Origin: Rhodothermales bacterium
GTDB lineage: Bacteria; Bacteroidota; Rhodothermia; Rhodothermales; UBA10348
Reading direction: 5' to 3'
Assembly (NCBI GenBank): GCA_028284865.1
Contig: JANQQV010000020.1
Location: 186,001-250,000 of the forward strand
Length of the DNA stretch: 64,000 bases
The notes under the pieces were generated by a model. It was not told the origin of the DNA. It ran no database searches and saw nothing but the letters and a program-made list of their open reading frames with translations. Below are positions 1 through 64,000 of the stretch, one piece after another. Each line of letters starts with the position of its first letter. Positions within the stretch are counted from its first letter, which is position 1. The position numbers and the translations under genes were made by a program.

Positions 1-800
1 TCGAGGAAGACTACTTTCGCGTGCAGGGCACGAATGATTTCGTGCTGCGCTCAAAGGTGCCTGAGGGCCGCACAGAGGTCGAATCCTTGGCCGTGTCCAA
101 CCCGACCGCATTCTTCGTGCACGTGCTACGCGAAGTCCTGATCTCCGAGGGCATTGCGGTCAGGGGACGCGCGTTGGATATCGATGACCTGCCCGTCAAG
201 CCTTCGTCCAGCGCCCGAAGCCATCTGTTCAGTCACTTCAGCCCGACACTGGCTGAAATCGTTGTTCCGCTCAACAAGCGCAGCCACAATCTCTACGCCG
301 AACAGGTCTTCCGGGCCATTGCCGTGAACGCATTGCCAACGGTCTCAGAGCCTGAGGCCGGATCCGCCGCCCTCGCCATCGATCGGGCGCGGAAACTGAC
401 GTACGGACCGGCGGGTGTGGATACGCTTCGCTTGCAGCTGGTGGACGGATCCGGCCTTGCGCGCCAGAACTTGGTTACGTCCACGATGACAGCGCGACTC
501 CTCTCCCACATGTGGCATCATGATGATGCAGCCACCCGCGATGCTTTTCTGGAGTCCCTCCCAATTGCGGGAGTCGACGGCACGCTCTCAGGCCGGATGC
601 GTGGATCAGCTGCCAAAGGCAATGCGCGGGCCAAGACGGGCACTCTTGGCAGTGTGGCAGCCTTGAGTGGATATGTGACGACGGCCAACGGCCGCACGCT
701 CATCGTATCCATGATGGCTAATCACCACACTGAATCATCCCGCCGACCGCGGCTCGTACAGGATCGCGTCATGGACATCCTGGCGCAGCACACGTACTGA
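1..800 (+). CDS. dacB: D-alanyl-D-alanine carboxypeptidase/endopeptidase, PBP4 (DacB) family; 5' end outside window
   Basis: This is the C-terminal part of a class C penicillin-binding protein that trims or cleaves peptidoglycan peptides in the periplasm. The reading frame is open from base 3, so the in-frame GTG at 21 is internal and the N-terminus with the SxxK nucleophile motif lies before the window. Two of the three family motifs are visible: SxN as Ser-His-Asn (bases 282-290) and KTG (633-641) in the context AKTGTLGS. The KTG sits about 55 residues before the C-terminus, as in PBP4 proteins. The TGA stop is followed by about 85 bases before hslV. No membrane anchor is visible in the part seen. 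The family is clear from the two motifs and their spacing; the exact activity (carboxypeptidase or endopeptidase) cannot be decided from sequence. Confidence 0.85.
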   Translation, partial: EEDYFRVQGTNDFVLRSKVPEGRTEVESLAVSNPTAFFVHVLREVLISEGIAVRGRALDIDDLPVKPSSSARSHLFSHFSPTLAEIVVPLNKRSHNLYAEQVFRAIAVNALPTVSEPEAGSAALAIDRARKLTYGPAGVDTLRLQLVDGSGLARQNLVTSTMTARLLSHMWHHDDAATRDAFLESLPIAGVDGTLSGRMRGSAAKGNARAKTGTLGSVAALSGYVTTANGRTLIVSMMANHHTESSRRPRLVQDRVMDILAQHTY

Positions 801-885
801 ATCGAGAGAAACAACGACCCCGGCGGCAGGTACAGTAGCGCATTGTTAGCTGTATTGTTTGATTTGTTTTCGTGGGTATTGCTGC

Positions 886-1452
886 ATGAGTGAGCACAAC
901 ACCTCCCGCTCCTCCAATCGCATCCGCAGTACGACGGTAGTCGGTATCCGGCACAACGGCAAAGTGGTTCTGGGCTCTGATGGCCAGGCCACCATGGGTA
1001 ATACGGTCATGAAGAGCAGTGCGCAGAAAGTGCGTTCGCTCTACCATGGCCAGATCCTGGCTGGTTTTGCTGGTGCTACCGCGGACGCCTTCACCTTGTT
1101 CGAGCGATTCGAAGAGAAGCTCCAGCAGTACGGGGGCAATGTGACCCGTGCGGCCGTCGAATTGGCTAAGGACTGGCGAACGGATCGCTATCTGCGTCGC
1201 CTGGAGGCGCTACTGGCTGTGGCGGCCAAGGATCGCCTGCTGATCATCAGCGGAACAGGCGATGTCATCGAACCCGATGACGAAATCCTGGCCATCGGTT
1301 CCGGCGGCCCCTTTGCGCTCGCTGCCGCTCGCGCCATGACCCGCCACGCGTCCGATCTCGATGCCCGTACTGTCGTTGAGCAAGCACTCACGATCGCCTC
1401 AGAGATCTGCATTTATTCCAATGATACGCTGACGATCCTGGAGCTCGATTGA
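886..1452 (+). CDS. hslV: ATP-dependent protease proteolytic subunit HslV (ClpQ)
   Basis: HslV is the threonine-protease core of the cytoplasmic HslUV complex; HslU unfolds substrates and feeds them in. The ATG at 886 gives 188 residues. A TTG at 859 in the same frame would add nine residues unlike HslV and was not chosen. The mature enzyme should start at Thr16, in [20 protein letters not shown], which matches the HslV N-terminal strand and the following GDGQAT-type motif. This implies a 15-residue propeptide, whereas E. coli HslV loses only Met. The chain then keeps the usual short HslV length of about 173 mature residues. The gene is followed by a NYN-domain gene and then hslU, so the common direct hslV-hslU adjacency is interrupted here. 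Confidence 0.95.
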
Positions 1453-1523
1453 TTCCGCGGGTGGAATGATCACCCCGTGCTCTCCAGGTCAATACTTGTT
1501 TGTTTACTTGACTTCTTGATTCC

Positions 1524-2576
1524 ATGGCTGCACGAAAGTCTTCTTATCGTTCGCGTCCACGTAATGCTGTCCTGCTGATTGATTACACCAATGTGTTCGG
1601 TGTCATTTCAGAGCGCATTGACAACGATCAGCCAGATGCGGTTGTCCTCGACCTGGTCGCGTCTCTCAAAAGACACGTTTCTGAGCATTTAAACCTGAAG
1701 CCCGTGCGCACGCTGGCGTTTGCCAACCTGCCCCCGGGCAACATGCGTGGACACCGGGCCACCGGAGCATGGTTGGCTCAAGGCATCGAGCCCCATTTCT
1801 GCTATGCACGATCCCGCGACGAGGCTGCGGCCATTGAGTTGGCCATGGAAGCCATGACCTTGTCGAGGGAGCTCGGCCCATCCACCGCATTCGTCATTCT
1901 GTCGGGTAATCAGTGGTTTACCCCCCTCGTACAGCGTCTACTTCGAGGTGGACACTTCACACTGCTATCGACACTGGAATCACCGTCTGAGCCGGACGAT
2001 CTCCCTTCCGACTGTCAGGATGTATACCTGAACGCTGAATTCCTGCTGGGTGGCCCGGGGCGCAAGCTGGACCTCGCGCCTCCTGCGGAAGAAGAAGATG
2101 GCCCACAGTCCCAGCGTCCAACCGAGACCATCGCCATCACTGACGCCGCGGTGCTCAAGACTCTGGGAATCATCGAGTCCTACTTCGGTCAGTATGAGGA
2201 AATCTACCTGACGCCCCTTTTGAGAAAGCTTTCTGAGATCATTGATGATCCGAATGAAGAACCAAAAGTGCTCATCAACGATCTCGAACAGGCCGGCGCG
2301 GTCTGGCTGGAAAAGCGTCGCGGCTTCCCGCACAATTACACGGTTCTCCTGATGAATCTGGAGCACCCTGACGTAGCAGAGATCAAAGAATCATCATTGA
2401 CCGATGGTCTGGACTATCCGTCTTACGCTGACGGGGACTCGAGCGACGAGGATGATGATTACCGTGATGATCACAATGATGACTACGACGACAGTTATGA
2501 TGATGATAGTCGCGTCGACGATGACCAAGATGATGACGACGACATCGATGATGATGACGATTATCCCACCGCCTGA
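1524..2576 (+). CDS. NYN (PIN-like) domain protein with winged-helix-like middle and poly-aspartate tail
   Basis: Residues about 14-175 resemble the NYN/LabA branch of PIN-like nucleases: a first strand ending in Asp20-Tyr-Thr-Asn23, a central helix, and a strand-loop SGNQWF (127-132) followed by TPLVQRLLRGG. In typical NYN domains that loop is SGDSDF or SGDGDF with metal-binding aspartates; here Asn and Gln/Trp replace them, and the central Asp position reads as Glu (105 or 109). Catalysis is therefore doubtful, and RNA or protein binding is possible. Residues 206-285 look like a small helical or winged-helix domain. Residues 303-347 are almost entirely Asp, encoded by GAT/GAC runs. The start is ATG 1524, and the stop is 17 bases before hslU. 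The position between hslV and hslU suggests co-expression with the protease. The fold call is by motif only. Confidence 0.7.
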   Translation: MAARKSSYRSRPRNAVLLIDYTNVFGVISERIDNDQPDAVVLDLVASLKRHVSEHLNLKPVRTLAFANLPPGNMRGHRATGAWLAQGIEPHFCYARSRDEAAAIELAMEAMTLSRELGPSTAFVILSGNQWFTPLVQRLLRGGHFTLLSTLESPSEPDDLPSDCQDVYLNAEFLLGGPGRKLDLAPPAEEEDGPQSQRPTETIAITDAAVLKTLGIIESYFGQYEEIYLTPLLRKLSEIIDDPNEEPKVLINDLEQAGAVWLEKRRGFPHNYTVLLMNLEHPDVAEIKESSLTDGLDYPSYADGDSSDEDDDYRDDHNDDYDDSYDDDSRVDDDQDDDDDIDDDDDYPTA

Positions 2577-2593
2577 ACACTGAATCTGCAGAC

Positions 2594-4027
2594 ATGGCCA
2601 TCCAGAACGAATTGACCCCTCACGAGATCGTCGCCGAGCTTGACCGGTACGTTATCGGTCAGAAGGAAGCGAAGAAGAGCGTCGCCATTGCCTTGCGGAA
2701 TCGCTGGCGACGGCTGAATGCGGCGGCAGACATCCGAGAGGAGATTGTCCCGAACAACATCATCATGATCGGCCCGACCGGTGTCGGCAAGACCGAAATC
2801 GCTCGTCGACTGGCGAAGCTGTCAGGTGCACCCTTCATCAAGGTCGAAGCCACGAAATTCACCGAGGTGGGTTATGTCGGACGGGATGTTGAATCCATGA
2901 TCCGGGATCTGTGCGACATCGCCATCAACATGGTACGCGAAGAGCATACGGGTTCGGTCCAGGAACGCGCTCGCGTGCTGGCTGATGAGCGCATCCTGGA
3001 TATCCTTATCCCACCTGTGCCGTCGAAGCCCGCCTCAAGGCCCCCGATCACCCCTATCACGACGCCGGGCGCACCAGCGACGACGCCAGCCGCGAAGAAT
3101 ACCGAGAATGGCACCTCGGATGAGGATGCTCTTCGCCAGCGGACCCGGGAGAAGTTCAAGCGCATGCTGGACAACGGCGATCTCGACAAGCGCGAAGTCG
3201 AAATAGAGGTTTCCGCCGACCAGTCTTCCATGCTCCAGGTCTTCGGGCCCATGGGGATGGAGGAAATGGGTGTCAATCTGCAGGACCTTTTCGGCAATAT
3301 GGGCGGCAAAAAGCAGAAGAAACGTCGCGTCCCGGTCGAGGAAGCTCGCGAGATCCTGACAGCGGAGGAAGCCCAGAAGCTGATCGACATGGACAAGGTT
3401 ACCCGCCAAGCTTTGGAACGCGTCCAGCAGTCGGGAATCGTGTTCATCGACGAAATCGACAAGGTGGCCGCACGAGGAGGTGCAAGCGGTAAAAGTGGCC
3501 CGGATGTCTCGCGCGAGGGCGTTCAGCGCGACCTGCTACCCATCGTAGAGGGATCCGGCGTGATGACCAAGTACGGAATGGTCAAAACGGACCACATCCT
3601 GTTCATCGCCAGCGGGGCCTTCCACGTTTCCAAACCCAGCGATTTGATTCCAGAACTTCAGGGTCGCTTCCCGATCCGGGTAGAGTTGGACAACCTGACC
3701 GAGGACGACTTCTTCCAGATTCTGACGGTGCCACGCAACGCGCTGCTGAAGCAGTACATTGCTTTGATGGCCTCGGAAGGGGTTACTGTTGAGTTCAAAG
3801 AGGAAGCGGTCCGGGAAGTAGCCAGCATGGCCGCAGCCGTCAACGAGGAGGTGGAGAACATCGGTGCACGCCGTCTGCACACGATCCTGACCACACTGCT
3901 CGAGGATTTGCTTTTCGACGTACCCGATGCCATGCGCGACGATTCATTCGTGATTGATCAGGACCTGGTTCAGCAGAAGCTCTCAGGTGTCGTCCAGAAC
4001 CGGGACCTCAGCCAGTACATCCTTTGA
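2594..4027 (+). CDS. hslU: ATP-dependent protease ATPase subunit HslU (ClpY)
   Basis: HslU is the AAA+ unfoldase ring of HslUV in the cytoplasm. The N-terminus (LTPHEIVAELDRYVIGQ) is typical. Walker A GPTGVGKT lies at residues 60-67 and Walker B with Asp286-Glu287 in VFIDEIDKVA. The long stretch between them is the I-domain, and here it includes a Pro/Thr-rich linker near residues 140-175 that is longer than in many HslU proteins. The C-terminus RDLSQYIL fits the tail that inserts between HslV subunits. Length is 477 residues, somewhat over the E. coli protein because of the linker. It starts at ATG 2594, 17 bases after the NYN gene, and is followed after 13 bases by a FemAB-like gene, so one transcript from hslV onward is likely. 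Confidence 0.95.
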   Translation: MAIQNELTPHEIVAELDRYVIGQKEAKKSVAIALRNRWRRLNAAADIREEIVPNNIIMIGPTGVGKTEIARRLAKLSGAPFIKVEATKFTEVGYVGRDVESMIRDLCDIAINMVREEHTGSVQERARVLADERILDILIPPVPSKPASRPPITPITTPGAPATTPAAKNTENGTSDEDALRQRTREKFKRMLDNGDLDKREVEIEVSADQSSMLQVFGPMGMEEMGVNLQDLFGNMGGKKQKKRRVPVEEAREILTAEEAQKLIDMDKVTRQALERVQQSGIVFIDEIDKVAARGGASGKSGPDVSREGVQRDLLPIVEGSGVMTKYGMVKTDHILFIASGAFHVSKPSDLIPELQGRFPIRVELDNLTEDDFFQILTVPRNALLKQYIALMASEGVTVEFKEEAVREVASMAAAVNEEVENIGARRLHTILTTLLEDLLFDVPDAMRDDSFVIDQDLVQQKLSGVVQNRDLSQYIL

Positions 4028-4040
4028 TTCCCGAGCAACA

Positions 4041-5081
4041 GTGGCCTCCCCTTCGACCTCAGCATATCCGGACTCCAGAAGGCCGTTCGTGATTGAGCGC
4101 GCGTCCGAATTCGGTCCACGCTGGGTCGCTCTGCTTGCAAAGACAACCGACCCCTCGCCATTCCTTCAGCCGGTATTCCTCGAGGGAATCGAACGTATTA
4201 CGGGGTGGAATCGCGTGGTTGTAGACGTGCCAGAAACAGGGTTGGCGTGTTTGTTCATCCGGAGCCGTGGACCTGTTCGCGATGTTGTCCTCCCTCCTTT
4301 TTGCCCGTATACGGCGTTGCTGCCTGAAGCCGCGGCTTCATCCCCTGATTGGACAGCGCTCACTGGCCGTGGGACGGGTCTGCCCGCCAATCGCTTGATC
4401 TCACTTACGCCGGCCATTTCTGGACCAGAATCATCGGGCTACCGGCAACCAGCAGACACTGCTTCTGCTGAAGTGATCGCGAGGCAGACGTACCATCTTT
4501 CGACCGCACCGTTGGAGGATGCGCTCTCCTCGTGGTCAGCTTCGCCGCGCCGAACGTGGCGGAAGCATGCCAATGAATTCGAGTTCCGCGTGCATCCCAA
4601 CTCCGCAGCTGAAGAGGCCGGGGAATCATGTCGTGACGTGATTGTGGAGCTGACTGAACTGGTAAAAAGCGGATATGCCCGCAATGGGCGGCGTTTTCCG
4701 CTTGAACCGTCCGATCTCGCCAATTGGGCCGTTGACTTGGTCGATGCCGGCCTCGCACAACTTTATTCGCTGTACGACCGCGACAAAGGCACGTTGGCAG
4801 CTGGCGTCGTAGCACTCAAGCATCAGCAGATGGCGTGGTACTGGCTGGCAGGAAGTGTGCCGGGGCCCGCCATGACCGTTTTGATGGGATACCTGCAAGA
4901 CGACCTGCATCGCCAGGGCATCCCGGTTCTGGACCTCATGGGCGCCAATACGCCAAGCATCGCCGAGTTCAAGCGACGATTTGGTGGAGAGCTGACGCCC
5001 TACCTCCATATCCGCACCTCGACGCTGGCGGGATCCTTGATCGACCAAGCGGCCCATGCGGTCCGAAAGATGCTTTCCTGA
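4041..5081 (+). CDS. FemAB/GNAT-like acyltransferase (BioF2-like acetyltransferase domain)
   Basis: A cytoplasmic protein of 346 residues with no signal peptide or membrane segment. The central-to-C-terminal region has the features of the GNAT fold found in FemAB-like or BioF2-like proteins: a basic helix (SPRRTWRKHANEFEF), a segment naming a chain-like position (LYSLYDRDKGTLAAGVVALK), the aromatic WYWLAGSVP, then DLMGANTPSIAEFKRRFGGE near the C-terminus. That last motif is typical of the family, whose members include polysaccharide and peptidoglycan bridge enzymes. The GTG at 4041, just after the hslU stop, is preferred; a GTG at 4089 is the alternative. Nine bases separate it from the next gene. 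Together with the flippase downstream, a role in modifying a surface glycan is plausible. The substrate is unknown. Confidence 0.65.
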   Translation: MASPSTSAYPDSRRPFVIERASEFGPRWVALLAKTTDPSPFLQPVFLEGIERITGWNRVVVDVPETGLACLFIRSRGPVRDVVLPPFCPYTALLPEAAASSPDWTALTGRGTGLPANRLISLTPAISGPESSGYRQPADTASAEVIARQTYHLSTAPLEDALSSWSASPRRTWRKHANEFEFRVHPNSAAEEAGESCRDVIVELTELVKSGYARNGRRFPLEPSDLANWAVDLVDAGLAQLYSLYDRDKGTLAAGVVALKHQQMAWYWLAGSVPGPAMTVLMGYLQDDLHRQGIPVLDLMGANTPSIAEFKRRFGGELTPYLHIRTSTLAGSLIDQAAHAVRKMLS

Positions 5082-5090
5082 GTTGGGCTC

Positions 5091-6734
5091 ATGACGGGAA
5101 TACCGAATCAACACACGACCAGCGATACCAATTGGAACTGGGGGTTTGCCCTCTTAGCGTTTGCCCTATTCGTGTGGCGGTATGGTTATGGTTTCGGGTT
5201 CAGTGATCAGGACGAGTTTCTCCCGCTGACCTTGCACCTGCTCAACGCCGACCTGTACCTGAATGATTGGTTCGTCGGTATGCAAACCGACGGGTTTTCG
5301 ATTCGCTGGCCAGTCGCGCTTCTGATCGCTTTGCCGTCGACCATGCTTCCCGTTTGGGCTGTGGTTGGGTTGGTTCATGCAGCCGTTGCCCTTGGGAGCG
5401 CCATGGCGGTGGCGCGTCTGGCAACCACCATTTTCAGCTCCCGTTGGACGACTCTGCTGGCAGTTGTTGCGGTGATGGCAGTAACCTCGCGCTGGAATCC
5501 TGGGGGAAACGACATTCTGCATGCCATGCTGGTGCCCAGCAGCATCGCATGGTGCATGGTGCTCTGGTCCATTGAGCGACTTCATGGAAAACGATGGCTT
5601 CATGCGGGCCTTTTCCTTGGCGCTGCAACGCTGTTCCATCCGCTCATTGGAATGTTGGTTGGCCTGCTCCTGCTGGCCACCTTGTTGACCATCAATGAGG
5701 TCGGATGGAGACCGGTCATTCACATTGCCGTGCCTTTTCTGTTGGTACTGCTTCCGATTCTGGCACTATTGGCCTCCGTCGGCACCGGGCAGGCATCTTC
5801 AGATGTCGTTGAAGCCGCGCTCGACCCAACGACCATACTGACCCAATTGCGGGCACCCCATCACTATTTGCCTGGATCGTTCGTGGGAACGGCCTGGGCG
5901 AAGTTTGCCCTCTTGATTGTCACAGCGTCCTGCCTGCTTTGGCACGACCCGAAATCAACCGCTGCTGAATCGACGACCACCTCCTGGGATCGGAAAATCC
6001 TTTCGCGCATGATCGTCCTTCCTACTCTCGCACTGTCTGCTTCCTTGTTGGTGACCTGGTGGCCGATTCAATGGCCTCTGGGTCTCCGACTCCAGCCGTG
6101 GTCGATCGCACCCATGGTCCGGGTCGTGGCAACCATCGTCATTGTTGGATTCGGTGTGCAGATTGTCCATTCGAAGCTCAAAGCCCGACTGTTGAGGCCA
6201 CAACCCGCCTCCAGGATGCTTGAGGGACTCATCCCACTAGTGGGTCTTTTGGTGTTGCTTCTCGCCTTTTCGCCTTCGGGAGAGCACATCAGAGGTGGCG
6301 CTCACGCGGACCAGGGACTACATGACTGGGCCATTGAAAACTCGGACGTGAATGCTGTTTTCGTGATTCCACCGTCGATGACGGGATTTCAATTCGGCGC
6401 AGAACGTGCTCAGTACGTGTCGTTCAAGTCATTTCCATTCGAACCCGATCCAACCATCGAGTGGTGGACGCGACTTCAGCAGATCGCACCAGTCGAAGAG
6501 GCTCTCCCGGGCGGGACTGCTCTCCAGGTACGATTGGATGAGGCATACGAGATGAGTTCTCCCGCCGACGTTCGAACATTCGCTGCCATGGAGAATGTCG
6601 ATTATTTCGTCCGTCCAGCAGAATCGGAGAATGACTGGTCTGCTGATCTGGAAGCCGAATGGTGTGACGAGCAGTGGTGCGTATTCTGGGCAGGTCGTAT
6701 CCTGACGCAGCCCTCACGACCCGTCACTCCTTGA
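5091..6734 (+). CDS. Polytopic membrane protein, possibly GT-C-like, unknown function
   Basis: A 547-residue inner-membrane protein with about ten hydrophobic helices spread over residues 16-400, followed by a soluble C-terminal part of about 150 residues with many aromatic and acidic residues. The first loop carries DQDEFLPLTLHLLNADLY, an acidic loop after the first helix of the kind seen in GT-C glycosyltransferases and related families, but no diagnostic catalytic motif is certain. It starts at ATG 5091, nine bases after the GNAT-like gene, and its TGA overlaps the TTG start of the flippase gene. Its place between a GNAT-like enzyme and a flippase suggests envelope glycan assembly. I do not recognise a named family with confidence. 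Confidence 0.6.
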   Translation: MTGIPNQHTTSDTNWNWGFALLAFALFVWRYGYGFGFSDQDEFLPLTLHLLNADLYLNDWFVGMQTDGFSIRWPVALLIALPSTMLPVWAVVGLVHAAVALGSAMAVARLATTIFSSRWTTLLAVVAVMAVTSRWNPGGNDILHAMLVPSSIAWCMVLWSIERLHGKRWLHAGLFLGAATLFHPLIGMLVGLLLLATLLTINEVGWRPVIHIAVPFLLVLLPILALLASVGTGQASSDVVEAALDPTTILTQLRAPHHYLPGSFVGTAWAKFALLIVTASCLLWHDPKSTAAESTTTSWDRKILSRMIVLPTLALSASLLVTWWPIQWPLGLRLQPWSIAPMVRVVATIVIVGFGVQIVHSKLKARLLRPQPASRMLEGLIPLVGLLVLLLAFSPSGEHIRGGAHADQGLHDWAIENSDVNAVFVIPPSMTGFQFGAERAQYVSFKSFPFEPDPTIEWWTRLQQIAPVEEALPGGTALQVRLDEAYEMSSPADVRTFAAMENVDYFVRPAESENDWSADLEAEWCDEQWCVFWAGRILTQPSRPVTP

Positions 6735-8170
6735 AGCTGAAGAATCGCATACTCGCCCTGTTCGAGGATTCCGAATTCCGGGCGCCCGTATTGAAGCTCT
6801 TGTCGGGCACTGGCCTGGCATTCGTGATTGCGTACCTGGCTCAGATCGTCCTGCTCAGGCTCTTTCCGGACGAATACTGGGGAATCGCTGACTATGTGAC
6901 TGCCTGGGTGTCCGTGCTCGCTCCCGTCGCTTCATTGCGCTACGAGGACGCACTGATGCTTCCTGAGGACCGTCGAAAAAGCGCTCATGCCTACCTCCTG
7001 GCTGTGTCGTCGGTCATCTTGTTTTCCACGGCGCTGCTCCTCGTGCTGAGCTTCTCGGATACGGCCATGGGCTTTTTCGAGGACAAGGGTGGGCAATGGA
7101 TGCTGATTCTTCCCATGGCATTGCTTGCCAATCGTTTGGCCAAGATCAGTGAACTTTGGCTTAGCCGACAGGAATCGTTCGGTCGCATTTCAGCCGCTCA
7201 GGTTGTCCAGGCGGGTTCGATGGTCGGGGTCCGCATCGGCTCAGGCCTTCTGAAACCATCACCCGGCGGGTTGATCTGGGGATTCGTGGCGGGATTCGGC
7301 ATGTCGTTTCTCAGCATGAGCGGAAGGGTCTGGACGACTTTGAAGGCTTCCCTGGCAGGAAGACCGAGCCTGTCAGACATGATGGCAGTCGCGCGCCGTT
7401 ATCGGCGATTCCCCCAGTTCACGATGCCGGCAGCGATGATAAGCGGACTGATCACCCGATTGCCCATTCTGTTCATCCCGGAAATCTTCGGAATGGCGGT
7501 TCTGGGACAGTATTCGCGCGGGTTCAGCATCCTGTTTGTCCCGCTAAGCCTGTTGGCTGCCTCGATTGCACAGGTCTTTTTCGTGCGTGCCGTTGAAGCC
7601 AATCGCAGCGGTGGGCTCGCCACCTTCACCGGCAACGTCCACGCTCGATTGGTGCTGATGGCCTTCTGGCCCTCTGCCGTATTGATGGTGGCAGGCGGTG
7701 ACATATTTGCCACCTTGTTCGGAGAAGAATGGCGTGAAGGGGCCTCTTACGTTGCCTATGTGGCGCCTTGGATCCTTCTGACAACGGTCGCCTCCCCACT
7801 GACGCGCCTATTCGACGTCCTTGAACGGCAGCGAATGGAATTGCTGATCACCGTACTGAGCCTGATCGTGATTGCGATCGCATTGTTCTTCGGTGGGCGA
7901 AGCAACGACATCCATACCCTCCTGCTTTACCTCGGTATTGGTGGAGCGATCGTCCGTTTTGGTCAGATTCTTTGGCTTCTCAGCATGGCGGGGTGCTCAT
8001 GGTCGGCGATGTTCAGCCCCTATGTTCGCTATCTGCTAATCGGAGCACCGTTCCTGGCAGCCGTCTGGTTCACATCCACCTTGGGGTCGCCGATCGTCAC
8101 GACGCTCGCAGGAACGGTCTTCGGCGTGGCTTTCCTCGGATTGAATGCATTGCGCGAGAAACTGATATGA
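6731..8170 (+). CDS. Polysaccharide flippase-like protein (Wzx/MOP superfamily)
   Basis: An integral membrane protein of about 479 residues with roughly 12-14 hydrophobic helices and the layout of the MOP flippase family: a first helix pair (LSGTGLAFVIAYLAQIVLLR, then RLFPDEYWGIADYVTAW) and a central repeat with conserved Arg/Gly loops. It probably moves a lipid-linked glycan across the inner membrane. The TTG at 6731 overlaps the upstream TGA as TTGA and gives a short basic N-terminus (LKLKNRIL); longer GTG starts inside the previous gene are less likely. The stop TGA overlaps the next ATG (ATGA), so translational coupling is likely on both sides. No glycosyltransferase genes of a full O-antigen locus are present, so the glycan is unknown. 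Confidence 0.75.
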   Translation: MKLKNRILALFEDSEFRAPVLKLLSGTGLAFVIAYLAQIVLLRLFPDEYWGIADYVTAWVSVLAPVASLRYEDALMLPEDRRKSAHAYLLAVSSVILFSTALLLVLSFSDTAMGFFEDKGGQWMLILPMALLANRLAKISELWLSRQESFGRISAAQVVQAGSMVGVRIGSGLLKPSPGGLIWGFVAGFGMSFLSMSGRVWTTLKASLAGRPSLSDMMAVARRYRRFPQFTMPAAMISGLITRLPILFIPEIFGMAVLGQYSRGFSILFVPLSLLAASIAQVFFVRAVEANRSGGLATFTGNVHARLVLMAFWPSAVLMVAGGDIFATLFGEEWREGASYVAYVAPWILLTTVASPLTRLFDVLERQRMELLITVLSLIVIAIALFFGGRSNDIHTLLLYLGIGGAIVRFGQILWLLSMAGCSWSAMFSPYVRYLLIGAPFLAAVWFTSTLGSPIVTTLAGTVFGVAFLGLNALREKLI

Positions 8171-9069
8171 CGTTGATGACCTGCAGGCCTGATGCTCTGT
8201 CGAACTATCGCTCCTGGAACACACGAATGAGTGTTTGTGCGGTCCTTGCTGCATTGATGGTGGTCCCGCTCATCGGGTGTGGCTCTACGCCTCACGATGA
8301 CCAGCAAGAAGCAATTCGGGTGATGACATTCAACATTCGTTGGGCCAGCCCGGGCGATGGTGACAACATCTGGTCCAATAGGTCTGAATGGGTCGCGTCG
8401 ATCATCGATAGCAGCGAGGCCCACGTGATTGGCCTGCAAGAAGCTTTGCGACATCAGCTCGACGATGTGATGCGTGATCAGGCGCGTTTGGACTGGGTGG
8501 GTGTCGGACGGGATGATGGTGCCGACCAAGGCGAGTTTTCCCCGATTCTATTCGATTCGACGCGTTTGGAGCTGATTAGCTGGGACACGAAGTGGCTCTC
8601 ATCTGCTCCTGATTCGATTGGCAGCGTGGGATGGGACGCTGCACTTCCTCGGATTGCGACGCGCATCACGCTTCTCGACCGGGTTACACTCGATACCCTG
8701 CAGGTGGTGAATACCCATTTCGACCATCGAGGGCAGCAAGCGCGCCTCGAGAGCAGCCGATTGATTGGCTCCTGGATCAGCGACTATGATGTCGCGCTGG
8801 GCGATTTCAACGTCGAACCTGATTCCGAGCCCTATTCGGCGCTGGTTGAAGCAGGATGGATGGACGCAGGCATTGATTGGATTCCTGCAGATGGTGAGCC
8901 TGGCACCTTTCGGACGTTCGATGCGGCGTCAGAGACTTCCGTGCGTATCGACTACGTATTCCATGCGCCCGGGTGGACGACTGTGCACTACGATGTGCTC
9001 TCCCCAGTCCGTGACGACGCCTATCCGTCGGACCATCTCCCCGTGATCGCCGATCTCATTCGCGAATAG
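8167..9069 (+). CDS. Exported endonuclease/exonuclease/phosphatase-fold lipoprotein
   Basis: A 300-residue member of the EEP (DNase I-like) superfamily, probably a phosphodiesterase or phosphatase outside the cytoplasm. A lipobox-like LIGC places the lipidated Cys at residue 38 if translation starts at ATG 8167. That start overlaps the flippase stop (ATGA) and supplies the positive residues of the n-region; the internal ATG at 8227 lacks them. Family motifs in order: MTFNIRW, GLQEALRHQ (catalytic Glu), VNTHFDHRG, LGDFNVEP (Asp/Asn pair) and the C-terminal SDHLPVIADL (Asp-His). This set resembles exported EEP proteins acting on sugar phosphates or lipids rather than DNA. It ends the coupled operon, and a strong stem-loop terminator follows 75 bases later. 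Confidence 0.85.
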   Translation: MTLMTCRPDALSNYRSWNTRMSVCAVLAALMVVPLIGCGSTPHDDQQEAIRVMTFNIRWASPGDGDNIWSNRSEWVASIIDSSEAHVIGLQEALRHQLDDVMRDQARLDWVGVGRDDGADQGEFSPILFDSTRLELISWDTKWLSSAPDSIGSVGWDAALPRIATRITLLDRVTLDTLQVVNTHFDHRGQQARLESSRLIGSWISDYDVALGDFNVEPDSEPYSALVEAGWMDAGIDWIPADGEPGTFRTFDAASETSVRIDYVFHAPGWTTVHYDVLSPVRDDAYPSDHLPVIADLIRE

Positions 9070-9143
9070 ACCCCAGATCTGATTCCCGACTAGTCTCCGG
9101 ATCTGGCTTCCTCCTTGATTCCCGCAGCTGAGCGGTAAACAAA

Positions 9144-9176
9144 AAGCGGGCGGTGGCCATCGGCCACCGCCCGCTT
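9144..9176. terminator. Strong inverted repeat, likely bidirectional terminator
   Basis: A perfect 15-bp stem (9144-9158 with 9162-9176) has a 3-base loop ATC. The left arm is AAGCGGGCGGTGGCC and it is preceded by a run of A, so on the minus strand the stem is followed by T residues. It lies between the lipoprotein gene on the plus strand and the tRNA-Gly gene read towards it on the minus strand, so it can stop both transcripts. Confidence 0.85.
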
Positions 9177-9200
9177 GATATCATCCTTTCGGGATTTCTG

Positions 9201-9272
9201 AGCGGGTGATGAGATTCGAACTCACGACCCTCACGTTGGCAACGTGATGCTCTACCACTGAGCTACACCCGC
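9201..9272 (-). tRNA. tRNA-Gly (GCC)
   Basis: The minus strand folds as a cloverleaf. The acceptor stem is GCGGGTG (9266-9272) with CACCCGC (9202-9208). The D-arm is GCTC-AGTGGTA-GAGC. The anticodon stem is TCACG/CGTGA around the loop TTGCCAA with anticodon GCC. The T-arm contains GTTCGAATC. The discriminator base is U and CCA is not encoded. It is a single tRNA gene, read towards the shared terminator at 9144-9176. Confidence 0.95.
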
Positions 9273-9285
9273 TTTTCAGAGCGTG

Positions 9286-9317
9286 CAATAATACAGCACC
9301 GAAGCGTCTCGGATCAA
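9286..9317 (-). promoter_or_regulatory. Candidate Bacteroidota-type promoter for tRNA-Gly
   Basis: On the minus strand the -33 element TTG (9315-9317) is followed by a 21-base spacer and TATTATTG (9286-9293), one mismatch from the TAnnTTTG -7 consensus of Bacteroidota. Transcription would begin about seven bases before the tRNA 5' end, which is the expected place. Read by eye only. Confidence 0.5.
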
Positions 9318-9494
9318 CCCCGGCATGCAGCTTTACATGAAGCTCACATTCTCTGGATTATCCGATCTCGAACGCCCGGCAGTTGTCCACATTGTTCGCC
9401 CTCGTGCCTTCTTGAAGCCTATTTTCAGACCTCCGGATTGCGGCTCCAAGCCTCACTCCGCTCACGATCTCATCCTCTATCTTCTCCCGCATTC
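9318..9494. other. Leader/intergenic stretch before folD, nothing recognised
   Basis: About 180 bases between the tRNA promoter and folD. It presumably holds the folD promoter, but no clear TAnnTTTG element, riboswitch or small gene could be supported. An in-frame ATG at 9438 would extend FolD by 19 residues unlike the family and was not accepted. Confidence 0.4.
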
Positions 9495-10364
9495 ATGGCT
9501 CAGCTGATCGACGGAAAAGCCATCTCGGCCCAAGTTCGCAATGAAGTCAAACAGGCTGTGGCCGAAAGAATCGCCGCAGGTCATCGGCCGCCTTACCTGG
9601 CAGTCGTTCTCGTTGGAGACGACCCAGCTTCGGCGTCCTATGTACGAGGAAAAGCTAAAGCCTCTGCGGAAGTGGGCATCCAGAGCGACACGTTGACATA
9701 CGATGCATCCATCTCCGAGCAGGAACTCCTCGACATCGTTCAACGACTCAATGATGATGAAGGCGTCGATGGCATCCTCGTCCAGCTTCCCCTTCCGGAT
9801 CACATTGACGACCGGAAGGTGATTCATGCCATCGATCCAGCGAAGGATGTCGATTGTTTCCACCCAGAGAGCGTCGGAAACCTCGTCATCGGTCTGGATG
9901 GATTCCAACCCGCCACTCCCGCGGGAATCGTGGAAATGCTACAACGAACCGAGATCCAGACCAGTGGAGCCCAGTGTGTGATCATCGGGCGGTCCAACAT
10001 CGTAGGAAAACCGCTGGCCAACCTGATGCTCAAGAAGGGCCTGGACTCCACGGTCACCGTTTGTCACAGCCGCACGAAAGACCTGCCAGCCATCGCTCGT
10101 CAGGCAGATATCCTTGTCGCAGCCATCGGCCGCGCGAATTTTGTAACCGCTGATATGGTCAAGCCAGGGGCTGTCGTGATCGACGTGGGCATCAATCGGG
10201 TCGATGATGACTCGCGAGAGCGTGGTTACCGACTGGTTGGAGACGTGGACTTCGAAGCCGTTGAGCCCATTGCCAGCGCCATTACGCCGGTGCCTGGAGG
10301 TGTGGGTCCGATGACCATCGCCGTCCTGCTGCAGAACACATTGAGAGCGGCCACAGGCGCTTGA
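9495..10364 (+). CDS. folD: Bifunctional methylenetetrahydrofolate dehydrogenase/cyclohydrolase FolD
   Basis: FolD interconverts 5,10-methylene- and 10-formyl-tetrahydrofolate in the cytoplasm using NADP. From ATG 9495 the protein has 289 residues, the family length. Visible motifs are SYVRGKAKA with Tyr49 and the catalytic Lys53, VDGILVQLPLP, DVDCFHP, the nucleotide-binding GRSNIVGKP and the C-terminal signature PVPGGVGPMT. The gene stands alone on the plus strand, bounded upstream by the tRNA and downstream by an intrinsic terminator about 50 bases after its stop. Confidence 0.97.
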   Translation: MAQLIDGKAISAQVRNEVKQAVAERIAAGHRPPYLAVVLVGDDPASASYVRGKAKASAEVGIQSDTLTYDASISEQELLDIVQRLNDDEGVDGILVQLPLPDHIDDRKVIHAIDPAKDVDCFHPESVGNLVIGLDGFQPATPAGIVEMLQRTEIQTSGAQCVIIGRSNIVGKPLANLMLKKGLDSTVTVCHSRTKDLPAIARQADILVAAIGRANFVTADMVKPGAVVIDVGINRVDDDSRERGYRLVGDVDFEAVEPIASAITPVPGGVGPMTIAVLLQNTLRAATGA

Positions 10365-10411
10365 ACACGCCATCTCATGAGGAGCTCTCTGCTCTCTCAT
10401 GTTCCCAACAC

Positions 10412-10449
10412 AAGGCATGTAACCTTATGGGTTGCATGCCTTTTGTTTT
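10412..10449 (+). terminator. Intrinsic terminator of folD
   Basis: The stem is AAGGCATGTAACC (10412-10424) with GGTTGCATGCCTT (10430-10442), one G-U pair and a loop of five bases, followed by a T-rich tract (TTTTGTTTTG). It is placed about 50 bases downstream of the folD stop. Confidence 0.85.
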
Positions 10450-10693
10450 GGTCATCGCATCACAAATATAGGTCGCATATTTCCGCTTCCAGGACTTGAG
10501 GACTGGCCAAAGGTGACGATTCCTCACGTGTAGGCGCGCGTTCATTCAATACGATGATCGTGATCGTGCTGCCTACGAGGACAAACCAACCGACTCGTTC
10601 ATCGACATGGCCATTCGCCTTTTCCCTTTCAAGATCACCATGCCTGGAGCTTCGACTCCTGACCGGGACCCGCGCCTCGCCAACCGCCGGCCA

Positions 10694-13684
10694 ATGCGCT
10701 CCCTGTTGCTGGTGTTCGCTCTCTTCCTGCTCCCCGACCTAGCCTCGGCTCAGGCGGTGGGAGATTATCGGACCCGCGCTTCAGGAGACTTCTCCGACCC
10801 CAATATCTGGGAAACGTATTTCTGGGGAACCTGGTGGCCCAACGTAGGCCCTCCGGATATCAACGATGGCGTCATCACCATCACGTCGGGCACCACGGTC
10901 AATCTCGATGTCTCCGGCTCGTATGACCAGATGGTCATCGAAAACGGCGCTACGCTCAACGTCACCCAAACAGTTTCTTTCGTCGATGGCGCAGGTACCG
11001 ACTTGGATGTTTATGGGACGCTGAATATCGACCGTACTTCCTCTGTCCAGGGAACCGCCAGTGCCATCTTCCGAAACGGCTCCTCGGTGAATATGCTTGC
11101 TGGAGACCGGCTGTTCTTTCGGAACGACTCCCAAGGGACGTTCGAGGCCGGTTCCAACGTTGATATCGCCTCCAACGGGCGTATTGTGATCCGCGACGAC
11201 TCTGTCGTGGATATGGCAGCTGATGTTCAAATCAATTCCGGAGGGCGCATAGTCGTGCGTGATCGCGCTGCCACGACTGTATCCGGCGGAACGATCAACA
11301 ACGAAGGTCTCATCCGGGTCATCAACCAGTCGAGCATGGCCTTCGGAAGCGGCGCAACCTACATCCACGATCGCAATGGTGACCGCCTCCCGACGGCGTC
11401 CAGGACGACGTGGGATGCCGGTTCCAACGTGATCATCAGTGGACTCACAAATAACTTGCCTGCAAATCTCAATGATACCTTTGGCAATTTCACCTGGGAT
11501 AACCCTTCCCAGAGCGGTGATCTCGACCTCAATGGCAGGATAAACGCCATCGAGGGCGATTTCACGATCAATGACACCGGAAGCGGCGCCTTGATCTGGG
11601 ATGGTTCTGGTGGAGGGTCTTCCCTGGACGTAGCCGGTGATTTCACGCTGAACGGTGGAGAGTTCATCATCGGTGACGGAAACACCTCTTCCATCGCGGT
11701 AGATGGAAATGCCTCAATTGGTTCTGGGTCCACGTTGACGCTTGGCGAAGGCGGTGGAGATGGCACATTGACGGTTGACGGAAATCTGGATCTCGCAGGA
11801 GACGTCAACACCACAGGTGGCGGATCGGGAACGATCGATATGAATGGTTCAACTCCCCAGAATATCAGCCAGACAGGTTCGACGACCGGAGACGTGAATC
11901 TGTCCCTGTCGGGAAGCGGAGGCGTAACTGCCTCAACCGACCTTTCCTTTTCAGGATCGATCACCGAGACTGCAGGTGGACTCGACATGGGTGGAAACGC
12001 CCTGACACTCGGTGGCGACTTGAACATCAGCACAAGCCTGACCAATGTAGATTCCATCGAATTCACGGGCACAAACAGCAGTGTCCTGACCCTGCCAGCC
12101 GGATCCCAGTCCGTCAATGGACTGACAGTTGACAAGCCCGGCAGCGACTTGACGCTTGGCTCGGACCTGACCATCACCGGATATGTCATCGTCCGTGACG
12201 GGACGTTCAATGATGGCGGATTTACCCTCACCCTGGCAGAGGGAGCCACTTTTTACAGTGATCAGCCCTGGACGGGGACCGTAACCGTTTCGCGTACCTA
12301 CAGTCAGAACAGTGATGGATGGCGCATGATCGCGTCGCCTGTCGATGGCGTGAACTACAGTGACTTGAACGGCGCTTTCCTGACTCAGGGAGGCGCGTGG
12401 GCCGATAGCCCTGACGGGACATCGAATCTCCAGGCATTCAACTTCCTGACACAGGATTGGTCACCCCTCTCGGGTGCCGATGCCACCATGGGGGCAGGTA
12501 CGGGATACATTCTCTATGCTTTCGCAGAAGATGATCTTGGTGCTTCCATCCTGCCCACGACCTGGACGGTGACCGGCCAGCCGGGTGCGCTCAGTTCTCA
12601 GGCCCTCTCTTACAGCGGCGACCCTGCCAGCTCTTACAATCTGGTAGGAAACCCCTCCACGGTCAACCTGGACTGGGATTTGACGGTGTTGGCCTCTTCC
12701 AATATTGGCTCCTCATACGCCACGTGGGATCCTTCAGGAACGACCGGCGGTGGCACTTCAGGCTACCAGTATTATGATGAAGCCAGCGGAACGGGAAGTG
12801 CCGGTCGATATATCGCACCTTTCACCGCTTTCATGGTCCAGGCTACCGGCGCGGGCTCATCGCTTGCACCCACAACATCGGAGGCTGCGGCAACGCAGAC
12901 ACCCGTGCAGTATGGAAAACGATCGGGTCCAGCTCCTCATTTTGTCCTTTCTGTGACCGGAGAGGCACTTTCCGAGCCTGAAACCATCCTCTCCTTCGGT
13001 GCAGAAGCCACTGACGAGTCGGGCCTGTTCGATGTCCACCGGTTGGCCCCGCTCTCGACACAATTCGTGACGTTATGGTCCGCAGATGATGAACGCAGGC
13101 TTGCGTTCGACGGCCGTACCATGCAGGAAGGTCGAGAAATCTATGATCTCGTGCTGGCGACCACACGCCCTGGCCAGTATACCTTGAGAACCGGATCGAT
13201 TGTGGACATCCCTGAGCACTGGAATGCTCGTCTGATCGATCTCAGAACCGGCAACGAAATGGATCTTCTGGCTGGCGACAGCTTGCGTTTCCATACGGTG
13301 GACCAGGATGTAGTCACCGCTGACAGGAGACTCTCCGAGTCACGTAGTCCGCGCTTCAGAGTCATCATCGAGGATCCGGATCGCTTTGTTGGCGACGACA
13401 CCGACTGGACCGTTGCTGGGAATGCCCCGGTGCTGTCCCAGAACTATCCAAATCCCTTCAATCCGATCACAACGATTCGATTCTCCTTGCCCGAAAGTGC
13501 ACCTGTGAGACTCGAAGTATTCGACATGCTGGGTCGTCGCGTCTCCACGCTGATCGACGGCACACTCTCCAGCGGCTGGCACGAGTCACGCTTTGACGCG
13601 AATACGCTTTCCAGTGGCATGTACCTTTATCGTCTTTCTGTTGCAGGCCAGCAGGTTACCCGCTCCATGCTCCTGCTTCGATAG
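10694..13684 (+). CDS. Large secreted repeat protein with type IX secretion (type A) C-terminal sorting domain
   Basis: About 996 residues from ATG 10694, chosen because it begins directly with a good signal peptide (MRSLLLVFALFLLPDLASAQ); in-frame ATGs at 10607 and 10640 would add an unlikely leader. After the signal peptide, residues about 30-500 are Gly/Asn/Thr/Ser-rich with alternating short strands (for example VIENGATLNVT, MAADVQINSGGRIVVRD), as in right-handed beta-helices of adhesins. A middle beta-sandwich region with WRMIASPVDGVNYSDL and YNLVGNPST follows; such segments are common in sorting-domain proteins of this lineage. The last 80 residues (from about 917) contain NYPNPFNPITTIRFSLPE and SGMYLYRLSVAGQQVTRSM, the type A sorting domain. 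The protein is therefore expected on the cell surface or outside. It lies directly upstream of the subunit operon. Confidence 0.85.
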   Translation: MRSLLLVFALFLLPDLASAQAVGDYRTRASGDFSDPNIWETYFWGTWWPNVGPPDINDGVITITSGTTVNLDVSGSYDQMVIENGATLNVTQTVSFVDGAGTDLDVYGTLNIDRTSSVQGTASAIFRNGSSVNMLAGDRLFFRNDSQGTFEAGSNVDIASNGRIVIRDDSVVDMAADVQINSGGRIVVRDRAATTVSGGTINNEGLIRVINQSSMAFGSGATYIHDRNGDRLPTASRTTWDAGSNVIISGLTNNLPANLNDTFGNFTWDNPSQSGDLDLNGRINAIEGDFTINDTGSGALIWDGSGGGSSLDVAGDFTLNGGEFIIGDGNTSSIAVDGNASIGSGSTLTLGEGGGDGTLTVDGNLDLAGDVNTTGGGSGTIDMNGSTPQNISQTGSTTGDVNLSLSGSGGVTASTDLSFSGSITETAGGLDMGGNALTLGGDLNISTSLTNVDSIEFTGTNSSVLTLPAGSQSVNGLTVDKPGSDLTLGSDLTITGYVIVRDGTFNDGGFTLTLAEGATFYSDQPWTGTVTVSRTYSQNSDGWRMIASPVDGVNYSDLNGAFLTQGGAWADSPDGTSNLQAFNFLTQDWSPLSGADATMGAGTGYILYAFAEDDLGASILPTTWTVTGQPGALSSQALSYSGDPASSYNLVGNPSTVNLDWDLTVLASSNIGSSYATWDPSGTTGGGTSGYQYYDEASGTGSAGRYIAPFTAFMVQATGAGSSLAPTTSEAAATQTPVQYGKRSGPAPHFVLSVTGEALSEPETILSFGAEATDESGLFDVHRLAPLSTQFVTLWSADDERRLAFDGRTMQEGREIYDLVLATTRPGQYTLRTGSIVDIPEHWNARLIDLRTGNEMDLLAGDSLRFHTVDQDVVTADRRLSESRSPRFRVIIEDPDRFVGDDTDWTVAGNAPVLSQNYPNPFNPITTIRFSLPESAPVRLEVFDMLGRRVSTLIDGTLSSGWHESRFDANTLSSGMYLYRLSVAGQQVTRSMLLLR

Positions 13685-13703
13685 AGGTTTTTCGAAGGCG
13701 CTG

Positions 13704-13717
13704 TGAAAGCGTTTTCA
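13704..13717. promoter_or_regulatory. LacI/CcpA-type operator-like palindrome
   Basis: TGAAAGCGTTTTCA is a near-perfect palindrome with a central CG and fits the LacI-family/cre-type consensus TGWAANCGNTNWCA at every fixed position. It lies 19 bases after the stop of the secreted protein and about 130 bases before the first subunit gene, where a repressor or activator of the operon could bind. No LacI-family gene is in the window. Confidence 0.35.
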
Positions 13718-13747
13718 AAAAAGGAAATTGTTGCCGGAAATCGGCTT

Positions 13748-13806
13748 AAGGAGTCCCTTCTTTCCGCGATACCTCCCGAGAGGAAAGGGAACAGTTCCCT
13801 CTCCTT
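13748..13806 (+). promoter_or_regulatory. Leader with alternative hairpins upstream of the subunit operon
   Basis: A pyrimidine arm at 13753-13765 and a second one at 13794-13806 can each pair with the same purine arm GGAAAGGGAAC (13782-13792), so two hairpins exclude each other. The compact one uses AGGGA (13786-13790) with TCCCT (13796-13800) and continues through AGGA/TCCT. AAGGAG (13748-13753) can also close against CTCCTT (13801-13806). The structure ends about 45 bases before the start codon and could control mRNA stability or translation of the first subunit. Confidence 0.35.
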
Positions 13807-13837
13807 ATTCGAGTTCAACCGAAGACTCTTATAAATG

Positions 13838-13842
13838 GAGGT
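13838..13842 (+). promoter_or_regulatory. Strong ribosome binding site that fixes the start of subunit 1
   Basis: GGAGG lies seven bases before ATG 13850. Such a strong site is unusual in this window, where most genes show none, and it argues for ATG 13850 rather than ATG 13835, which would place the site inside the gene. It also suggests high expression of the first subunit. Confidence 0.75.
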
Positions 13843-13849
13843 TATTCAC

Positions 13850-14335
13850 ATGCAGAAACTGAAAGCTTTTGCTGTTGCCCTGGTCCTGTTCGCAGGATTC
13901 TCGAACGCAGCTATGGCACAGTTGGCTTCGGACAACCACACGGTTACCGTCGAAGTCGCTGCAATCAACGAGATTGCAATCACTGGAAACGCTACTCTGA
14001 CCGTCAACTCGGCCACTGCTGGTTCCGATCCAGTTGCAGCCACGGACAACTCCACGTCCTACGCTGTAACGACGAACGAAGCATCGGTCAAGATTACGGC
14101 TGAAGCCGACCAGAACATGCCTGCCGGCGTGACCCTGTCCGTCAACGCTTCCGCTCCTGCTGGTGCCGCTTCTGCTGGTGCCACGACGCTCAGCACAGGT
14201 GCTGCAGACGTTGTTACCGGAATGGGAACGGTTTCCCAGGGAAGCTTGACGCTGGCGTACTCGCTTGCTGCAACTGCTGCAGCTGGCCAGATGTCGTCAA
14301 CGGCAGTCACGGTTACCTACACGATCACCAACTAA
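13850..14335 (+). CDS. Small exported subunit-like protein 1 (putative major surface/fibre subunit)
   Basis: 161 residues: a signal peptide (MQKLKAFAVALVLFAGFSNAAMAQ), then an all-beta domain rich in Ala, Thr, Val and Ser, with almost no aromatic residues and no Cys. The mature N-terminus has an alternating strand (HTVTVEVAAINEIAI) like the donor strand of chaperone-usher subunits, and the chain ends in a strand, VTVTYTITN. It shares the motif ATxGSxPxxAxDNS and a following TTN with the next two genes, so the three are likely paralogues. It has the strongest ribosome site of the operon and a stem-loop over its stop codon, both of which fit a more abundant subunit. No named family is recognised with confidence; candidates are spore-coat-U-like or WxL-like surface proteins. 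Confidence 0.7.
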   Translation: MQKLKAFAVALVLFAGFSNAAMAQLASDNHTVTVEVAAINEIAITGNATLTVNSATAGSDPVAATDNSTSYAVTTNEASVKITAEADQNMPAGVTLSVNASAPAGAASAGATTLSTGAADVVTGMGTVSQGSLTLAYSLAATAAAGQMSSTAVTVTYTITN

Positions 14336-14359
14336 TCAGTCCCCCCACTGACTAGTTGG
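14328..14359 (+). promoter_or_regulatory. Intra-operon stem-loop spanning the stop codon of subunit 1
   Basis: A 13-bp stem with one mismatch (14328-14340 with 14347-14359) and a CCCCCC loop covers the TAA stop at 14333-14335. There is no T-tract after it, so it is not a standard terminator. Such structures between the first and second genes of fimbrial operons often protect the upstream mRNA part and lower downstream expression; that role here is inference. Confidence 0.6.
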
Positions 14360-14391
14360 CTCGTAGTAGAGCGTACCCAATCAGGCGATCC

Positions 14392-14949
14392 ATGTACACG
14401 ATTCTGACCTCATATGGCTGGAAATGTGCATGGATCGCCTTGTTTTTGGGCTTGGCGTCCAACAGCACATCATTCAGCGCCTCAGCGCAGACTCCTCCTC
14501 CCTTGCCCAACGCCATCCAAATGGCTGGCTCTTCATTGACGCTGACCCAGTCCGTTACCGTCTCCGTCCAGGAGATCAACGAAATCACCATTTCATCAGA
14601 CGTTTCGCTGACGATCGACACGGCCACACCAGGAACCGGCCCCGACGCAGCCAATGATGCTTCGGCATCCTTCAATTTGACGACGAACGGCACGAACAAA
14701 AAGATCGTGGGTGCGCTCGACAGCAATTTCTCGAGCGGCATCTCACTGAAAGCCCTTCTTGTGGCGCCGACTGGCGGCTCAAGTTCAGAACAGACCTTGA
14801 GCAATGTGGCCGTCGATCTCGTGAATGGGATCACGCGGACCACGGCAACCAACCTTTCCATCACCTATACCGCCGAAGCAACCATCAATGCCGCTCCCAA
14901 CGGCTCTGGTGAGTCCCGGACGGTGACGCTTACGCTGATGGACAACTAG
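14392..14949 (+). CDS. Small exported subunit-like protein 2
   Basis: 185 residues from ATG 14392, with a longer n-region and a signal peptide ending near ASNSTSFSASAQ. The mature part repeats the plan of the first subunit: SVTVSVQEINEITISSDVSL matches HTVTVEVAAINEIAI of subunit 1, then DTATPGTGPDAANDASASF with a TTN after it, then a strand-rich domain ending VTLTLMDN. The stop lies two bases before the next start. A TTG at 14356 is an alternative start but would overlap the stem-loop and lengthen the n-region. It is probably a minor or tip subunit of the same surface structure. Confidence 0.65.
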   Translation: MYTILTSYGWKCAWIALFLGLASNSTSFSASAQTPPPLPNAIQMAGSSLTLTQSVTVSVQEINEITISSDVSLTIDTATPGTGPDAANDASASFNLTTNGTNKKIVGALDSNFSSGISLKALLVAPTGGSSSEQTLSNVAVDLVNGITRTTATNLSITYTAEATINAAPNGSGESRTVTLTLMDN

Positions 14950-14951
14950 CG

Positions 14952-15461
14952 ATGAATCGCCAGCTGCAAACCATATTCCCCCGCTTTCTGGCTGTTGCCT
15001 GCATCCTGCTCGTTGTAGCGATGCCTTTGCGAAGCCAGGCCCAGGAGCTCCGATTCAATTCAGGCGGTGGCCCTCTAACGTTGACTGTCCAATCAGCTAC
15101 GGCCGGCTCCGAGCCTGTCGATGCCCTGGACAACAGCTCCGAAATCTTTTGGGATGCCAACTTTGGCGTACCAGCAAAAATGACGGTCTCCACGATCGCA
15201 CCCGGACAGAATTTCGACCTCTACCTGCTTCTCAGTGTACCCAGTCAAGGTGCTGGCGGACAGGGGGTTGTGCAGCCCGAGGTCCAGTTGATTGATGGAA
15301 TGCTCGATACAGACCTGTTGACTGGTATTCCGTCCACCCTGCCAGGCCGGCAAGGTTTTGGCACTCTCGAATACCGTGCATCCGCTACTGTGTCCGATGG
15401 CAACAGTACGGAGCTCGGAGATGACTCTCACATCGTCACATTCACGCTTTTAGCTCAATGA
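14952..15461 (+). CDS. Small exported subunit-like protein 3 (divergent)
   Basis: 169 residues with a signal peptide (MNRQLQTIFPRFLAVACILLV onward, ending in RSQAQ). The shared motif is present as QSATAGSEPVDALDNSS, but the preceding INEI strand of the other two subunits is missing: the mature chain starts directly with ELRFNSGGGPLTLTVQSAT. The C-terminus is again a strand, HIVTFTLLAQ. It starts two bases after gene 2 and its TGA overlaps the chaperone start as ATGA, so translation is likely coupled. Loss of the N-terminal strand would suit a tip or adaptor position, but that is inference. Confidence 0.65.
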   Translation: MNRQLQTIFPRFLAVACILLVVAMPLRSQAQELRFNSGGGPLTLTVQSATAGSEPVDALDNSSEIFWDANFGVPAKMTVSTIAPGQNFDLYLLLSVPSQGAGGQGVVQPEVQLIDGMLDTDLLTGIPSTLPGRQGFGTLEYRASATVSDGNSTELGDDSHIVTFTLLAQ

Positions 15462-16279
15462 AACGCTTCTTCCCCCTCTTTGCCCTTCTCCTGCTTGGAG
15501 GCACGTTTTCCCCTGCCGCGGCACAAATTTCCGTTCGCTCTCAGTTGAGTCACGACAAAACGGTCGTTCCAGGAGAGACCTACACAGGTGCCATCCTGGT
15601 TCGAAACGATACAGACGAAGTTCAGCAGGCCAAGGTCTATCAGACCGACTACCTGTTTTATGCTGACGGCACGAATTACTTCGGCGATCCGGGGCAATTG
15701 GATCGCTCAAACGCATCGTGGATCGAAGTAGCTGCATCCTCCGTGGTCATCCCTCCTCGCAATTCGATGGAAATCACGTATCGCGTGACAGTACCCGAGG
15801 ATATCGATGGAAGCGCTCCTGCGGGCTCGTACTGGAGCATCATCATGGTGGAGGGTATTCCGAAGGATTCCCCGGAGAACATCGAGAACAGTCTCCCTGA
15901 CAACAGCTACGGCGTACTTCAGGTGACCCGGTACGGCGTTCAGGTGGCTTCACACTTCAACGGAACGTCTGGTGCCGAACTCACGATCACGGAGTCGCAG
16001 CTTTCCCGATCTGACGACGCGGAAACGACGCTGAATCTGGCCGTGCAGAATGACGGCCACAAACTTGTTCGTCCGGATATGTGGGTTGAGCTGTATGGAA
16101 TGGACGGTACCGCATTCGGGCGCATGGAAGGCCAGAAAAGCCGCCTCTACCCTGGTACCAGTGTTACCCAGCGCATCAAGTTGGGCAAACTCGATCCCGG
16201 CTCCTACCGCGCTCTCGTCATTATGGACGCAGGCGAAGAGGACGTGTTCGGAGCTGAATTCACCCTGAACATCGACTGA
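15458..16279 (+). CDS. Exported Ig-like protein, putative periplasmic chaperone (PapD-like or DUF916-like)
   Basis: 273 residues with a signal peptide ending in PAAAQ. Two beta-sandwich domains follow. The first has VVPGETYTGAILVRNDTDEV, then SNASWIEVAASSVVIPPRNS and EITYRVTVPED. This order (added tone of N-x-D loop, a trailing proline-bounded strand, then a basic strand) is what is seen in both fimbrial chaperones and the DUF916 domain of Gram-positive WxL operons. The second domain ends GAEFTLNID. There is no membrane helix after the signal peptide, so it should be periplasmic. ATG 15458 overlaps the TGA of subunit 3. The place after three subunits and before an usher-like protein is the usual order of a chaperone-usher operon. 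Confidence 0.6.
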   Translation: MKRFFPLFALLLLGGTFSPAAAQISVRSQLSHDKTVVPGETYTGAILVRNDTDEVQQAKVYQTDYLFYADGTNYFGDPGQLDRSNASWIEVAASSVVIPPRNSMEITYRVTVPEDIDGSAPAGSYWSIIMVEGIPKDSPENIENSLPDNSYGVLQVTRYGVQVASHFNGTSGAELTITESQLSRSDDAETTLNLAVQNDGHKLVRPDMWVELYGMDGTAFGRMEGQKSRLYPGTSVTQRIKLGKLDPGSYRALVIMDAGEEDVFGAEFTLNID

Positions 16280-16308
16280 TCCAACCCAACGCCTGAACGC
16301 TCTGCTAC

Positions 16309-19300
16309 GTGAGCCGGTACTCAAACCATATCTCCCTGTTCGCCTGGTTAGCCAGCTGGTTCGTCGTTGTCATTCTGACATCGACGAATCCGGTATTTGG
16401 GTTCTTCCCGGATCACGCAGTCGACTATTCCGGCAATAGCGTCGAGACGAGCACGGATTCACTGGTTGTGGACTTTGCAGACATCACGATCGACATCGTC
16501 GGTGGAGACTCTCTGTCAGTTGATCCAGGAGCTGTGGTCACGGTTGTCTATCGCATTGCCAGCCAACACGATAGACCACTCACGCTCACGCCACACTTTG
16601 ACATTCCTGATGGTTGGAGCATTGTTTTCGGCTCCCAGGATATCGAGCTCGAATCGTCGTCGACCGTTACCCGCTTCGTCACTTACAAAGTGCCTGAAAT
16701 CGAGCTGGCAGGTCGGTACGAACCCACATTCAACCTTTCCGATGACAGCGACGTCATTCTGGCAAGCATCTCCTCAATCGTTCAGGTCCACTCCATTCAT
16801 GACCTGTCCCTCGAAGCCGGGTCGACGCCTGCACATCTGGCCGCTGGAAAATCATTCGAAGTCCCACTGACGGTCGCCAACGACGGAAATGCCCGCATCG
16901 AAGTCAGCCTCAATGCCGACGATCGCGAGTACACCCGGGTCGAACTCCCCAAAAAGCGGGTTTCCCTCGATCCGGGTTCATTCGAGATGATCACGGCACG
17001 CGTTACGACGGATACCGATGCGAATCGCTCTCAGCGTATTGTCGTTCGCTTCGAAGCCGAATTGGTAGATGACGAAGAGATTTCGACATCGACCTCGGTC
17101 GCGTTCGACATCATTCCAATCTATTCCAGAATGCGCCCGAAGGCGGCCAATACCCCGCTTTCGCTCTCCATCGAGACAGTGGGAGACGAAAGTGGTGCCA
17201 ATCCGCAGGCAACCATTCATGCCAGCGGCAAACTGTTTGGCGGAGACGTTCAGGTGGCCGCTACGTTGGCAGAAACGCCTCGCAAGAAGCTTTATGGCCA
17301 GGAGCCGCAGGTTACCGTTCAGTACGAACGTGAAAACGTACTCGTCACCGTGGGAGACCACTCATTCCAGACGTCGCCAATGACCCTGACGGGCGAACGG
17401 GGTGTCGGTGTTGCCACTGAATATCATCGTGATTCGTGGTCCATCAAGGGTACCCTCCAGCGTTCCAGAACAATCATTCCTGTGCAGGAACGAGCTGCTC
17501 TTTCTGCTTCCTGGCGTCGATCTGAAACCTCGGAAATTAGTGCCAACCTGTTGCACCGCAATGAATTTTACTCCGGCACCTTGTTTACATTGCGAGGTGT
17601 CACGCAGCCATTCGGTCCGACGTCAAAACTCGACGTAGAGTGCGGAATCTCCAACGGACGCACGCTGCAGGATCCTTCTTGCATGATCCAGACGCTGGGT
17701 AGTACCTCCCGCCTTTCGTACCGACTCAATGTCCAGAAAGCCTCGACCCAGTTCCCTGGAACGCTGGCAGGGACACGCATGGTTGCTGCATTTACTTCAT
17801 TCAAGCTGGCCCAGGGATGGCGTCTTGAGCAGATGTCCACGCTCATCAACAGGAATCTGGGTAGTGGAGCCAACCGCAACAACCTGTATGCAAAGGTTGG
17901 ATTGAATTATTCAACCCGACTGTCTGGTGGCAGCCTGTATTCAACCATCCACGGAATCCGCTCTACAGCCAAGTACGACCTTGTTGAGGGGACAACGCAG
18001 CGCACCGAGAATACACTTCGCGTCACCACTGGTTACCACATGCGTACCATGGGGTTGACGGCTACTTTAGAGCAGGGTCGCGCTTCGAACGATGCCTCTC
18101 TGACACCAGGCGGTCTATCCCGGTATCGGCTGAACGCCCGCTATAGTCCGACAGGATTCCTTCATCTGAACGGCTCCATGGAACGTTCTCAGGGCAACCT
18201 GTCCTCCATGGCTGTCGATCAGACGAACCGCCAGATGGGACTCGGCGCAACGGTCACCTTCAAGAAGGACATTCAAGCATCCATTGCGGCATTCAGGAGC
18301 TCTGTAAAAACCCACTACGAACAGCAGTACAGCTCGATTCGAAGCGGGCTTTCGAAATCATTCCGTTCAGGACGTGTGTTGAGTATCACGGCCCAGTTCA
18401 ATCGCAACGAAGGTCGACAGTCACTTCGCACCGCGGACTATCGAATTGCGTTTGCCACTCCCCTGGAGCTGCCATTTGCAGCCCGTCGGGCTGGAAGTGA
18501 CATCATTCGGGGAGAAGTCATCAATCAGGAAACGGGTCAACCCATCCCTGATGTGCTCCTTTTCCTGGGCAATGATTTGGCCATCACGGACTCCAAGGGT
18601 CGATTCCGATTCGTGCGACCTGGAAATGATATCGTCTTCATGCGTGTCGATGCCTCGTCGATCGGCTTCGATCGAACGCCAGCCGTGCCCATGCCCATGG
18701 AGATCGGGCCTGAACGGTTCAATGGAGAGACGCTGATCATTCCGATCACCCGTGCTGCAACGATTTCCGGAGTCATTCAGCTGTTCCAGAACTCCACAAC
18801 CGGTGCCAACCTAATCGGTGCGTCCGATTCGGATCTTCAGATGACCGGCGGCCTCCACGGAGCCGTTGTTCAACTGGAAAGTGATGATCAACGTCTGCGC
18901 ACGCGGACCGGGCGTGACGGTTCATTTGAATTCAATCAGCTTCCTTCAGGAGAGTACACCATCTCTGTCGTCCGGTCAGAACTCGCTGATGACCAACGAC
19001 TTGAGACCAGTACCATTAAAGTATTGGTTGAAGCTGGAGAGGCTACGCAACTGAAGTTCAGGGTCGTTCCAGTCAAGAAGCAGATCCGCATGATCAAGTC
19101 GGGCAACATCTCTCTTGGTTCTGATGGGACATCCACTATTGAAGTAAACACATTGACGCCGACATCCGAATCAGATGCGGGCTCGTCGGACGTGGCAGTC
19201 CCGGCAACAGACACTGACAAATCATCGGCAGCGATCTCGGACCGCGCACAGGTGAGCTCTGATTCCACCACGTCTGCCACGCTATCCCGTGCAGGGCGCC

Positions 19301-20331
19301 AAACCCCTTCGACGTGGATCTCGGCTCTCAAGCAAACGAATGAGGGAGGTCTGAAAACGGCGCCTCGCAAGCCTGGAGTCGGCTTTATGCCGTACTACGT
19401 TGAGCAAGGCATGACGAGGGAATCGTCGTCCCGTCCTGTTTACCCTCTCCTTTTCGTCCTGTGTATCCTATTCCTCCTGGTCGACCTGGATCTGATTGTA
19501 CGCTCCATCCTCAGTCGTCGTGCTGGCGTGATGCGTCAGATGCGTGAACCAGTTTGGATGGATACGGTCCGTATGGGTGTCCTTTATTCATTCACCATTT
19601 TGGTGACAACGACTTGGATGGGTGCTCTTGCTGGATTGGCCGTTTCGTTAGCCCTTTCCGGTCTCAGCGTTGCCATTGAATCGAAAGACACCTACCGTTC
19701 GATCCTGAATATCATGTTGCTCCAATTCGTGGGGAGACGCGGTTCTGGAGACTGGATCGCTTTCCGCAATGTTGCCGCGCAACTCCTGGACGTTTCCCTT
19801 GAAACAGCGACACTCCGACATTTGAACGGCATGGAGGAACAGGTGCCAACCCACCGTCTCCACGCCCTGGCCGACATCACGGGACACCACACAGAATTGA
19901 CGGCTGTACATGTTGAGCTGGCCTTCTCCAGACTGTCCAACTTGCGCCAGGTGCGCGAAGTGACGACCGATCGTCTTGCCGAATTGAGACCTGGACACGT
20001 TTCCGAGCACCTGCATATTCATTTTGAAGATGCTGATGCGCAGTGGACCCGCTTGCACCTGACAGTGGCGGTCAGCGCAACGGACAAAAACCGGATCGTG
20101 GTTCGTGAGCTGATTGAAGCTGAATTGCTCTCAGTGGGCATCAGCATGAGGGATGCCCATCCGGTCACCGGTACGACGCCGTCGCTGCGAGTGATCGGTC
20201 GTCAGGAGACGTCCCAATCCGCGACAGTCACATCAAAGACGCGCATTGACTCCACCTCCAAAGGGAAACGACCTGGTTTAAGGCTTATCAAAGGCGGTGA
20301 TGACACTGGAGAAACAGGAAAAGCAGCCTGA
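16309..20331 (+). CDS. 1340-residue usher-like barrel protein fused to an MscS-like membrane module
   Basis: GTG 16309 starts a signal peptide (residues 1-32). Residues 50-270 are two Ig/NEW3-like sandwiches (DPGAVVTVVYRIASQ; SFEVPLTVANDGNARIEVS). Residues about 285-720 are a long series of short alternating amphipathic strands with Tyr/Arg ends (VGLNYSTRLSGGSLYSTIHG; GLGATVTFKKDIQASIAAF), like an outer-membrane barrel. Residues 733-800 and 848-922 resemble carboxypeptidase-regulatory or SpaA-like domains (GEVINQETGQPIPDVLLFLG; TRTGRDGSFEFNQLPSGEYT). A low-complexity linker (945-1000) precedes hydrophobic helices at about 1043-1065, 1086-1104 and 1106-1122. Then LLQFVGRRGSGDWIAF (1137-1152) and LDVSLETATLRHLNGMEEQV read like the beta domain of MscS channels, followed by an MscS-like alpha/beta tail. 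It is one uninterrupted frame. Barrel plus inner-membrane module in one chain would span the envelope, which is highly unusual. Domain calls are by eye. Confidence 0.65.
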   Translation: MSRYSNHISLFAWLASWFVVVILTSTNPVFGFFPDHAVDYSGNSVETSTDSLVVDFADITIDIVGGDSLSVDPGAVVTVVYRIASQHDRPLTLTPHFDIPDGWSIVFGSQDIELESSSTVTRFVTYKVPEIELAGRYEPTFNLSDDSDVILASISSIVQVHSIHDLSLEAGSTPAHLAAGKSFEVPLTVANDGNARIEVSLNADDREYTRVELPKKRVSLDPGSFEMITARVTTDTDANRSQRIVVRFEAELVDDEEISTSTSVAFDIIPIYSRMRPKAANTPLSLSIETVGDESGANPQATIHASGKLFGGDVQVAATLAETPRKKLYGQEPQVTVQYERENVLVTVGDHSFQTSPMTLTGERGVGVATEYHRDSWSIKGTLQRSRTIIPVQERAALSASWRRSETSEISANLLHRNEFYSGTLFTLRGVTQPFGPTSKLDVECGISNGRTLQDPSCMIQTLGSTSRLSYRLNVQKASTQFPGTLAGTRMVAAFTSFKLAQGWRLEQMSTLINRNLGSGANRNNLYAKVGLNYSTRLSGGSLYSTIHGIRSTAKYDLVEGTTQRTENTLRVTTGYHMRTMGLTATLEQGRASNDASLTPGGLSRYRLNARYSPTGFLHLNGSMERSQGNLSSMAVDQTNRQMGLGATVTFKKDIQASIAAFRSSVKTHYEQQYSSIRSGLSKSFRSGRVLSITAQFNRNEGRQSLRTADYRIAFATPLELPFAARRAGSDIIRGEVINQETGQPIPDVLLFLGNDLAITDSKGRFRFVRPGNDIVFMRVDASSIGFDRTPAVPMPMEIGPERFNGETLIIPITRAATISGVIQLFQNSTTGANLIGASDSDLQMTGGLHGAVVQLESDDQRLRTRTGRDGSFEFNQLPSGEYTISVVRSELADDQRLETSTIKVLVEAGEATQLKFRVVPVKKQIRMIKSGNISLGSDGTSTIEVNTLTPTSESDAGSSDVAVPATDTDKSSAAISDRAQVSSDSTTSATLSRAGRQTPSTWISALKQTNEGGLKTAPRKPGVGFMPYYVEQGMTRESSSRPVYPLLFVLCILFLLVDLDLIVRSILSRRAGVMRQMREPVWMDTVRMGVLYSFTILVTTTWMGALAGLAVSLALSGLSVAIESKDTYRSILNIMLLQFVGRRGSGDWIAFRNVAAQLLDVSLETATLRHLNGMEEQVPTHRLHALADITGHHTELTAVHVELAFSRLSNLRQVREVTTDRLAELRPGHVSEHLHIHFEDADAQWTRLHLTVAVSATDKNRIVVRELIEAELLSVGISMRDAHPVTGTTPSLRVIGRQETSQSATVTSKTRIDSTSKGKRPGLRLIKGGDDTGETGKAA

Positions 20332-20379
20332 CGGCACGTTTAGCGCCGTTCCGAAGCCCGTGCATTTGAATTCGGCAAC

Positions 20380-20429
20380 CCAGAAGCCGATCACTTCCTG
20401 AAGTCGATGACTTCCAGAGGCCGATCACT
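20380..20429. repeat. Pair of 16-bp direct repeats upstream of the amylase gene
   Basis: CCAGAAGCCGATCACT (20380-20395) and CCAGAGGCCGATCACT (20414-20429) differ at one base and start 34 bp apart, about three helical turns. They lie in the 219-base gap before the amylase gene. They could be regulator sites or a chance duplication. Confidence 0.4.
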
Positions 20430-20550
20430 CTGTCATTCTGACGGGAATATTTGGTCGTCAAGCGTGTACATCCTTCCCCCTCGAGGACTGTCCCATGTGG
20501 TGAGCTTCCTCGACTGAATGACCCATTGATGTACTCGTTCATTCCAGACG

Positions 20551-22938
20551 ATGACCATGCGTTTCCTTAAGGCTCTTCCACTCGGTTTTGTCCTGACCCT
20601 GTTATTCGCTCCGCAGTTCTCCCAAGGACAAGATCTGCCGGATGTAACCGCCGAGATTCAAGCGACATCCTCCATTATCGTGGCTGGTGAGAGAGCCAGG
20701 GAAGCTCGCAGCCCGGAAGACTACCGGCTAGAGCACCTTGACGGAACGCTCATTCCCATTGCAGACGTTCTACCGCGGCGGTCAGACGAGGTCCTGATCG
20801 TTCCCCAGCACCAGCTGGATTTCACGCGACTGCACCGCTTGCATATCGACGGTCGGGATGAGCCCATTCTCGTTCGCAGGAATGACTGGTTCAAGTCTCT
20901 GTACTCCAACAAGCCGTTGGGCGCCATCGTGTCCGACGATGAGTCGGTAACGACATTTCGCTTGTTTGCGCCACGCGCTGAGCGCGTTACGCTGCATCTT
21001 TACCTGGATCGATTCCAGGATTTGAACAATCCGGAGCGCTCCATCAACATGACCAAAGACCCCGATGGCGTGTGGGAAGCTGAACAATCAGGCAATCACC
21101 ATGGTGTCTTCTATACGTTCACGGTTGACGGACCAGACGAACCGGGGAATTACTTCTACGAGACTCATCCAGAACACATCACAGATCCGTATGCGTTCGT
21201 AAGCGACGACTCGTTCGGCAAGGCCATGGTGTATAATCCCGGACCTCCACCGGCACCGGTCAAAGGTGGGCGACCCGCCATGGAAGACGTGATAGCCTAC
21301 GAAGTCCACGTTCAGGACTTCACAGACCGATTGCCGCTCCCTGATCACCTGAGCGGCACGATGCTTGGCATGATCGAGCCGGGCTTGACGAATGAGCACG
21401 GCGCTCCTGTTGGATTCGATCACCTGCTCGATCTGGGAATCAACGTTGTCCACCTGATGCCGACTCAGGAATTTCTGCACTATCCAGATGACGAGTGGCA
21501 GGCAGCATTCGCCGACGATCCTTACATGCAGGAGCAAGGGGTCGCCATGGAAAACTATCAGTGGGGCTACCGGACAACCCATGCATTTGCGGTAGAATCG
21601 CGATTCCGTTCCAAGAATGCACCGATTGGTGCTGAGCGCGAGGAATTCAAGCAGCTGGTGGAAGCCTTCCACGAGAAGGGCATCAGTGTCATTATCGACG
21701 TGGTCCCGAACCACACGGGCGAAAACATGGATGGCCGGCACTACCTGTTCAACTTCAACGCCATCGATCTGGCGTATTACTATCGAACGGACGGCGAAGT
21801 CCAGCATATCGGGCCGTTTGGAAATGAAACCCGACCAGAGGATCGTCCCATGGTCCAGCGCTGGATGCTTGATCAGCTCCGTCACTGGGTGGACGTACTT
21901 GGCGTAGACGGATTCCGAATCGACCTGGCGGGACAGATTGACGAGCAGACCCTGATCTGGATCAAGGAAGAGCTTCCGGAAGATCTGATCATCTACGGCG
22001 AGGCCTGGATTGCCCCAACCGATCCGGTCACGCGTGCCGATCCCGACCTGTACTGGTACAAGGCCGATGCTCCGATCACCTTCTTCCAGGATGACTCGCG
22101 GAATGCGTTCAAAGGGCCTGTTTCCAATCCATCTGACCCGGCAGTGGATCGCGGGTACGCCGGCGGAGACGGCACGCAGCGTGAACGCGCCATGATGGGA
22201 TTGATGAACTCCTTCCCCGAGGAAGTTGACCCGAATCGTGGTATCAACTACCTCGATATCCACGACAACTGGGCACTCGCCGACCGTTTCTCTGATGAAG
22301 ACTGGGACGGACGCAAGCACGTTGATGAAGCAGGCGTCCGGATTGCCGCTACGCTCCTGTTCACGTCACTGGGGCCGGTTGTCATTCACGGAGGCACCGA
22401 GATGTTGCGCTCCAAAGGCGCTGCACCCTTGATGGAAATCGTGAAAACCTCCGCCTCTGGAGACCTGGCCTATCACGGAAAGCGTGACACCTACAATCAT
22501 CGTCGCGCCAATCAGTACGAATGGGAATTCGCGGGAGCAGGACCGGGTGAACGCCCGATCGATTATGCTGCCATGAATGCCTATTGGCAGGAGCTGGTTG
22601 CGCTACGCAATAGCGATACGGGCTCGGTATTCAGAATCGGCGGTGAAGTCCCAGAGGGTCATTACCAGTGGTTCACCCCGGATGACTATCAGCTGCTTGG
22701 GTATGTCACCGGTGGTGATGTACTGGTTCTGATGAACACGTCCTGGGAAGCCGCCAGCTTCGATATCACGGAGCTGCCTGCAGGGACCTGGCGTCAGCTC
22801 TCGGATGGAACGACCTTCGAAGACGATGGCTGCACGTGTGATCAAACCATTGAATCACACGGAGAAGACAACAACGGCACCATCCAGGTCACTGTTCCGT
22901 CCCGCTCCGCTCCGATCTGGGTGCGTGTGACCGAGTAG
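20551..22938 (+). CDS. Exported GH13 alpha-amylase family enzyme (pullulanase/amylase-like)
   Basis: 795 residues with a signal peptide (MTMRFLKALPLGFVLTLLF onward, ending SQG), so it acts outside the cytoplasm on alpha-glucans. Residues about 135-215 form an N-terminal CBM48-like sandwich (TTFRLFAPRAERVTLHLYL). The GH13 barrel shows the four conserved regions: DVVPNHTG (about 385), GVDGFRIDLA with nucleophile Asp458, IIYGEAW with acid/base Glu484 and LDIHDN with Asp572. YQWGYRTTH resembles the YNWGY motif of type I pullulanases, so debranching or mixed specificity is possible. A small C-terminal beta domain follows, and no type IX sorting domain is present. It is on the same strand as the subunit operon, 219 bases on. 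Confidence 0.88.
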   Translation: MTMRFLKALPLGFVLTLLFAPQFSQGQDLPDVTAEIQATSSIIVAGERAREARSPEDYRLEHLDGTLIPIADVLPRRSDEVLIVPQHQLDFTRLHRLHIDGRDEPILVRRNDWFKSLYSNKPLGAIVSDDESVTTFRLFAPRAERVTLHLYLDRFQDLNNPERSINMTKDPDGVWEAEQSGNHHGVFYTFTVDGPDEPGNYFYETHPEHITDPYAFVSDDSFGKAMVYNPGPPPAPVKGGRPAMEDVIAYEVHVQDFTDRLPLPDHLSGTMLGMIEPGLTNEHGAPVGFDHLLDLGINVVHLMPTQEFLHYPDDEWQAAFADDPYMQEQGVAMENYQWGYRTTHAFAVESRFRSKNAPIGAEREEFKQLVEAFHEKGISVIIDVVPNHTGENMDGRHYLFNFNAIDLAYYYRTDGEVQHIGPFGNETRPEDRPMVQRWMLDQLRHWVDVLGVDGFRIDLAGQIDEQTLIWIKEELPEDLIIYGEAWIAPTDPVTRADPDLYWYKADAPITFFQDDSRNAFKGPVSNPSDPAVDRGYAGGDGTQRERAMMGLMNSFPEEVDPNRGINYLDIHDNWALADRFSDEDWDGRKHVDEAGVRIAATLLFTSLGPVVIHGGTEMLRSKGAAPLMEIVKTSASGDLAYHGKRDTYNHRRANQYEWEFAGAGPGERPIDYAAMNAYWQELVALRNSDTGSVFRIGGEVPEGHYQWFTPDDYQLLGYVTGGDVLVLMNTSWEAASFDITELPAGTWRQLSDGTTFEDDGCTCDQTIESHGEDNNGTIQVTVPSRSAPIWVRVTE

Positions 22939-22968
22939 TTCCTGCGGATCAATAACCCCAGCTGGTCC

Positions 22969-23427
22969 TCACGAAGAAACGAGCCCTCCTTCAAATGCTT
23001 CACCGTTCACGGTGTAGCGATAGGAGATTTCGGCCGTCTTCTCGATGATGCGCGACACCGAGCAATACTTGCCAAGGCTCAGCTCGATCGCGCGTTTCAC
23101 CCGCGCCGGGTCGATGTCTCCATCCAGATTGAAGTGCACTTCAACGGTCTCGTAGACCGAGGGCGCAACGCCGTCCGGCTTTTCTCCTGAGACGTCGATC
23201 GAGAATGCATCAATCTGTTGACGGCCCTTTTGCAGGATCGACACGATATCCACGCCGCTGCAGCCCCCGATCGCCATCATGAGGAGCTGCATGGGCCCAA
23301 CACCGTTTCCTTTTCCGTCTTCGTAAGCCGTTCCGTCATCGATATCAATGCTTTGCCCCTGCGCATTGGTCGCTTTGAAATGGAAGTCCGCCTCCTGGCG
23401 TTCGAGATGGACGTTGACGATGGCCAT
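22969..23427 (-). CDS. OsmC/Ohr family protein
   Basis: 152 residues with the OsmC fold signatures: MQLLMMAIGGCSGVDIVSIL with redox Cys56 and SLGKYCSVSRII with Cys122, the pair that reduces organic hydroperoxides in this family. The residues before the first Cys are typical of the YhfA-like branch, whose substrate is less certain than that of Ohr. It is cytoplasmic with no signal peptide. It is convergent with the amylase gene, only 30 bases between stops, and lies downstream of surE on the minus strand with a 99-base gap. Confidence 0.85.
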   Translation of the reverse strand: MAIVNVHLERQEADFHFKATNAQGQSIDIDDGTAYEDGKGNGVGPMQLLMMAIGGCSGVDIVSILQKGRQQIDAFSIDVSGEKPDGVAPSVYETVEVHFNLDGDIDPARVKRAIELSLGKYCSVSRIIEKTAEISYRYTVNGEAFEGGLVSS

Positions 23428-23526
23428 GGTATTACACAGTTGAGTTCAGATTGAATTGGTGGCTATCAAGGCCGCGTGTGATGAGGTGTAAATGCGGGTT
23501 TATGACCTCTGAGAACGCGTTTCGGG

Positions 23527-24327
23527 CTATTTCTCGCTGGATTCAGACCAGTCCCAGTCTTGGAGGACTTCCATGGCCCGATAAGCGGTCAAGTCGTGCT
23601 GGATGGGTGTGACTGAGACCCAGTTGTTGTCGACAGCCCACAAGTCCGTGTTGGTGCCTTCGTCCAGGTTGACGAAGGTCCCCGAGAGCCAATAGTATGG
23701 CCGGTCAAATGGGTCCACCCGCTCAGCAAACTCCTCTTCCCATCTAGCCTGGGCCTGACGGGTTATCATGATCCCTTCGAGATCATCAAATGGAACGTCG
23801 GGAATATTGACGTTCAGAAGAATACCCGGCGGCATGGTGTTGGCCAGAACGTGCTGGACAATCTGTCGCGCGATACGACCCGAAGCCTCAAAGTCCCCTC
23901 CGCCCCATCGACAGTAGGAGAAGGCAATAGCCGGGATACCCAGAATGGCCGCTTCTGTGGCCGCACTGACCGTACCAGAGTATATGACGTTCACGGCCGT
24001 ATTCGGACCGTGATTGATGCCTGACACCACGATGTCGGGTTGACGAGGGACCAGCTTGTTCAGCGCCAGTTTCACGCAGTCAGCCGGGGTCCCCGAAATG
24101 GCATGTGCCGTGATCTGCCCTGAAGGGCCTCGGAATGGCCAGGGTCGTGCACGCACGGGTTCACGCATGGTGATCGCGTGCCCTACGGCGCTCATTTCCT
24201 GCAAGGGGGCGGCGACGATCACGTCACCAATGGGATCTAGCGCAGCCGCCAACGACAGGATTCCGGCCGCCTCGATGCCATCATCGTTGCTAACAAGAAT
24301 GAGCGGCCGCTCGCTGGTGGAAGTCAT
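23527..24327 (-). CDS. surE: 5'/3'-nucleotidase SurE
   Basis: SurE removes phosphate from nucleoside monophosphates in the cytoplasm and is linked to stationary-phase survival. 266 residues from ATG 24327. The metal-binding N-terminus LILVSNDDGIEAAG (Asp15, Asp16), the segment SGINHGPNTAVNVIYSGTVS and AATEAAILGIPAIAFS are diagnostic. The gene follows panB by 28 bases in the same direction, so the two are likely one transcript. Confidence 0.96.
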   Translation of the reverse strand: MTSTSERPLILVSNDDGIEAAGILSLAAALDPIGDVIVAAPLQEMSAVGHAITMREPVRARPWPFRGPSGQITAHAISGTPADCVKLALNKLVPRQPDIVVSGINHGPNTAVNVIYSGTVSAATEAAILGIPAIAFSYCRWGGGDFEASGRIARQIVQHVLANTMPPGILLNVNIPDVPFDDLEGIMITRQAQARWEEEFAERVDPFDRPYYWLSGTFVNLDEGTNTDLWAVDNNWVSVTPIQHDLTAYRAMEVLQDWDWSESSEK

Positions 24328-24355
24328 GCGTCAGAGTCGTTTCGAATGATTACGA

Positions 24356-25192
24356 TCAGTAGCTCTCGTCAGGCGATGGGAAATCGCCGGAGCGCACATC
24401 AGCTATGTACTGCTGGACGTGTTCACCGATCTGCTGGTCAAGTTGGGCATAACGCCGGACGAAGCGGGGATTGAAGTCAGTCGTCAATCCAAGCGCATCG
24501 TGCGTGACCAGCACCTGACCGTCACATTGCCCCCCTGCTCCAATTCCTATGGTAGGAACTGAAATTGAGGCGGTGACATCCGCGGCCAGATCAGCCGGGA
24601 TCTTCTCGAGCACGATTCCGAACACACCGGCTTGCTCCAGGCGAACGGCGTCTTCCCGCAGTTCTTCAGCCTCGACCTCGTCCCTGGCCCGCACCTGATA
24701 CGATCCGAAGCGGTAAATGCTTTGCGGAGTCAGTCCCAGGTGGCCCATCACCGGAATGCCAGCCTCCAGGATGCGCTCCACGGTTGGAACGATGGAGCGC
24801 CCTCCCTCCACCTTCACGGCGTGTGCTCCGGACTCTTTCATCACGCGAACAGCTGACGAAAGTGCTTCCTTGGTATTTCCCTGATAGGATCCGAAGGGCA
24901 GATCAACCACCACAAGCGCCCTGTGTACACCACGAACCACACATTGCGCGTGGTAGACCATCTGATCCAGCGTAATCGGCAAGGTGGTCTCATGACCTGC
25001 CATCACGTTGGAGGCCGAGTCGCCTACCAGGATGACGTCAACTCCGGCGGCATCAAGGATGCGTGCGGATGTGTAATCGTAAGCCGTCAGCATGGCAATG
25101 TTGATGCCGGACGCCTTCATGTCCTGAAGCGTGCGGGTGGTCACCCGTGGCGCATCTTCAGGCGATCGATTCTGGGAGGTTCGCGTGCTCAT
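24356..25192 (-). CDS. panB: 3-methyl-2-oxobutanoate hydroxymethyltransferase PanB
   Basis: PanB makes ketopantoate from 2-oxoisovalerate and methylenetetrahydrofolate, the first committed step to pantothenate and CoA. ATG 25192 gives 278 residues; an upstream in-frame start would add 17 residues outside the family. Motifs: [55 protein letters not shown] and [18 protein letters not shown]. The start lies about 110 bases downstream of the ompH terminator, so it probably has its own promoter. panC and panD are not in the window. Confidence 0.96.
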
Positions 25193-25299
25193 GCGGAGGC
25201 CTGTTTCGTGATATCCTGATTTGAGCAGCGATGCGCAAACCAAGGAATGACCGTTTCGCCGGATCAGCTATTTCCGGCGAGGAGGGCCAATATAAAGAC

Positions 25300-25326
25300 A
25301 GGCGGGCGCCCAAAGGGCGCCCGCCT
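25300..25326 (-). terminator. Stem-loop terminator after the ompH genes
   Basis: A perfect 12-bp stem, AGGCGGGCGCCC (25300-25311) with its complement at 25315-25326, has an AAA loop. Read on the minus strand it is followed by GTCTTTATA, a weak T-tract. It lies 20 bases after the stop of the second ompH gene. Confidence 0.75.
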
Positions 25327-25347
25327 GCTCACGACACGTCGTGTAAA

Positions 25348-25896
25348 TCAGTTGACGTCGGAGACTTCTTCCTCGTCTACATCAATTCCGAGGCTGCGCG
25401 CGATATCGACGTTGATATTCACTACGCGATCCGGGTTGACGTAAAGCAGCGCAGGAGAGCGGACAACGATATCGAGGCCTTTTTCGGCTGCGATGGTGTC
25501 AATGGCATCCTGAACCTGCTGGAGCAGCGGCGCCATCAGCTCATCCTGGCGGACAGCCAGTTCTTCATCCTTGGCAGCAGCAGAGCTCTGGATTTCCTGC
25601 TGAAGGGTAGCCAGCTCGGCTTCGCGCTCAGCACGGCGCTCCTCTGAGAGGAGTGGCTGCTGACGCTGATAGCGATCAACACGCTCCTGGAAGTCCTCGG
25701 CAAGCGCCTGTAGAGCTTCCTGGCTCGTGCGATACTCAATCGCCATCTGCTGCTGGACTTCCTGGTACTCCGGCATGTAGGTGATAATGATTTCCGGGTC
25801 GGCATATCCAATCTGAATGGATTGAGCCTGGGCATTCGTAGCCAGCAGGCCACCAAGCATCAGCACGGAAAGAAATGAATAGATCGAAGCTTTCAT
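25348..25896 (-). CDS. OmpH/Skp-family periplasmic chaperone (second copy)
   Basis: 182 residues from ATG 25896 with a signal peptide ending in TNAQAQ. The mature chain begins SIQIGYADPEIIITYMPEYQ, the OmpH opening strand, then a long Glu/Gln/Ala-rich coiled coil (about residues 60-135), then the C-terminal strand-helix IDTIAAEKGLDIVVRSPALLYV. Skp-type trimers hold unfolded outer-membrane proteins for BamA in the periplasm. It is the distal of two adjacent ompH genes after bamA. Its acidic tail (DVDEEEVSDVN) is unlike the first copy. Confidence 0.9.
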   Translation of the reverse strand: MKASIYSFLSVLMLGGLLATNAQAQSIQIGYADPEIIITYMPEYQEVQQQMAIEYRTSQEALQALAEDFQERVDRYQRQQPLLSEERRAEREAELATLQQEIQSSAAAKDEELAVRQDELMAPLLQQVQDAIDTIAAEKGLDIVVRSPALLYVNPDRVVNINVDIARSLGIDVDEEEVSDVN

Positions 25897-25981
25897 GATT
25901 CGTTTGTTCACCCGGAGACTCATGCTCCGGCAATGATTGGAACGGAAACCAGTCCCGTCCTGGTGATTGAAGAATGGTTTG

Positions 25982-26536
25982 TCAGCCGCGCGTACTCTCA
26001 ACGTCTATGCCAAGTTCTCTCAACACGCTGTCTGAGAGATTGTATTGGTCGCGCTTGAACATGAACAGGAACTCGCCTGAGGAATCGAAGATGTAATCAT
26101 ACCCTTCAGAGGTGGCTACTCCGTCGATCGCCTGCAGGATTTTCTCTTGCACGGGACGCATGAGTTGCTCCTGCTGAAGGAAGATGTCCCCTTCCGGGCC
26201 GAAGTACTTCACGCGAAGGCGCTCGAGGTCTTCCTCTTCCCGAAGGATTTCCTGGCGACGACGTTGGCGCTCTTCATTCGTATAGAGCAGCTCGCGTGCC
26301 TGATACTCGCGGAATTTCTCATCCAGATCCGCCTTCATTTCGTCGAGCTCAGTTTGCCAGGTCTGCGCCATACGGTCCAGCTGCTGCTGGATGGTGGCGT
26401 ACTCCGGCATGTTGGACAGGATGTAGTCCGAGTCGATGTAGCCGATCTTCTGCTGAGCCTGCGCGTGCTGCGCCGGGATGGCCATGATGAGAGCCATCAA
26501 AAGCCCTGCTGCAAAACGAAAGGTGTGTCGCGTCAT
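25982..26536 (-). CDS. OmpH/Skp-family periplasmic chaperone (first copy)
   Basis: 184 residues with a signal peptide ending in AQHAQAQ. The mature N-terminus QQKIGYIDSDYILSNMPEYA is the OmpH signature and closely parallels the neighbouring copy; a charged coiled coil runs through about residues 50-120, and VATSEGYDYIFDSSGEFLFM is the C-terminal strand-helix. It follows bamA by 62 bases on the same strand, the usual bamA-skp order. Two tandem copies suggest duplication with division of clients or hetero-trimers, which is inference. Confidence 0.92.
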   Translation of the reverse strand: MTRHTFRFAAGLLMALIMAIPAQHAQAQQKIGYIDSDYILSNMPEYATIQQQLDRMAQTWQTELDEMKADLDEKFREYQARELLYTNEERQRRRQEILREEEDLERLRVKYFGPEGDIFLQQEQLMRPVQEKILQAIDGVATSEGYDYIFDSSGEFLFMFKRDQYNLSDSVLRELGIDVESTRG

Positions 26537-26598
26537 GATGATGTCGTCCTCTTCGTTTGAGTCCGAAAGGTGTACTCAATACTGGACTGATCAGGCGG

Positions 26599-29079
26599 TT
26601 ACTGTCCGAAACCCTGACCCAGGCTGAACTGGAATGTCCATTTTTTCGACCCGTCGTGTTTGGTGTTGATGGGCTCGAATTCGTCGTAGTTATACCCGTA
26701 TGCCATCTCGACCATTCCAAGAATGGGCAGGAAGAAGCGCATACCGAGTCCCGCAGAGCGGAACAGGTCGGTTGGGTTGTACGAATCGAATCCGTCCCAG
26801 GCATTCGCAGCATCAAGAAACAAATATGGTGCCGCCTGCAGCTGTTCGGACGTAATTGCACGCCAGCGAAGCTCTGCTGAGTACTTGTTCAGGATGCGGC
26901 CACCAAAGGGATCGTTGTTTTCGCTACGCGGGCCGAGAGCACCGAGCGGATAGCCTCGCATGTACACGATATCCTTCCCGAAGTACGAGTAGAAGCCCTG
27001 CGTTTCGAATGGCGAACCGCCCACAATGAAACGCTCGAACTGCACCTCTTCACCGGTCAAGGACCCAATGTATCCGTAGTCGGCGCTCAGACCGATGGAG
27101 ACCTTGGGTGCAATCGGCGTATTCCACGAATTGCTCATGCGCCACTTGTGGTACTGAATCAGGTTGCCCAGCGGCGGAGCGATCTCCAGGGACAGATTGA
27201 ATCGGGAGCCAGAGGACGGAAACAGCGGGTTGTCCGTGTTATTCCGCGACAGGGACTGCGTAAGGGTGACTTCCTGGCTCACGCCGCTCGGCAGCGTGGA
27301 AATCCAGTCCGCGTTGTTGTAGTACTGGAATCCGACCTGCGTTGACGTGCTGAACCACGGATCCGGCCACTTCAAGCGCTGCGTATAGAACACGCGCTGG
27401 GAGAAGGTTTGCAGATTTCCTGCATCATCATCCGCAAAAGAATACGTGTAGCCGGAGATGCGGGAATAGGAAGTCGAGAAGCCAAGCTGCCTCGGTTTAC
27501 CCCTGAACCAGGGCTCCGTGAAGGAAACCGAGTACTGCTGGTAGCGGCGACCGTTGGTCTGGATACCCACGGAGAAGCGCTGACCGTCCCCTGCCGGGAG
27601 AGGCTTCCACTCTTCTCCCTTAAGCACGTTTTGCGCCGAGAAGTTGTTGAAGTTGAATCGCAACATCAGGATGAGACCGAACCGTCCCCACGTTCCTGAG
27701 AGCTCAAGCTGATCCGTACCGGTCTCCTCCAGATTGTACTGGAGATCAACGGTCTTGGAAGCCTCCTGGATGTCCACACTCGGACCTGCACCCAGTGACT
27801 CCGGAGTGAAGTAGTTGAGCTGCATCAAACGACGGATCGATTCCTGTATCTGGGCGCGGGAGAATGTGCTCCCTGGAATCGTCGTCAATTCTCGACGGAT
27901 GACATGGTCTTTCGTTTTGGTGTTACCAGCAATGCTGACCGTTCCATACTCATAGACCTCGCCTTCAAAGACATCGAACAGGATGTCGAGGCTGTCATTC
28001 TCAACTGTGATCACGGGCTGGATGTTGACCCGCATGTGACCATTGTTGAAGTAGAGACTCATCACGTCGTTGTTCTTGCCAACGCCGAACAGATTCTCAT
28101 TCAACTTCTTGGAGTTGTATACGTCGCCCTCCAGCAATCCGAGGCGCTCAGACAACTGTGCATCCGAGTACAGCGTGTTGCCTTCCCAATCGATATCGCG
28201 GATGTGATAGAGCGGCCCTTCACGCACATCGACTTCCACAACCATGTGCGGCTTGCCCGTCGATTCATTCACGATATACACGGAGTCACGCAGCACTTCA
28301 GCGTCGTAGTACCCGCGTTGGTTGTAGCGGTCCACGATACGGGCCATATCGCCCTCGTACTCGTCCTGATTCAGCTTTCCGCTGCGCCAGAATCGCCACC
28401 CGCCTTTGGGCTTGGTTTCCATGGCGCCGACGATGGCCCCTTCAGCCAGGCCCTCGTTGCCGTTGACGATGATGTCCTTGACCTTGACCTTTGGGCCCTG
28501 ATCAATGGAAAATGTTAGCGAAGCGGTATTGTCCTCGTGGTCAACGCGCTGAACATCCACTGAAGCCAGTGGCCGTCCCTTCTCGGCATAGAACTCTTCG
28601 ACGATCTGGATACTGCGGGCTATGCTGTTCTGATGGACCGGACCGCGAGCAATCAGCGGTACCTCTTTCCGGAGATCCTTCGCGTGCCCCTTCTTGATGC
28701 CGCTGAATTCGTAGTCGCGCAGCTTCGGAACTTCACGTACCCGGATGACGAGGTACACCCCCTGTCCCACCTTTCGCTCCTGGACAATCTGCACGTCCTC
28801 GTAAGTGCGCAGGCGGTAGATGGCCCGAATGGCATCTCCGAGCGCTGGATCGCCCGGTACCGTCAAACGCTGTCCGATCTGCAGACGCGACGTCTGCTGA
28901 ATGAAACTGTTGGCGTATTCGTCGGAGGCTCCCTCAACGGAGATTCCGAGAATTTCCACGATTTCGGGCGAAATCCCCGAGGCACTGGCCGTAGTCGGCA
29001 GACCAGCACCATTTTGAGCCATCGCCGGCAAGGTGCCGAACACGAGGGCAAATACAATCAACAGGGCGCTCAAACGCAT
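26599..29079 (-). CDS. bamA: Outer-membrane protein assembly factor BamA
   Basis: BamA folds and inserts beta-barrel proteins into the outer membrane. ATG 29079 gives 826 residues and starts directly with a signal peptide (MRLSALLIVFALVFGTLPAMAQ); the longer frame upstream would not. Five POTRA domains occupy about residues 40-430 (for example IRDIDWEGNTLYSDAQLSER and YEYGTVSIAGNTKTKDHVIR), then a 16-strand barrel. The barrel keeps the conserved loop-6 motif as MRGYPLG, where VRGF is usual, and ends in FQFSLGQGFGQ. The gene lies between uppS and two ompH genes, the standard envelope cluster. Confidence 0.96.
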   Translation of the reverse strand: MRLSALLIVFALVFGTLPAMAQNGAGLPTTASASGISPEIVEILGISVEGASDEYANSFIQQTSRLQIGQRLTVPGDPALGDAIRAIYRLRTYEDVQIVQERKVGQGVYLVIRVREVPKLRDYEFSGIKKGHAKDLRKEVPLIARGPVHQNSIARSIQIVEEFYAEKGRPLASVDVQRVDHEDNTASLTFSIDQGPKVKVKDIIVNGNEGLAEGAIVGAMETKPKGGWRFWRSGKLNQDEYEGDMARIVDRYNQRGYYDAEVLRDSVYIVNESTGKPHMVVEVDVREGPLYHIRDIDWEGNTLYSDAQLSERLGLLEGDVYNSKKLNENLFGVGKNNDVMSLYFNNGHMRVNIQPVITVENDSLDILFDVFEGEVYEYGTVSIAGNTKTKDHVIRRELTTIPGSTFSRAQIQESIRRLMQLNYFTPESLGAGPSVDIQEASKTVDLQYNLEETGTDQLELSGTWGRFGLILMLRFNFNNFSAQNVLKGEEWKPLPAGDGQRFSVGIQTNGRRYQQYSVSFTEPWFRGKPRQLGFSTSYSRISGYTYSFADDDAGNLQTFSQRVFYTQRLKWPDPWFSTSTQVGFQYYNNADWISTLPSGVSQEVTLTQSLSRNNTDNPLFPSSGSRFNLSLEIAPPLGNLIQYHKWRMSNSWNTPIAPKVSIGLSADYGYIGSLTGEEVQFERFIVGGSPFETQGFYSYFGKDIVYMRGYPLGALGPRSENNDPFGGRILNKYSAELRWRAITSEQLQAAPYLFLDAANAWDGFDSYNPTDLFRSAGLGMRFFLPILGMVEMAYGYNYDEFEPINTKHDGSKKWTFQFSLGQGFGQ

Positions 29080-29240
29080 GTGACGTCGGTTTTTCAATTG
29101 CTTCGAGATCCTACCGCACAAGATTGGCAATGAACGGCTCGTGTCTGAGGGGTGTTTCCTTTGCAAGGGGGCAATCATGTGTACGGAAGAAACGCACAGC
29201 CGAATGGCTTATTGCCCCGTCCAAGCCGGTTAAAGATCCA

Positions 29241-30047
29241 TCACTGCTCGGTCAGGACAGCGCCGAAACGGCGTTCCCGATCCTGGAAGTCGCAGATCGC
29301 TTCGAAAAGATGATTGCGTCTGAACGTGGGCCAGTAGACTGGTGAAAACACCAATTCCGTATAGGCCATTTGCCAGAGCATGTAATTGGAGATACGCTGT
29401 TCACCGCCTGTCCGAATGAGCAGATCCGGATCAGGCATACCATGTGTGGAAAGCCGTTCGCAGATCAAATCCTGACCGATGGCCTCCACATCAAGTTGTC
29501 CGGACTGAACATCGCTGGCGATTGACTGCATCGCGCGGGTCAGATCCCATTTGCCGCTGTAGGACAACGCCAGCGTGAGCGTCATCCGATCATTTGCCTT
29601 CGTCTCTTCCATCAAGGACATCAACTCTTCCTGTGCTTTCTCAGGAAGCTGGTCTGTCGCACCGATCGCATTCAACCGGATATTGTTCTCGTGGAAGGTC
29701 CGAGCTTCTTTTTTCAGCGCTTGAATCAGCAGCTTCATCAGCGCCGATATCTCTGAAATCGGGCGCTTCCAGTTCTCTGTCGAGAACGTGTAGAGCGTCA
29801 GGTGCGAAATCCCCAGTTCGGCACACGCCTCCGTGGTGTCCCGTACAGCATGGACGCCCTGCCTGTGTCCTTCTACTCTGGGAAGACCGCGTTCGCGCGC
29901 CCAACGTCCGTTGCCATCCATGATGACAGCTACGTGCTCAGGCAGCGGGCCGCGAGCCTTGATCGACTCAATAGTATGTGGGGCGGGTTTGGACACTGGT
30001 TCTTCCGAAATCGTCCGGAGTAGTCGCTGGCGACTTGTCAGGCGCAA
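29241..30047 (-). CDS. uppS: Isoprenyl transferase (undecaprenyl diphosphate synthase)
   Basis: UppS builds the C55 lipid carrier for peptidoglycan and surface glycans from isopentenyl diphosphate. Motifs: HVAVIMDGNGRWARERG with catalytic Asp44, GHRQGVHAVRD, LTLYTFSTENWKRP and PDLLIRTGGEQRISNYMLWQ. Length is 268 residues if the TTG at 30047 is used; a GTG at 29996 would give a 251-residue protein closer to the family's usual N-terminus, so the start is open. The gene follows rseP by 24 bases and precedes bamA by 161 bases. Confidence 0.95.
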   Translation of the reverse strand: MRLTSRQRLLRTISEEPVSKPAPHTIESIKARGPLPEHVAVIMDGNGRWARERGLPRVEGHRQGVHAVRDTTEACAELGISHLTLYTFSTENWKRPISEISALMKLLIQALKKEARTFHENNIRLNAIGATDQLPEKAQEELMSLMEETKANDRMTLTLALSYSGKWDLTRAMQSIASDVQSGQLDVEAIGQDLICERLSTHGMPDPDLLIRTGGEQRISNYMLWQMAYTELVFSPVYWPTFRRNHLFEAICDFQDRERRFGAVLTEQ

Positions 30048-30071
30048 TCAAGTGATGCGCTGACGACACGA

Positions 30072-31457
30072 TCAGAGTTTCAGGATGTCATTGAATATGA
30101 CAAACACCATGAACAGGAGCAGAATGACCATCCCTACCTGCTGGAGAGCCATGCGAATCTTTAGCGACGGTTCGCGACGCACGATACCCTCGTAGATAAG
30201 GAAAACGAGATGTCCTCCATCGAGAGCTGGAATCGGCAGAATGTTGATGATGGCCAGTGTGATCGACAACATGGCCACGATATTCCAGAAATACGGCGCG
30301 CCCATGTCGGCCGCTTCCCGGGTAACCCGTGCGATCATGACGGGCCCTCCAATGTTCTCGCGGAAGCTGTCCTGACCCACGAAAATCCGTTTCAGGCTGG
30401 ATGCGACCATCCGGGTATTCAACCACGTATCCGAAATGCCACTCGGGATGGCGGATGCGAGTGTGTATTCCTGCAGGCGAACAAGCTGGCGGATCCCCAG
30501 GACGAATGGAGCATCTGACTCTGCGTCCCGCGCAATGGAGAGATCGTAGAGTGTTCCACCCACTGCCTGCAGTGAATCCGGGAGGCGAACACCCTTGTCG
30601 GCGAGGCTGGCTGACACGCTGTCCGGACGCATAATGCGCAGACGAAACGAATCGCCACTGACAGATTGAAGGGCCGGCGTGATTTGCTGGAAGAACGTTA
30701 TGCTCGAGTCACCGATGGCGACAATGTGATCTCCAGGAAGCAGTCCCGATTCGTTGGCAACCGAACCTTCGCTGACCAGACCGACGATCGGCGCGTCAAA
30801 GTCAATTCCGAAGCTTCCACCACTCTGATTGAGCTGCGTCATGATGTCGCGAGGACCCTCGAGACGAACGGGCTCGCCGTCACGGACAACGTCGATGACA
30901 AGTGGATCAGCCAGCAGCAGCTCCTCCATCCCACCAAGCCCTTCGAGTACATCTACGGGCTTACCGTTGACCGCTGCAATCTGGTCGCCGGTTTCCAAGC
31001 CCATCTGGGAGGCCACACTTGATTCAGCGACGATGATGGCTCCTACGGCCGGTTCGTACGCTTCCCCATAGGTCGCTTTGAGGCCCGCGAAGATGATGGC
31101 GGCCAGGATGAAGTTGAACAGCACTCCTCCAGTGATGACCAGAATGCGCTGCCAGACCGGCTTGGCTCTGAACTCCCAGGGTTGCGGTTCCTGGTCCAGC
31201 TCATCAGTGTCCATGCTCTCGTCCACCATGCCGGAAATCTTGACGTAGCCACCCAACGGTGTCAAGCCGAGAACGTATTCCGTTCCTCCGACCTTGGCGC
31301 CAATCACTTTCGGCGGAAATCCGACCGAAAACTTCTCCACCCGCATCTTGAACAGCTTGGCAAAAAGGAAATGACCCAATTCGTGTACGAAAACAAGGAT
31401 CATGATGGCCAGGAGAACCCAGCCGATGTACGGGAGAAAGTTGAGAATTGCGTCCAT
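30072..31457 (-). CDS. rseP: Site-2 intramembrane metalloprotease RseP
   Basis: RseP cuts transmembrane segments such as anti-sigma factors and remnant signal peptides in the inner membrane. 461 residues. The zinc site HELGH (His25, Glu26, His29) is in the first helix, and NILPIPALDGGH in the third conserved helix near residue 410 carries the LDG motif. Two PDZ domains lie between (VASQMGLETGDQIAAVNGKP; VANESGLLPGDHIVAIGDSS). A final membrane helix follows. It lies between dxr and uppS; cdsA, often present here in proteobacteria, is absent. Confidence 0.95.
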   Translation of the reverse strand: MDAILNFLPYIGWVLLAIMILVFVHELGHFLFAKLFKMRVEKFSVGFPPKVIGAKVGGTEYVLGLTPLGGYVKISGMVDESMDTDELDQEPQPWEFRAKPVWQRILVITGGVLFNFILAAIIFAGLKATYGEAYEPAVGAIIVAESSVASQMGLETGDQIAAVNGKPVDVLEGLGGMEELLLADPLVIDVVRDGEPVRLEGPRDIMTQLNQSGGSFGIDFDAPIVGLVSEGSVANESGLLPGDHIVAIGDSSITFFQQITPALQSVSGDSFRLRIMRPDSVSASLADKGVRLPDSLQAVGGTLYDLSIARDAESDAPFVLGIRQLVRLQEYTLASAIPSGISDTWLNTRMVASSLKRIFVGQDSFRENIGGPVMIARVTREAADMGAPYFWNIVAMLSITLAIINILPIPALDGGHLVFLIYEGIVRREPSLKIRMALQQVGMVILLLFMVFVIFNDILKL

Positions 31458-31607
31458 GAAGGGCGTCTTTGGGTGCGTGCGGTCAGCGAATCTGCGACTC
31501 CGAGCACGCTGTAATTCCGCGTCCCTCCGGGTAGTTCCACACCATGGCGATTCCTCGAAAAGGATTCGTCAACGCCCTCACCTCTTTACTGCGCCTCAGT
31601 CCTAGGG

Positions 31608-32768
31608 TCAGTTCCCCACATGTTGGCGCACCCAGGCTCGTGCTTCCCCATCCAATTCAAGGCGGTCCTCGATCGTCGCTGCCCCTCCGGATGAAATGGC
31701 TTCAAGAGCCCCACCGATCAACTCCGGAATCTGCATGTACGCTACTCGATCGGAAAGAAAGAGGGCGACCGCCTCCTCATTGGCCGCATTCAGTACGGCT
31801 CCTGCCCCCGCCCCCATCTTCAGCGCATCGAATGCCAGGCCCAGACACGGATAGCGTTCAGGCTCCGGTTCCCTGAATGTCAGCGTGTGCTGCTCTCTCC
31901 AGTCGAGGACGGGGTGAGAGGATGACCATCGCCCGGGAGCTGATATCGCGTATTGAATAGGCACCTTCATGTCCGGTGGACCCAGCTGCGCCTTGCTCGA
32001 TCCGTCGACGAACTCGACCATCGAATGGATGATGGACTGAGGATGTATGGTCACATCGATTCGATCGGCGGGAATGTTGAAGAGCCATCGGGCCTCGATA
32101 ACCTCCAGTCCCTTGTTCATCATTGTCGCCGAGTCAATCGTGATCTTGGGGCCCATATCCCAATTCGGATGATCGAGAGCCTCAGCTCTGGTAATATCAC
32201 CGAATGACGCCAACGGGCGGTCACGGAACGGTCCTCCAGACGCTGTCAGGATCAGTTTCCGGATTGATGCGACAGGCTCGCCGACCAACGATTGGAAAAT
32301 GGCAGAGTGCTCACTGTCGACGGGAAGGATATCCGCTTGGTGTTTGTGGGCCACTTCGGAAATGATGTCTCCAGCGACAACCATGGTTTCCTTGTTGGCC
32401 AAGCCAATGCGGCGTCCGCGCTGAAGCGCGGCTAACGTGGGAATCAGCCCTGCGGCCCCAACCATCGCCGTGATGACGCAATCGACGTCCTCGAGTGCAG
32501 CAACCGACTCAACCCCGTCGGCTCCGGACAGAACCTCGCACGAAACACGCCCCCGCAGCTCCTTGGCTGCTGCGTCATTGGCCAGCGCCACCACTTCGGG
32601 ATTAAATTCCTTGATTTGCTGCTCAAGCAGATCAACACTTTTGCCTGCTGCCAGTCCGCGGATCCGGATTTTGTCCGGATGCTCGCGAGCAATCTCAAGG
32701 GTTTGCGTTCCGATGGATCCCGTCGATCCGAGTATCACCAGATTCACTGGGAGCTCTAAAGAGTCCAT
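31608..32768 (-). CDS. dxr: 1-deoxy-D-xylulose-5-phosphate reductoisomerase Dxr
   Basis: Dxr makes 2-C-methyl-D-erythritol 4-phosphate in the MEP isoprenoid route, which supplies UppS downstream. 386 residues from ATG 32768. Features: NADPH site VILGSTGSIGTQTLEIARE, the metal and substrate loop DSEHSAIFQSL, SGGPFRDRPL and NWDMGPKITIDSATMMNKGL. It is the first gene of the minus-strand cluster dxr-rseP-uppS-bamA-ompH-ompH, and a candidate promoter is found about 50 bases upstream. Confidence 0.96.
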   Translation of the reverse strand: MDSLELPVNLVILGSTGSIGTQTLEIAREHPDKIRIRGLAAGKSVDLLEQQIKEFNPEVVALANDAAAKELRGRVSCEVLSGADGVESVAALEDVDCVITAMVGAAGLIPTLAALQRGRRIGLANKETMVVAGDIISEVAHKHQADILPVDSEHSAIFQSLVGEPVASIRKLILTASGGPFRDRPLASFGDITRAEALDHPNWDMGPKITIDSATMMNKGLEVIEARWLFNIPADRIDVTIHPQSIIHSMVEFVDGSSKAQLGPPDMKVPIQYAISAPGRWSSSHPVLDWREQHTLTFREPEPERYPCLGLAFDALKMGAGAGAVLNAANEEAVALFLSDRVAYMQIPELIGGALEAISSGGAATIEDRLELDGEARAWVRQHVGN

Positions 32769-32814
32769 GCAGGAGAGGCGCGAAGTGTGGGTGTGGGCAG
32801 AATGGACGGGTCCC

Positions 32815-32845
32815 GAAACATACGGGCCTTGGCCGCGATATTAAA
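32815..32845 (-). promoter_or_regulatory. Candidate promoter of the dxr cluster
   Basis: On the minus strand TTTA (32842-32845), a 19-base spacer and TATGTTTC (32815-32822) resemble the Bacteroidota promoter TTTG-N19-TAnnTTTG with one mismatch in each element. Spacing to the dxr start is about 47 bases. Confidence 0.35.
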
Positions 32846-32904
32846 GCGCTCGCTGCCTCCAGCAGGCCCATTCAGAGGGCCATTCCGTCACTATCCGGAT
32901 TTCC

Positions 32905-34806
32905 ATGACGATCCTTCGATCCAGTCGGCCCTTTTCGTTTCTGCTAGCCGTTCTCCTTGCTTCCGCAGGCCTCATGACGAGTGCCGTGATCAGCCCGCGT
33001 TCGGCGAGTGCACAGAATGTTGAGGAATCCCAAGTCGGACGATTCCAGCTGGCCGAGTCCTTCCTGCGGGCTGCTCAGTATGAACGTGCCATTGGCATGC
33101 TGGAACATCTGTACGCCGAAAGCCCAGGGACACACGTGTTCTATGAGCGCTTGCGAGAAGCCTATGAGAGCGTCAAGCGATATGACGCTGCCATCGCGCT
33201 CGTTGACGACAAGATCTCATCGGAAACTTCCCCCACTGCTTACCTGACAGAAAAAGCCCGCCTTCTCTACCTCAAGGGAGACGAGGCTGGTGCGCGTGTC
33301 CAGTGGGAACGGGCGATAGCGACCAATCCGACATCACCGAGCGTCTACTTGCTCGTTTATCGTAGCCTCCTCCAGCTTCGTCTGTTCGACTACGCCATCG
33401 AAGTCCTCGAAGATGGGCGCAGCGTCATCGACAATGACACGCTTTTTCAGACGGACCTGGCTTACCTCTACAATCTGACCAATCAGCCGGACAAAGCGGT
33501 CGGAAAATTCCTGGAGCTGCTGGCGCTGAACCAGAATCAGCTCAACTATGTCAAGAGCCAACTGGGGACCTTCCTGAATTCCGAAGACGCTATTGAAAAG
33601 AGCATAGCTGTTGCGCAGGAAGGCGTTGCCAACGAGCCGCTCAACCGTTCGTTCAGGGAGCTGTTGGGATGGCTGCTGGTCGAAGGCGATGACTATCGTG
33701 AGGCGCTCGAAGTATACCGCGGTATTGATCGTCTGGACCGCGAGGAAGGACGTGTCCTGTTCGGATTCGGTCTGATTGCCGCCGATGGCGGAGCCTACGA
33801 TGTGGCCCTCGAGTCATTCGACGAGGTCCTGAGTCGGTATCCCGAAAGCGCCTCGGCTCCGGAGGCCATGCGCGGTCTGGCCATGATGCAGGAAAAGTGG
33901 GCAGAGACCCTTGGTGAGCAGGTCTTTGATATTGCTGGCACCCGTCAGGAACGGAATCACTGGGATGAAGCCCTGGAAACGTATCAACGCTTCCTGATTG
34001 AATATCCGCAGCATCCCCAGTTCCCTGATGTCCTGCGACGTATCGGCTCCTTGCAGCAGGACGTGTTCTTTGATTTGACCGCCGCCGAAACGGTCTTGAA
34101 AGAGGTGGTCGCGCGGTACCCTCAAACGGATGCCGCTAATCAGGCCGCATATGATCTTGGCCGATTGGCCGTCACGCAGAACCGATTGGAAGATGCCCGC
34201 ATCCAGTTCAGCCGCCTGCTGACCCGACTGCGTACAGGCGATCTGGCAGATCTGGCTCGCTATGAATTGGCCCAGCTGCACTTCTACAAAGGAGATTTTG
34301 ATGCAGCCGACAGTTTTACGCGGGCCATGCAGGAAAACACGTCCACCGATGTGGCCAATGATGCCATTGACATGAAAGTGTTACTCATTGAGAGCAAAGG
34401 GCCGGATTCACTCAATACACCGCTGAGACGATTTGCCCGGATTCAGTTATTGACGCGTCAGCGGGACTATCAGGTCGCCCTGAATCAGCTCGATGACCTC
34501 ATGAACGAGTTCGGCCAGCACGCCCTGGCTGACGACATGCTCATGGAGAAAGCGCAGCTGCAAGCACGCACCGGCGACACGGAAAGCGCGATCATGACCT
34601 ATCTGCAGCTTCCCCTGCTCCACCCTGCAAGTTTCTACGGGGCACAGAGCCTGGTAGAGGCGGCCAGCTTGCAGGCTCGATTTGGATCTCCGGATGAGGC
34701 GGTCGCCACCTATCAGCGCGTGCTGACCGAGTATCCTGGATCCTTGTTGATCCCGACTGTCCGGGAGGCGATCCGGGCACTGCGAGGCGACGAATTGGGT
34801 TCGTGA
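32905..34806 (+). CDS. Exported tetratricopeptide repeat protein
   Basis: 633 residues with a signal peptide ending near RSASAQ (residues 1-37). The rest is helical TPR repeats from about residue 45 to 625, for example AAQYERAIGMLEHLYAESPG, TYQRFLIEYPQHPQFPDVLR and ATYQRVLTEYPGSLLIPTVR, some of which resemble the TPR repeats of BamD/YbgF-like proteins. It is probably a periplasmic or outer-membrane-associated scaffold. It is divergent from dxr across a 136-base gap that must hold both promoters, and 83 bases upstream of the GATase-like gene. The partner is unknown. Confidence 0.8.
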   Translation: MTILRSSRPFSFLLAVLLASAGLMTSAVISPRSASAQNVEESQVGRFQLAESFLRAAQYERAIGMLEHLYAESPGTHVFYERLREAYESVKRYDAAIALVDDKISSETSPTAYLTEKARLLYLKGDEAGARVQWERAIATNPTSPSVYLLVYRSLLQLRLFDYAIEVLEDGRSVIDNDTLFQTDLAYLYNLTNQPDKAVGKFLELLALNQNQLNYVKSQLGTFLNSEDAIEKSIAVAQEGVANEPLNRSFRELLGWLLVEGDDYREALEVYRGIDRLDREEGRVLFGFGLIAADGGAYDVALESFDEVLSRYPESASAPEAMRGLAMMQEKWAETLGEQVFDIAGTRQERNHWDEALETYQRFLIEYPQHPQFPDVLRRIGSLQQDVFFDLTAAETVLKEVVARYPQTDAANQAAYDLGRLAVTQNRLEDARIQFSRLLTRLRTGDLADLARYELAQLHFYKGDFDAADSFTRAMQENTSTDVANDAIDMKVLLIESKGPDSLNTPLRRFARIQLLTRQRDYQVALNQLDDLMNEFGQHALADDMLMEKAQLQARTGDTESAIMTYLQLPLLHPASFYGAQSLVEAASLQARFGSPDEAVATYQRVLTEYPGSLLIPTVREAIRALRGDELGS

Positions 34807-34889
34807 CTTCGAACCGTTCCCGCACTTGCTGCGTTGCCCTGTTTTCTCGCCATCCGTTTGCTTCTGGAACTGAAATCTGAATTGACCTG

Positions 34890-36182
34890 ATGAGGAAGTT
34901 GACCTCGTTTGCTACTGGTGCCCGACTCGTCGCGTTGCTTGCGCTGACGATGTTGCTTTCGGTTCGCTCAGCTACAGCTCAGGATATCCTGATCCCAATG
35001 GACGAGTCGCAATCGGACCACCTCAAAGCCTATGGGCTGACTTTTTGGGCGCTTGAGCGCCAGGTGGACGTGGATTGGCTTCTCAACTACCGGGGTGGCT
35101 CCTTCCTGATGGTCCGGGAAGCAGACATCGAGGCGGAATTGCGGGTTCGAGGAGTCCATTACGAAGTCATCAGTGGGTCCCGTACGGCTTCCATCATTTC
35201 AGAAGTCGAATCGGATGCCGCCAATACCTCGGTCGTGAGGCTGGAGAAACCACCTAAGATTGCAGTCTACGCTCCGGACCAGACGCTGCCATGGGATGAT
35301 GCCGTGCTTCTCGCGTTGACTTATGCAGAAGTGCCCTATGACATGATTTACGATGATGATGTCCTTGGAGGTGCTTTGGATGAGTATGACTGGCTTCACC
35401 TGCACCACGAGGACTTCACCGGCCAGTTCGGGAAGTTCTTCAACTACCGGACAACGGCCTGGTACATCGAACAGCAGCGCGAAGCCGAGATGACCGCACG
35501 TCGTCACGGGTACCGAAAAGTCAGCGATCTCAAACGAGCTGTCGTGCAACGCATTCGCGAATACGTGGGCGGAGGAGGCTTCCTTTTCGCCATGTGCTCA
35601 GGAACTGACACGTTTGACCTCGCACTAGCCTCTCATCAAACCGACATCGTGCCTGCTGAATATGATGGTGATCCTGTCGATCCTGACGCACTTACGCGAC
35701 TCGACTACGGGCACACATTCGCATTCCAGGACTTCCGTCCGGTCTTCAATGCGCGTGAGTATGAGCACTCCGACATCGACTCCGGGCCTCCGCCACAGCC
35801 GTTGCGTAATCCGGCCGTCGACTATTTCACGTTGTTCGAGTTCAGCGCCAAATACGACCAGGTGCCGACGATGCTGACCCAGAACCACGTGGCCACGGTC
35901 AAGGGATTTATCGGACAGACGACCAACTTCAGGAAGCATCTGGTCAAGCCGAATGTGGTCATTCTGGCGGAAGCACCCGGTCGCAACGAGGTTCGCTATC
36001 TCCACGGTACGTTCGGTGAGGGCACGTTCACGTTCTACGGCGGTCATGATCCAGAAGATTATCAGCACTTCGTGGGTGACGAACCGACTGACCTGAGCCT
36101 GCACAAACACTCCCCTGGCTACCGCCTGATTCTGAACAACATTCTCTTCCCGGCAGCCAAGAAAAAGAAGCAGAAAACGTGA
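34890..36182 (+). CDS. Exported GATase1-like protein (often labelled asparagine synthetase B), function unknown
   Basis: 430 residues with a signal peptide ending in SATAQ. The mature start ILIPMDESQSDHLKAYGLTF and WLLNYRGGSFLM are, from memory, hallmarks of a Bacteroidota family annotated as asparagine synthetase B, but no AsnB ATP-pyrophosphatase motif is present. The middle looks like a class I glutamine-amidotransferase-like fold: KIAVYAPDQTLPWDDAVLLA, then GGGGFLFAMCSGTDTFDLAL with Cys236 in a nucleophile-elbow position. A late histidine segment (FTFYGGHDPEDYQHFVGDEP) could supply acid or base. The Lys-rich C-terminus (KKKKQKT) overlaps the next gene by four bases (GTGA). The role is unknown; an extracytoplasmic amidase or lectin-like binder is possible. 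Confidence 0.6.
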   Translation: MRKLTSFATGARLVALLALTMLLSVRSATAQDILIPMDESQSDHLKAYGLTFWALERQVDVDWLLNYRGGSFLMVREADIEAELRVRGVHYEVISGSRTASIISEVESDAANTSVVRLEKPPKIAVYAPDQTLPWDDAVLLALTYAEVPYDMIYDDDVLGGALDEYDWLHLHHEDFTGQFGKFFNYRTTAWYIEQQREAEMTARRHGYRKVSDLKRAVVQRIREYVGGGGFLFAMCSGTDTFDLALASHQTDIVPAEYDGDPVDPDALTRLDYGHTFAFQDFRPVFNAREYEHSDIDSGPPPQPLRNPAVDYFTLFEFSAKYDQVPTMLTQNHVATVKGFIGQTTNFRKHLVKPNVVILAEAPGRNEVRYLHGTFGEGTFTFYGGHDPEDYQHFVGDEPTDLSLHKHSPGYRLILNNILFPAAKKKKQKT

Positions 36183-36721
36183 GCAATTCCCTTCCCAGAA
36201 AACCACCTACGGACTCGCACACGATCATGAGCGAGTTGGTCCTTCCCAACGATACCAACGGGTTGGGCAATTTGATGGGTGGTCGTTTGCTGCACTGGAT
36301 GGATGTCTGTGCAGCCATTTCAGCTCAGCGACACTCCGGGGTCGTCTGCGTGACGGCGTCGGTCGACTCGGTCGAATTCCACTCCCCCATCCTGCAGTCT
36401 GAAATCGTGATCCTGACAAGTTGGGTCAACCGAGCTTTCCGGACGTCGATGGAAGTGGAGATCAAGGTCGAAGCAGAAAACCCGAGAACAGGAACATGCC
36501 GAATGGCCAACCGGGCCTTCTACACGTTTGTGGGAATGGGCTCTGATGGCAAACCCACCCCAGTGCCGGGAGTCGTCCCTGAAACGGACGCACAGCAGGT
36601 GGCATTCGATGAGGCCGGACGACGCCGTCAGTTTCGCCTGTTCACGGCAGGACGCCTCGGCGATGAAGACATCCAGAGCCTGCAGGAGTACATCGGGTCG
36701 ATTCGTCACGATCGAAATTGA
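36179..36721 (+). CDS. Acyl-CoA thioesterase, hotdog fold (YciA/BACH-like)
   Basis: 180 residues, cytoplasmic. The hotdog signature is clear: MSELVLPNDTNGLGNLMGGR with Asn/Asp at the usual site, LLHWMDVCAAISAQRHSG and VTASVDSVEFHSPI. This family cleaves acyl-CoA to free acid and CoA. GTG 36179 overlaps the upstream stop as GTGA. The C-terminal 40 residues (EAGRRRQFRLFTAGRLGDED) extend beyond the minimal domain. The substrate chain length is not predictable. Confidence 0.88.
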   Translation: MSNSLPRKPPTDSHTIMSELVLPNDTNGLGNLMGGRLLHWMDVCAAISAQRHSGVVCVTASVDSVEFHSPILQSEIVILTSWVNRAFRTSMEVEIKVEAENPRTGTCRMANRAFYTFVGMGSDGKPTPVPGVVPETDAQQVAFDEAGRRRQFRLFTAGRLGDEDIQSLQEYIGSIRHDRN

Positions 36722-36729
36722 GTCTGCGC

Positions 36730-37248
36730 ATGCGGACGCGTCTACCCAAGATCGCCATCCTGTCAGCCCGCCGGATCAGGCTCGTCTTCCTGGCATCGCT
36801 GTTCGGTTTAGCCTCAGTGAGTAGTGCCCAGGATGCGGTGACTGATACACCTGCATCCGGAACGGTCCGCATCTTCAGCGCCGGTTTTCTCGCCGGTCCG
36901 ACCAGTGGTCTCGGGTTCAAAATGCTGATCCAGGAACCTGGTCTTGACGCACCAGGCCGCAGCGTTGACCTGAGCCTGAGCTTCAATGGACAGGGATTTG
37001 TCCAGACGGGCATACATTCGCTCCAGGAACGCGCCTTGCCCGATACGCCCCTTCGACTGGTGATTGGGCCTGGAATGATCGCAGAGCTGGACGATGGCTC
37101 GGTCGACTGGGGTCTGTCCGCTACGGTTGGCGGGTATTTCCTACGTGGACCGTACGAGGTGCTCTTCCAACTGATGCCCCGTTTCATGATCGTCCCGGAA
37201 CGTAGTGGTACATTTGGTGCCGCAGTCGGTCTGCGATATCGGTTCTGA
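36730..37248 (+). CDS. Small exported protein, probable outer-membrane beta barrel
   Basis: 172 residues from ATG 36730, which gives a signal peptide with a basic n-region (MRTRLPKIAILSARRIRL onward, ending SSAQ); a TTG at 36718 overlaps the thioesterase stop and is the alternative. The mature part has alternating strands with Gly/aromatic ends (RIFSAGFLAGPTSGLGFKML, YEVLFQLMPRFMIV) and a C-terminal GLRYRF ending in Phe, the signal recognised by BamA. No family is recognised. The gene is followed by a good terminator. Confidence 0.55.
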   Translation: MRTRLPKIAILSARRIRLVFLASLFGLASVSSAQDAVTDTPASGTVRIFSAGFLAGPTSGLGFKMLIQEPGLDAPGRSVDLSLSFNGQGFVQTGIHSLQERALPDTPLRLVIGPGMIAELDDGSVDWGLSATVGGYFLRGPYEVLFQLMPRFMIVPERSGTFGAAVGLRYRF

Positions 37249-37282
37249 AACCGGCATCAACGTCTCTTCGTTAGTGGCGCTG

Positions 37283-37313
37283 AACGGCCGGTCGATTCTC
37301 GCCCGGCCGTTTT
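37283..37313 (+). terminator. Intrinsic terminator
   Basis: AACGGCCGG (37283-37291) pairs with CCGGCCGTT (37303-37311), followed by TT. It lies 35 bases after the small exported protein gene and 42 bases before the RfbD-like gene. Confidence 0.75.
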
Positions 37314-37355
37314 CATGTTGAGCCTGTCCGTTCAAAACCACTTTACTCTCCCATC

Positions 37356-38291
37356 GTGTTCAATCGCATCCTCATCACCGGCGCCAACGGCATGCTCGGC
37401 CAGGAACTGGTCAAGTTGATGGGGCGCAAACCGGAATACGATGTTCTGGCTACCGGTCGCGATGCTGAGCCGCGGTTCAAAGGTGGTTCGTGTGGGTACA
37501 CGCAACTCGATATCACGAACGCAAAGGCCCTTGAGCGACTGTTTGATGATTTCGAGCCGGATGTCGTGATCAACTGCGCAGCAATGACGCAGGTCGATGA
37601 CTGCGAGCGCGAACGCGAACGATGCTGGCAAGTCAACGCCGAAGCGGTGGAAATGCTGGCCGAATGCTGCAGGAATCACGGAGCAAGACTCGTCCAGATC
37701 TCCACTGACTTTGTGTTCGACGGCGAGGACGGCCCATACAGAGAGAATGCGCGACCACAGCCCCTTTCCTACTACGGTCGATCAAAGCTTGCTGGAGAAA
37801 ATCACGCTCGCGCTGCGGGTATGGACAAATGGGCCATCGTTCGGACCGTCTTGGTCTACGGTGCCCCGGATCAAGGGACTCGCGGCAACTTCGTGACCTG
37901 GGTCTACGACAAGCTCAAGGCGGGCGAAGCCATCAAGGTGGTGACTGACCAGTGGCGCACTCCGACTTGGGTCGTGGACCTTGCGGACGGTGTTGAACGA
38001 GTTGTGCGGTATCGCAAGTCTGGGGTATTCCACATTTCGGGCCGTGAGCTCATGACGGTCAACGAGTTTGCTCACCGGATTGCCGAATCGGCCGGCCTGG
38101 ATGCAAACCTGATCGGTAAAGCCGATCGTAACACGTTCACTCAGCCTGCTGAACGCCCGGCCAAGACTGGATTCATCATCCTGAAGGCCGAGACGGAGCT
38201 TGGGTATCGTCCACACGATCTGGACCATACGATCCGCAAGACGCTGGGGCTTTCTACTTCATCTCGTTCCTCCCCGTCTTCGCAGGCCTGA
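37356..38291 (+). CDS. RfbD-like dTDP-4-dehydrorhamnose reductase family (SDR) protein
   Basis: 311 residues from GTG 37356. The N-terminus ILITGANGMLGQELV is the Rossmann NAD(P) site (GxxGxxG), INCAAMTQVDDCERERERCW and the catalytic Tyr140-x-x-x-Lys144 in YYGRSKLAGE fit the RmlD/RfbD branch, followed by STDFVFDG earlier and VTDQWRTPTW later. The typical product is dTDP-L-rhamnose, but no rmlA, B or C genes are near, so another nucleotide-sugar or SAM-synthetase-associated role is possible. It has its own terminator upstream, and serS follows 109 bases on. Confidence 0.8.
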   Translation: MFNRILITGANGMLGQELVKLMGRKPEYDVLATGRDAEPRFKGGSCGYTQLDITNAKALERLFDDFEPDVVINCAAMTQVDDCERERERCWQVNAEAVEMLAECCRNHGARLVQISTDFVFDGEDGPYRENARPQPLSYYGRSKLAGENHARAAGMDKWAIVRTVLVYGAPDQGTRGNFVTWVYDKLKAGEAIKVVTDQWRTPTWVVDLADGVERVVRYRKSGVFHISGRELMTVNEFAHRIAESAGLDANLIGKADRNTFTQPAERPAKTGFIILKAETELGYRPHDLDHTIRKTLGLSTSSRSSPSSQA

Positions 38292-38400
38292 GGACTCGCA
38301 CGGCACAGCGAATCACCCATTATTCGAATCTGCGTGGAGCCATGCTTCGTAGATTTCGAGTTCTTTCCATGGCATTACTCTCTGCTCCTCGAACGCTTCC

Positions 38401-39681
38401 ATGCTGGACCTCCAATTCATTCGCGACCATGCCGATCAGGTGAAAACAGCCATGATCAACAAGGGAATCGGTGACGGCACCCTCGTTGACGAACTGATCT
38501 CGGCCGATGAAGCACGACGTGATTTGATCACGCGTACTCAGGAAACGCAGACGGAATCCAATGCGGCTGCCAAGGCAATTGGTGCCTTGATGAAGGAGGG
38601 CAAGAAGGATGAAGCTCAATCAGCCATCGCTGAAAGCTCTCGCCTGAAGGCAGCCCTGAAAGACCTGGAAGAAGCTCAAAAAGCCGCTCAGGAGCAGGTC
38701 AATGCGTTGCTCCTCGAGATTCCCAACGTCCCACACGAAAGCGTACCCGTCGGACGAACGCCGGAAGACAATGAAGTGGCGTTCGAATGGGGCGCATTTC
38801 CTGAGTTTGGATTTGACGCAATGCCCCACTGGGAGCTGCTCGATGATCACGGCATGGCCGATTTCGATCGAGGGTCCAAAGTCTCGGGGGCAGGGTTTCC
38901 CTTTTATACCAAGGACGGTGCGCGTCTTCAGCGCGCGCTGATCAACTTCTTCCTGGACGAAGCCGTTGCTGCTGGGTACATGGAAATCCAGTCACCATTG
39001 GTGGTCAACGAGGATTCGGCTCGCGGTACAGGCCAGCTGCCCGACAAGGAGGATCTGATGTATGAAGCCCAACGCGATGGCCTGTATCTCATTCCGACGG
39101 CGGAAGTCCCGGTAACCAACCTGCACCGCGACGAGATTTTCGAATCGGATGCCCTACCGATCCGCTATTGCGCGTACACACCTTGCTTCCGACGTGAAGC
39201 GGGCTCTTATGGCAAAGATGTTCGTGGGCTGAACCGGCTACATCAGTTCGACAAAGTTGAACTGGTACATTTCGTCCGCCCGGAAGACAGCTATCAGGCC
39301 CTCGAGGATCTGCGCGAACATGCTGAGCGACTCCTCCAGAAGTTGGAGCTCCCCTACCGTCGCCTATTGATGTGCACGGGCGACATGGGCTTCACCCAGT
39401 CGAAGAAGTACGATCTGGAAGTCTGGAGCGCTGCTCAAGAACGGTGGTTGGAGGTCTCCTCCATCTCGAACTTCGAGTCGTTTCAGGCACGTCGCATGAT
39501 GATCCGCTACCGAGCCGATGGCGAACGGAAGCCCCGCATCATCCACACGCTCAATGGCAGTGGCCTGGCTCTGCCTCGCATCGTGGCGGCATTGCTGGAG
39601 AACAACCAGCAATCAGACGGTAGCATTCGCATTCCGGAAGCATTGCAAGGCCACTTCGGCGCTGAGCAGATCGGCGATTAA
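38401..39681 (+). CDS. serS: Seryl-tRNA synthetase
   Basis: 426 residues, cytoplasmic class II aminoacyl-tRNA synthetase. The N-terminal coiled-coil arm covers residues 30-105. The catalytic core has motif 2 (FRREAGSYGKDVRGLNRLHQ) and motif 3 (SGLALPRIVAALLENNQQSD), plus the serine site context LIPTAEVPVTNLH. The start MLDLQFIRDHADQVK is typical. A strong terminator lies 53 bases after the stop. No T-box was seen upstream. Confidence 0.98.
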   Translation: MLDLQFIRDHADQVKTAMINKGIGDGTLVDELISADEARRDLITRTQETQTESNAAAKAIGALMKEGKKDEAQSAIAESSRLKAALKDLEEAQKAAQEQVNALLLEIPNVPHESVPVGRTPEDNEVAFEWGAFPEFGFDAMPHWELLDDHGMADFDRGSKVSGAGFPFYTKDGARLQRALINFFLDEAVAAGYMEIQSPLVVNEDSARGTGQLPDKEDLMYEAQRDGLYLIPTAEVPVTNLHRDEIFESDALPIRYCAYTPCFRREAGSYGKDVRGLNRLHQFDKVELVHFVRPEDSYQALEDLREHAERLLQKLELPYRRLLMCTGDMGFTQSKKYDLEVWSAAQERWLEVSSISNFESFQARRMMIRYRADGERKPRIIHTLNGSGLALPRIVAALLENNQQSDGSIRIPEALQGHFGAEQIGD

Positions 39682-39734
39682 GACACCACCTGGCCAAATC
39701 CCTTTGGTTCGACCCGAATCGCTCTCTTATACGG

Positions 39735-39770
39735 AAAGGGGCGCTGAACGAATGTTCAGCGCCCCTTTTT
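39735..39770. terminator. Strong terminator between serS and the convergent acyl-CoA dehydrogenase
   Basis: A 15-bp stem (39735-39749 with 39754-39768), loop GAAT, with A residues on the left arm and a T-tract on the right, so it can end both convergent transcripts. Confidence 0.9.
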
Positions 39771-39814
39771 CGTAGTGCTTCAGCAACAACCTGACTCTCG
39801 GCCAGGCATTGACA

Positions 39815-41845
39815 TCAGACAGGCTCGACGCCCAGCTCAGGTTGGATGTCCGAAACGCTGGCAGCACCATCGCCCGGAATCTCTGTCCGTTTCATTCCGG
39901 GAAACTGCTTGACGATATCGGTCCGCACGCGCTTGCCCGTTCCACCATCTGTCGGCGACGACTCATGGATGTAGAAGTCTTCGTTCGGTAGTGCATCGGC
40001 GCGATCACGTCCTGCAGCGGCAGCCGCAAACAACGTATCGTCTGCGTTGACGCGCAGTTCGTTGAAGCGCTCCAGTATCCGGTTTTCGAAGAGGTCAAAC
40101 GCGTGCTTGAAGAACGCGCGCTGCTGATCGATGTCGACTGCACGGTCGCTGATTGCGCGATCGAACTTGGCCAGCGTGGCGGCCAGCACGAACAGGTAGG
40201 TCGCACTGTCACCCAGGCGCGCCTGAACGGCCTGACGGGTCACGATTTCCTCTTTGTACCATTTGGATGCCATCTTGAACCAGTGCGCGTGATCGCGAAC
40301 GAGCCGTTCCAGGCGCGCCGCATGGCCACGCAATTCACTGTTTTCCACGGTCACACGAGGTGCACCGGGACGATATCCCAGGAAGAGCTGGAAAGCGAGT
40401 GGTAGAGCCCGCTTCATCACGCGCGGGCGGAAAGCGTTCGGGACGATACGTCCGATATTTGCTCCGATTGACTCATCACCGTCCCACGTCAGGGCATTCT
40501 GGACCGAAATCATCTGCTCGGCCAACTGCTTACCACCGTATCCGAAGATGAACGGCTGCATGACCTCGTTGGAGCCCTCAACAATCCGATGGATGCGATT
40601 GTCCCGCCAGGCACGCTCCAGTTCATTTTCCGTCATGTACCCTTCGCCACCCATGATCTCCATGGCGTCGTCGATCGTTTCCCAACCGAGCTGCGAGCAG
40701 AATACCTTCGTCATGGCCGTTTCGACCATGATGTCCTCATCGCCACGATCGAGCATGCCTGTCATCATGTAGAGCAGGGCGTCCATCGCGTAGGTGTTCG
40801 CGTACATGCGGGCAATCCGCTGCTGAACCAATTCAAAGTCGGCAAGCGGTCGACCGAACTGGTGACGCGTTTGTACCCACTTGGTCGCCTGATCCGCAGA
40901 GCGCTTGGCGGCTCCCGTGATACCAGCAGAAAGGGTGCATCGGCCGAAATTCAGACAGGTTAGAGCGACGTGGAGTCCGCGGCCCTCTTTGTGCAGCAGG
41001 TTCTCTTTTGGCACCCGCACGTTTGTGAATCGGATTCGGGCTTGCCATGTGCCCCGGATTCCAGTCTTGGACCGGTTGGATTCGGAAATGTCGATTCCCG
41101 GCATATCCGGCGTGCAAATCAGCGCGGTTACCTTCTCCTTCTCTTTCCCGGTCTTCGGGTCCAGCACCATCTGCTTAGCCATGACCGTGTACATGCCACT
41201 CAGCGCGCCGGACGTGCTCCACTTCTTCTCACCGTTGAGGATATAGTGCGTACCATCCTCGGAAAGCACGCAGCGCGTTTCCTGGCCGGCAGCATCCGAG
41301 CCAACCTGTGGCTCAGACAAACAGAAGGCCGACAGGTACTTGCGAGCAACGCCGGGGAGATAGGTCTTCTTCTGCTCCTCGGTACCGAACAGCATGATGG
41401 CCTTGCAACCAATCGACTGGTGTGCGGACACCATCACGGATGTCGAGCCGCAGTATGACCCGATCATCTCCAACACGCGGTTGTAGGACGAAATTCCAAG
41501 ACCCAGACCGCCATACTCCTCTGGAACGGTCATTCCCATCACGCCGATGTCGAACAGCTTCGTGACGACCCACTCCGGGATCTCCTGGTCACGGTCGATC
41601 TCCATGGCCGGATGCTCGTTCTTCAGGTAGTTCTCCAGGTCTACCAGAAGCGCGTCACATTTGGCTCGTTCCTCTTCCGTCACGACGGGATAGGGCGATA
41701 CCAGATCATTCCGGAATCGACCCCAGAAAAGATTCTTGGCGAATCCCATCGCCTCCGGTTCCGGCCCCATCATGGTCTCGATATCCCGGATCATTTTCTG
41801 ATCCTGTTCGGAGACGTTCTTGAGCTTCAGCGTGTCAATTCCCAT
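39815..41845 (-). CDS. Acyl-CoA dehydrogenase (long, VLCAD/ACAD9-like)
   Basis: FAD enzyme that oxidises acyl-CoA in fatty-acid breakdown. 676 residues, longer than ordinary 380-residue acyl-CoA dehydrogenases, with an extra C-terminal helical domain (about residues 440-640) as in very-long-chain types. Seen: LFDIGVMGMTVPEEYGGLGL, AFCLSEPQVGSDAAGQET (first signature), GRPLADFELVQQRIARMYAN and IVEGSNEVMQ with catalytic Glu423. It is unaccompanied by other beta-oxidation genes here. It is divergent from pyrF across roughly 165-200 bases. Confidence 0.93.
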   Translation of the reverse strand: MGIDTLKLKNVSEQDQKMIRDIETMMGPEPEAMGFAKNLFWGRFRNDLVSPYPVVTEEERAKCDALLVDLENYLKNEHPAMEIDRDQEIPEWVVTKLFDIGVMGMTVPEEYGGLGLGISSYNRVLEMIGSYCGSTSVMVSAHQSIGCKAIMLFGTEEQKKTYLPGVARKYLSAFCLSEPQVGSDAAGQETRCVLSEDGTHYILNGEKKWSTSGALSGMYTVMAKQMVLDPKTGKEKEKVTALICTPDMPGIDISESNRSKTGIRGTWQARIRFTNVRVPKENLLHKEGRGLHVALTCLNFGRCTLSAGITGAAKRSADQATKWVQTRHQFGRPLADFELVQQRIARMYANTYAMDALLYMMTGMLDRGDEDIMVETAMTKVFCSQLGWETIDDAMEIMGGEGYMTENELERAWRDNRIHRIVEGSNEVMQPFIFGYGGKQLAEQMISVQNALTWDGDESIGANIGRIVPNAFRPRVMKRALPLAFQLFLGYRPGAPRVTVENSELRGHAARLERLVRDHAHWFKMASKWYKEEIVTRQAVQARLGDSATYLFVLAATLAKFDRAISDRAVDIDQQRAFFKHAFDLFENRILERFNELRVNADDTLFAAAAAGRDRADALPNEDFYIHESSPTDGGTGKRVRTDIVKQFPGMKRTEIPGDGAASVSDIQPELGVEPV

Positions 41846-42043
41846 TGTTGGAAGAGTAAAGGGTTCAGTGTTCAGAAAAAGCGCTTCCGGGGCGTATATC
41901 TCACGATTTTGATCGCGGTTCCAGCCGAAGATACACTGAATCGGCGTTCAGGTGAACAGTGTTAACCTCGACTGGGAGAAACCCCTTCCCGATCGGTATA
42001 TTCAGCGCGTTTGGCGCCGAAAATTGACACCTTCAAATTTCCT

Positions 42044-42856
42044 GTGAAACCCACTTTCAGCGACCGTCTCGGCGCTCTTCGAACCTCCAAATCCTCGGTC
42101 CTCTGTGTCGGACTGGATCCTGACCCTGCTAGACTGCCGGTCCACTTGACCGCTTCGGACTCGCTCGCGGACGCTACCCGGTCCTTTTGTCAGAAGATTG
42201 TGGAGACCACTTCCCAGGAGGCGATTGCCTTCAAGTTGAACTTCGCGTTTTTCGAAGCGCTCGGAGATGACGGGTACGCGGTGATGCGGGATGTTCTAGA
42301 AGTCATTCCTGACGACGTCTTGACCATAGCCGATGCCAAGCGTGGCGATATCGGCAACTCTGCCTCCTTCTATGCCCGTGCGGTCTTTGACGAGCTGGGA
42401 TTCGACTCCATCACAGTCAGTCCGTACATGGGGCGAGATTCAGTCGACCCATTTCTTACGCACGAAGGGACGTGCGCGTTTGTCCTGGCCAGGACGTCCA
42501 ACCCGGGAAGCGCGGATTTCCAGCAGTTGGTTATTGATGGTACACCGCTCTATGAGCGCGTCGCTACCAGCGTGGCCTCATGGGGCGAAGAAGCGGCGGG
42601 AGAAACAGGGTTCGTGGTGGGAGCTACGAATGCCGATCACTTGGCTCATTTGCGATCCGTGTTGCCAAATGCCCCATTTCTCATCCCTGGCGTGGGTGCC
42701 CAAGGCGGGAGTGCTGAGGAAGTGATGTCTGCTGCAGGCTCTGGTCCTGTGTTGATCAACAGCAGCAGGGCCGTCATTTATGCTTCCGATGGAGAAGACT
42801 TTGCGGAAGCAGCCGGAAGATCAGCCTCCGAGACCCGAGCACGGCTGGGCGCATGA
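42044..42856 (+). CDS. pyrF: Orotidine 5'-phosphate decarboxylase (type 2)
   Basis: PyrF makes UMP from OMP, the last step of pyrimidine synthesis. GTG 42044 gives 270 residues with KPTFSDRLGALR at the N-terminus, the usual start; a TTG at 42011 would add 11 residues. Motifs of the longer type 2 branch: VLCVGLDPDPARLP, KLNFAFFEALG, the catalytic DAKRGDIGNSASFYA, TVSPYMGRDSVDPFL and GFVVGATNADHLAHL, with the phosphate site PGVGAQGG. The TGA overlaps the next ATG (ATGA). Confidence 0.93.
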   Translation: MKPTFSDRLGALRTSKSSVLCVGLDPDPARLPVHLTASDSLADATRSFCQKIVETTSQEAIAFKLNFAFFEALGDDGYAVMRDVLEVIPDDVLTIADAKRGDIGNSASFYARAVFDELGFDSITVSPYMGRDSVDPFLTHEGTCAFVLARTSNPGSADFQQLVIDGTPLYERVATSVASWGEEAAGETGFVVGATNADHLAHLRSVLPNAPFLIPGVGAQGGSAEEVMSAAGSGPVLINSSRAVIYASDGEDFAEAAGRSASETRARLGA

Positions 42857-43149
42857 TTCGTCGCATCGTCCACATGACCTTTCAACCCGACAAACTCGAT
42901 CTCTTCCTCGGGATCTTTGAATCGAGCCGGGAGGCCATCCGTTCATTTCCGGGCTGCCACGAGTTGACCTTGCTGCAAGCGACCGACGATCCATGCGGGA
43001 TGGTGACGTACAGTTTGTGGGACGATGAGGCTGCTTTGAACGCCTATCGCCAGTCTGACTTGTTCAAAGCGACCTGGGCGAAGACGAAAGTTCTATTCGC
43101 TGACAAGCCGCGGGCGCGATCGTACCTGATCCGCCACCACCTTGGTTAA
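42853..43149 (+). CDS. Small antibiotic-biosynthesis-monooxygenase-like (ABM/dimeric alpha-beta barrel) protein
   Basis: 98 residues. MIRRIVHMTFQPDKLDLFLGIFES and ELTLLQATDDPCGMVTYSLW followed by WDDEAALNAYRQSDLFKATW have the ferredoxin-like strand-helix order of the ABM domain (compare FxxxWxdxaal-xxH); the usual HxxS end reads KATWAKTKVLF. The function of such proteins ranges from monooxygenase to quorum sensors, so none can be assigned. It is translationally coupled to pyrF and convergent with the TonB receptor gene 45 bases on. Confidence 0.65.
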   Translation: MIRRIVHMTFQPDKLDLFLGIFESSREAIRSFPGCHELTLLQATDDPCGMVTYSLWDDEAALNAYRQSDLFKATWAKTKVLFADKPRARSYLIRHHLG

Positions 43150-43193
43150 TGGAATGGGCTTGATTGATGAAGTGGGCCTGATAGAACAGCGTG

Positions 43194-45191
43194 TCATCGA
43201 GACAGGCTGAGCCCGACGCGTGCCGTTCGACCAGCAGATGGCAAGCCTAATTGGGCTTCAAGACGCGCATCCGTCAGGTTGTCGACTCCTGCGTACGCCT
43301 GAAGAAACAAGCCTGAGCTCACAAAGAACCGCTGGGCAGCCACTCTGGCGTTGAATTGCCAAGCTGTCGGCAGGGAAACCAACTCATTCGTGGGTGCCAT
43401 TCCGTAAGCCGCTCCAGTGTAGACCGCCATCACGTCCACGCTGATGGATCGCGTGGGCTCCAGACGTGTCTGAATGGTAGCCAGCACCTCGGGTTTTTCG
43501 GTCAAGTGACGATTGCCGTCTTCGGTTAAAGCTACCGGGCGAAGCCACGTCACATGACCTTGTACCTGGACCTTTGCAGCGGGACGAACACTGCTTATCC
43601 ACTCGACTCCCAACACGCGGCTTCCATCCAGATTGACCCGCTGGCGTTTGCGCTCGCCGTCGACAATCACGTTCTCCTGATCGATCGTGTCCATTGTTCG
43701 TTGCGCAAAGGCCGTGAACGTCGACTGCCACCTTTCGCGACGCTCTTCCCAGCCTCCTTCGATCATCCAGGTCCGTTCTGGTCTGAGATCCTCGTTGATC
43801 ACGAAGCGGTCGAGCGCTGTACCAAAAAGCTCGCGCATGGTCGGAAAACGGGGCTTGCTGCCTCCATTGACCATCAGCGTACCGGTCGAACCCATATTGC
43901 GATGCCATTCCGCATTCAGACTGTACGCGTCATAGCCGCCCGTAGAAGGAAACGCACCCGTCTCCGGGGTCTTCATGCCATCCCACGCGACACCCACGGC
44001 CCAGTGGCCAGGATACCCTTCCGACGAAGTGACCTCGCCCCCAAGCGTATGCAACACATTCTGATAGCGTACTTCTGGCGCTGATTGATCCGGAATCAGT
44101 AGGTCTGAATCTACCTGCCGATGTTCGGAGGCAGATACAACCGAAATCAGGCGCCATTTCCACGCTGCCACTTCCCCGTCCGCGATCAATCTGAATCCTG
44201 CGGCCAGGTCGGTATCCTCCTGCTCCTCGTCGGCCGTGTGGTAGGTTACATCGGTGTAGTTGGTGACGTCCTGGCGAAAGTGTGTCAGCCATGCGGACCC
44301 GGACAAGCGGACCCCTTCCGTCTCGCGAATACCATTCAGGATCGCCATGGAGTGTCTCCACAGTGGATATCTCCAGTACCGGACCCGATCCAGGCTGGGG
44401 TCCAAATGCCCTTCCGGAGCTACGCCTTTTTCCGCACGCGCATGCATCACCGTCAAACCAATCCGTCCCTTCGTCAGCTCTCGATCAATGCGCAGATAGG
44501 CATTTGATTCCTCCCGATCCGTATTGATACGCAGATCCTCATCCGGCTCGAAAGGCAGGGTCGTACCTCTAGGCACAACCATGCCATCGGAGGATGCCAA
44601 CGTGCCCCCGAAGAGGATTCCTGTGCCGTTGTTTCGGGAGGCAAACAGTCCGCGGATTTGACGCGCTCCCGCGCTGCCGGCCTGCACCGTCAGTTCGGAC
44701 AGTGTTCCATCAGCGTCGAGACGACGGGACTGCAGACTCAAGGCGCCACCGGACGTGTTGGTACCATACCCCGGGCCCACCGCTCCTCGCTCCACTGACA
44801 TGCCCCCAATGACATTTGCGGGGACCAGACTCAAATCGATTCTGTTGTCCCAGGCCACATTGAGCGGCGCCCCATCAAGGAATACAGCAACCTGTCGCTC
44901 TCCCGCTGCCCGGATATAGACCAGGGTTTCGCCGCGAGAGTTGGTCTGCACATTGGCCGAGGGCAACAAGCGAAGCGTCGAGGCCACGTCCGGCACGTCT
45001 TGACGGGCGATGGTTGCCAGATCAACGCGAAATACGCGCTCAGCCTGATCGGATTGCCTCGTTTCGCCCCCGATCACGATTTCAGACAGGTCATACGACT
45101 TCAGCGAATCCGCCTCACTCGTTTCCTGAGCAGCAACCCGGTTCGGGACGACAATCAGAATGAGAACAACGAACAGGATCGCTGATCGCAT
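43194..45191 (-). CDS. TonB-dependent outer-membrane receptor
   Basis: 665 residues from ATG 45191 with signal peptide MRSAILFVVLILIVVPNRVA and cleavage near AAQ. A TonB-box-like LSEIVIGGE lies just after it, then the plug domain (ARQDVPDVASTLRLLPSANV, YIRAAGERQVAVFLDGAPLN, ERGAVGPGYGTNTSGGALSL) and a 22-strand barrel to the C-terminal VGLSLSR. Such receptors import iron complexes, cobalamin or sugars. No periplasmic binding protein or ABC genes, and no riboswitch that I could recognise, lie nearby, so the substrate is open. Confidence 0.9.
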   Translation of the reverse strand: MRSAILFVVLILIVVPNRVAAQETSEADSLKSYDLSEIVIGGETRQSDQAERVFRVDLATIARQDVPDVASTLRLLPSANVQTNSRGETLVYIRAAGERQVAVFLDGAPLNVAWDNRIDLSLVPANVIGGMSVERGAVGPGYGTNTSGGALSLQSRRLDADGTLSELTVQAGSAGARQIRGLFASRNNGTGILFGGTLASSDGMVVPRGTTLPFEPDEDLRINTDREESNAYLRIDRELTKGRIGLTVMHARAEKGVAPEGHLDPSLDRVRYWRYPLWRHSMAILNGIRETEGVRLSGSAWLTHFRQDVTNYTDVTYHTADEEQEDTDLAAGFRLIADGEVAAWKWRLISVVSASEHRQVDSDLLIPDQSAPEVRYQNVLHTLGGEVTSSEGYPGHWAVGVAWDGMKTPETGAFPSTGGYDAYSLNAEWHRNMGSTGTLMVNGGSKPRFPTMRELFGTALDRFVINEDLRPERTWMIEGGWEERRERWQSTFTAFAQRTMDTIDQENVIVDGERKRQRVNLDGSRVLGVEWISSVRPAAKVQVQGHVTWLRPVALTEDGNRHLTEKPEVLATIQTRLEPTRSISVDVMAVYTGAAYGMAPTNELVSLPTAWQFNARVAAQRFFVSSGLFLQAYAGVDNLTDARLEAQLGLPSAGRTARVGLSLSR

Positions 45192-45511
45192 GGAGATAAA
45201 GGATCTGGATGTGATGCTGGGTAGTCTCCCGTTTCCGCCGCTGGATAAGACCAATTCCTTTGCGTTGAGCGCGGAATACTCGCTTCGTGCTTTTCTTGGG
45301 AGAGAGGGCTCAACGGTGACGATTCAAATCCGGTTCCGGCTGGCATTGCGGCAGAATTCGGTCATGGCCGAGGGCTGTTCGTCCCATTGATGATACCGAA
45401 AGCAGGCCCTCCTGAAACCCGAGGCAATATGAGCCTGTAGATGACGTTTCCTCAGTACAACCACAAGGGTTCAACGCCCCTCTGAATTGGTCACCCGAAC
45501 CAACCAAGCTG
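45192..45511. other. Divergent intergenic region of 320 bases, no gene seen
   Basis: It separates the TonB receptor (minus) from the DUF4175 gene (plus) and should contain both promoters. No convincing TAnnTTTG element, cobalamin or TPP riboswitch box, small gene or repeat was found on either strand. The short reading frames here lack homology-like features and codon context. Confidence 0.5.
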
Positions 45512-48500
45512 ATGAGCTCGCGGACGAGACAACTGGTAGAACTTCTCCGATCCCGATTGAAGGCTGCACGTCTTCGCCTGCTGACGACTGATCTCTCAGC
45601 TGGTGCGGTTTGGCTGATTGGCACCCTCATCATCCTTTGGGTTGCCTTCGCGTCCCTTGAATGGCTTTTCTGGTTGCCCACGGTCGTCCGTTGGGTATTC
45701 GCATCAGTGGCTTTGGTGCTCGTAGCTGCAGTCGTTGGTTACGGAATCGTGATGCCCTTGCTGCGCCACATGGGTTTCCTGTCTGGTCGCGAAGAGCATC
45801 AGATTGCTCGACAAGTTGGTCGAACCTATCCCGAAGTCGGCGATCGTCTGTTGAATCTCCTCCAACTGGCCGACGGGAATCACAGCTCCAGCCCCGAGCC
45901 ATTCGTAGATCAGGCTGTCCAGAAACTGGGTGAACCCATCCAGGACGTCGACTTCGCTCGCATTGCCTCCTGGAACAGCACACTGAAGTGGTCGCGGTTT
46001 GTGGCCGTTCCCACGTTGTTGCTACTCGTTTTGTTGGTTGCGGCCCCCGGACCTTTTCTGGAAGCCACGTATCGGGTCACCCACCCTGGCGAACAGTTCG
46101 AACGGCCTGCGCCCTACGCCTTGGTCGTCACGCCTGGCGATGCAGAGCTGGTTATTGGTGAAGACCTCACCGTATTTCTGTCCATATCCGGATTGCAGCC
46201 AGAGGAAGCCCCGCTGATCGAGGTATTGGTGGACGGCGAAATGCGTTCGCGCTTCGTCAATCTGTCCGAGAACCTGGAAGGACAACTCTTCCACACGTGG
46301 GCCAACATCCGCTATCCCTTCCGGTATCGGATGACCACTCCCCTCGTGACAACTCCATGGTATGAGGTCACGCTCGTCGAGAGACCGCTGGTTCAGCAGC
46401 TGAATGTCCGCCTGGATTACCCACGCTATAGTCGCATTCCCTCACAAGTCCTGGACACAAACGTTGGTGATGTTGCCGCACTGACGGGGACGATGGTAAG
46501 GGTGACGTCATCGCTGGCGGGAGCCGATGTGGATTCAGCCCGTGTCGTGTTCGACTCTGGTCGTTCTGTCGATTTGGCGATTGACGGTCGGACAGCCTCC
46601 GGTGCATTCCGAGTGATCGGAAACGACACCTACCATATCGAATTGGTCTCTCCGGACGGGATCCCGAATCTGGACCCCATCACCTACCGCGTGCAGAGTG
46701 TAGCCGATGCCACGCCCTCGGCATCCTTGCTGTCCCCTGGTGCGCTCGTTGATCTCAGCGACGACATGCGCGTCCCGATCCTGGTCCACATCACGGATGA
46801 CTTCGGCTTCTCAAGGATGGCGCTGCACTATCGCCTCTCAGACAGCCGCTTCGGTTCGGTTTCAGAGACGTTCACCACGGCGGACCTGAACATCCCGTAC
46901 GCCTACCTTCTCGATCAGGAAATCCCGTTCGAGTGGGATGTGGACGACCAAACCCCGCTTGACCCGGTCCCTGGCGACGTCATTGACTATTACATCGAGG
47001 TCTGGGACAACGATGCCGTGAACGGTGCCAAGTCTGCGCAGACCCGCGTCTATCAGTTGCGCATGCCGTCGCTTGCAGAGCGATTCGAGGCCCTTGATCA
47101 GGCAGAAGACGACACCGAACAATCCCTGGAAGACTTGCTGCAAGAGGCTGACGAGGCCCGCGAGCAATTCCAGGAGCTCAAAGAGGAGTTGCTGGAGAAC
47201 CCGGAAGCGGGCTTCCATGAAGAGCGGTTGCTTGAGCAGCTCCAGGACAAACAGGAGCAGCTTGAGGAGTCCGTTGACGCTATTGCAGAGCGCATGGAAG
47301 AGTTGGCTGAGGAGATGCAGAACAACGACATGGTTTCGGAGCAGACCATGAACATGTTCGAGGAGCTTCAGGACGTGGTCGAGGAAGTCCGGACACCTGA
47401 GCTGATGGAAGCGCTCGAGCAGCTGCAGAATGCAATGGAGAACATGGACCTCAATGAGATGCAGGATGCACTCGAGAAGTTCGAGTTCTCGGAAGACATG
47501 TATCAGGACCGTCTGGAGCGCACGCTGGACCTGTTCAAGCAATTCCGTGTCCAGCAGGATATGGAAGAGGTCGAGCAGCGTGCCGAGGAGCTGGCTGAGA
47601 CAGAAGACCAGCTTGCCGAGGAAACGGCCAAGCTCCAGAACGAGCAGTCAGAAGAAGCCAGCGGCGATAACCAGCAGCGCAATGAGGAGCTGGCCCAGGA
47701 GCAGGAGCAGGCCGCTGAGGACATGCAGGCCCTCGAGGAGAAGATGGAAGAAGTGCTCGAGCGCATGCAGGAATTGGACAACATGCCATCCGAGGACATG
47801 CAGGACCTCCTGGAAGACACCCAGGACCAGGAGATGTCTGAGCAGATGCAGGAGAATGCAGAGCAGCTGCGTGAGAATGAACTGCAGCAAGCCCAGCAAC
47901 AGCAGCAGGATATGTCCCAGCAGCTGAATCAAATGTCATCGCAGATGAATCAGATGCAGATGAACATGCAGGGCGCTCAGATGCAAATGAACATCGCCGC
48001 CATCCGGGCTGCCCTGGAGGATGTCCTGACGCTATCGGAAGATCAGGAACGACTGCGGTTGCATGTTCTTGGCCTGGCAACGGACTCTCCTCTTCTGCGC
48101 GATGCCGCCCAGCAGCAGGTGGAGTTGTCCGAAGGACTCGCTATCACCTCAGATTCCCTGCAGGCTATTGCCAGGGAAATCCCGCAGATGACGCGCGACG
48201 TGCAGCAGCGCGCGGGAGACGCCTTACGCGAAATGAGCGAAAGCACCGGAGCCCTGACCGAGCGCGCCGCACGTCGCGCTGCTGGCCACCAACGGGGCGC
48301 GATGACAAATCTGAACGAACTGGCCCTGCTGCTTTCGGAATTGCTGGATCAGCAAATGAATGGCAGCGGTGCAGGCCAGAGTAATCAGAGCATGGAGCAG
48401 ATGATGGAGCAGCTCCAGCAGATGGGTCAACAGCAGCAGCAGATCAACCAGCAGATCCAGCAACTACTCAATGACATGCAGGGGTCGCGACTGACCCAGG

Positions 48501-48940
48501 ACATGATGGAACGCCTGCGACAGATGGGAGCGCAACAGGAACAGATCCGCAACGAGCTCAGGCAGCTCAATCGCAATCGAGACGCTCGCAACCGGATGCT
48601 GGGTGATCTCAATCGGGTGGCAGACCAGATGATGGAAACCATCGAGGAATTGCAACAGAATCGCGTGTCCAGGAGGACCGTGCAGCGGCAGCAACAGATC
48701 CTCACGCGACTGCTCGAGGCGTCCCGCTCTCTGGAACAGCGTGGAGAAGATGACAAGCGCGAAGGCCGCACCGCCGAAGAAATCATGCGGGAAAGCCCAG
48801 CTGCTCTTCCCCTCCCCGAACAGCTTGAGCGTCTCAGAAGGGATCTGATCCGCGCATTGGAGTCTGGATATTCCTCTGACTACGAGGGACTGATCCGTAG
48901 GTACTTCGAGTTGCTCCAGACCGAATCGACGGGCTACTGA
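45512..48940 (+). CDS. DUF4175-like giant membrane-anchored coiled-coil protein
   Basis: 1142 residues. N-terminal membrane helices lie near residues 30-52, 58-82 and 160-178, then Ig-like beta domains to about residue 515 (for example RFNGE-type strands and IDYYIEVWDNDAVNG). After that a very long Glu/Gln/Met-rich coiled coil covers about 523-840 and a second Q/M-rich one near 950-1000, ending in a helical RYFELLQTESTGY. This matches the DUF4175 proteins of Bacteroidota, whose function is not known; they often occur near AAA ATPase/DUF58 aerotolerance-type genes, which are not in this window. It probably reaches into the periplasm. It is convergent with the DCC gene. Confidence 0.75.
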   Translation: MSSRTRQLVELLRSRLKAARLRLLTTDLSAGAVWLIGTLIILWVAFASLEWLFWLPTVVRWVFASVALVLVAAVVGYGIVMPLLRHMGFLSGREEHQIARQVGRTYPEVGDRLLNLLQLADGNHSSSPEPFVDQAVQKLGEPIQDVDFARIASWNSTLKWSRFVAVPTLLLLVLLVAAPGPFLEATYRVTHPGEQFERPAPYALVVTPGDAELVIGEDLTVFLSISGLQPEEAPLIEVLVDGEMRSRFVNLSENLEGQLFHTWANIRYPFRYRMTTPLVTTPWYEVTLVERPLVQQLNVRLDYPRYSRIPSQVLDTNVGDVAALTGTMVRVTSSLAGADVDSARVVFDSGRSVDLAIDGRTASGAFRVIGNDTYHIELVSPDGIPNLDPITYRVQSVADATPSASLLSPGALVDLSDDMRVPILVHITDDFGFSRMALHYRLSDSRFGSVSETFTTADLNIPYAYLLDQEIPFEWDVDDQTPLDPVPGDVIDYYIEVWDNDAVNGAKSAQTRVYQLRMPSLAERFEALDQAEDDTEQSLEDLLQEADEAREQFQELKEELLENPEAGFHEERLLEQLQDKQEQLEESVDAIAERMEELAEEMQNNDMVSEQTMNMFEELQDVVEEVRTPELMEALEQLQNAMENMDLNEMQDALEKFEFSEDMYQDRLERTLDLFKQFRVQQDMEEVEQRAEELAETEDQLAEETAKLQNEQSEEASGDNQQRNEELAQEQEQAAEDMQALEEKMEEVLERMQELDNMPSEDMQDLLEDTQDQEMSEQMQENAEQLRENELQQAQQQQQDMSQQLNQMSSQMNQMQMNMQGAQMQMNIAAIRAALEDVLTLSEDQERLRLHVLGLATDSPLLRDAAQQQVELSEGLAITSDSLQAIAREIPQMTRDVQQRAGDALREMSESTGALTERAARRAAGHQRGAMTNLNELALLLSELLDQQMNGSGAGQSNQSMEQMMEQLQQMGQQQQQINQQIQQLLNDMQGSRLTQDMMERLRQMGAQQEQIRNELRQLNRNRDARNRMLGDLNRVADQMMETIEELQQNRVSRRTVQRQQQILTRLLEASRSLEQRGEDDKREGRTAEEIMRESPAALPLPEQLERLRRDLIRALESGYSSDYEGLIRRYFELLQTESTGY

Positions 48941-48964
48941 CACACCGCGCCTTACGCTTCCCTT

Positions 48965-49366
48965 CTAAAGGAAACGGGAGCGATACTCGGGTGTGGGTAG
49001 TCGGCAGGATTCGCGTTTACCGAACCAGCTGTACCGATTGGCAGCGATCCAGTTGTATACGCGGTCGCGAATGAACCGGGGAATGAAGCGGAAATAGCGC
49101 AGCACGGGCCACAAGCCTGGCATATGGCGGGAAATTTCCAGCACAGCGTCCGATGCCGTCCAGACCTTATCTCCTCTGATCAGGACGATTGAGTCGAAAT
49201 ATCCCTCAGGAAGTCCGCGCTCTTCAAGAACAGCGAGGCCTTCGTCGGACTGTAAAGCACCAAAGACGAAATGGCCCTCCGGATCGCGATCGATCAGGAA
49301 GTTGACGCTGGAGTTGCAGAAGTTGCAGACTCCGTCAAACAGGACTATGGAGCGGGATTCAATCAT
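48965..49366 (-). CDS. DCC-family (DUF393) thiol-disulfide oxidoreductase-like protein
   Basis: 133 residues with the family signature LFDGVCNFCNSSVNFLIDRD (Asp11, Cys14, Cys17), then FVFGALQSDEG and a C-terminal WIAANRYSWFGK with a third Cys in ESCRLP. Members of the DCC family are thioredoxin-like; their substrates are not known. It lacks a signal peptide. The ATG at 49366 is followed upstream by a 341-base gap. Confidence 0.88.
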   Translation of the reverse strand: MIESRSIVLFDGVCNFCNSSVNFLIDRDPEGHFVFGALQSDEGLAVLEERGLPEGYFDSIVLIRGDKVWTASDAVLEISRHMPGLWPVLRYFRFIPRFIRDRVYNWIAANRYSWFGKRESCRLPTPEYRSRFL

Positions 49367-49707
49367 CGGTCACATGGAGGGTAATCCATACCCTTGAGAG
49401 TCACCTGAAAGCAGATCGTTTCGCCTGCCTCAGGGCATACGTCAACCCTCCTGATTCGCTTCATCTTGGAAGCAGGTTCGCAAGCAATTCGCAATCCGAC
49501 CGGGAGTCTTGAAAAAACAGTCACATATTGGTAAATTTGTGGTTCTGCGTGCGGGGTTTTCTGGCCCACCCAGTTCCCCGCTCCAGCACCCACCGACCGG
49601 GACTTGGAGGTGCACCCATGACGCAGACGGACTAGTGATGAGCGGTTCTCCGTCTCCCGGTCGCTGAGACACCTTCCGACAAGTGTGATCAAACCCGTGA
49701 CCCAGGT
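49367..49707. other. Intergenic region of 341 bases with a plus-strand promoter candidate
   Basis: Between the DCC gene (minus) and the GlgA-like gene (plus). It holds the promoter-like element described at 49509-49539. Overlapping reading frames on the minus strand (for example from 49692) have no signal peptide, membrane helix or family motif and were not accepted as genes. Otherwise nothing is recognised. Confidence 0.5.
49509..49539 (+). promoter_or_regulatory. Bacteroidota-type promoter candidate
   Basis: TTG (49509-49511), a 20-base spacer and TAAATTTG (49532-49539) match the TTTG-N19-21-TAnnTTTG consensus with a perfect -7 element. It would start transcription near 49546, leaving a leader of about 160 bases before the GlgA-like gene. 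Confidence 0.55.
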
Positions 49708-50478
49708 ATGGCAAACGCGATGAGGATTCTGTTCATCTCAGGCGAAGTCGCTCCGTTTTCAGAGAAGTCTGCCTTGGCTTCCATCGTCCGGTCCTTGCCG
49801 GAAAGTCTTCACGAATCAGGTCGATTCGAAACCCGCATCATGATGCCTCGCTACGGAACCGTGAGCGAGCGTCGCAACAGACTGCACGAGGTCATCCGCC
49901 TCTCAGGCAGTGAAATCACCCTTGGTGATCGTACCGAGACCCTCCGCGTGAAAGTGGCCTCCATTCCGGGAATCCGGCTCCAGGTCTACTTCATGGACAA
50001 TGATTTCTACTTCAAGCGGAAGGGGATCTTTGCTGACAAACAGGGCAAGCTGTTCGAAGACAACCTCGAGCGCTCTGCATTCTATGCCCGCTCAGTCATC
50101 CGCACGATCCGCAATCTTGGATGGCAGCCTGACCTCATCCACGCGTTTGGATGGCTTTGCGGGATGGTTCCGTACGTCTTGCGGACCGAGTTTGGCGAAG
50201 ATGAGCTGTTCAAGGATGCCAAAGTGGTTTACACGCCTGACAGCGTCGACTTCGAGGCTCGTCTGGATGAGTCCAGCTTCGAAAACTTGAGCCTCAAACC
50301 GGATGATCGTCTGATCGGCCAGGAACCCTCTGACGCAGGACAAACATTCGCTGACGCCGTGCTTCTTGCACCAGGTGACACCAGTGACTCGACGCCTGCT
50401 TTCAGTGGCGACAAGAAGAAGGAGATGGACGAAGCCGTTGCCGTCTATGAGAGTATCCTGAGCAGCGTACCTGCGTGA
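49708..50478 (+). CDS. Short glycogen/starch synthase N-domain protein, probably non-catalytic
   Basis: 256 residues corresponding only to the N-terminal half of GT5 glycogen synthase (RILFISGEVAPFSEKSALAS, VYFMDNDFYFKRKGIF, NLGWQPDLIHAFGWLCGMVP). The C-terminal GT-B half with the ADP-glucose site is missing. The conserved KTGG loop near the N-terminus reads EKSA, so the nucleotide-sugar lysine is gone. Such short proteins occur next to DUF4270 genes in Bacteroidota, as here. It ends with an acidic helical tail. The role is unknown; binding or scaffolding is more likely than glycogen synthesis. A terminator follows 66 bases after the stop. Confidence 0.75.
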   Translation: MANAMRILFISGEVAPFSEKSALASIVRSLPESLHESGRFETRIMMPRYGTVSERRNRLHEVIRLSGSEITLGDRTETLRVKVASIPGIRLQVYFMDNDFYFKRKGIFADKQGKLFEDNLERSAFYARSVIRTIRNLGWQPDLIHAFGWLCGMVPYVLRTEFGEDELFKDAKVVYTPDSVDFEARLDESSFENLSLKPDDRLIGQEPSDAGQTFADAVLLAPGDTSDSTPAFSGDKKKEMDEAVAVYESILSSVPA

Positions 50479-50543
50479 CCGATTAATGCCCCGTGAAGGG
50501 GAAACAACAGCGGTGAGGCTGGCATTCCAGTCGGCCTTTCCAT

Positions 50544-50582
50544 CCGAAACCCCGGGTCATGGACTTGGGGTTTCGGTTTTTT
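50544..50582 (+). terminator. Intrinsic terminator
   Basis: CCGAAACCCC (50544-50553) pairs with GGGGTTTCGG (50567-50576), with a 13-base loop, followed by six T. It lies 66 bases after the GlgA-like gene. Confidence 0.85.
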
Positions 50583-50587
50583 CGGGC

Positions 50588-50599
50588 GTGGTATACCAC
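50588..50599. promoter_or_regulatory. Perfect 12-bp palindrome before the DUF4270-like gene
   Basis: GTGGTATACCAC is its own complement and sits between the terminator and the start of the next gene. It is flanked by CGGGCG (50583-50588) and CGCCCG (50611-50616), which can form a second hairpin. It could be an operator or part of an RNA structure. Confidence 0.35.
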
Positions 50600-50654
50600 T
50601 TGAACCACTTCGCCCGTTCTGGCAGAAAGACTGATCCAACTTCGCCTGAAAATC

Positions 50655-51842
50655 TTGTCAACGAACTCCTCTCCCAGCCTTCCGGCTTTCCTGCGCAGCA
50701 CGTCCGTTCCAACGGGCTTATTGCTGTTGGCCTTCCTGATCCTGGGAGGCTGCGATGACCCTTCCAATGTGGGTCAGGGTCTGCTCGATGCCCAATCGGG
50801 TGAAACCAGTGTATTGAGCCTGGCGCCCAGCGCGCTTATCGAAAGCGATAGAGCCGACGCGACCGGTGGAAATGCAGCATCTGGCGCCATCCGGGCCCTG
50901 ACCGGCCAGGTTGATGACCCGGTTATTGGATCCATCACCTCGCGCGGATTCATCGACTTCGTTCCCGCCAGTCAGTTCGAGTCGTCCTTCTTCAATGGTT
51001 CCGTCTCTTGGGCAGAACTGTCCCTGAACCTGGACTATAGCTACGGGGATACAACGAGCATGGTCGCTTTTGACCTGTACTCCGTCCCAAGTGACTGGCT
51101 CAGCTCTGAAATCGAAGCTGACTCTGACATATCGATCGGAACGCGTATCGCTTCGTACGAGATTCAGGCGACATCGGGGAGCGTTTCCCTTCCACTTCCT
51201 GCCGCATGGGTCGACGCCAACGATACCACGCTCCGAAATTCCGACTTTTCCGATGTCTTTCACGGTTTCTCGCTGGTGCCGACCGGTGGAAATGCCATCG
51301 TGGGCTTCCGCTTCAGTGAATCCCAGCTTCGGGTTTCGGCAACACCTGGTGACACGGTCTCTTTCGCCATGTCCAAAGTCGCGTCACTGACGGACATCCC
51401 TCCCGCGCCAAATGGCAACATTCTGCTTTCGGATGGGTCCTCTTCAGGAATGGATGTGCAGTTTCCGATTCGTGGTGGGAGCTTCGATGAGTCGCTGGTT
51501 CATCGGGTCATCCTGAATCTTCGGGCGACCAACCTGGATGCCTCCTACCCGACAGGCTTCAATCGTCCATTGCCGACGGTCCTGGGAATGGACGCCGTTT
51601 CTGCGGAGGGTGACACCCGCCTGGAGATCGCAGAAGTATCCATCAATGCCGCCGGTGAGTTCGTCATCGACAACACGACATTGACCAACGTTTTTCAATC
51701 AGCCAACCTCGGGAAGTCGGTACTCGACCGTTTCGAATTGTACTTCCCGCCTGAACAGAGTGGTATCGGATTCTTTGTCTTCCCGACGGTCTCGGGTGAT
51801 ACTTCGATAGAAGCGCTCATCACCGCCACTCCAATCAATTGA
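50655..51842 (+). CDS. DUF4270-like lipoprotein
   Basis: 395 residues if TTG 50655 is the start; no ATG is available. A basic-poor n-region is followed by TGLLLLAFLILGGC, a lipobox with Cys near residue 33, so the mature protein is lipidated. The rest is beta-rich (SWAELSLNLDYSYGDTTSMV, TSRGFIDFVPASQF, SGIGFFVFPTVSGDTSIEAL) and resembles the DUF4270 lipoproteins found beside GlgA-like genes in Bacteroidota; the identity is inferred from that context and from the domain feel. Its function is unknown. The stop overlaps the TTG at 51839 of the next gene. Confidence 0.6.
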   Translation: MSTNSSPSLPAFLRSTSVPTGLLLLAFLILGGCDDPSNVGQGLLDAQSGETSVLSLAPSALIESDRADATGGNAASGAIRALTGQVDDPVIGSITSRGFIDFVPASQFESSFFNGSVSWAELSLNLDYSYGDTTSMVAFDLYSVPSDWLSSEIEADSDISIGTRIASYEIQATSGSVSLPLPAAWVDANDTTLRNSDFSDVFHGFSLVPTGGNAIVGFRFSESQLRVSATPGDTVSFAMSKVASLTDIPPAPNGNILLSDGSSSGMDVQFPIRGGSFDESLVHRVILNLRATNLDASYPTGFNRPLPTVLGMDAVSAEGDTRLEIAEVSINAAGEFVIDNTTLTNVFQSANLGKSVLDRFELYFPPEQSGIGFFVFPTVSGDTSIEALITATPIN

Positions 51843-51853
51843 ACGTGCTGCAG

Positions 51854-53170
51854 ATGTCATCTTCCTACTCAAGGAAACTGTCTTACGCCCTGGGCTGCAT
51901 CGCCTTGATCGCTGTGTTCGCATCTCCGGCGTTGGCTCAAAGCTCGAACGACGGATCCGTCTACAGTCGATTCGGACTGGGTGAGCGACACACTTGGCTG
52001 TCTGGCAAGAGCCAGGCCATGGGCGGCGGCGGACTCGCCTTATCCTCCAGTCTTTACGCCAACCCGCTGAACCCAGCCTCCCTGAGTGATCAGATCCTGA
52101 CTCGCTTTGCTGGTGGTTTGACATACGAGTCAATCACGACCGAAGCAGACGGATTCGAGTCGGGTCGCCTGGCATCTGGATCGCTCTCGGGCATTCATCT
52201 GTCCTTCCCTCTCAAAGTGAACTCGCTCGGTGCGGGGCTCTCCATTGCCCCCTACACCCGGGTTTCCTACCGCATTCAGGATGTCGGGGCCGTCCTCTCC
52301 TCTCCGGAACAGCAGGAATCGTCTGCCCTGATCAAGGAATTCAACGGAAATGGCGGCCTGTATCAGCTTTCTGGCGGCGTGGGCTATCGTGTGGCTCCGC
52401 GATTGAGCGTTGGAGCGCGCATGGATCTGATCTTCGGAATCCTGGAGGAAGCCCGCTCAACCTTCTTCAACGACTCACGATTCGTAGACCGCACAATTCG
52501 CGAATCGACGCGCCTGCGCGGTGCCACGGCCACACTGGGCGCTCGATACGTCGTTCCATCCATGCCCGAGGGAATGGGCCTTGTGTTGGCTTCAACGTTC
52601 ACACTGCCCACTACACTGGACGGTGAACGTTCTGCGGCGCTGACCACTGCAATAGGCAGGGATACGCTCGGGACGTCGACGAAAGGAGACGTTTCCCTTC
52701 CCATGGCAGCTAGCGCCGGTCTGGCGTTTCAGCCTGCCGTCCGATGGACGATTCTTGCCGACATCACCTGGGAAGAATGGAGCGCGCTGGAATCCGACTT
52801 CACGCTCCCGGGAATCCCTCAAACAGGCGCTAATGGCCTTTCTGACCGTGTTCGCGTCTCTTCCGGCGTCGAATTCTGGCCAGCCTCGGGACGACCGTTT
52901 GCTTCCTATGGCTCGCGCATTGCCTATCGGCTCGGGGTCTATTCAGACCGCGCCTATGCCTCTCCATCACCCGATCAAACCATCCGCTCAGTGGGCGTGA
53001 CCGGTGGTTTGAGCTTGCCATCCCTGATCCCTGGCACGACTATTGATTTGAACATTGATGTCGGGCAACGGGGCCAAACAGGCAACGGGCTCGTCAAGGA
53101 TCGCTACATGCGGTTCGGACTGAACATAAATTTTGGTGAACGTTGGTTTGATCGCTTGCCCTTGGGCTGA
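51854..53170 (+). CDS. Outer-membrane beta-barrel protein (FadL/OmpP1-like)
   Basis: 438 residues from ATG 51854, giving a signal peptide ending in SPALAQ; a TTG at 51839 overlapping the previous stop is possible but adds only five residues. The mature start VYSRFGLGERHTWLSGKSQA and MGGGGLALSSSLYANPLNPA are typical of Bacteroidota proteins in the FadL/OmpP1 group, where the early NPA segment marks the N-terminal plug. Regular strands follow to the C-terminal GERWFDRLPLG. It probably forms a transport or structural barrel. It follows the DUF4270-like gene, which is a common arrangement. Confidence 0.75.
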   Translation: MSSSYSRKLSYALGCIALIAVFASPALAQSSNDGSVYSRFGLGERHTWLSGKSQAMGGGGLALSSSLYANPLNPASLSDQILTRFAGGLTYESITTEADGFESGRLASGSLSGIHLSFPLKVNSLGAGLSIAPYTRVSYRIQDVGAVLSSPEQQESSALIKEFNGNGGLYQLSGGVGYRVAPRLSVGARMDLIFGILEEARSTFFNDSRFVDRTIRESTRLRGATATLGARYVVPSMPEGMGLVLASTFTLPTTLDGERSAALTTAIGRDTLGTSTKGDVSLPMAASAGLAFQPAVRWTILADITWEEWSALESDFTLPGIPQTGANGLSDRVRVSSGVEFWPASGRPFASYGSRIAYRLGVYSDRAYASPSPDQTIRSVGVTGGLSLPSLIPGTTIDLNIDVGQRGQTGNGLVKDRYMRFGLNINFGERWFDRLPLG

Positions 53171-53225
53171 CACCGACGTGATCTTTAACAGACTGTACCC
53201 CACGTACTGCAAATCGACAGGTATC

Positions 53226-54554
53226 ATGACCTTCCGACCCTCCACATTCCGGTTCGATGCCATGGCAATTGCCATGCTCGCTGCCGTAATCACATTCCTG
53301 GCGGCGACACCAGCGTCTGCTCAGCCCTCCCCGGAGTGCAATGAGGATGACGTCCCGATGAACTACAGCCTCTACTACGAGGACTACAAAATCGAAAGCT
53401 GGTCAACGTCCCTTCCCTATCTGAAGTGGATCATCAACTGCGCACCCGGCTTCCCGGGCAACAATGACCGCAATTATGAGCGTCTTGTTGACGTCTTCGA
53501 GGGTCTTGCCCTGACGACCGAAGATGTCGACATGGCCAGCGCCTACATGGATTCTGCGGTCACGATGCACGACATCGCTCCTGAAGCGCTGACTGAGGCT
53601 GGTATCGAAGTGGACCTGTTTGACTGGGTCTTTGCCAAAGGTCGCTTCATCCAGAAGCACGCTGGTCCGCTTGAGGCTCTGCAGCCCGATCTGGGCACGA
53701 TTTACCGGGAAGCGTACGAGTTGGACCACACTCGCTTGCAGAACTACTACATCAACTTCATCATCGCCGATTACGTTCGGAAGGACATGAAGTCGGATGC
53801 CGTTGACTTCATGGATGTCGTCGAAGGCGACTTTGCCGACAATGCAGAAGTCATGGGCACCATTGAACAGTGGCGAGGCCAGCTGTTCACCTCTCCTGAA
53901 GAGCGCATGGGCTTCCTGGAGAGCCAGATCGAGAAGAATCCCGAGGATGCTGATCTCAAGGCTGAATTGCTCCAGCTCTACATGGATGAAGGCATTCGCG
54001 ACATGGCCTACGAACTGGCTGACGAGGTGATGACCTCATCCCCTACCGGTCGCCTGTATCGTACGGTTGCAAAGATGCGTCTTGATGATGGTGATACCGA
54101 AGAAGCCATCCGTCTCTACGAGGAGTCCCTCGAGATGGAAGGTGGTCAGGAAGCAGCCCGCGAGGTCTACTTCAACATCGGTATTGCGCATCAGCAGGAA
54201 GGCCGCCTGGCGAGTGCTCGCTCCCAGTTCCGTCGTGCGATCGAAGCTGATCCTACCTACGTCCAGGCATTGATTGCCATCGGCGATCTCTACCAGACGG
54301 CTGTCCAGGGTTGTGGCACGTTCGAGCGCGAAGACCGCGCTGTCTACTGGCTGGCTGCCGACTACTTTGACCGTGCAGCTGCCCGTGCCGAGAACGACGC
54401 TTTTGCCAACCAGGCTCGTCAGCGCCGCCAGCAGATCCAGCGCTTCTTCCCGACCGCGGAGGACAAGTTCTTCAAGAACTGGAATCCTGGTGATCGCTAC
54501 ACGATTGACTACGGCTGCTACACCTGGATCGGCGAAACCACGACGGTTCGCTAG
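53226..54554 (+). CDS. Exported TPR-repeat protein
   Basis: 442 residues from ATG 53226, giving the signal peptide MTFRPSTFRFDAMAIAM onward, ending in ATPASAQ; a longer frame from 53133 overlaps the previous gene and was rejected. Residues 40-200 are helical with pairs of acidic and aromatic residues (YMDSAVTMHDIAPEALTE), and clear TPRs lie at about 235-380 (GDTEEAIRLYEESLEMEGGQ; GRLASARSQFRRAIEADPTY). Four Cys are present near the two ends (CNEDD, INCAPGF, QGCGTF, YGCYTW), suggesting disulfides. It is likely periplasmic or surface-attached. A terminator follows. Confidence 0.75.
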   Translation: MTFRPSTFRFDAMAIAMLAAVITFLAATPASAQPSPECNEDDVPMNYSLYYEDYKIESWSTSLPYLKWIINCAPGFPGNNDRNYERLVDVFEGLALTTEDVDMASAYMDSAVTMHDIAPEALTEAGIEVDLFDWVFAKGRFIQKHAGPLEALQPDLGTIYREAYELDHTRLQNYYINFIIADYVRKDMKSDAVDFMDVVEGDFADNAEVMGTIEQWRGQLFTSPEERMGFLESQIEKNPEDADLKAELLQLYMDEGIRDMAYELADEVMTSSPTGRLYRTVAKMRLDDGDTEEAIRLYEESLEMEGGQEAAREVYFNIGIAHQQEGRLASARSQFRRAIEADPTYVQALIAIGDLYQTAVQGCGTFEREDRAVYWLAADYFDRAAARAENDAFANQARQRRQQIQRFFPTAEDKFFKNWNPGDRYTIDYGCYTWIGETTTVR

Positions 54555-54628
54555 CATGGTCCGGTAGCTGGGTGAAGGGCTCGCAACGCTAGACCCACTC
54601 CCAAACCAGTCCAAGCCGGAAACGGTTC

Positions 54629-54660
54629 AAGGGGCGCTCCCATTCGGGAGCGCCCCTTTT
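54629..54660 (+). terminator. Strong intrinsic terminator
   Basis: AAGGGGCGCTCCC (54629-54641) pairs with GGGAGCGCCCCTT (54646-54658) with a loop ATTC, then TT. It closes the GlgA-like to TPR gene group and separates it from eno. Confidence 0.9.
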
Positions 54661-54711
54661 CTGTTGTTTAAAGTCGACAAACCTTCAGGAAGCGCTTTTC
54701 TTCAACGTTAA

Positions 54712-56118
<1,407 letters not shown>

Positions 56119-56152
56119 TACCTTGTGATTGGAATCCAACCGCTTCCAATCC

Positions 56153-56461
56153 ATGGCTCTAACGGAACGAATCAGTCATTTCGTCCAGCGATCCCGGACG
56201 CTTCTCCTGGGTGTCGCCATCGCCCTTGTGGCCATCTGGGTGCTGTTTTTCGATAGCCACAGTATTGCTACACGTGTGCAGCTCATGGCTGAACGATCTG
56301 CGCTTTCGGCCGATAACGAAGCCCTGCAGGCACAGATCGACGCACTTGAGATCACGCTGAGCCGCGACCCCACGCCTCAGGACGTCGAAAAGATTGCTCG
56401 GGAAGAATACCTGATGAGCCGTCCGGGAGAGACTGTATATCCGGTCATAACGGAGAAGTAG
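56153..56461 (+). CDS. FtsB/DivIC-family septum formation initiator
   Basis: 102 residues. A short cytoplasmic start, one membrane helix (TLLLGVAIALVAIWVLFF, residues 16-34), then a periplasmic coiled coil (RSALSADNEALQAQIDALEI) and the DivIC end KIAREEYLMSRPGETVYPV. These proteins bridge FtsQ and FtsL at the division site. ATG 56153 is chosen over a TTG at 56129. The place right after eno is common across many bacteria. Confidence 0.9.
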   Translation: MALTERISHFVQRSRTLLLGVAIALVAIWVLFFDSHSIATRVQLMAERSALSADNEALQAQIDALEITLSRDPTPQDVEKIAREEYLMSRPGETVYPVITEK

Positions 56462-56580
56462 ATTCTCATGGAAACCTGTTGGGGCGCACGGGCATACGGA
56501 ACGAATACGTGGAGCCTTCGAGCTGCGGGCTCCGACTTCCTGACACCTGACTGCGGCTCCCTCGCCAGCATGATTCGCTA

Positions 56581-57555
56581 ATGTCTGATTCGCGTCTTTC
56601 GATCGGTGTCGATCTGGGTGGGACCTCCATCAAAGCCGGACTCGTGTCCGAGTCCCGCGGTCTCATCGGCGAGCGAACGGTCATTACGGATGCCGAGCAG
56701 GGATCGGAACGTGTTCTCGATCAGATTGCCGACCTGGCCCGCGGCTTCCTTCAGAATCACCCATCCATCCAGGGAATCGGACTTGGTTTCCCCGGAGCGG
56801 TCAACTGGGAGCGTACGGAGGCCATAAAACCTGTCAATATCAGTGGCTGGAATCGGGTCAATGTCGCTGAGGCTCTGAACACACGTCTTGGCACCTCTTT
56901 TCCGGTGCTTGTGGAAAACGACGCCAACGCCGCCGGTCTGGGGTCTTGCCAGTTCGGCGCTGGTCGGCATTTCGACTCCTTCATCATGGTGACGCTGGGG
57001 ACTGGTGTGGGCGGCGCCATCATTTACCAGAACCGGATTTTTCGCGGTGCAACCGGTTCCGCCGGCGAGATCGGTCACATGACGATCGATTTCGAGGGGC
57101 CCTTGGCACGAAGCGGGGTACCCGGAGCCATTGAAGCTTACCTGGGGCAACGCTTCCTTTCCCGGCATGCGCGCTACCAGTTGATGAACGAATCAGACAG
57201 CCTCGTTCATGGAATGGCTGGAAAGGATCTACTGGAGATGTCCCCGAAGATCCTGCACGAGGCGGCCTTGCTAGGCGACGAAGGGTCCAAGGAAATCCTC
57301 TCCTGGGCCGGTCACAAACTCGGGATCGTCCTCGGATCGGCCGTGAATCTCCTCGATATCCGGAAGATCGTTGTCGGTGGAGGTATTTCAGCGGCCGGGG
57401 ACTTCATCCTTGACGCGGCCCGGGGCTCGCTCAACGAATTCACCACCCCTGCCCTGCGCGCCGACTTGGAAATCGTCCAGGAGCCCGGCGGCAACGATAT
57501 GGGCATGCTTGGTGCCGCTCATCTGATCTTTCAACACATAGACGGCTTGCTCTGA
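56581..57555 (+). CDS. ROK-family sugar kinase (glucokinase-like) lacking the zinc-binding cysteines
   Basis: 324 residues. The ATP site SIGVDLGGTSIKAGLV, the catalytic region VENDANAAGLG and the phosphate motif VTLGTGVGGAII fit a ROK sugar kinase. The family zinc site, normally GH...CxCGxxGC with three Cys, reads GHMTIDFEGPLARSGVPGAI (His166 kept; Ala176, Ser178 and Ala183 where Cys is expected), so zinc cannot bind as usual. Probable substrates are glucose or N-acetylated hexosamines. It lies between the DivIC-like gene and lptD, with 119 and 50 bases on either side. The start is ATG 56581. Confidence 0.85.
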   Translation: MSDSRLSIGVDLGGTSIKAGLVSESRGLIGERTVITDAEQGSERVLDQIADLARGFLQNHPSIQGIGLGFPGAVNWERTEAIKPVNISGWNRVNVAEALNTRLGTSFPVLVENDANAAGLGSCQFGAGRHFDSFIMVTLGTGVGGAIIYQNRIFRGATGSAGEIGHMTIDFEGPLARSGVPGAIEAYLGQRFLSRHARYQLMNESDSLVHGMAGKDLLEMSPKILHEAALLGDEGSKEILSWAGHKLGIVLGSAVNLLDIRKIVVGGGISAAGDFILDAARGSLNEFTTPALRADLEIVQEPGGNDMGMLGAAHLIFQHIDGLL

Positions 57556-57604
57556 CCCTGCCTGACCTCTCACGAGACGGTTCATCACGCATATCGCTCG
57601 GACT

Positions 57605-60271
57605 TTGTTGGCTCACCCCTTGTCGCACGCGGTGGTGCTCCTTTCACTCACCATCCTGTTTCCGGCTCTCATCCAAGCTCAGGAGAGCGGAATAAGCAGC
57701 CCGGTGACGGTCATCGCGTCCGATTCCCTGGTTTTCCACCTCGGAGGTGACCGACGTGCTGGAACGCTGCATGGGGACGCATCCGTGACATTTGAGGATG
57801 CCTTTCTGAGCGCCTGGGAGATAGACCTTCTGCTGGCAGACGAGGAATTGCATGCTCGCGGCCTCCCCTCAGATACGGGATGGGTCGGTAAACCTCTCAT
57901 TCGACAGGGCGAAGATGAGTTCACAGGATCTCAGCTAGCATTCAGCCTGCAGACACAGCGAGGACGGGTCGTAGGGGCTCAGACACAGTACGAGGAAGGC
58001 TTCATCGCGGCTGATGTCGTCAAAGCTCTGGAAGACTCCACCCTGTTCATCCGGAACGGTGTGTACACAACCTGTTCCTGTGTAACCGATCCCTCCTATT
58101 CGCTTCGATCCAGTCGGATGAAGATGGTTGATCGCAAGTGGATCTACACGGGACCAATCCAGCTATACCTGTTCAATATCCCTACTCCGCTCTGGCTGCC
58201 ATTCGGATTCTTGCCGGCCCAGGACAATCGTCGTTCAGGCCCCCTTCCCCCCACTTACGGCGAAGACGAGTTCGGCTTCTACCTTCGGGATTGGGGGTGG
58301 TACTTTGCCATGAATGACTACATGGATCTGCAGCTTCAGGGAGGATTCTGGACGCGCGGGTCCTGGGAGGTCCAGTCGCTGTATCGCTATCGGAAACAGT
58401 ATGCGTTCGACGGCCAGCTGCGATTGGATTACGGTCGATTCCGGAACGGTGAGCGCGGGGACCCTGGCTTCTCCATCCGCAGAACCAGCTCGGTCCGCTG
58501 GAACCACAACCAGACCATTGGACAACGTACGTCCTTCAATGCGAATGTCAACCTGACGTCGTCTTCCTACCTACGGGCGGTATCCCAGAACTATGATGAC
58601 CGTATCCGGCAGGATATCCAGTCCAGTTTGAAGTTCACCAAACGCTGGAGTGGACAGAATCTCTCCATCCAGGCCAACCAGCGCCAGCAGCTCTCGACGG
58701 GGCAGGTCAGTCTCACCCTGCCTACACTGACTTTCTCCCAGCGGTCATTCAAGCCCTTCCAGCGCAACAACCGACTTCCGGGCACGCGGGAATCATTCCG
58801 CGACAAGTTGCAGATCAGCCTCTCGTCCCAAGTGTCCAACCGATTCAACTTCCTCCCTTTACCGGATGAGGAACTGTTGGCCCGCGGCGATACGCTTGCA
58901 ACGGAAATCAGTTGGTTCGACGCAGCGCTGTCCTCTTCCGATTACAGAAGAGCAACTGGAAATTATGTTCAATACGACTTCCAGGCGTCACATCGTGTAC
59001 CGATTTCTGCTCCCTTTTCCGTCAGTCGGATCCCGCTGCTGGGAAACATCAATCTGAACTTCAATCCCAGCTTCACCTATTCCGAGAACTGGTACTTGAG
59101 GACAGAACGACGCGGTCTGGGAGAGACGGGAAGCGTTGAGAGTGAGCAACAGCCCGGGTTTTTCGCACTCCGGCAGTTCAGTTCATCCTTCTCGGCAAGC
59201 ACCATTTTCTACGGGCTATTCCCAGTCAAAGCCTTTGGATTCCAAGGTATTCGTCACACCGTGCGACCCAATGTCGGCTTTTCGTTCCGCCCGGACTTTT
59301 ACGGCGATCGATGGGGATACACGCGCGAGTACACCGACGGATCAGGCAATGACATTCAGTATCCGATTGTGTCCGGGGTCAATCGCGGACGTCAACAGGC
59401 GCTCAATTTCTCCTTGAACAACACGTTTGAGACCAAACGAGCCCCACAGGCAAATCAATCTGATTCCGGTGCCGATTCGCCCAACAACACACCAAGCAAT
59501 AGAGCGCCGAACGCCAATACGCGGGCATTGAAGCTCTTCGACTTGAACGTGTCTTCGTCCTACAACTTTGCCGCTGACTCACTGAAAATGTCGGATATCA
59601 GCCTCTCGGCACGTACCCGTGTTCTGGGCAAGGTTGATGTTGATCTGCGCAGTGGGTTCTCGCCCTACCAACTCAGCGACACGGGCATTCGAGTCAACGA
59701 ATCGGCCTTCTCCTTTACCTCACCGCTCGGACGCAAGACGTCGACCAACGTCACGCTCCGAACATCGCTGCGATCAAGACAGGGAGCCGGTGATCGGCCC
59801 GTCACCACCCCCCGTGGCGGGTTCGTCCAATCAGCCGGTCAATTGGCCAACGCTGGATCGGTCGTTGGAGCTGGTGCATCCACCTTCCTGCAGAATAACT
59901 ACGCTACTGCCGGCGCGGATTTCTCGATTCCGTGGTCTTTGACCATGGATTTCAGCTACGGAGTCCAAAAACCCGGAACGGCGACGATTCGCCGGGCCAT
60001 CCTCAACGCATCGTTTGACTTCAGCCTAACACCAAATTGGAAGGTGGCCAGCCGCACCGGCTACGATTTCGAACAGAAGCGCATGGCAACCACCAACATC
60101 AGCCTGGCTCGTGACTTTGACTGTTGGCAGATGGCGTTCAATTGGGTGCCATTCGGCCTCTACCAGTCCTGGGGCTTCGATCTGCACGTCAAGAGCGGTC
60201 ATCTGAAAGACCTGCTCCGCATTCGTCAGCCCAAGTCGGATGTGCGGGATCGTTTCGGAAGCTTCCTTTGA
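57605..60271 (+). CDS. lptD: Bacteroidota-type LptD lipopolysaccharide assembly protein
   Basis: 888 residues. A signal peptide (ending in LIQAQ) leads into an OstA/LptA-like beta-jellyroll at about residues 35-150 (VFHLGGDRRAGTLHGDASVT; LLLADEELHARGLP), then an extended barrel with an early FNIPTPLWLPFGFLPAQ and a Trp/Tyr-rich middle, ending in a C-terminal DFDCWQMAFNWVPFGLYQSW. Cys pairs (TTCSC and DFDCW) could form the disulfides typical of LptD. TTG 57605 is used for the start; TTG 57608 is equivalent. LptF/G lies 2.4 kb downstream, supporting LPS or glycolipid export. Confidence 0.88.
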   Translation: MLAHPLSHAVVLLSLTILFPALIQAQESGISSPVTVIASDSLVFHLGGDRRAGTLHGDASVTFEDAFLSAWEIDLLLADEELHARGLPSDTGWVGKPLIRQGEDEFTGSQLAFSLQTQRGRVVGAQTQYEEGFIAADVVKALEDSTLFIRNGVYTTCSCVTDPSYSLRSSRMKMVDRKWIYTGPIQLYLFNIPTPLWLPFGFLPAQDNRRSGPLPPTYGEDEFGFYLRDWGWYFAMNDYMDLQLQGGFWTRGSWEVQSLYRYRKQYAFDGQLRLDYGRFRNGERGDPGFSIRRTSSVRWNHNQTIGQRTSFNANVNLTSSSYLRAVSQNYDDRIRQDIQSSLKFTKRWSGQNLSIQANQRQQLSTGQVSLTLPTLTFSQRSFKPFQRNNRLPGTRESFRDKLQISLSSQVSNRFNFLPLPDEELLARGDTLATEISWFDAALSSSDYRRATGNYVQYDFQASHRVPISAPFSVSRIPLLGNINLNFNPSFTYSENWYLRTERRGLGETGSVESEQQPGFFALRQFSSSFSASTIFYGLFPVKAFGFQGIRHTVRPNVGFSFRPDFYGDRWGYTREYTDGSGNDIQYPIVSGVNRGRQQALNFSLNNTFETKRAPQANQSDSGADSPNNTPSNRAPNANTRALKLFDLNVSSSYNFAADSLKMSDISLSARTRVLGKVDVDLRSGFSPYQLSDTGIRVNESAFSFTSPLGRKTSTNVTLRTSLRSRQGAGDRPVTTPRGGFVQSAGQLANAGSVVGAGASTFLQNNYATAGADFSIPWSLTMDFSYGVQKPGTATIRRAILNASFDFSLTPNWKVASRTGYDFEQKRMATTNISLARDFDCWQMAFNWVPFGLYQSWGFDLHVKSGHLKDLLRIRQPKSDVRDRFGSFL

Positions 60272-60309
60272 TACGACCGCTTGGCCGATCCTGCCCTTGG
60301 CCACGAAGG

Positions 60310-61320
60310 CTACCGGTCGTCCAATACGTTTCGTGACGACGTAACGCCGATCCTTGTCGCCGTGGGGATCTCCTGATCCCCGGGAATGCGTGCTTCCAAT
60401 CGATACCCATCGACTTCCAGAGTCAACGAAGTCTGCATGCCCAGGTACTGATGAGCGACAACTTCTGCTTCCACACCTCCTTCCGCGTCGACTTCAATGT
60501 GCTCAGGGCGAACGCTTACCACGTACCCGCCAGCTGGCATCGCTCCGGTCAGGCGCTGAATCAACTGGGCATCATCCAACACATTGCTACCGCCCAGGAA
60601 GCTGGCCACGAAGGCCGAATCCGGCTGTTGATACAGCTCCTTGGGCGATCCTGTTTGAACGATTCGTCCGGCACGCATGACCGCAATCTGATCGGAGAGC
60701 GCCATGGCCTCTTCCTGATCATGCGTGACGTAGATGCTTGTCAGTCCCAATCGGTGCTGTAGCGCTTTCAACTCGGCACGCGTCTGGTGACGCAAGGCAA
60801 CATCGAGGTTCGAAAGCGGCTCATCAAACAGAATCACTTCAGGCTCAATGGCAACAGCACGGGCTAATGCCGTGCGCTGTTGCTGACCGCCCGAAAGCGA
60901 CGTGACCGGTGTGCCCTCGAAGGCCTCCATATCCACACGTCGCAAGGCATCCTGAACCCGACTCTTCACGTCGGAGGCCGAGAGCTTGCGGACTTTCAGG
61001 CCGTACGCCACGTTCTGTCCCACCGTCATGTGTGGGAAGAGAGCGTAGTTCTGAAAAACCATGGCCGTGGGTCGCCGGCGCGCCTGAACGTCGGTGACGT
61101 CCTCCTCTCCGATGTACACCCGTCCTTGATCAGGGGATTCGAACCCGGAGATGATCCTCAGAGTCGTTGATTTGCCACAGCCGCTTGGGCCAAGCAGCGA
61201 AAAGAAGGACCCGGCCGGAATGTCCACACTGACGTTGTCGACTGCCTTGAGCTGCCCGAATGAACGGGACACCCCTTCCAGTCGGACGCCTTTGGCCTCC
61301 GTATGTCCGGTGTTGGTCAA
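60310..61320 (-). CDS. ABC transporter ATPase of the PotA/CysA/FbpC type
   Basis: 336 residues: Walker A GPSGCGKSTT, Q-loop VFQNYALFPHMT, signature LSGGQQQRTALARA, Walker B VILFDEPLSNLD and a C-terminal TOBE domain (VVSVRPEHIEVDAEGG). This branch drives import of polyamines, iron or sulphate, but no permease or binding protein is in the window. TTG 61320 lies five bases after the sucC stop on the same strand, so it probably shares the sucC transcript. It is convergent with lptD, 38 bases apart. Confidence 0.88.
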   Translation of the reverse strand: MTNTGHTEAKGVRLEGVSRSFGQLKAVDNVSVDIPAGSFFSLLGPSGCGKSTTLRIISGFESPDQGRVYIGEEDVTDVQARRRPTAMVFQNYALFPHMTVGQNVAYGLKVRKLSASDVKSRVQDALRRVDMEAFEGTPVTSLSGGQQQRTALARAVAIEPEVILFDEPLSNLDVALRHQTRAELKALQHRLGLTSIYVTHDQEEAMALSDQIAVMRAGRIVQTGSPKELYQQPDSAFVASFLGGSNVLDDAQLIQRLTGAMPAGGYVVSVRPEHIEVDAEGGVEAEVVAHQYLGMQTSLTLEVDGYRLEARIPGDQEIPTATRIGVTSSRNVLDDR

Positions 61321-61325
61321 CGGAA

Positions 61326-62501
61326 TCAGGCGCCGAGTGCCGCCTGAACCTTGTCTGCTGCCTCCTGGAACAGGATAGCCGTTTCTACGGCCAGACCGCT
61401 CTCATCGAGAATGGCTTTGCCTTCCGCAGCGTTGGTCCCCTGGAGGCGCACAATCAGCGGCAGGTTGATTTCCACGCGCTTGGCTGCTTCCACAATACCA
61501 TTGGCAACGCGATCGCAACGGACGATACCGCCGAAGATGTTGACCAGGATAGCCTTGACTTCCGGATCCTTGAGGATGATGCGGAAACCTGCGGCCACCG
61601 TGTCAGGATTGGCACCGCCTCCCACATCGAGGAAGTTGGCAGGCTCGCCGCCGGCAAGCTTGATGATGTCCATCGTTGCCATCGCCAGTCCGGCGCCGTT
61701 CACCATGCAGCCCACATTGCCGTCCAGTTTGACGTAGTTCAGGTGGTGCTCACCAGCTTCTACTTCAAGCGGATCCTCTTCGTGGATGTCGCGCAGCTCA
61801 GCCAGATCCTTGTGACGATACATCGCGTTGTCGTCGATGTTGATCTTGGCGTCGACGGCCAACACATCGCCCTGGTCCGTGAGCGTCAGCGGGTTGATCT
61901 CTGCAATCGAACAATCGCTCTCTTCGTAAGCACGGTAGAGCGCCATGATGAACTTGACGGCCTTTTTGAAGGCGTCACCCTCGAATCCGAGCCCGAAGGC
62001 CAGGCGGCGTGCCTGGAAGCCCTGAAGACCGATGATCGGATCCACCCACTCTTTCAGGATCAGCTCTGGTGTTTCTTCTGCAACCGTCTCGATCTCCACT
62101 CCACCTTCCGTCGATGCCATGATCACCGTCTGGTTGCGACCGCGATCCAGCGTGATACCGAGGTAGAATTCCTTGGCGATATCCACGGCGTCAGCGATAA
62201 GCACGGAGCGCACTTTCTGACCTTCTGGACCCGTCTGCGGAGTCTTGAGCATCATGCCCAGGATGTTGTCGGCCTTTTCGCGAACTTCGTCGACCGACTT
62301 GGCAAGCTTGACACCGCCGCCTTTTCCGCGTCCACCAGCGTGGATCTGCGCTTTGACGACGAACAGGTTGCTGTCGTAGTCAGCCTGCAGTTTCTCAGCA
62401 GCTGCGACGGCTTCTTCAGTCGTCGTGGCAACGATTCCTTCCTGTACGGCTACTCCGTAGGAAGCGAGGATGTCTTTGGCCTGATACTCGTGGACTTTCA
62501 T
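61326..62501 (-). CDS. sucC: Succinate-CoA ligase (ADP-forming) beta subunit
   Basis: 391 residues from ATG 62501. The N-terminus [20 protein letters not shown] and the ATP-grasp segments [40 protein letters not shown] and [20 protein letters not shown] are diagnostic. SucCD links succinyl-CoA to ATP in the TCA cycle. sucD is not adjacent, which departs from the common sucCD pair; here an ABC ATPase gene follows. Confidence 0.97.
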
Positions 62502-62680
62502 GGCTCCGGATTTGCGTAAATTGGATCCTGAAAACTACAGAGTACGACACGCTCTTTCTTCCCTCGAGGAACCACGACAGGCATATTCGCCGTTTCTTTT
62601 TCAGCCGCTGGCTACACGGCCGACAACGACGTTCATTGCGCTTGCTCCGTCGATCCGACGAAACCGCCCCCATTATCTGA

Positions 62681-63763
62681 GTGACCTACGACGCCCACAT
62701 TATTCGGAGACTTCTGACAGGCTACCTCCTGCTGATCGGCGGCCTGATCATCTTCTTTGTGGTCCTCCACTATGTCGAATACGTGGACGACTTCATGGAT
62801 CGGGGCGCAACCATGCGCGACGTCTTTCTGATCTACTACCCGAACTACGTCCCGGAAATCATCAAGCTCACGTCTCCGCTGGCGCTTTTCATTTCTGCGA
62901 TATTCCTGACCTCCCGATTGAGTCAGAAGCTGGAGCTCGCTTCACTGCAAACATCCGGTGTGTCGCTATATCGCCTGATAGTGCCTTTCGCGGCAACAGG
63001 CCTGGTTGTCTCCATCGGAATGTTTGCCTTCAATGGCTGGGTCGTGCCGCAGACCAACCAGGTTCGCCTGGCGTTTGAGCAGGACTACACCAAGGATGCG
63101 CCGCGACGAGCCGAGTATGCCAACATTCACCGCATCAACGCGCCCGGAAGCGTCCTATCGGTCAATTTCTACGAACGCAGATCCAAGACGGCTACCAGCG
63201 TCACGCTCCAGCAGTTTTCAGAAGAAGGACGTCTACTCGAGCGAATTGACGCCGACCGGATGGTTTGGTCGGACTCCCTGGAAACCTGGACGCTCATTTC
63301 CCCGATCATCCGCACATTCGATGAGAACGGCGAGCGCCGTAGAGTGGATATGGCTCAGCTGGATACGACCCTGGCCCTGGGTCCGAGAGACCTTGCCCGT
63401 GTTCAAGGGGATGTCGAAGCCATGACGATCACCGAGGCGAGGGACTACTTGCAAACCCTTCAGCGCACGGCGGCGAATCGGACAGGAGCGGCCCTGGTGG
63501 GCTATCACACCAAGTACTCCTACCCTTTCGCCAATTTGATTCTGGTGCTGCTAGCCGTCCCTTTGGCTAGTGTCCGGCGTCGAGGTGGTCACGCTGTTCA
63601 GCTCGGAATCGGACTGTTCGTAGCGTTCGCTTACCTGGCCATCATGAAGCTGACCGAACCTTTTGGCTATGCCGAGGCGCTCTCACCGTTGATGACCGCC
63701 TGGCTGCCTCACATGCTCTTTGCTGTGATCGCCGGTTGGTTCGTGTTCAGAGCGCGAACCTGA
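62681..63763 (+). CDS. LptF/LptG family permease
   Basis: 360 residues with the YjgP/YjgQ plan: three membrane helices in the first 115 residues (YLLLIGGLIIFFVVLHYVEY; PLALFISAIFLTSRLSQ; LVVSIGMFAFNGWVVPQTNQ), a periplasmic beta-jellyroll (about 130-260), then three more helices. The segment LTSRLSQKLELASLQTSGVS is the conserved coupling loop for LptB. It moves LPS from the inner membrane towards LptD. GTG 62681 is the start. It is divergent from sucC by 179 bases. Whether it is F or G cannot be told, and only one copy is here. Confidence 0.9.
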   Translation: MTYDAHIIRRLLTGYLLLIGGLIIFFVVLHYVEYVDDFMDRGATMRDVFLIYYPNYVPEIIKLTSPLALFISAIFLTSRLSQKLELASLQTSGVSLYRLIVPFAATGLVVSIGMFAFNGWVVPQTNQVRLAFEQDYTKDAPRRAEYANIHRINAPGSVLSVNFYERRSKTATSVTLQQFSEEGRLLERIDADRMVWSDSLETWTLISPIIRTFDENGERRRVDMAQLDTTLALGPRDLARVQGDVEAMTITEARDYLQTLQRTAANRTGAALVGYHTKYSYPFANLILVLLAVPLASVRRRGGHAVQLGIGLFVAFAYLAIMKLTEPFGYAEALSPLMTAWLPHMLFAVIAGWFVFRART

Positions 63764-63826
63764 CGCTCACAGGTCGCATCCGAGGAATTCCTGACTCGGA
63801 TGGACGAGAAAAAACCGGCGTAGACC

Positions 63827-64000
63827 TCAGGCTTCGCCCCCCGGGAGTCCAAAGTGGACGGCAGGACCCTGCTGAGGCGGATCTTCGATCTCTCCATGAG
63901 CCTGCTCAAACCGTTCGATATTGTCCGCAAGAGCGCGGAGCAGGCGTTTGGCGTGGGGTGGCGAGATGATCACACGGCTTTTTACTCGGGCCTTGGGAAC
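63827..64000 (-). CDS. DUF3467 family protein, truncated by the window edge
   Basis: The last 57 codons of a minus-strand gene whose start lies beyond 64000. The frame reads KARVKSRVIISPPHAKRLLR and ALADNIERFEQAHGEIEDPP, which matches the DUF3467 family (usually about 100 residues; function unknown). The TGA stop is at 63827-63829. It is convergent with the LptF/G gene, 63 bases apart; a short inverted repeat (63777-63802) without a T-tract lies in between. Confidence 0.75.
   Translation of the reverse strand, partial: VPKARVKSRVIISPPHAKRLLRALADNIERFEQAHGEIEDPPQQGPAVHFGLPGGEA

Follow-up and report, generated by a model that had tools for sequence, protein, structure and literature searches.

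How can one polypeptide carry both a predicted outer-membrane barrel and an MscS-like inner-membrane module, and what would the second part do for the first? The question arises from a gene of a Rhodothermales bacterium, located in a 64,000-nucleotide stretch of contig JANQQV010000020.1 that was analysed as a whole (the window; Table 1). Outer-membrane barrels are seldom fused to other domains (PMC4827864). A sequence-only reading of this DNA had noted that a chain crossing the periplasm, should both calls hold, was not known to it from any described usher or MscS protein, and our literature searches agree: in open full texts we found neither a description of an MscS-usher fusion nor a described protein in which a barrel and a polytopic inner-membrane module are joined. 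We favor the reading (probability roughly 0.6) that the MscS fold serves as the inner-membrane anchor for the export barrel of a chaperone/usher-like system, and that it is unlikely to act as an ordinary tension valve.

Table 1. Features of the gene cluster and of the fusion protein (window positions; residues are those of the 1340-aa protein).
Feature	Position	Strand	Basis
First cluster gene: conserved secreted protein bearing a type IX sorting tail	10607..13684	+	PF18962; synteny
Pilin-like secreted subunit 1	13835..14335	+	Synteny; secreted, with a beta-rich sequence; matches no family
Pilin-like secreted subunit 2	14356..14949	+	Synteny
Pilin-like secreted subunit 3	14952..15461	+	Synteny; relative in LysM-type cluster of same genome
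Chaperone-like protein, 273 aa, two Ig-like domains inferred	15458..16279	+	Adjoins barrel gene in clusters examined
Usher-like barrel/MscS fusion gene, 1340 aa	16309..20331	+	Single ORF; five other full-length orthologues
Signal peptide region, residues 1-35	16309..16413	+	Hydrophobic stretch 9-31
Two Ig-like/NEW3-like periplasmic domains, residues 50-262	16456..17094	+	PF10633 over cut-off in L007 and L008
Predicted outer-membrane beta-barrel, residues 285-720	17161..18468	+	Strands, Foldseek, alternation, sub-cut-off PF13609 in L076
First CarboxypepD_reg/transthyretin-like domain, residues about 733-812	18505..18744	+	PF13620, two stretches
Second CarboxypepD_reg/transthyretin-like domain, residues about 845-933	18841..19107	+	PF13620, best stretch 849-918
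Low-complexity linker, residues 934-1042	19108..19434	+	89-113 residues in six fusions
MscS-like TM1, residues about 1043-1070	19435..19518	+	Model helix and hydropathy
MscS-like TM2 and TM3, residues about 1082-1142, Glu1124 beside gate position	19552..19734	+	Model helices; positions mapped onto E. coli MscS
MscS-like beta domain with PN motif lost, residues about 1149-1181	19753..19851	+	PF00924 over cut-off in L003; Foldseek
MscS-like C-terminal alpha/beta domain, residues about 1197-1276	19897..20136	+	Best-confidence part of model
Conserved C-terminal strand-like motif, Ala-Ala end, residues 1322-1340	20272..20328	+	7/8 fusions end in AA

MscS homology of the C-terminal module

Inclusion in the MscS superfamily is defined by homology over the pore helix TM3 and the upper vestibule, or beta domain (PMC4560390), and the C-terminal module shows homology over both in the Pfam match of an orthologue (L003), in profile comparisons and in Foldseek searches. 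The window protein alone scores weakly and gave no PF00924 match in Pfam, and orthologues and profiles were therefore needed. PF00924 was over cut-off in L003; hhalign against 26 standalone MscS proteins gave a probability of 98.6 (E 1.3e-15), with reversed and shuffled controls reaching at most 1%; and at E < 1e-4 the fusion profile found MscS/YnaI alone in the PDB (best 9.7e-9). Hydropathy shows helices at residues 1043-1120, which an AlphaFold2 model resolves into three TM helices, followed by cytoplasmic beta and alpha/beta domains. Confidence was low for the membrane part and good for the alpha/beta domain, which matched 7onl_A at 2.1 A over 84 residues, and all 50 Foldseek matches listed for the module were MscS-type (best 9.3e-11). 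An MscS-like module from residue 1043 onward had been proposed from the letters alone; the profile-profile comparison, the PF00924 match in L003 and the Foldseek list support that proposal. Judged by sequence and predicted fold, the module is a genuine, though divergent, homologue of MscS comprising TM1-3, a beta domain and an alpha/beta domain.

These helices and domains are shared with the MscS superfamily (E. coli MscS, YnaI; PF00924, PF21082), as are a predicted N-out topology and hydrophobic gate positions. In contrast to that superfamily, the module follows a thousand residues of secreted, barrel-containing chain, and its sequence has diverged at characteristic sites. The PN motif of the beta domain is found in 0/8 fusions vs 25/26 standalone relatives, and Gly121, present in 23/26 of the latter, is replaced by I, V or M in every fusion; both are common MscS traits rather than criteria for inclusion. 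A Glu occupies the A110 position, beside the gate, in 8/8 fusions and 0/26 standalone proteins. Gate positions L105 and L109 are hydrophobic in all eight (L/V/I and I, respectively). The fusion sequences behind these residue counts include the C-termini of two deletion remnants, G011 and G026. Seven of the eight end in AA, an ending that recalls the KEDKAA terminus of E. coli MscS and is absent from the standalone relatives examined (0/26). The MscS part evolves under purifying selection, with dN/dS of ~0.29 for G003/G001 and <0.1 for G023/G026 at dS near saturation. The host genome has six other MscS-type genes.

Relatives with other anchors

The Ig-barrel-transthyretin core and the adjoining chaperone-like gene are shared with an envelope-anchored usher-like family in which the MscS slot is occupied by LysM, SPOR or one TM helix. 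LysM is found in the paralogue L002 (contig C8, same genome) and elsewhere, SPOR in other relatives, and a single TM helix in the proteins L014 and L117; for the tail of L117, a kinase-like reading lacked Pfam support. These relatives in Bacteroidota, including the LysM-tailed cluster of the same genome, match the fusion in core and in having chaperone-like and pilin-like neighbors but differ in having an anchor other than MscS and, usually, a shorter linker. MscS-type ushers group in a single clade, with support 91/91, next to the SPOR-type ones. We found no experimental description of the LysM/SPOR/TM-tailed family in the literature.

Ordinary tension-valve function is unlikely because the fusions have lost both PN motif and Gly121 and carry a fixed Glu next to the gate, though the hydrophobic gate remains, and anchoring is the likelier role because, in addition, relatives fill the same slot with peptidoglycan anchors or a TM helix. 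The module might instead function as a channel through which inner-membrane tension or the osmotic state acts on the export barrel, making the protein a force-gated or tension-sensing assembly platform. Retention of the whole MscS core under purifying selection and of both hydrophobic gate positions would fit such a channel, and MscS seems an improbable choice for a mere anchor; we nevertheless consider this role unlikely, given the A110-to-Glu replacement, the disappearance of Gly121 and the PN motif from all eight fusions, the other MscS-type genes of the genome and the plain peptidoglycan anchors of sister proteins.

The linker is of low complexity and poorly conserved among orthologues. 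It measures 89-113 residues before MscS (six fusions) and 82 and 164 before a TM helix, compared with 26-75 before peptidoglycan anchors, one LysM relative being exceptional at 116; these counts are not phylogenetically independent. A full separation of linker lengths by anchor type was broken by the 116-residue linker once more relatives were added. Such a long and variable linker could be the site at which a precursor is cut, releasing an outer-membrane barrel from an MscS-like protein of the inner membrane, the fusion merely coupling their expression, and cutting would remove the sorting problem. This is improbable: the covalent peptidoglycan anchors of relatives, at the same position, are useful only if uncut, linker lengths are consistent with physical reach, and no intact orthologue has a separate gene pair.

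The predicted barrel and its gene cluster

Ahead of the barrel, hydropathy places a signal peptide at about residues 9-31, and the Ig-like region of the window protein has FixG_C/CARDB-like matches below cut-off. An AlphaFold2 model of residues 255-950 has ~26 beta strands at residues 284-716, with weak confidence (pLDDT ~50). All 50 Foldseek matches listed for the barrel model were outer-membrane proteins, FimD included at 6e-4, with TM-scores of ~0.2, and VIA Z was 13-16 over model residues 157-497, nearly all against outer-membrane barrels. Hydrophobicity alternation in residues 285-720 exceeded that of shuffles (z 6.6 for a six-sequence profile, z 4.9 for the window protein alone); the Ig-like region alternates too, so alternation indicates beta structure and not a barrel by itself. 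By sequence no curated barrel family was matched, except for a sub-threshold porin match in one relative (L076; PF13609, E 2.4e-5). Residues 285-720, called barrel-like in the sequence-only reading, are still best read as an outer-membrane beta-barrel from the strands, the Foldseek list and the alternation, with the model of low confidence, and we infer their membrane location.

LysM and SPOR tails are fitting for a protein of the outer membrane or periplasm that is attached to the wall. A periplasmic beta-rich structure at residues 285-720, in a protein of the inner membrane only, would accord with the low model confidence and the unmatched barrel families in the window protein. We regard it as quite improbable, since the Foldseek matches listed are outer-membrane proteins only, a relative matches a porin family, the adjoining chaperone-like and subunit genes are arranged as in usher clusters, and such tails occur in the family.

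The cluster has a conserved order (a secreted protein, three pilin-like subunits, the chaperone-like protein and, last, the usher-like barrel gene), and both cluster and genomic site are conserved among relatives. Searches found no family or structure match for the pilin-like subunits and no sequence link between cluster proteins and known pilins, PapD-type chaperones or classical ushers; an NCBIfam search gave nothing useful. The chaperone-like protein matched no PapD family, and its profile resembled none of FimC, EcpB and EcpE. PF00577 had no match in the window protein or genome (E. coli control positive), and profile comparison of the core with E. coli FimD and EcpC showed no similarity. 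The label "usher" therefore holds only as an analogy. Fimbrial chaperone/usher systems (FimD, EcpC; PF00577) resemble the fusion in barrel size and periplasmic beta domains, and in their clusters, too, genes for small secreted subunits and a chaperone-like protein precede the usher gene; the fusion differs in having no plug domain seen inside the barrel and in its extra envelope anchor. The fimbrial usher barrel is 24-stranded; for the fusion, a low-confidence model shows ~26 strands. Gram-positive WxL/WxLIP (DUF916) systems offer a further comparison, as the chaperone-like protein of the L002 cluster weakly matches WxLIP_PGBD (E 5.8e-4, under cut-off), but here no WxL proteins were seen, the setting is diderm and the partner is a barrel.

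Integrity of the fusion gene

The gene is one unbroken ORF with a GTG start codon. Intact orthologues with the same domain order, at 27-37% identity to the window protein, occur in five more genomes of its family; with the window genome these represent three genera. The loci of three of the five recur in separate named records (L056, JABMOI010000097.1; L057, JAQBZH010000006.1; L058, JAURGV010000025.1), the yield of a contig profile search with a four-row alignment. The orthologue alignment has no conserved ATG before TM1, so that a separate MscS protein made from an internal start is unsupported; the earlier observation that neither frameshift nor start site separates the modules stands. The locus has been lost or has decayed in several relatives, and G011, G026 and G005, first counted as fusions, proved to be deletion remnants and were removed from the intact-gene count. 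An assembly join, which had been flagged for checking, is excluded by the sequences because five other genomes keep the full-length architecture, three with loci in separate records. With six intact genes in three genera, conserved neighbors and such divergence, it is extremely improbable that an assembly or sequencing error fused an outer-membrane gene to an MscS gene, and we found no support for this.

A proposed bridge across the periplasm

We propose that the gene product serves an uncharacterised chaperone/usher-like system of a Rhodothermales lineage as its export barrel in the outer membrane; judging from the gene neighborhood, it may export subunits. After its signal peptide and a pair of Ig-like domains in the periplasm, the chain would form the beta-barrel in the outer membrane and re-enter the periplasm with two transthyretin-like domains, which may form a plug or be periplasmic domains. 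From there, a disordered linker of ~110 residues would span the periplasm to the MscS-derived module, whose three TM helices and cytoplasmic beta and alpha/beta domain would serve, probably in oligomeric form, to tie the barrel to the inner membrane, taking over the job of LysM or SPOR (peptidoglycan) or of the single TM helix in relatives. The module would be a specialised MscS descendant in which some gating may still be possible. The sequence analysis establishes the gene, its conservation, the MscS homology, the exchange of anchors and the linker lengths, and from these we infer an intact chain across both membranes, subunit export and anchoring. Handling of one chain by both the Sec lateral gate and BAM is an unexplained difficulty for the bridge model, and the bridge would be lost if the chain were cut between linker and TM1.

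We see an even chance that one polypeptide resides in both membranes of a diderm, so that the state of the inner membrane (tension or ion flow through the modified pore) could reach an outer-membrane secretion gate. If the chain stays whole, it would be a direct covalent tether across the periplasm, would pose the problem of one substrate being shared by Sec and BAM, and would represent the reuse of an ion-channel fold as a structural part. In this family, anchors have been exchanged in a natural series (LysM, SPOR, TM helix, MscS), with linkers that could be tested as molecular rulers of the envelope.

An MscS-Like C-Terminus on a Predicted Outer-Membrane Protein

The fusion gene is a single ORF of 1340 aa with a GTG start, and its product carries an N-terminal signal peptide, Ig-like domains matching NEW3/FixG_C-type families (above cut-off in orthologues only) and two transthyretin-like CarboxypepD_reg stretches at residues about 733-918; a single-sequence Pfam search of the window protein gave no curated domain beyond these matches. 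With phmmer against the PDB, residues 1051-1220 matched MscS-type channels at E about 0.6 or higher, the sole non-MscS match being one dioxygenase aligned to the transthyretin-like region, so the sequence-only reading of an MscS-like module from residue 1043 onward needed stronger tests.

That reading was borne out. Used alone as query, the C-terminal region found standalone proteins across the class, two of which were scanned and both had PF00924 and PF21082. A profile built from the fusions reached further standalone proteins across the phylum and matched structures of MscS and YnaI (best E 9.7e-9), covering TM helices and the beta and alpha/beta domains, and the L003 orthologue exceeded the PF00924 gathering score. 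In hhalign, eight fusion C-termini aligned with 26 standalone MscS relatives over 200 columns (probability 98.6, E 1.3e-15; reversed and shuffled controls, at most 1%); L007 and L008, the fusions that diverge most, gave only a weak match to MscS when aligned alone (29%) yet matched the remaining fusions at 99.7%. An AlphaFold2 model, of low confidence in its membrane part, has three TM helices followed by beta and alpha/beta domains in MscS order. All 50 Foldseek matches listed were MscS-type (best E 9.3e-11), and the alpha/beta domain superposed on MscS at 2.1 A across 84 residues.

A conserved LRL-type strand is followed by a terminal Ala-Ala in seven of the eight fusion sequences. E. coli MscS shares this ending (KAA), but none of the 26 standalone relatives has it; the Ala-Ala end is possibly a degradation signal or the cage strand.

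The middle region, first read as a barrel at residues 285-720, is probably an outer-membrane barrel (about 85%). A weak AlphaFold2 model of residues 255-950 (mean pLDDT 50) has about 26 strands between 284 and 716, and the 50 Foldseek matches listed were all outer-membrane proteins (MtrB-type, porins, LptD, Occ channels, FimD and others). The VIA-align list holds TonB-dependent receptors, porins and FhaC (Z 13-16, model residues 157-497), together with one apolipoprotein row. Hydrophobicity alternates strongly along the region, and relative L076 matches Porin_4 below cut-off (E 2.4e-5). The core is not an usher of the PF00577 family, and profile similarity to FimD or EcpC was not found; "usher-like" therefore refers only to gene layout and inferred role.

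Conservation and Decay of the Locus

An assembly join was discounted as the origin of the fusion: five loci in genomes of the same family (L003, L004, L005, L007, L008) share the full-length architecture, and three recur in separately named records with unchanged neighbours. Six intact fusion genes, the window's included, occur in three genera. The MscS part is under purifying selection. Only remnants persist in three genomes. In G011 the subunit and chaperone genes are gone, as is the N-terminal part, and what is left is split between frames near residue 753; in G026 an in-frame deletion fuses the upstream secreted protein directly to the linker and MscS module; G005 retains roughly 100 C-terminal residues. 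All three of these deletion remnants of the cluster (L103, L105, L100) preserve the fusion gene at its 3′ end.

The cluster runs from a type IX-sorted secreted protein through three pilin-like subunits and a chaperone-like protein to the barrel gene, and adjoins osmC, surE, panB, two ompH and bamA, in an order kept among orthologues. In the window, as in G001, the fusion and osmC are separated by a gene for an amylase/pullulanase-like secreted enzyme, which is absent from the remaining syntenic loci examined. A second cluster in the window genome encodes a subunit, a chaperone-like protein and a LysM-tailed barrel protein (L002); MscS-tailed and LysM-tailed versions occur together in five genomes (the window's, G001, G003, G022, G024). 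The chaperone-like family weakly resembles, below cut-off, the peptidoglycan-binding domain of Gram-positive WxLIP, possibly an unexplored link between two kinds of surface system.

Coordinates of the fusion gene, its neighbours and related loci
Feature	Position	Sequence	Remark
Chaperone-like gene	15458-16279	window	
Fusion gene	16309-20331 (+)	window	
Ala-Ala end	20272-20328	window	
Amylase/pullulanase-like gene	20551-22938	window	
LysM-tailed usher-like protein	1237-5663	L002, contig C8	own chaperone-like and subunit genes
Chaperone-like gene	4364-5218	L002	
Deletion remnant	3207-6026	L103	
Deletion remnant	976-1290	L105	
Deletion remnant	5737-10792	L100	

Alternative Anchors and the Role of the Module

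Other C-termini occupy the same slot on this core: LysM by Pfam (L002, L018, L020, L118, L119, L130) or read from sequence (L012, L013, L021, L022, L120, L131), SPOR above (L010, L072, L074) or below cut-off (L009, L076), and a single TM helix with basic tail (L014, L117). The L117 tail (genome G187) resembles a protein kinase N-lobe, a likeness lacking Pfam support, ahead of its TM helix. L011 and others lack any anchor, and G018, which carries L011, has this module-less barrel gene at the chromosomal site of the fusions. When the tails are left out and a tree is drawn from the core, the MscS-type proteins group as a single clade (91/91) adjoining the SPOR type, and the family's LysM-type proteins as a separate one (100/100); long branches elsewhere leave deeper forks unsure.

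From the second transthyretin-like domain, the linker spans 89-113 residues to MscS, 82 and 164 to TM anchors, and 26-75 to peptidoglycan anchors in 17 of 18 cases (L118 has 116). A tail that extends from the outer membrane as far as the wall, or as far as the inner membrane, would be expected to show such lengths, although related sequences are not independent counts. A published survey covering 76 families of outer-membrane pores describes fusion of such proteins to other domains as only rare, and its section on fusions gives no inner-membrane partner (PMC4827864); open full texts yielded no description of MscS-usher or LysM-usher proteins.

Mapped onto E. coli MscS, the eight fusions, two from decayed loci (L026 in G011, L016 in G026), share hydrophobic gate positions 105 and 109. 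Unlike E. coli MscS, all eight have Ser at A106 and Glu at A110 (Ala or Gly in 26/26 standalone relatives), and have Gly121 replaced and the PN motif lost. Published work connects the kinks at G113 and G121 of MscS with its inactivation and with its stable open state (PMC4560390), and the window genome has six standalone MscS-type genes. On these grounds we favor an anchoring or scaffolding role for the module, its pore modified or silent, over that of an ordinary osmotic valve.
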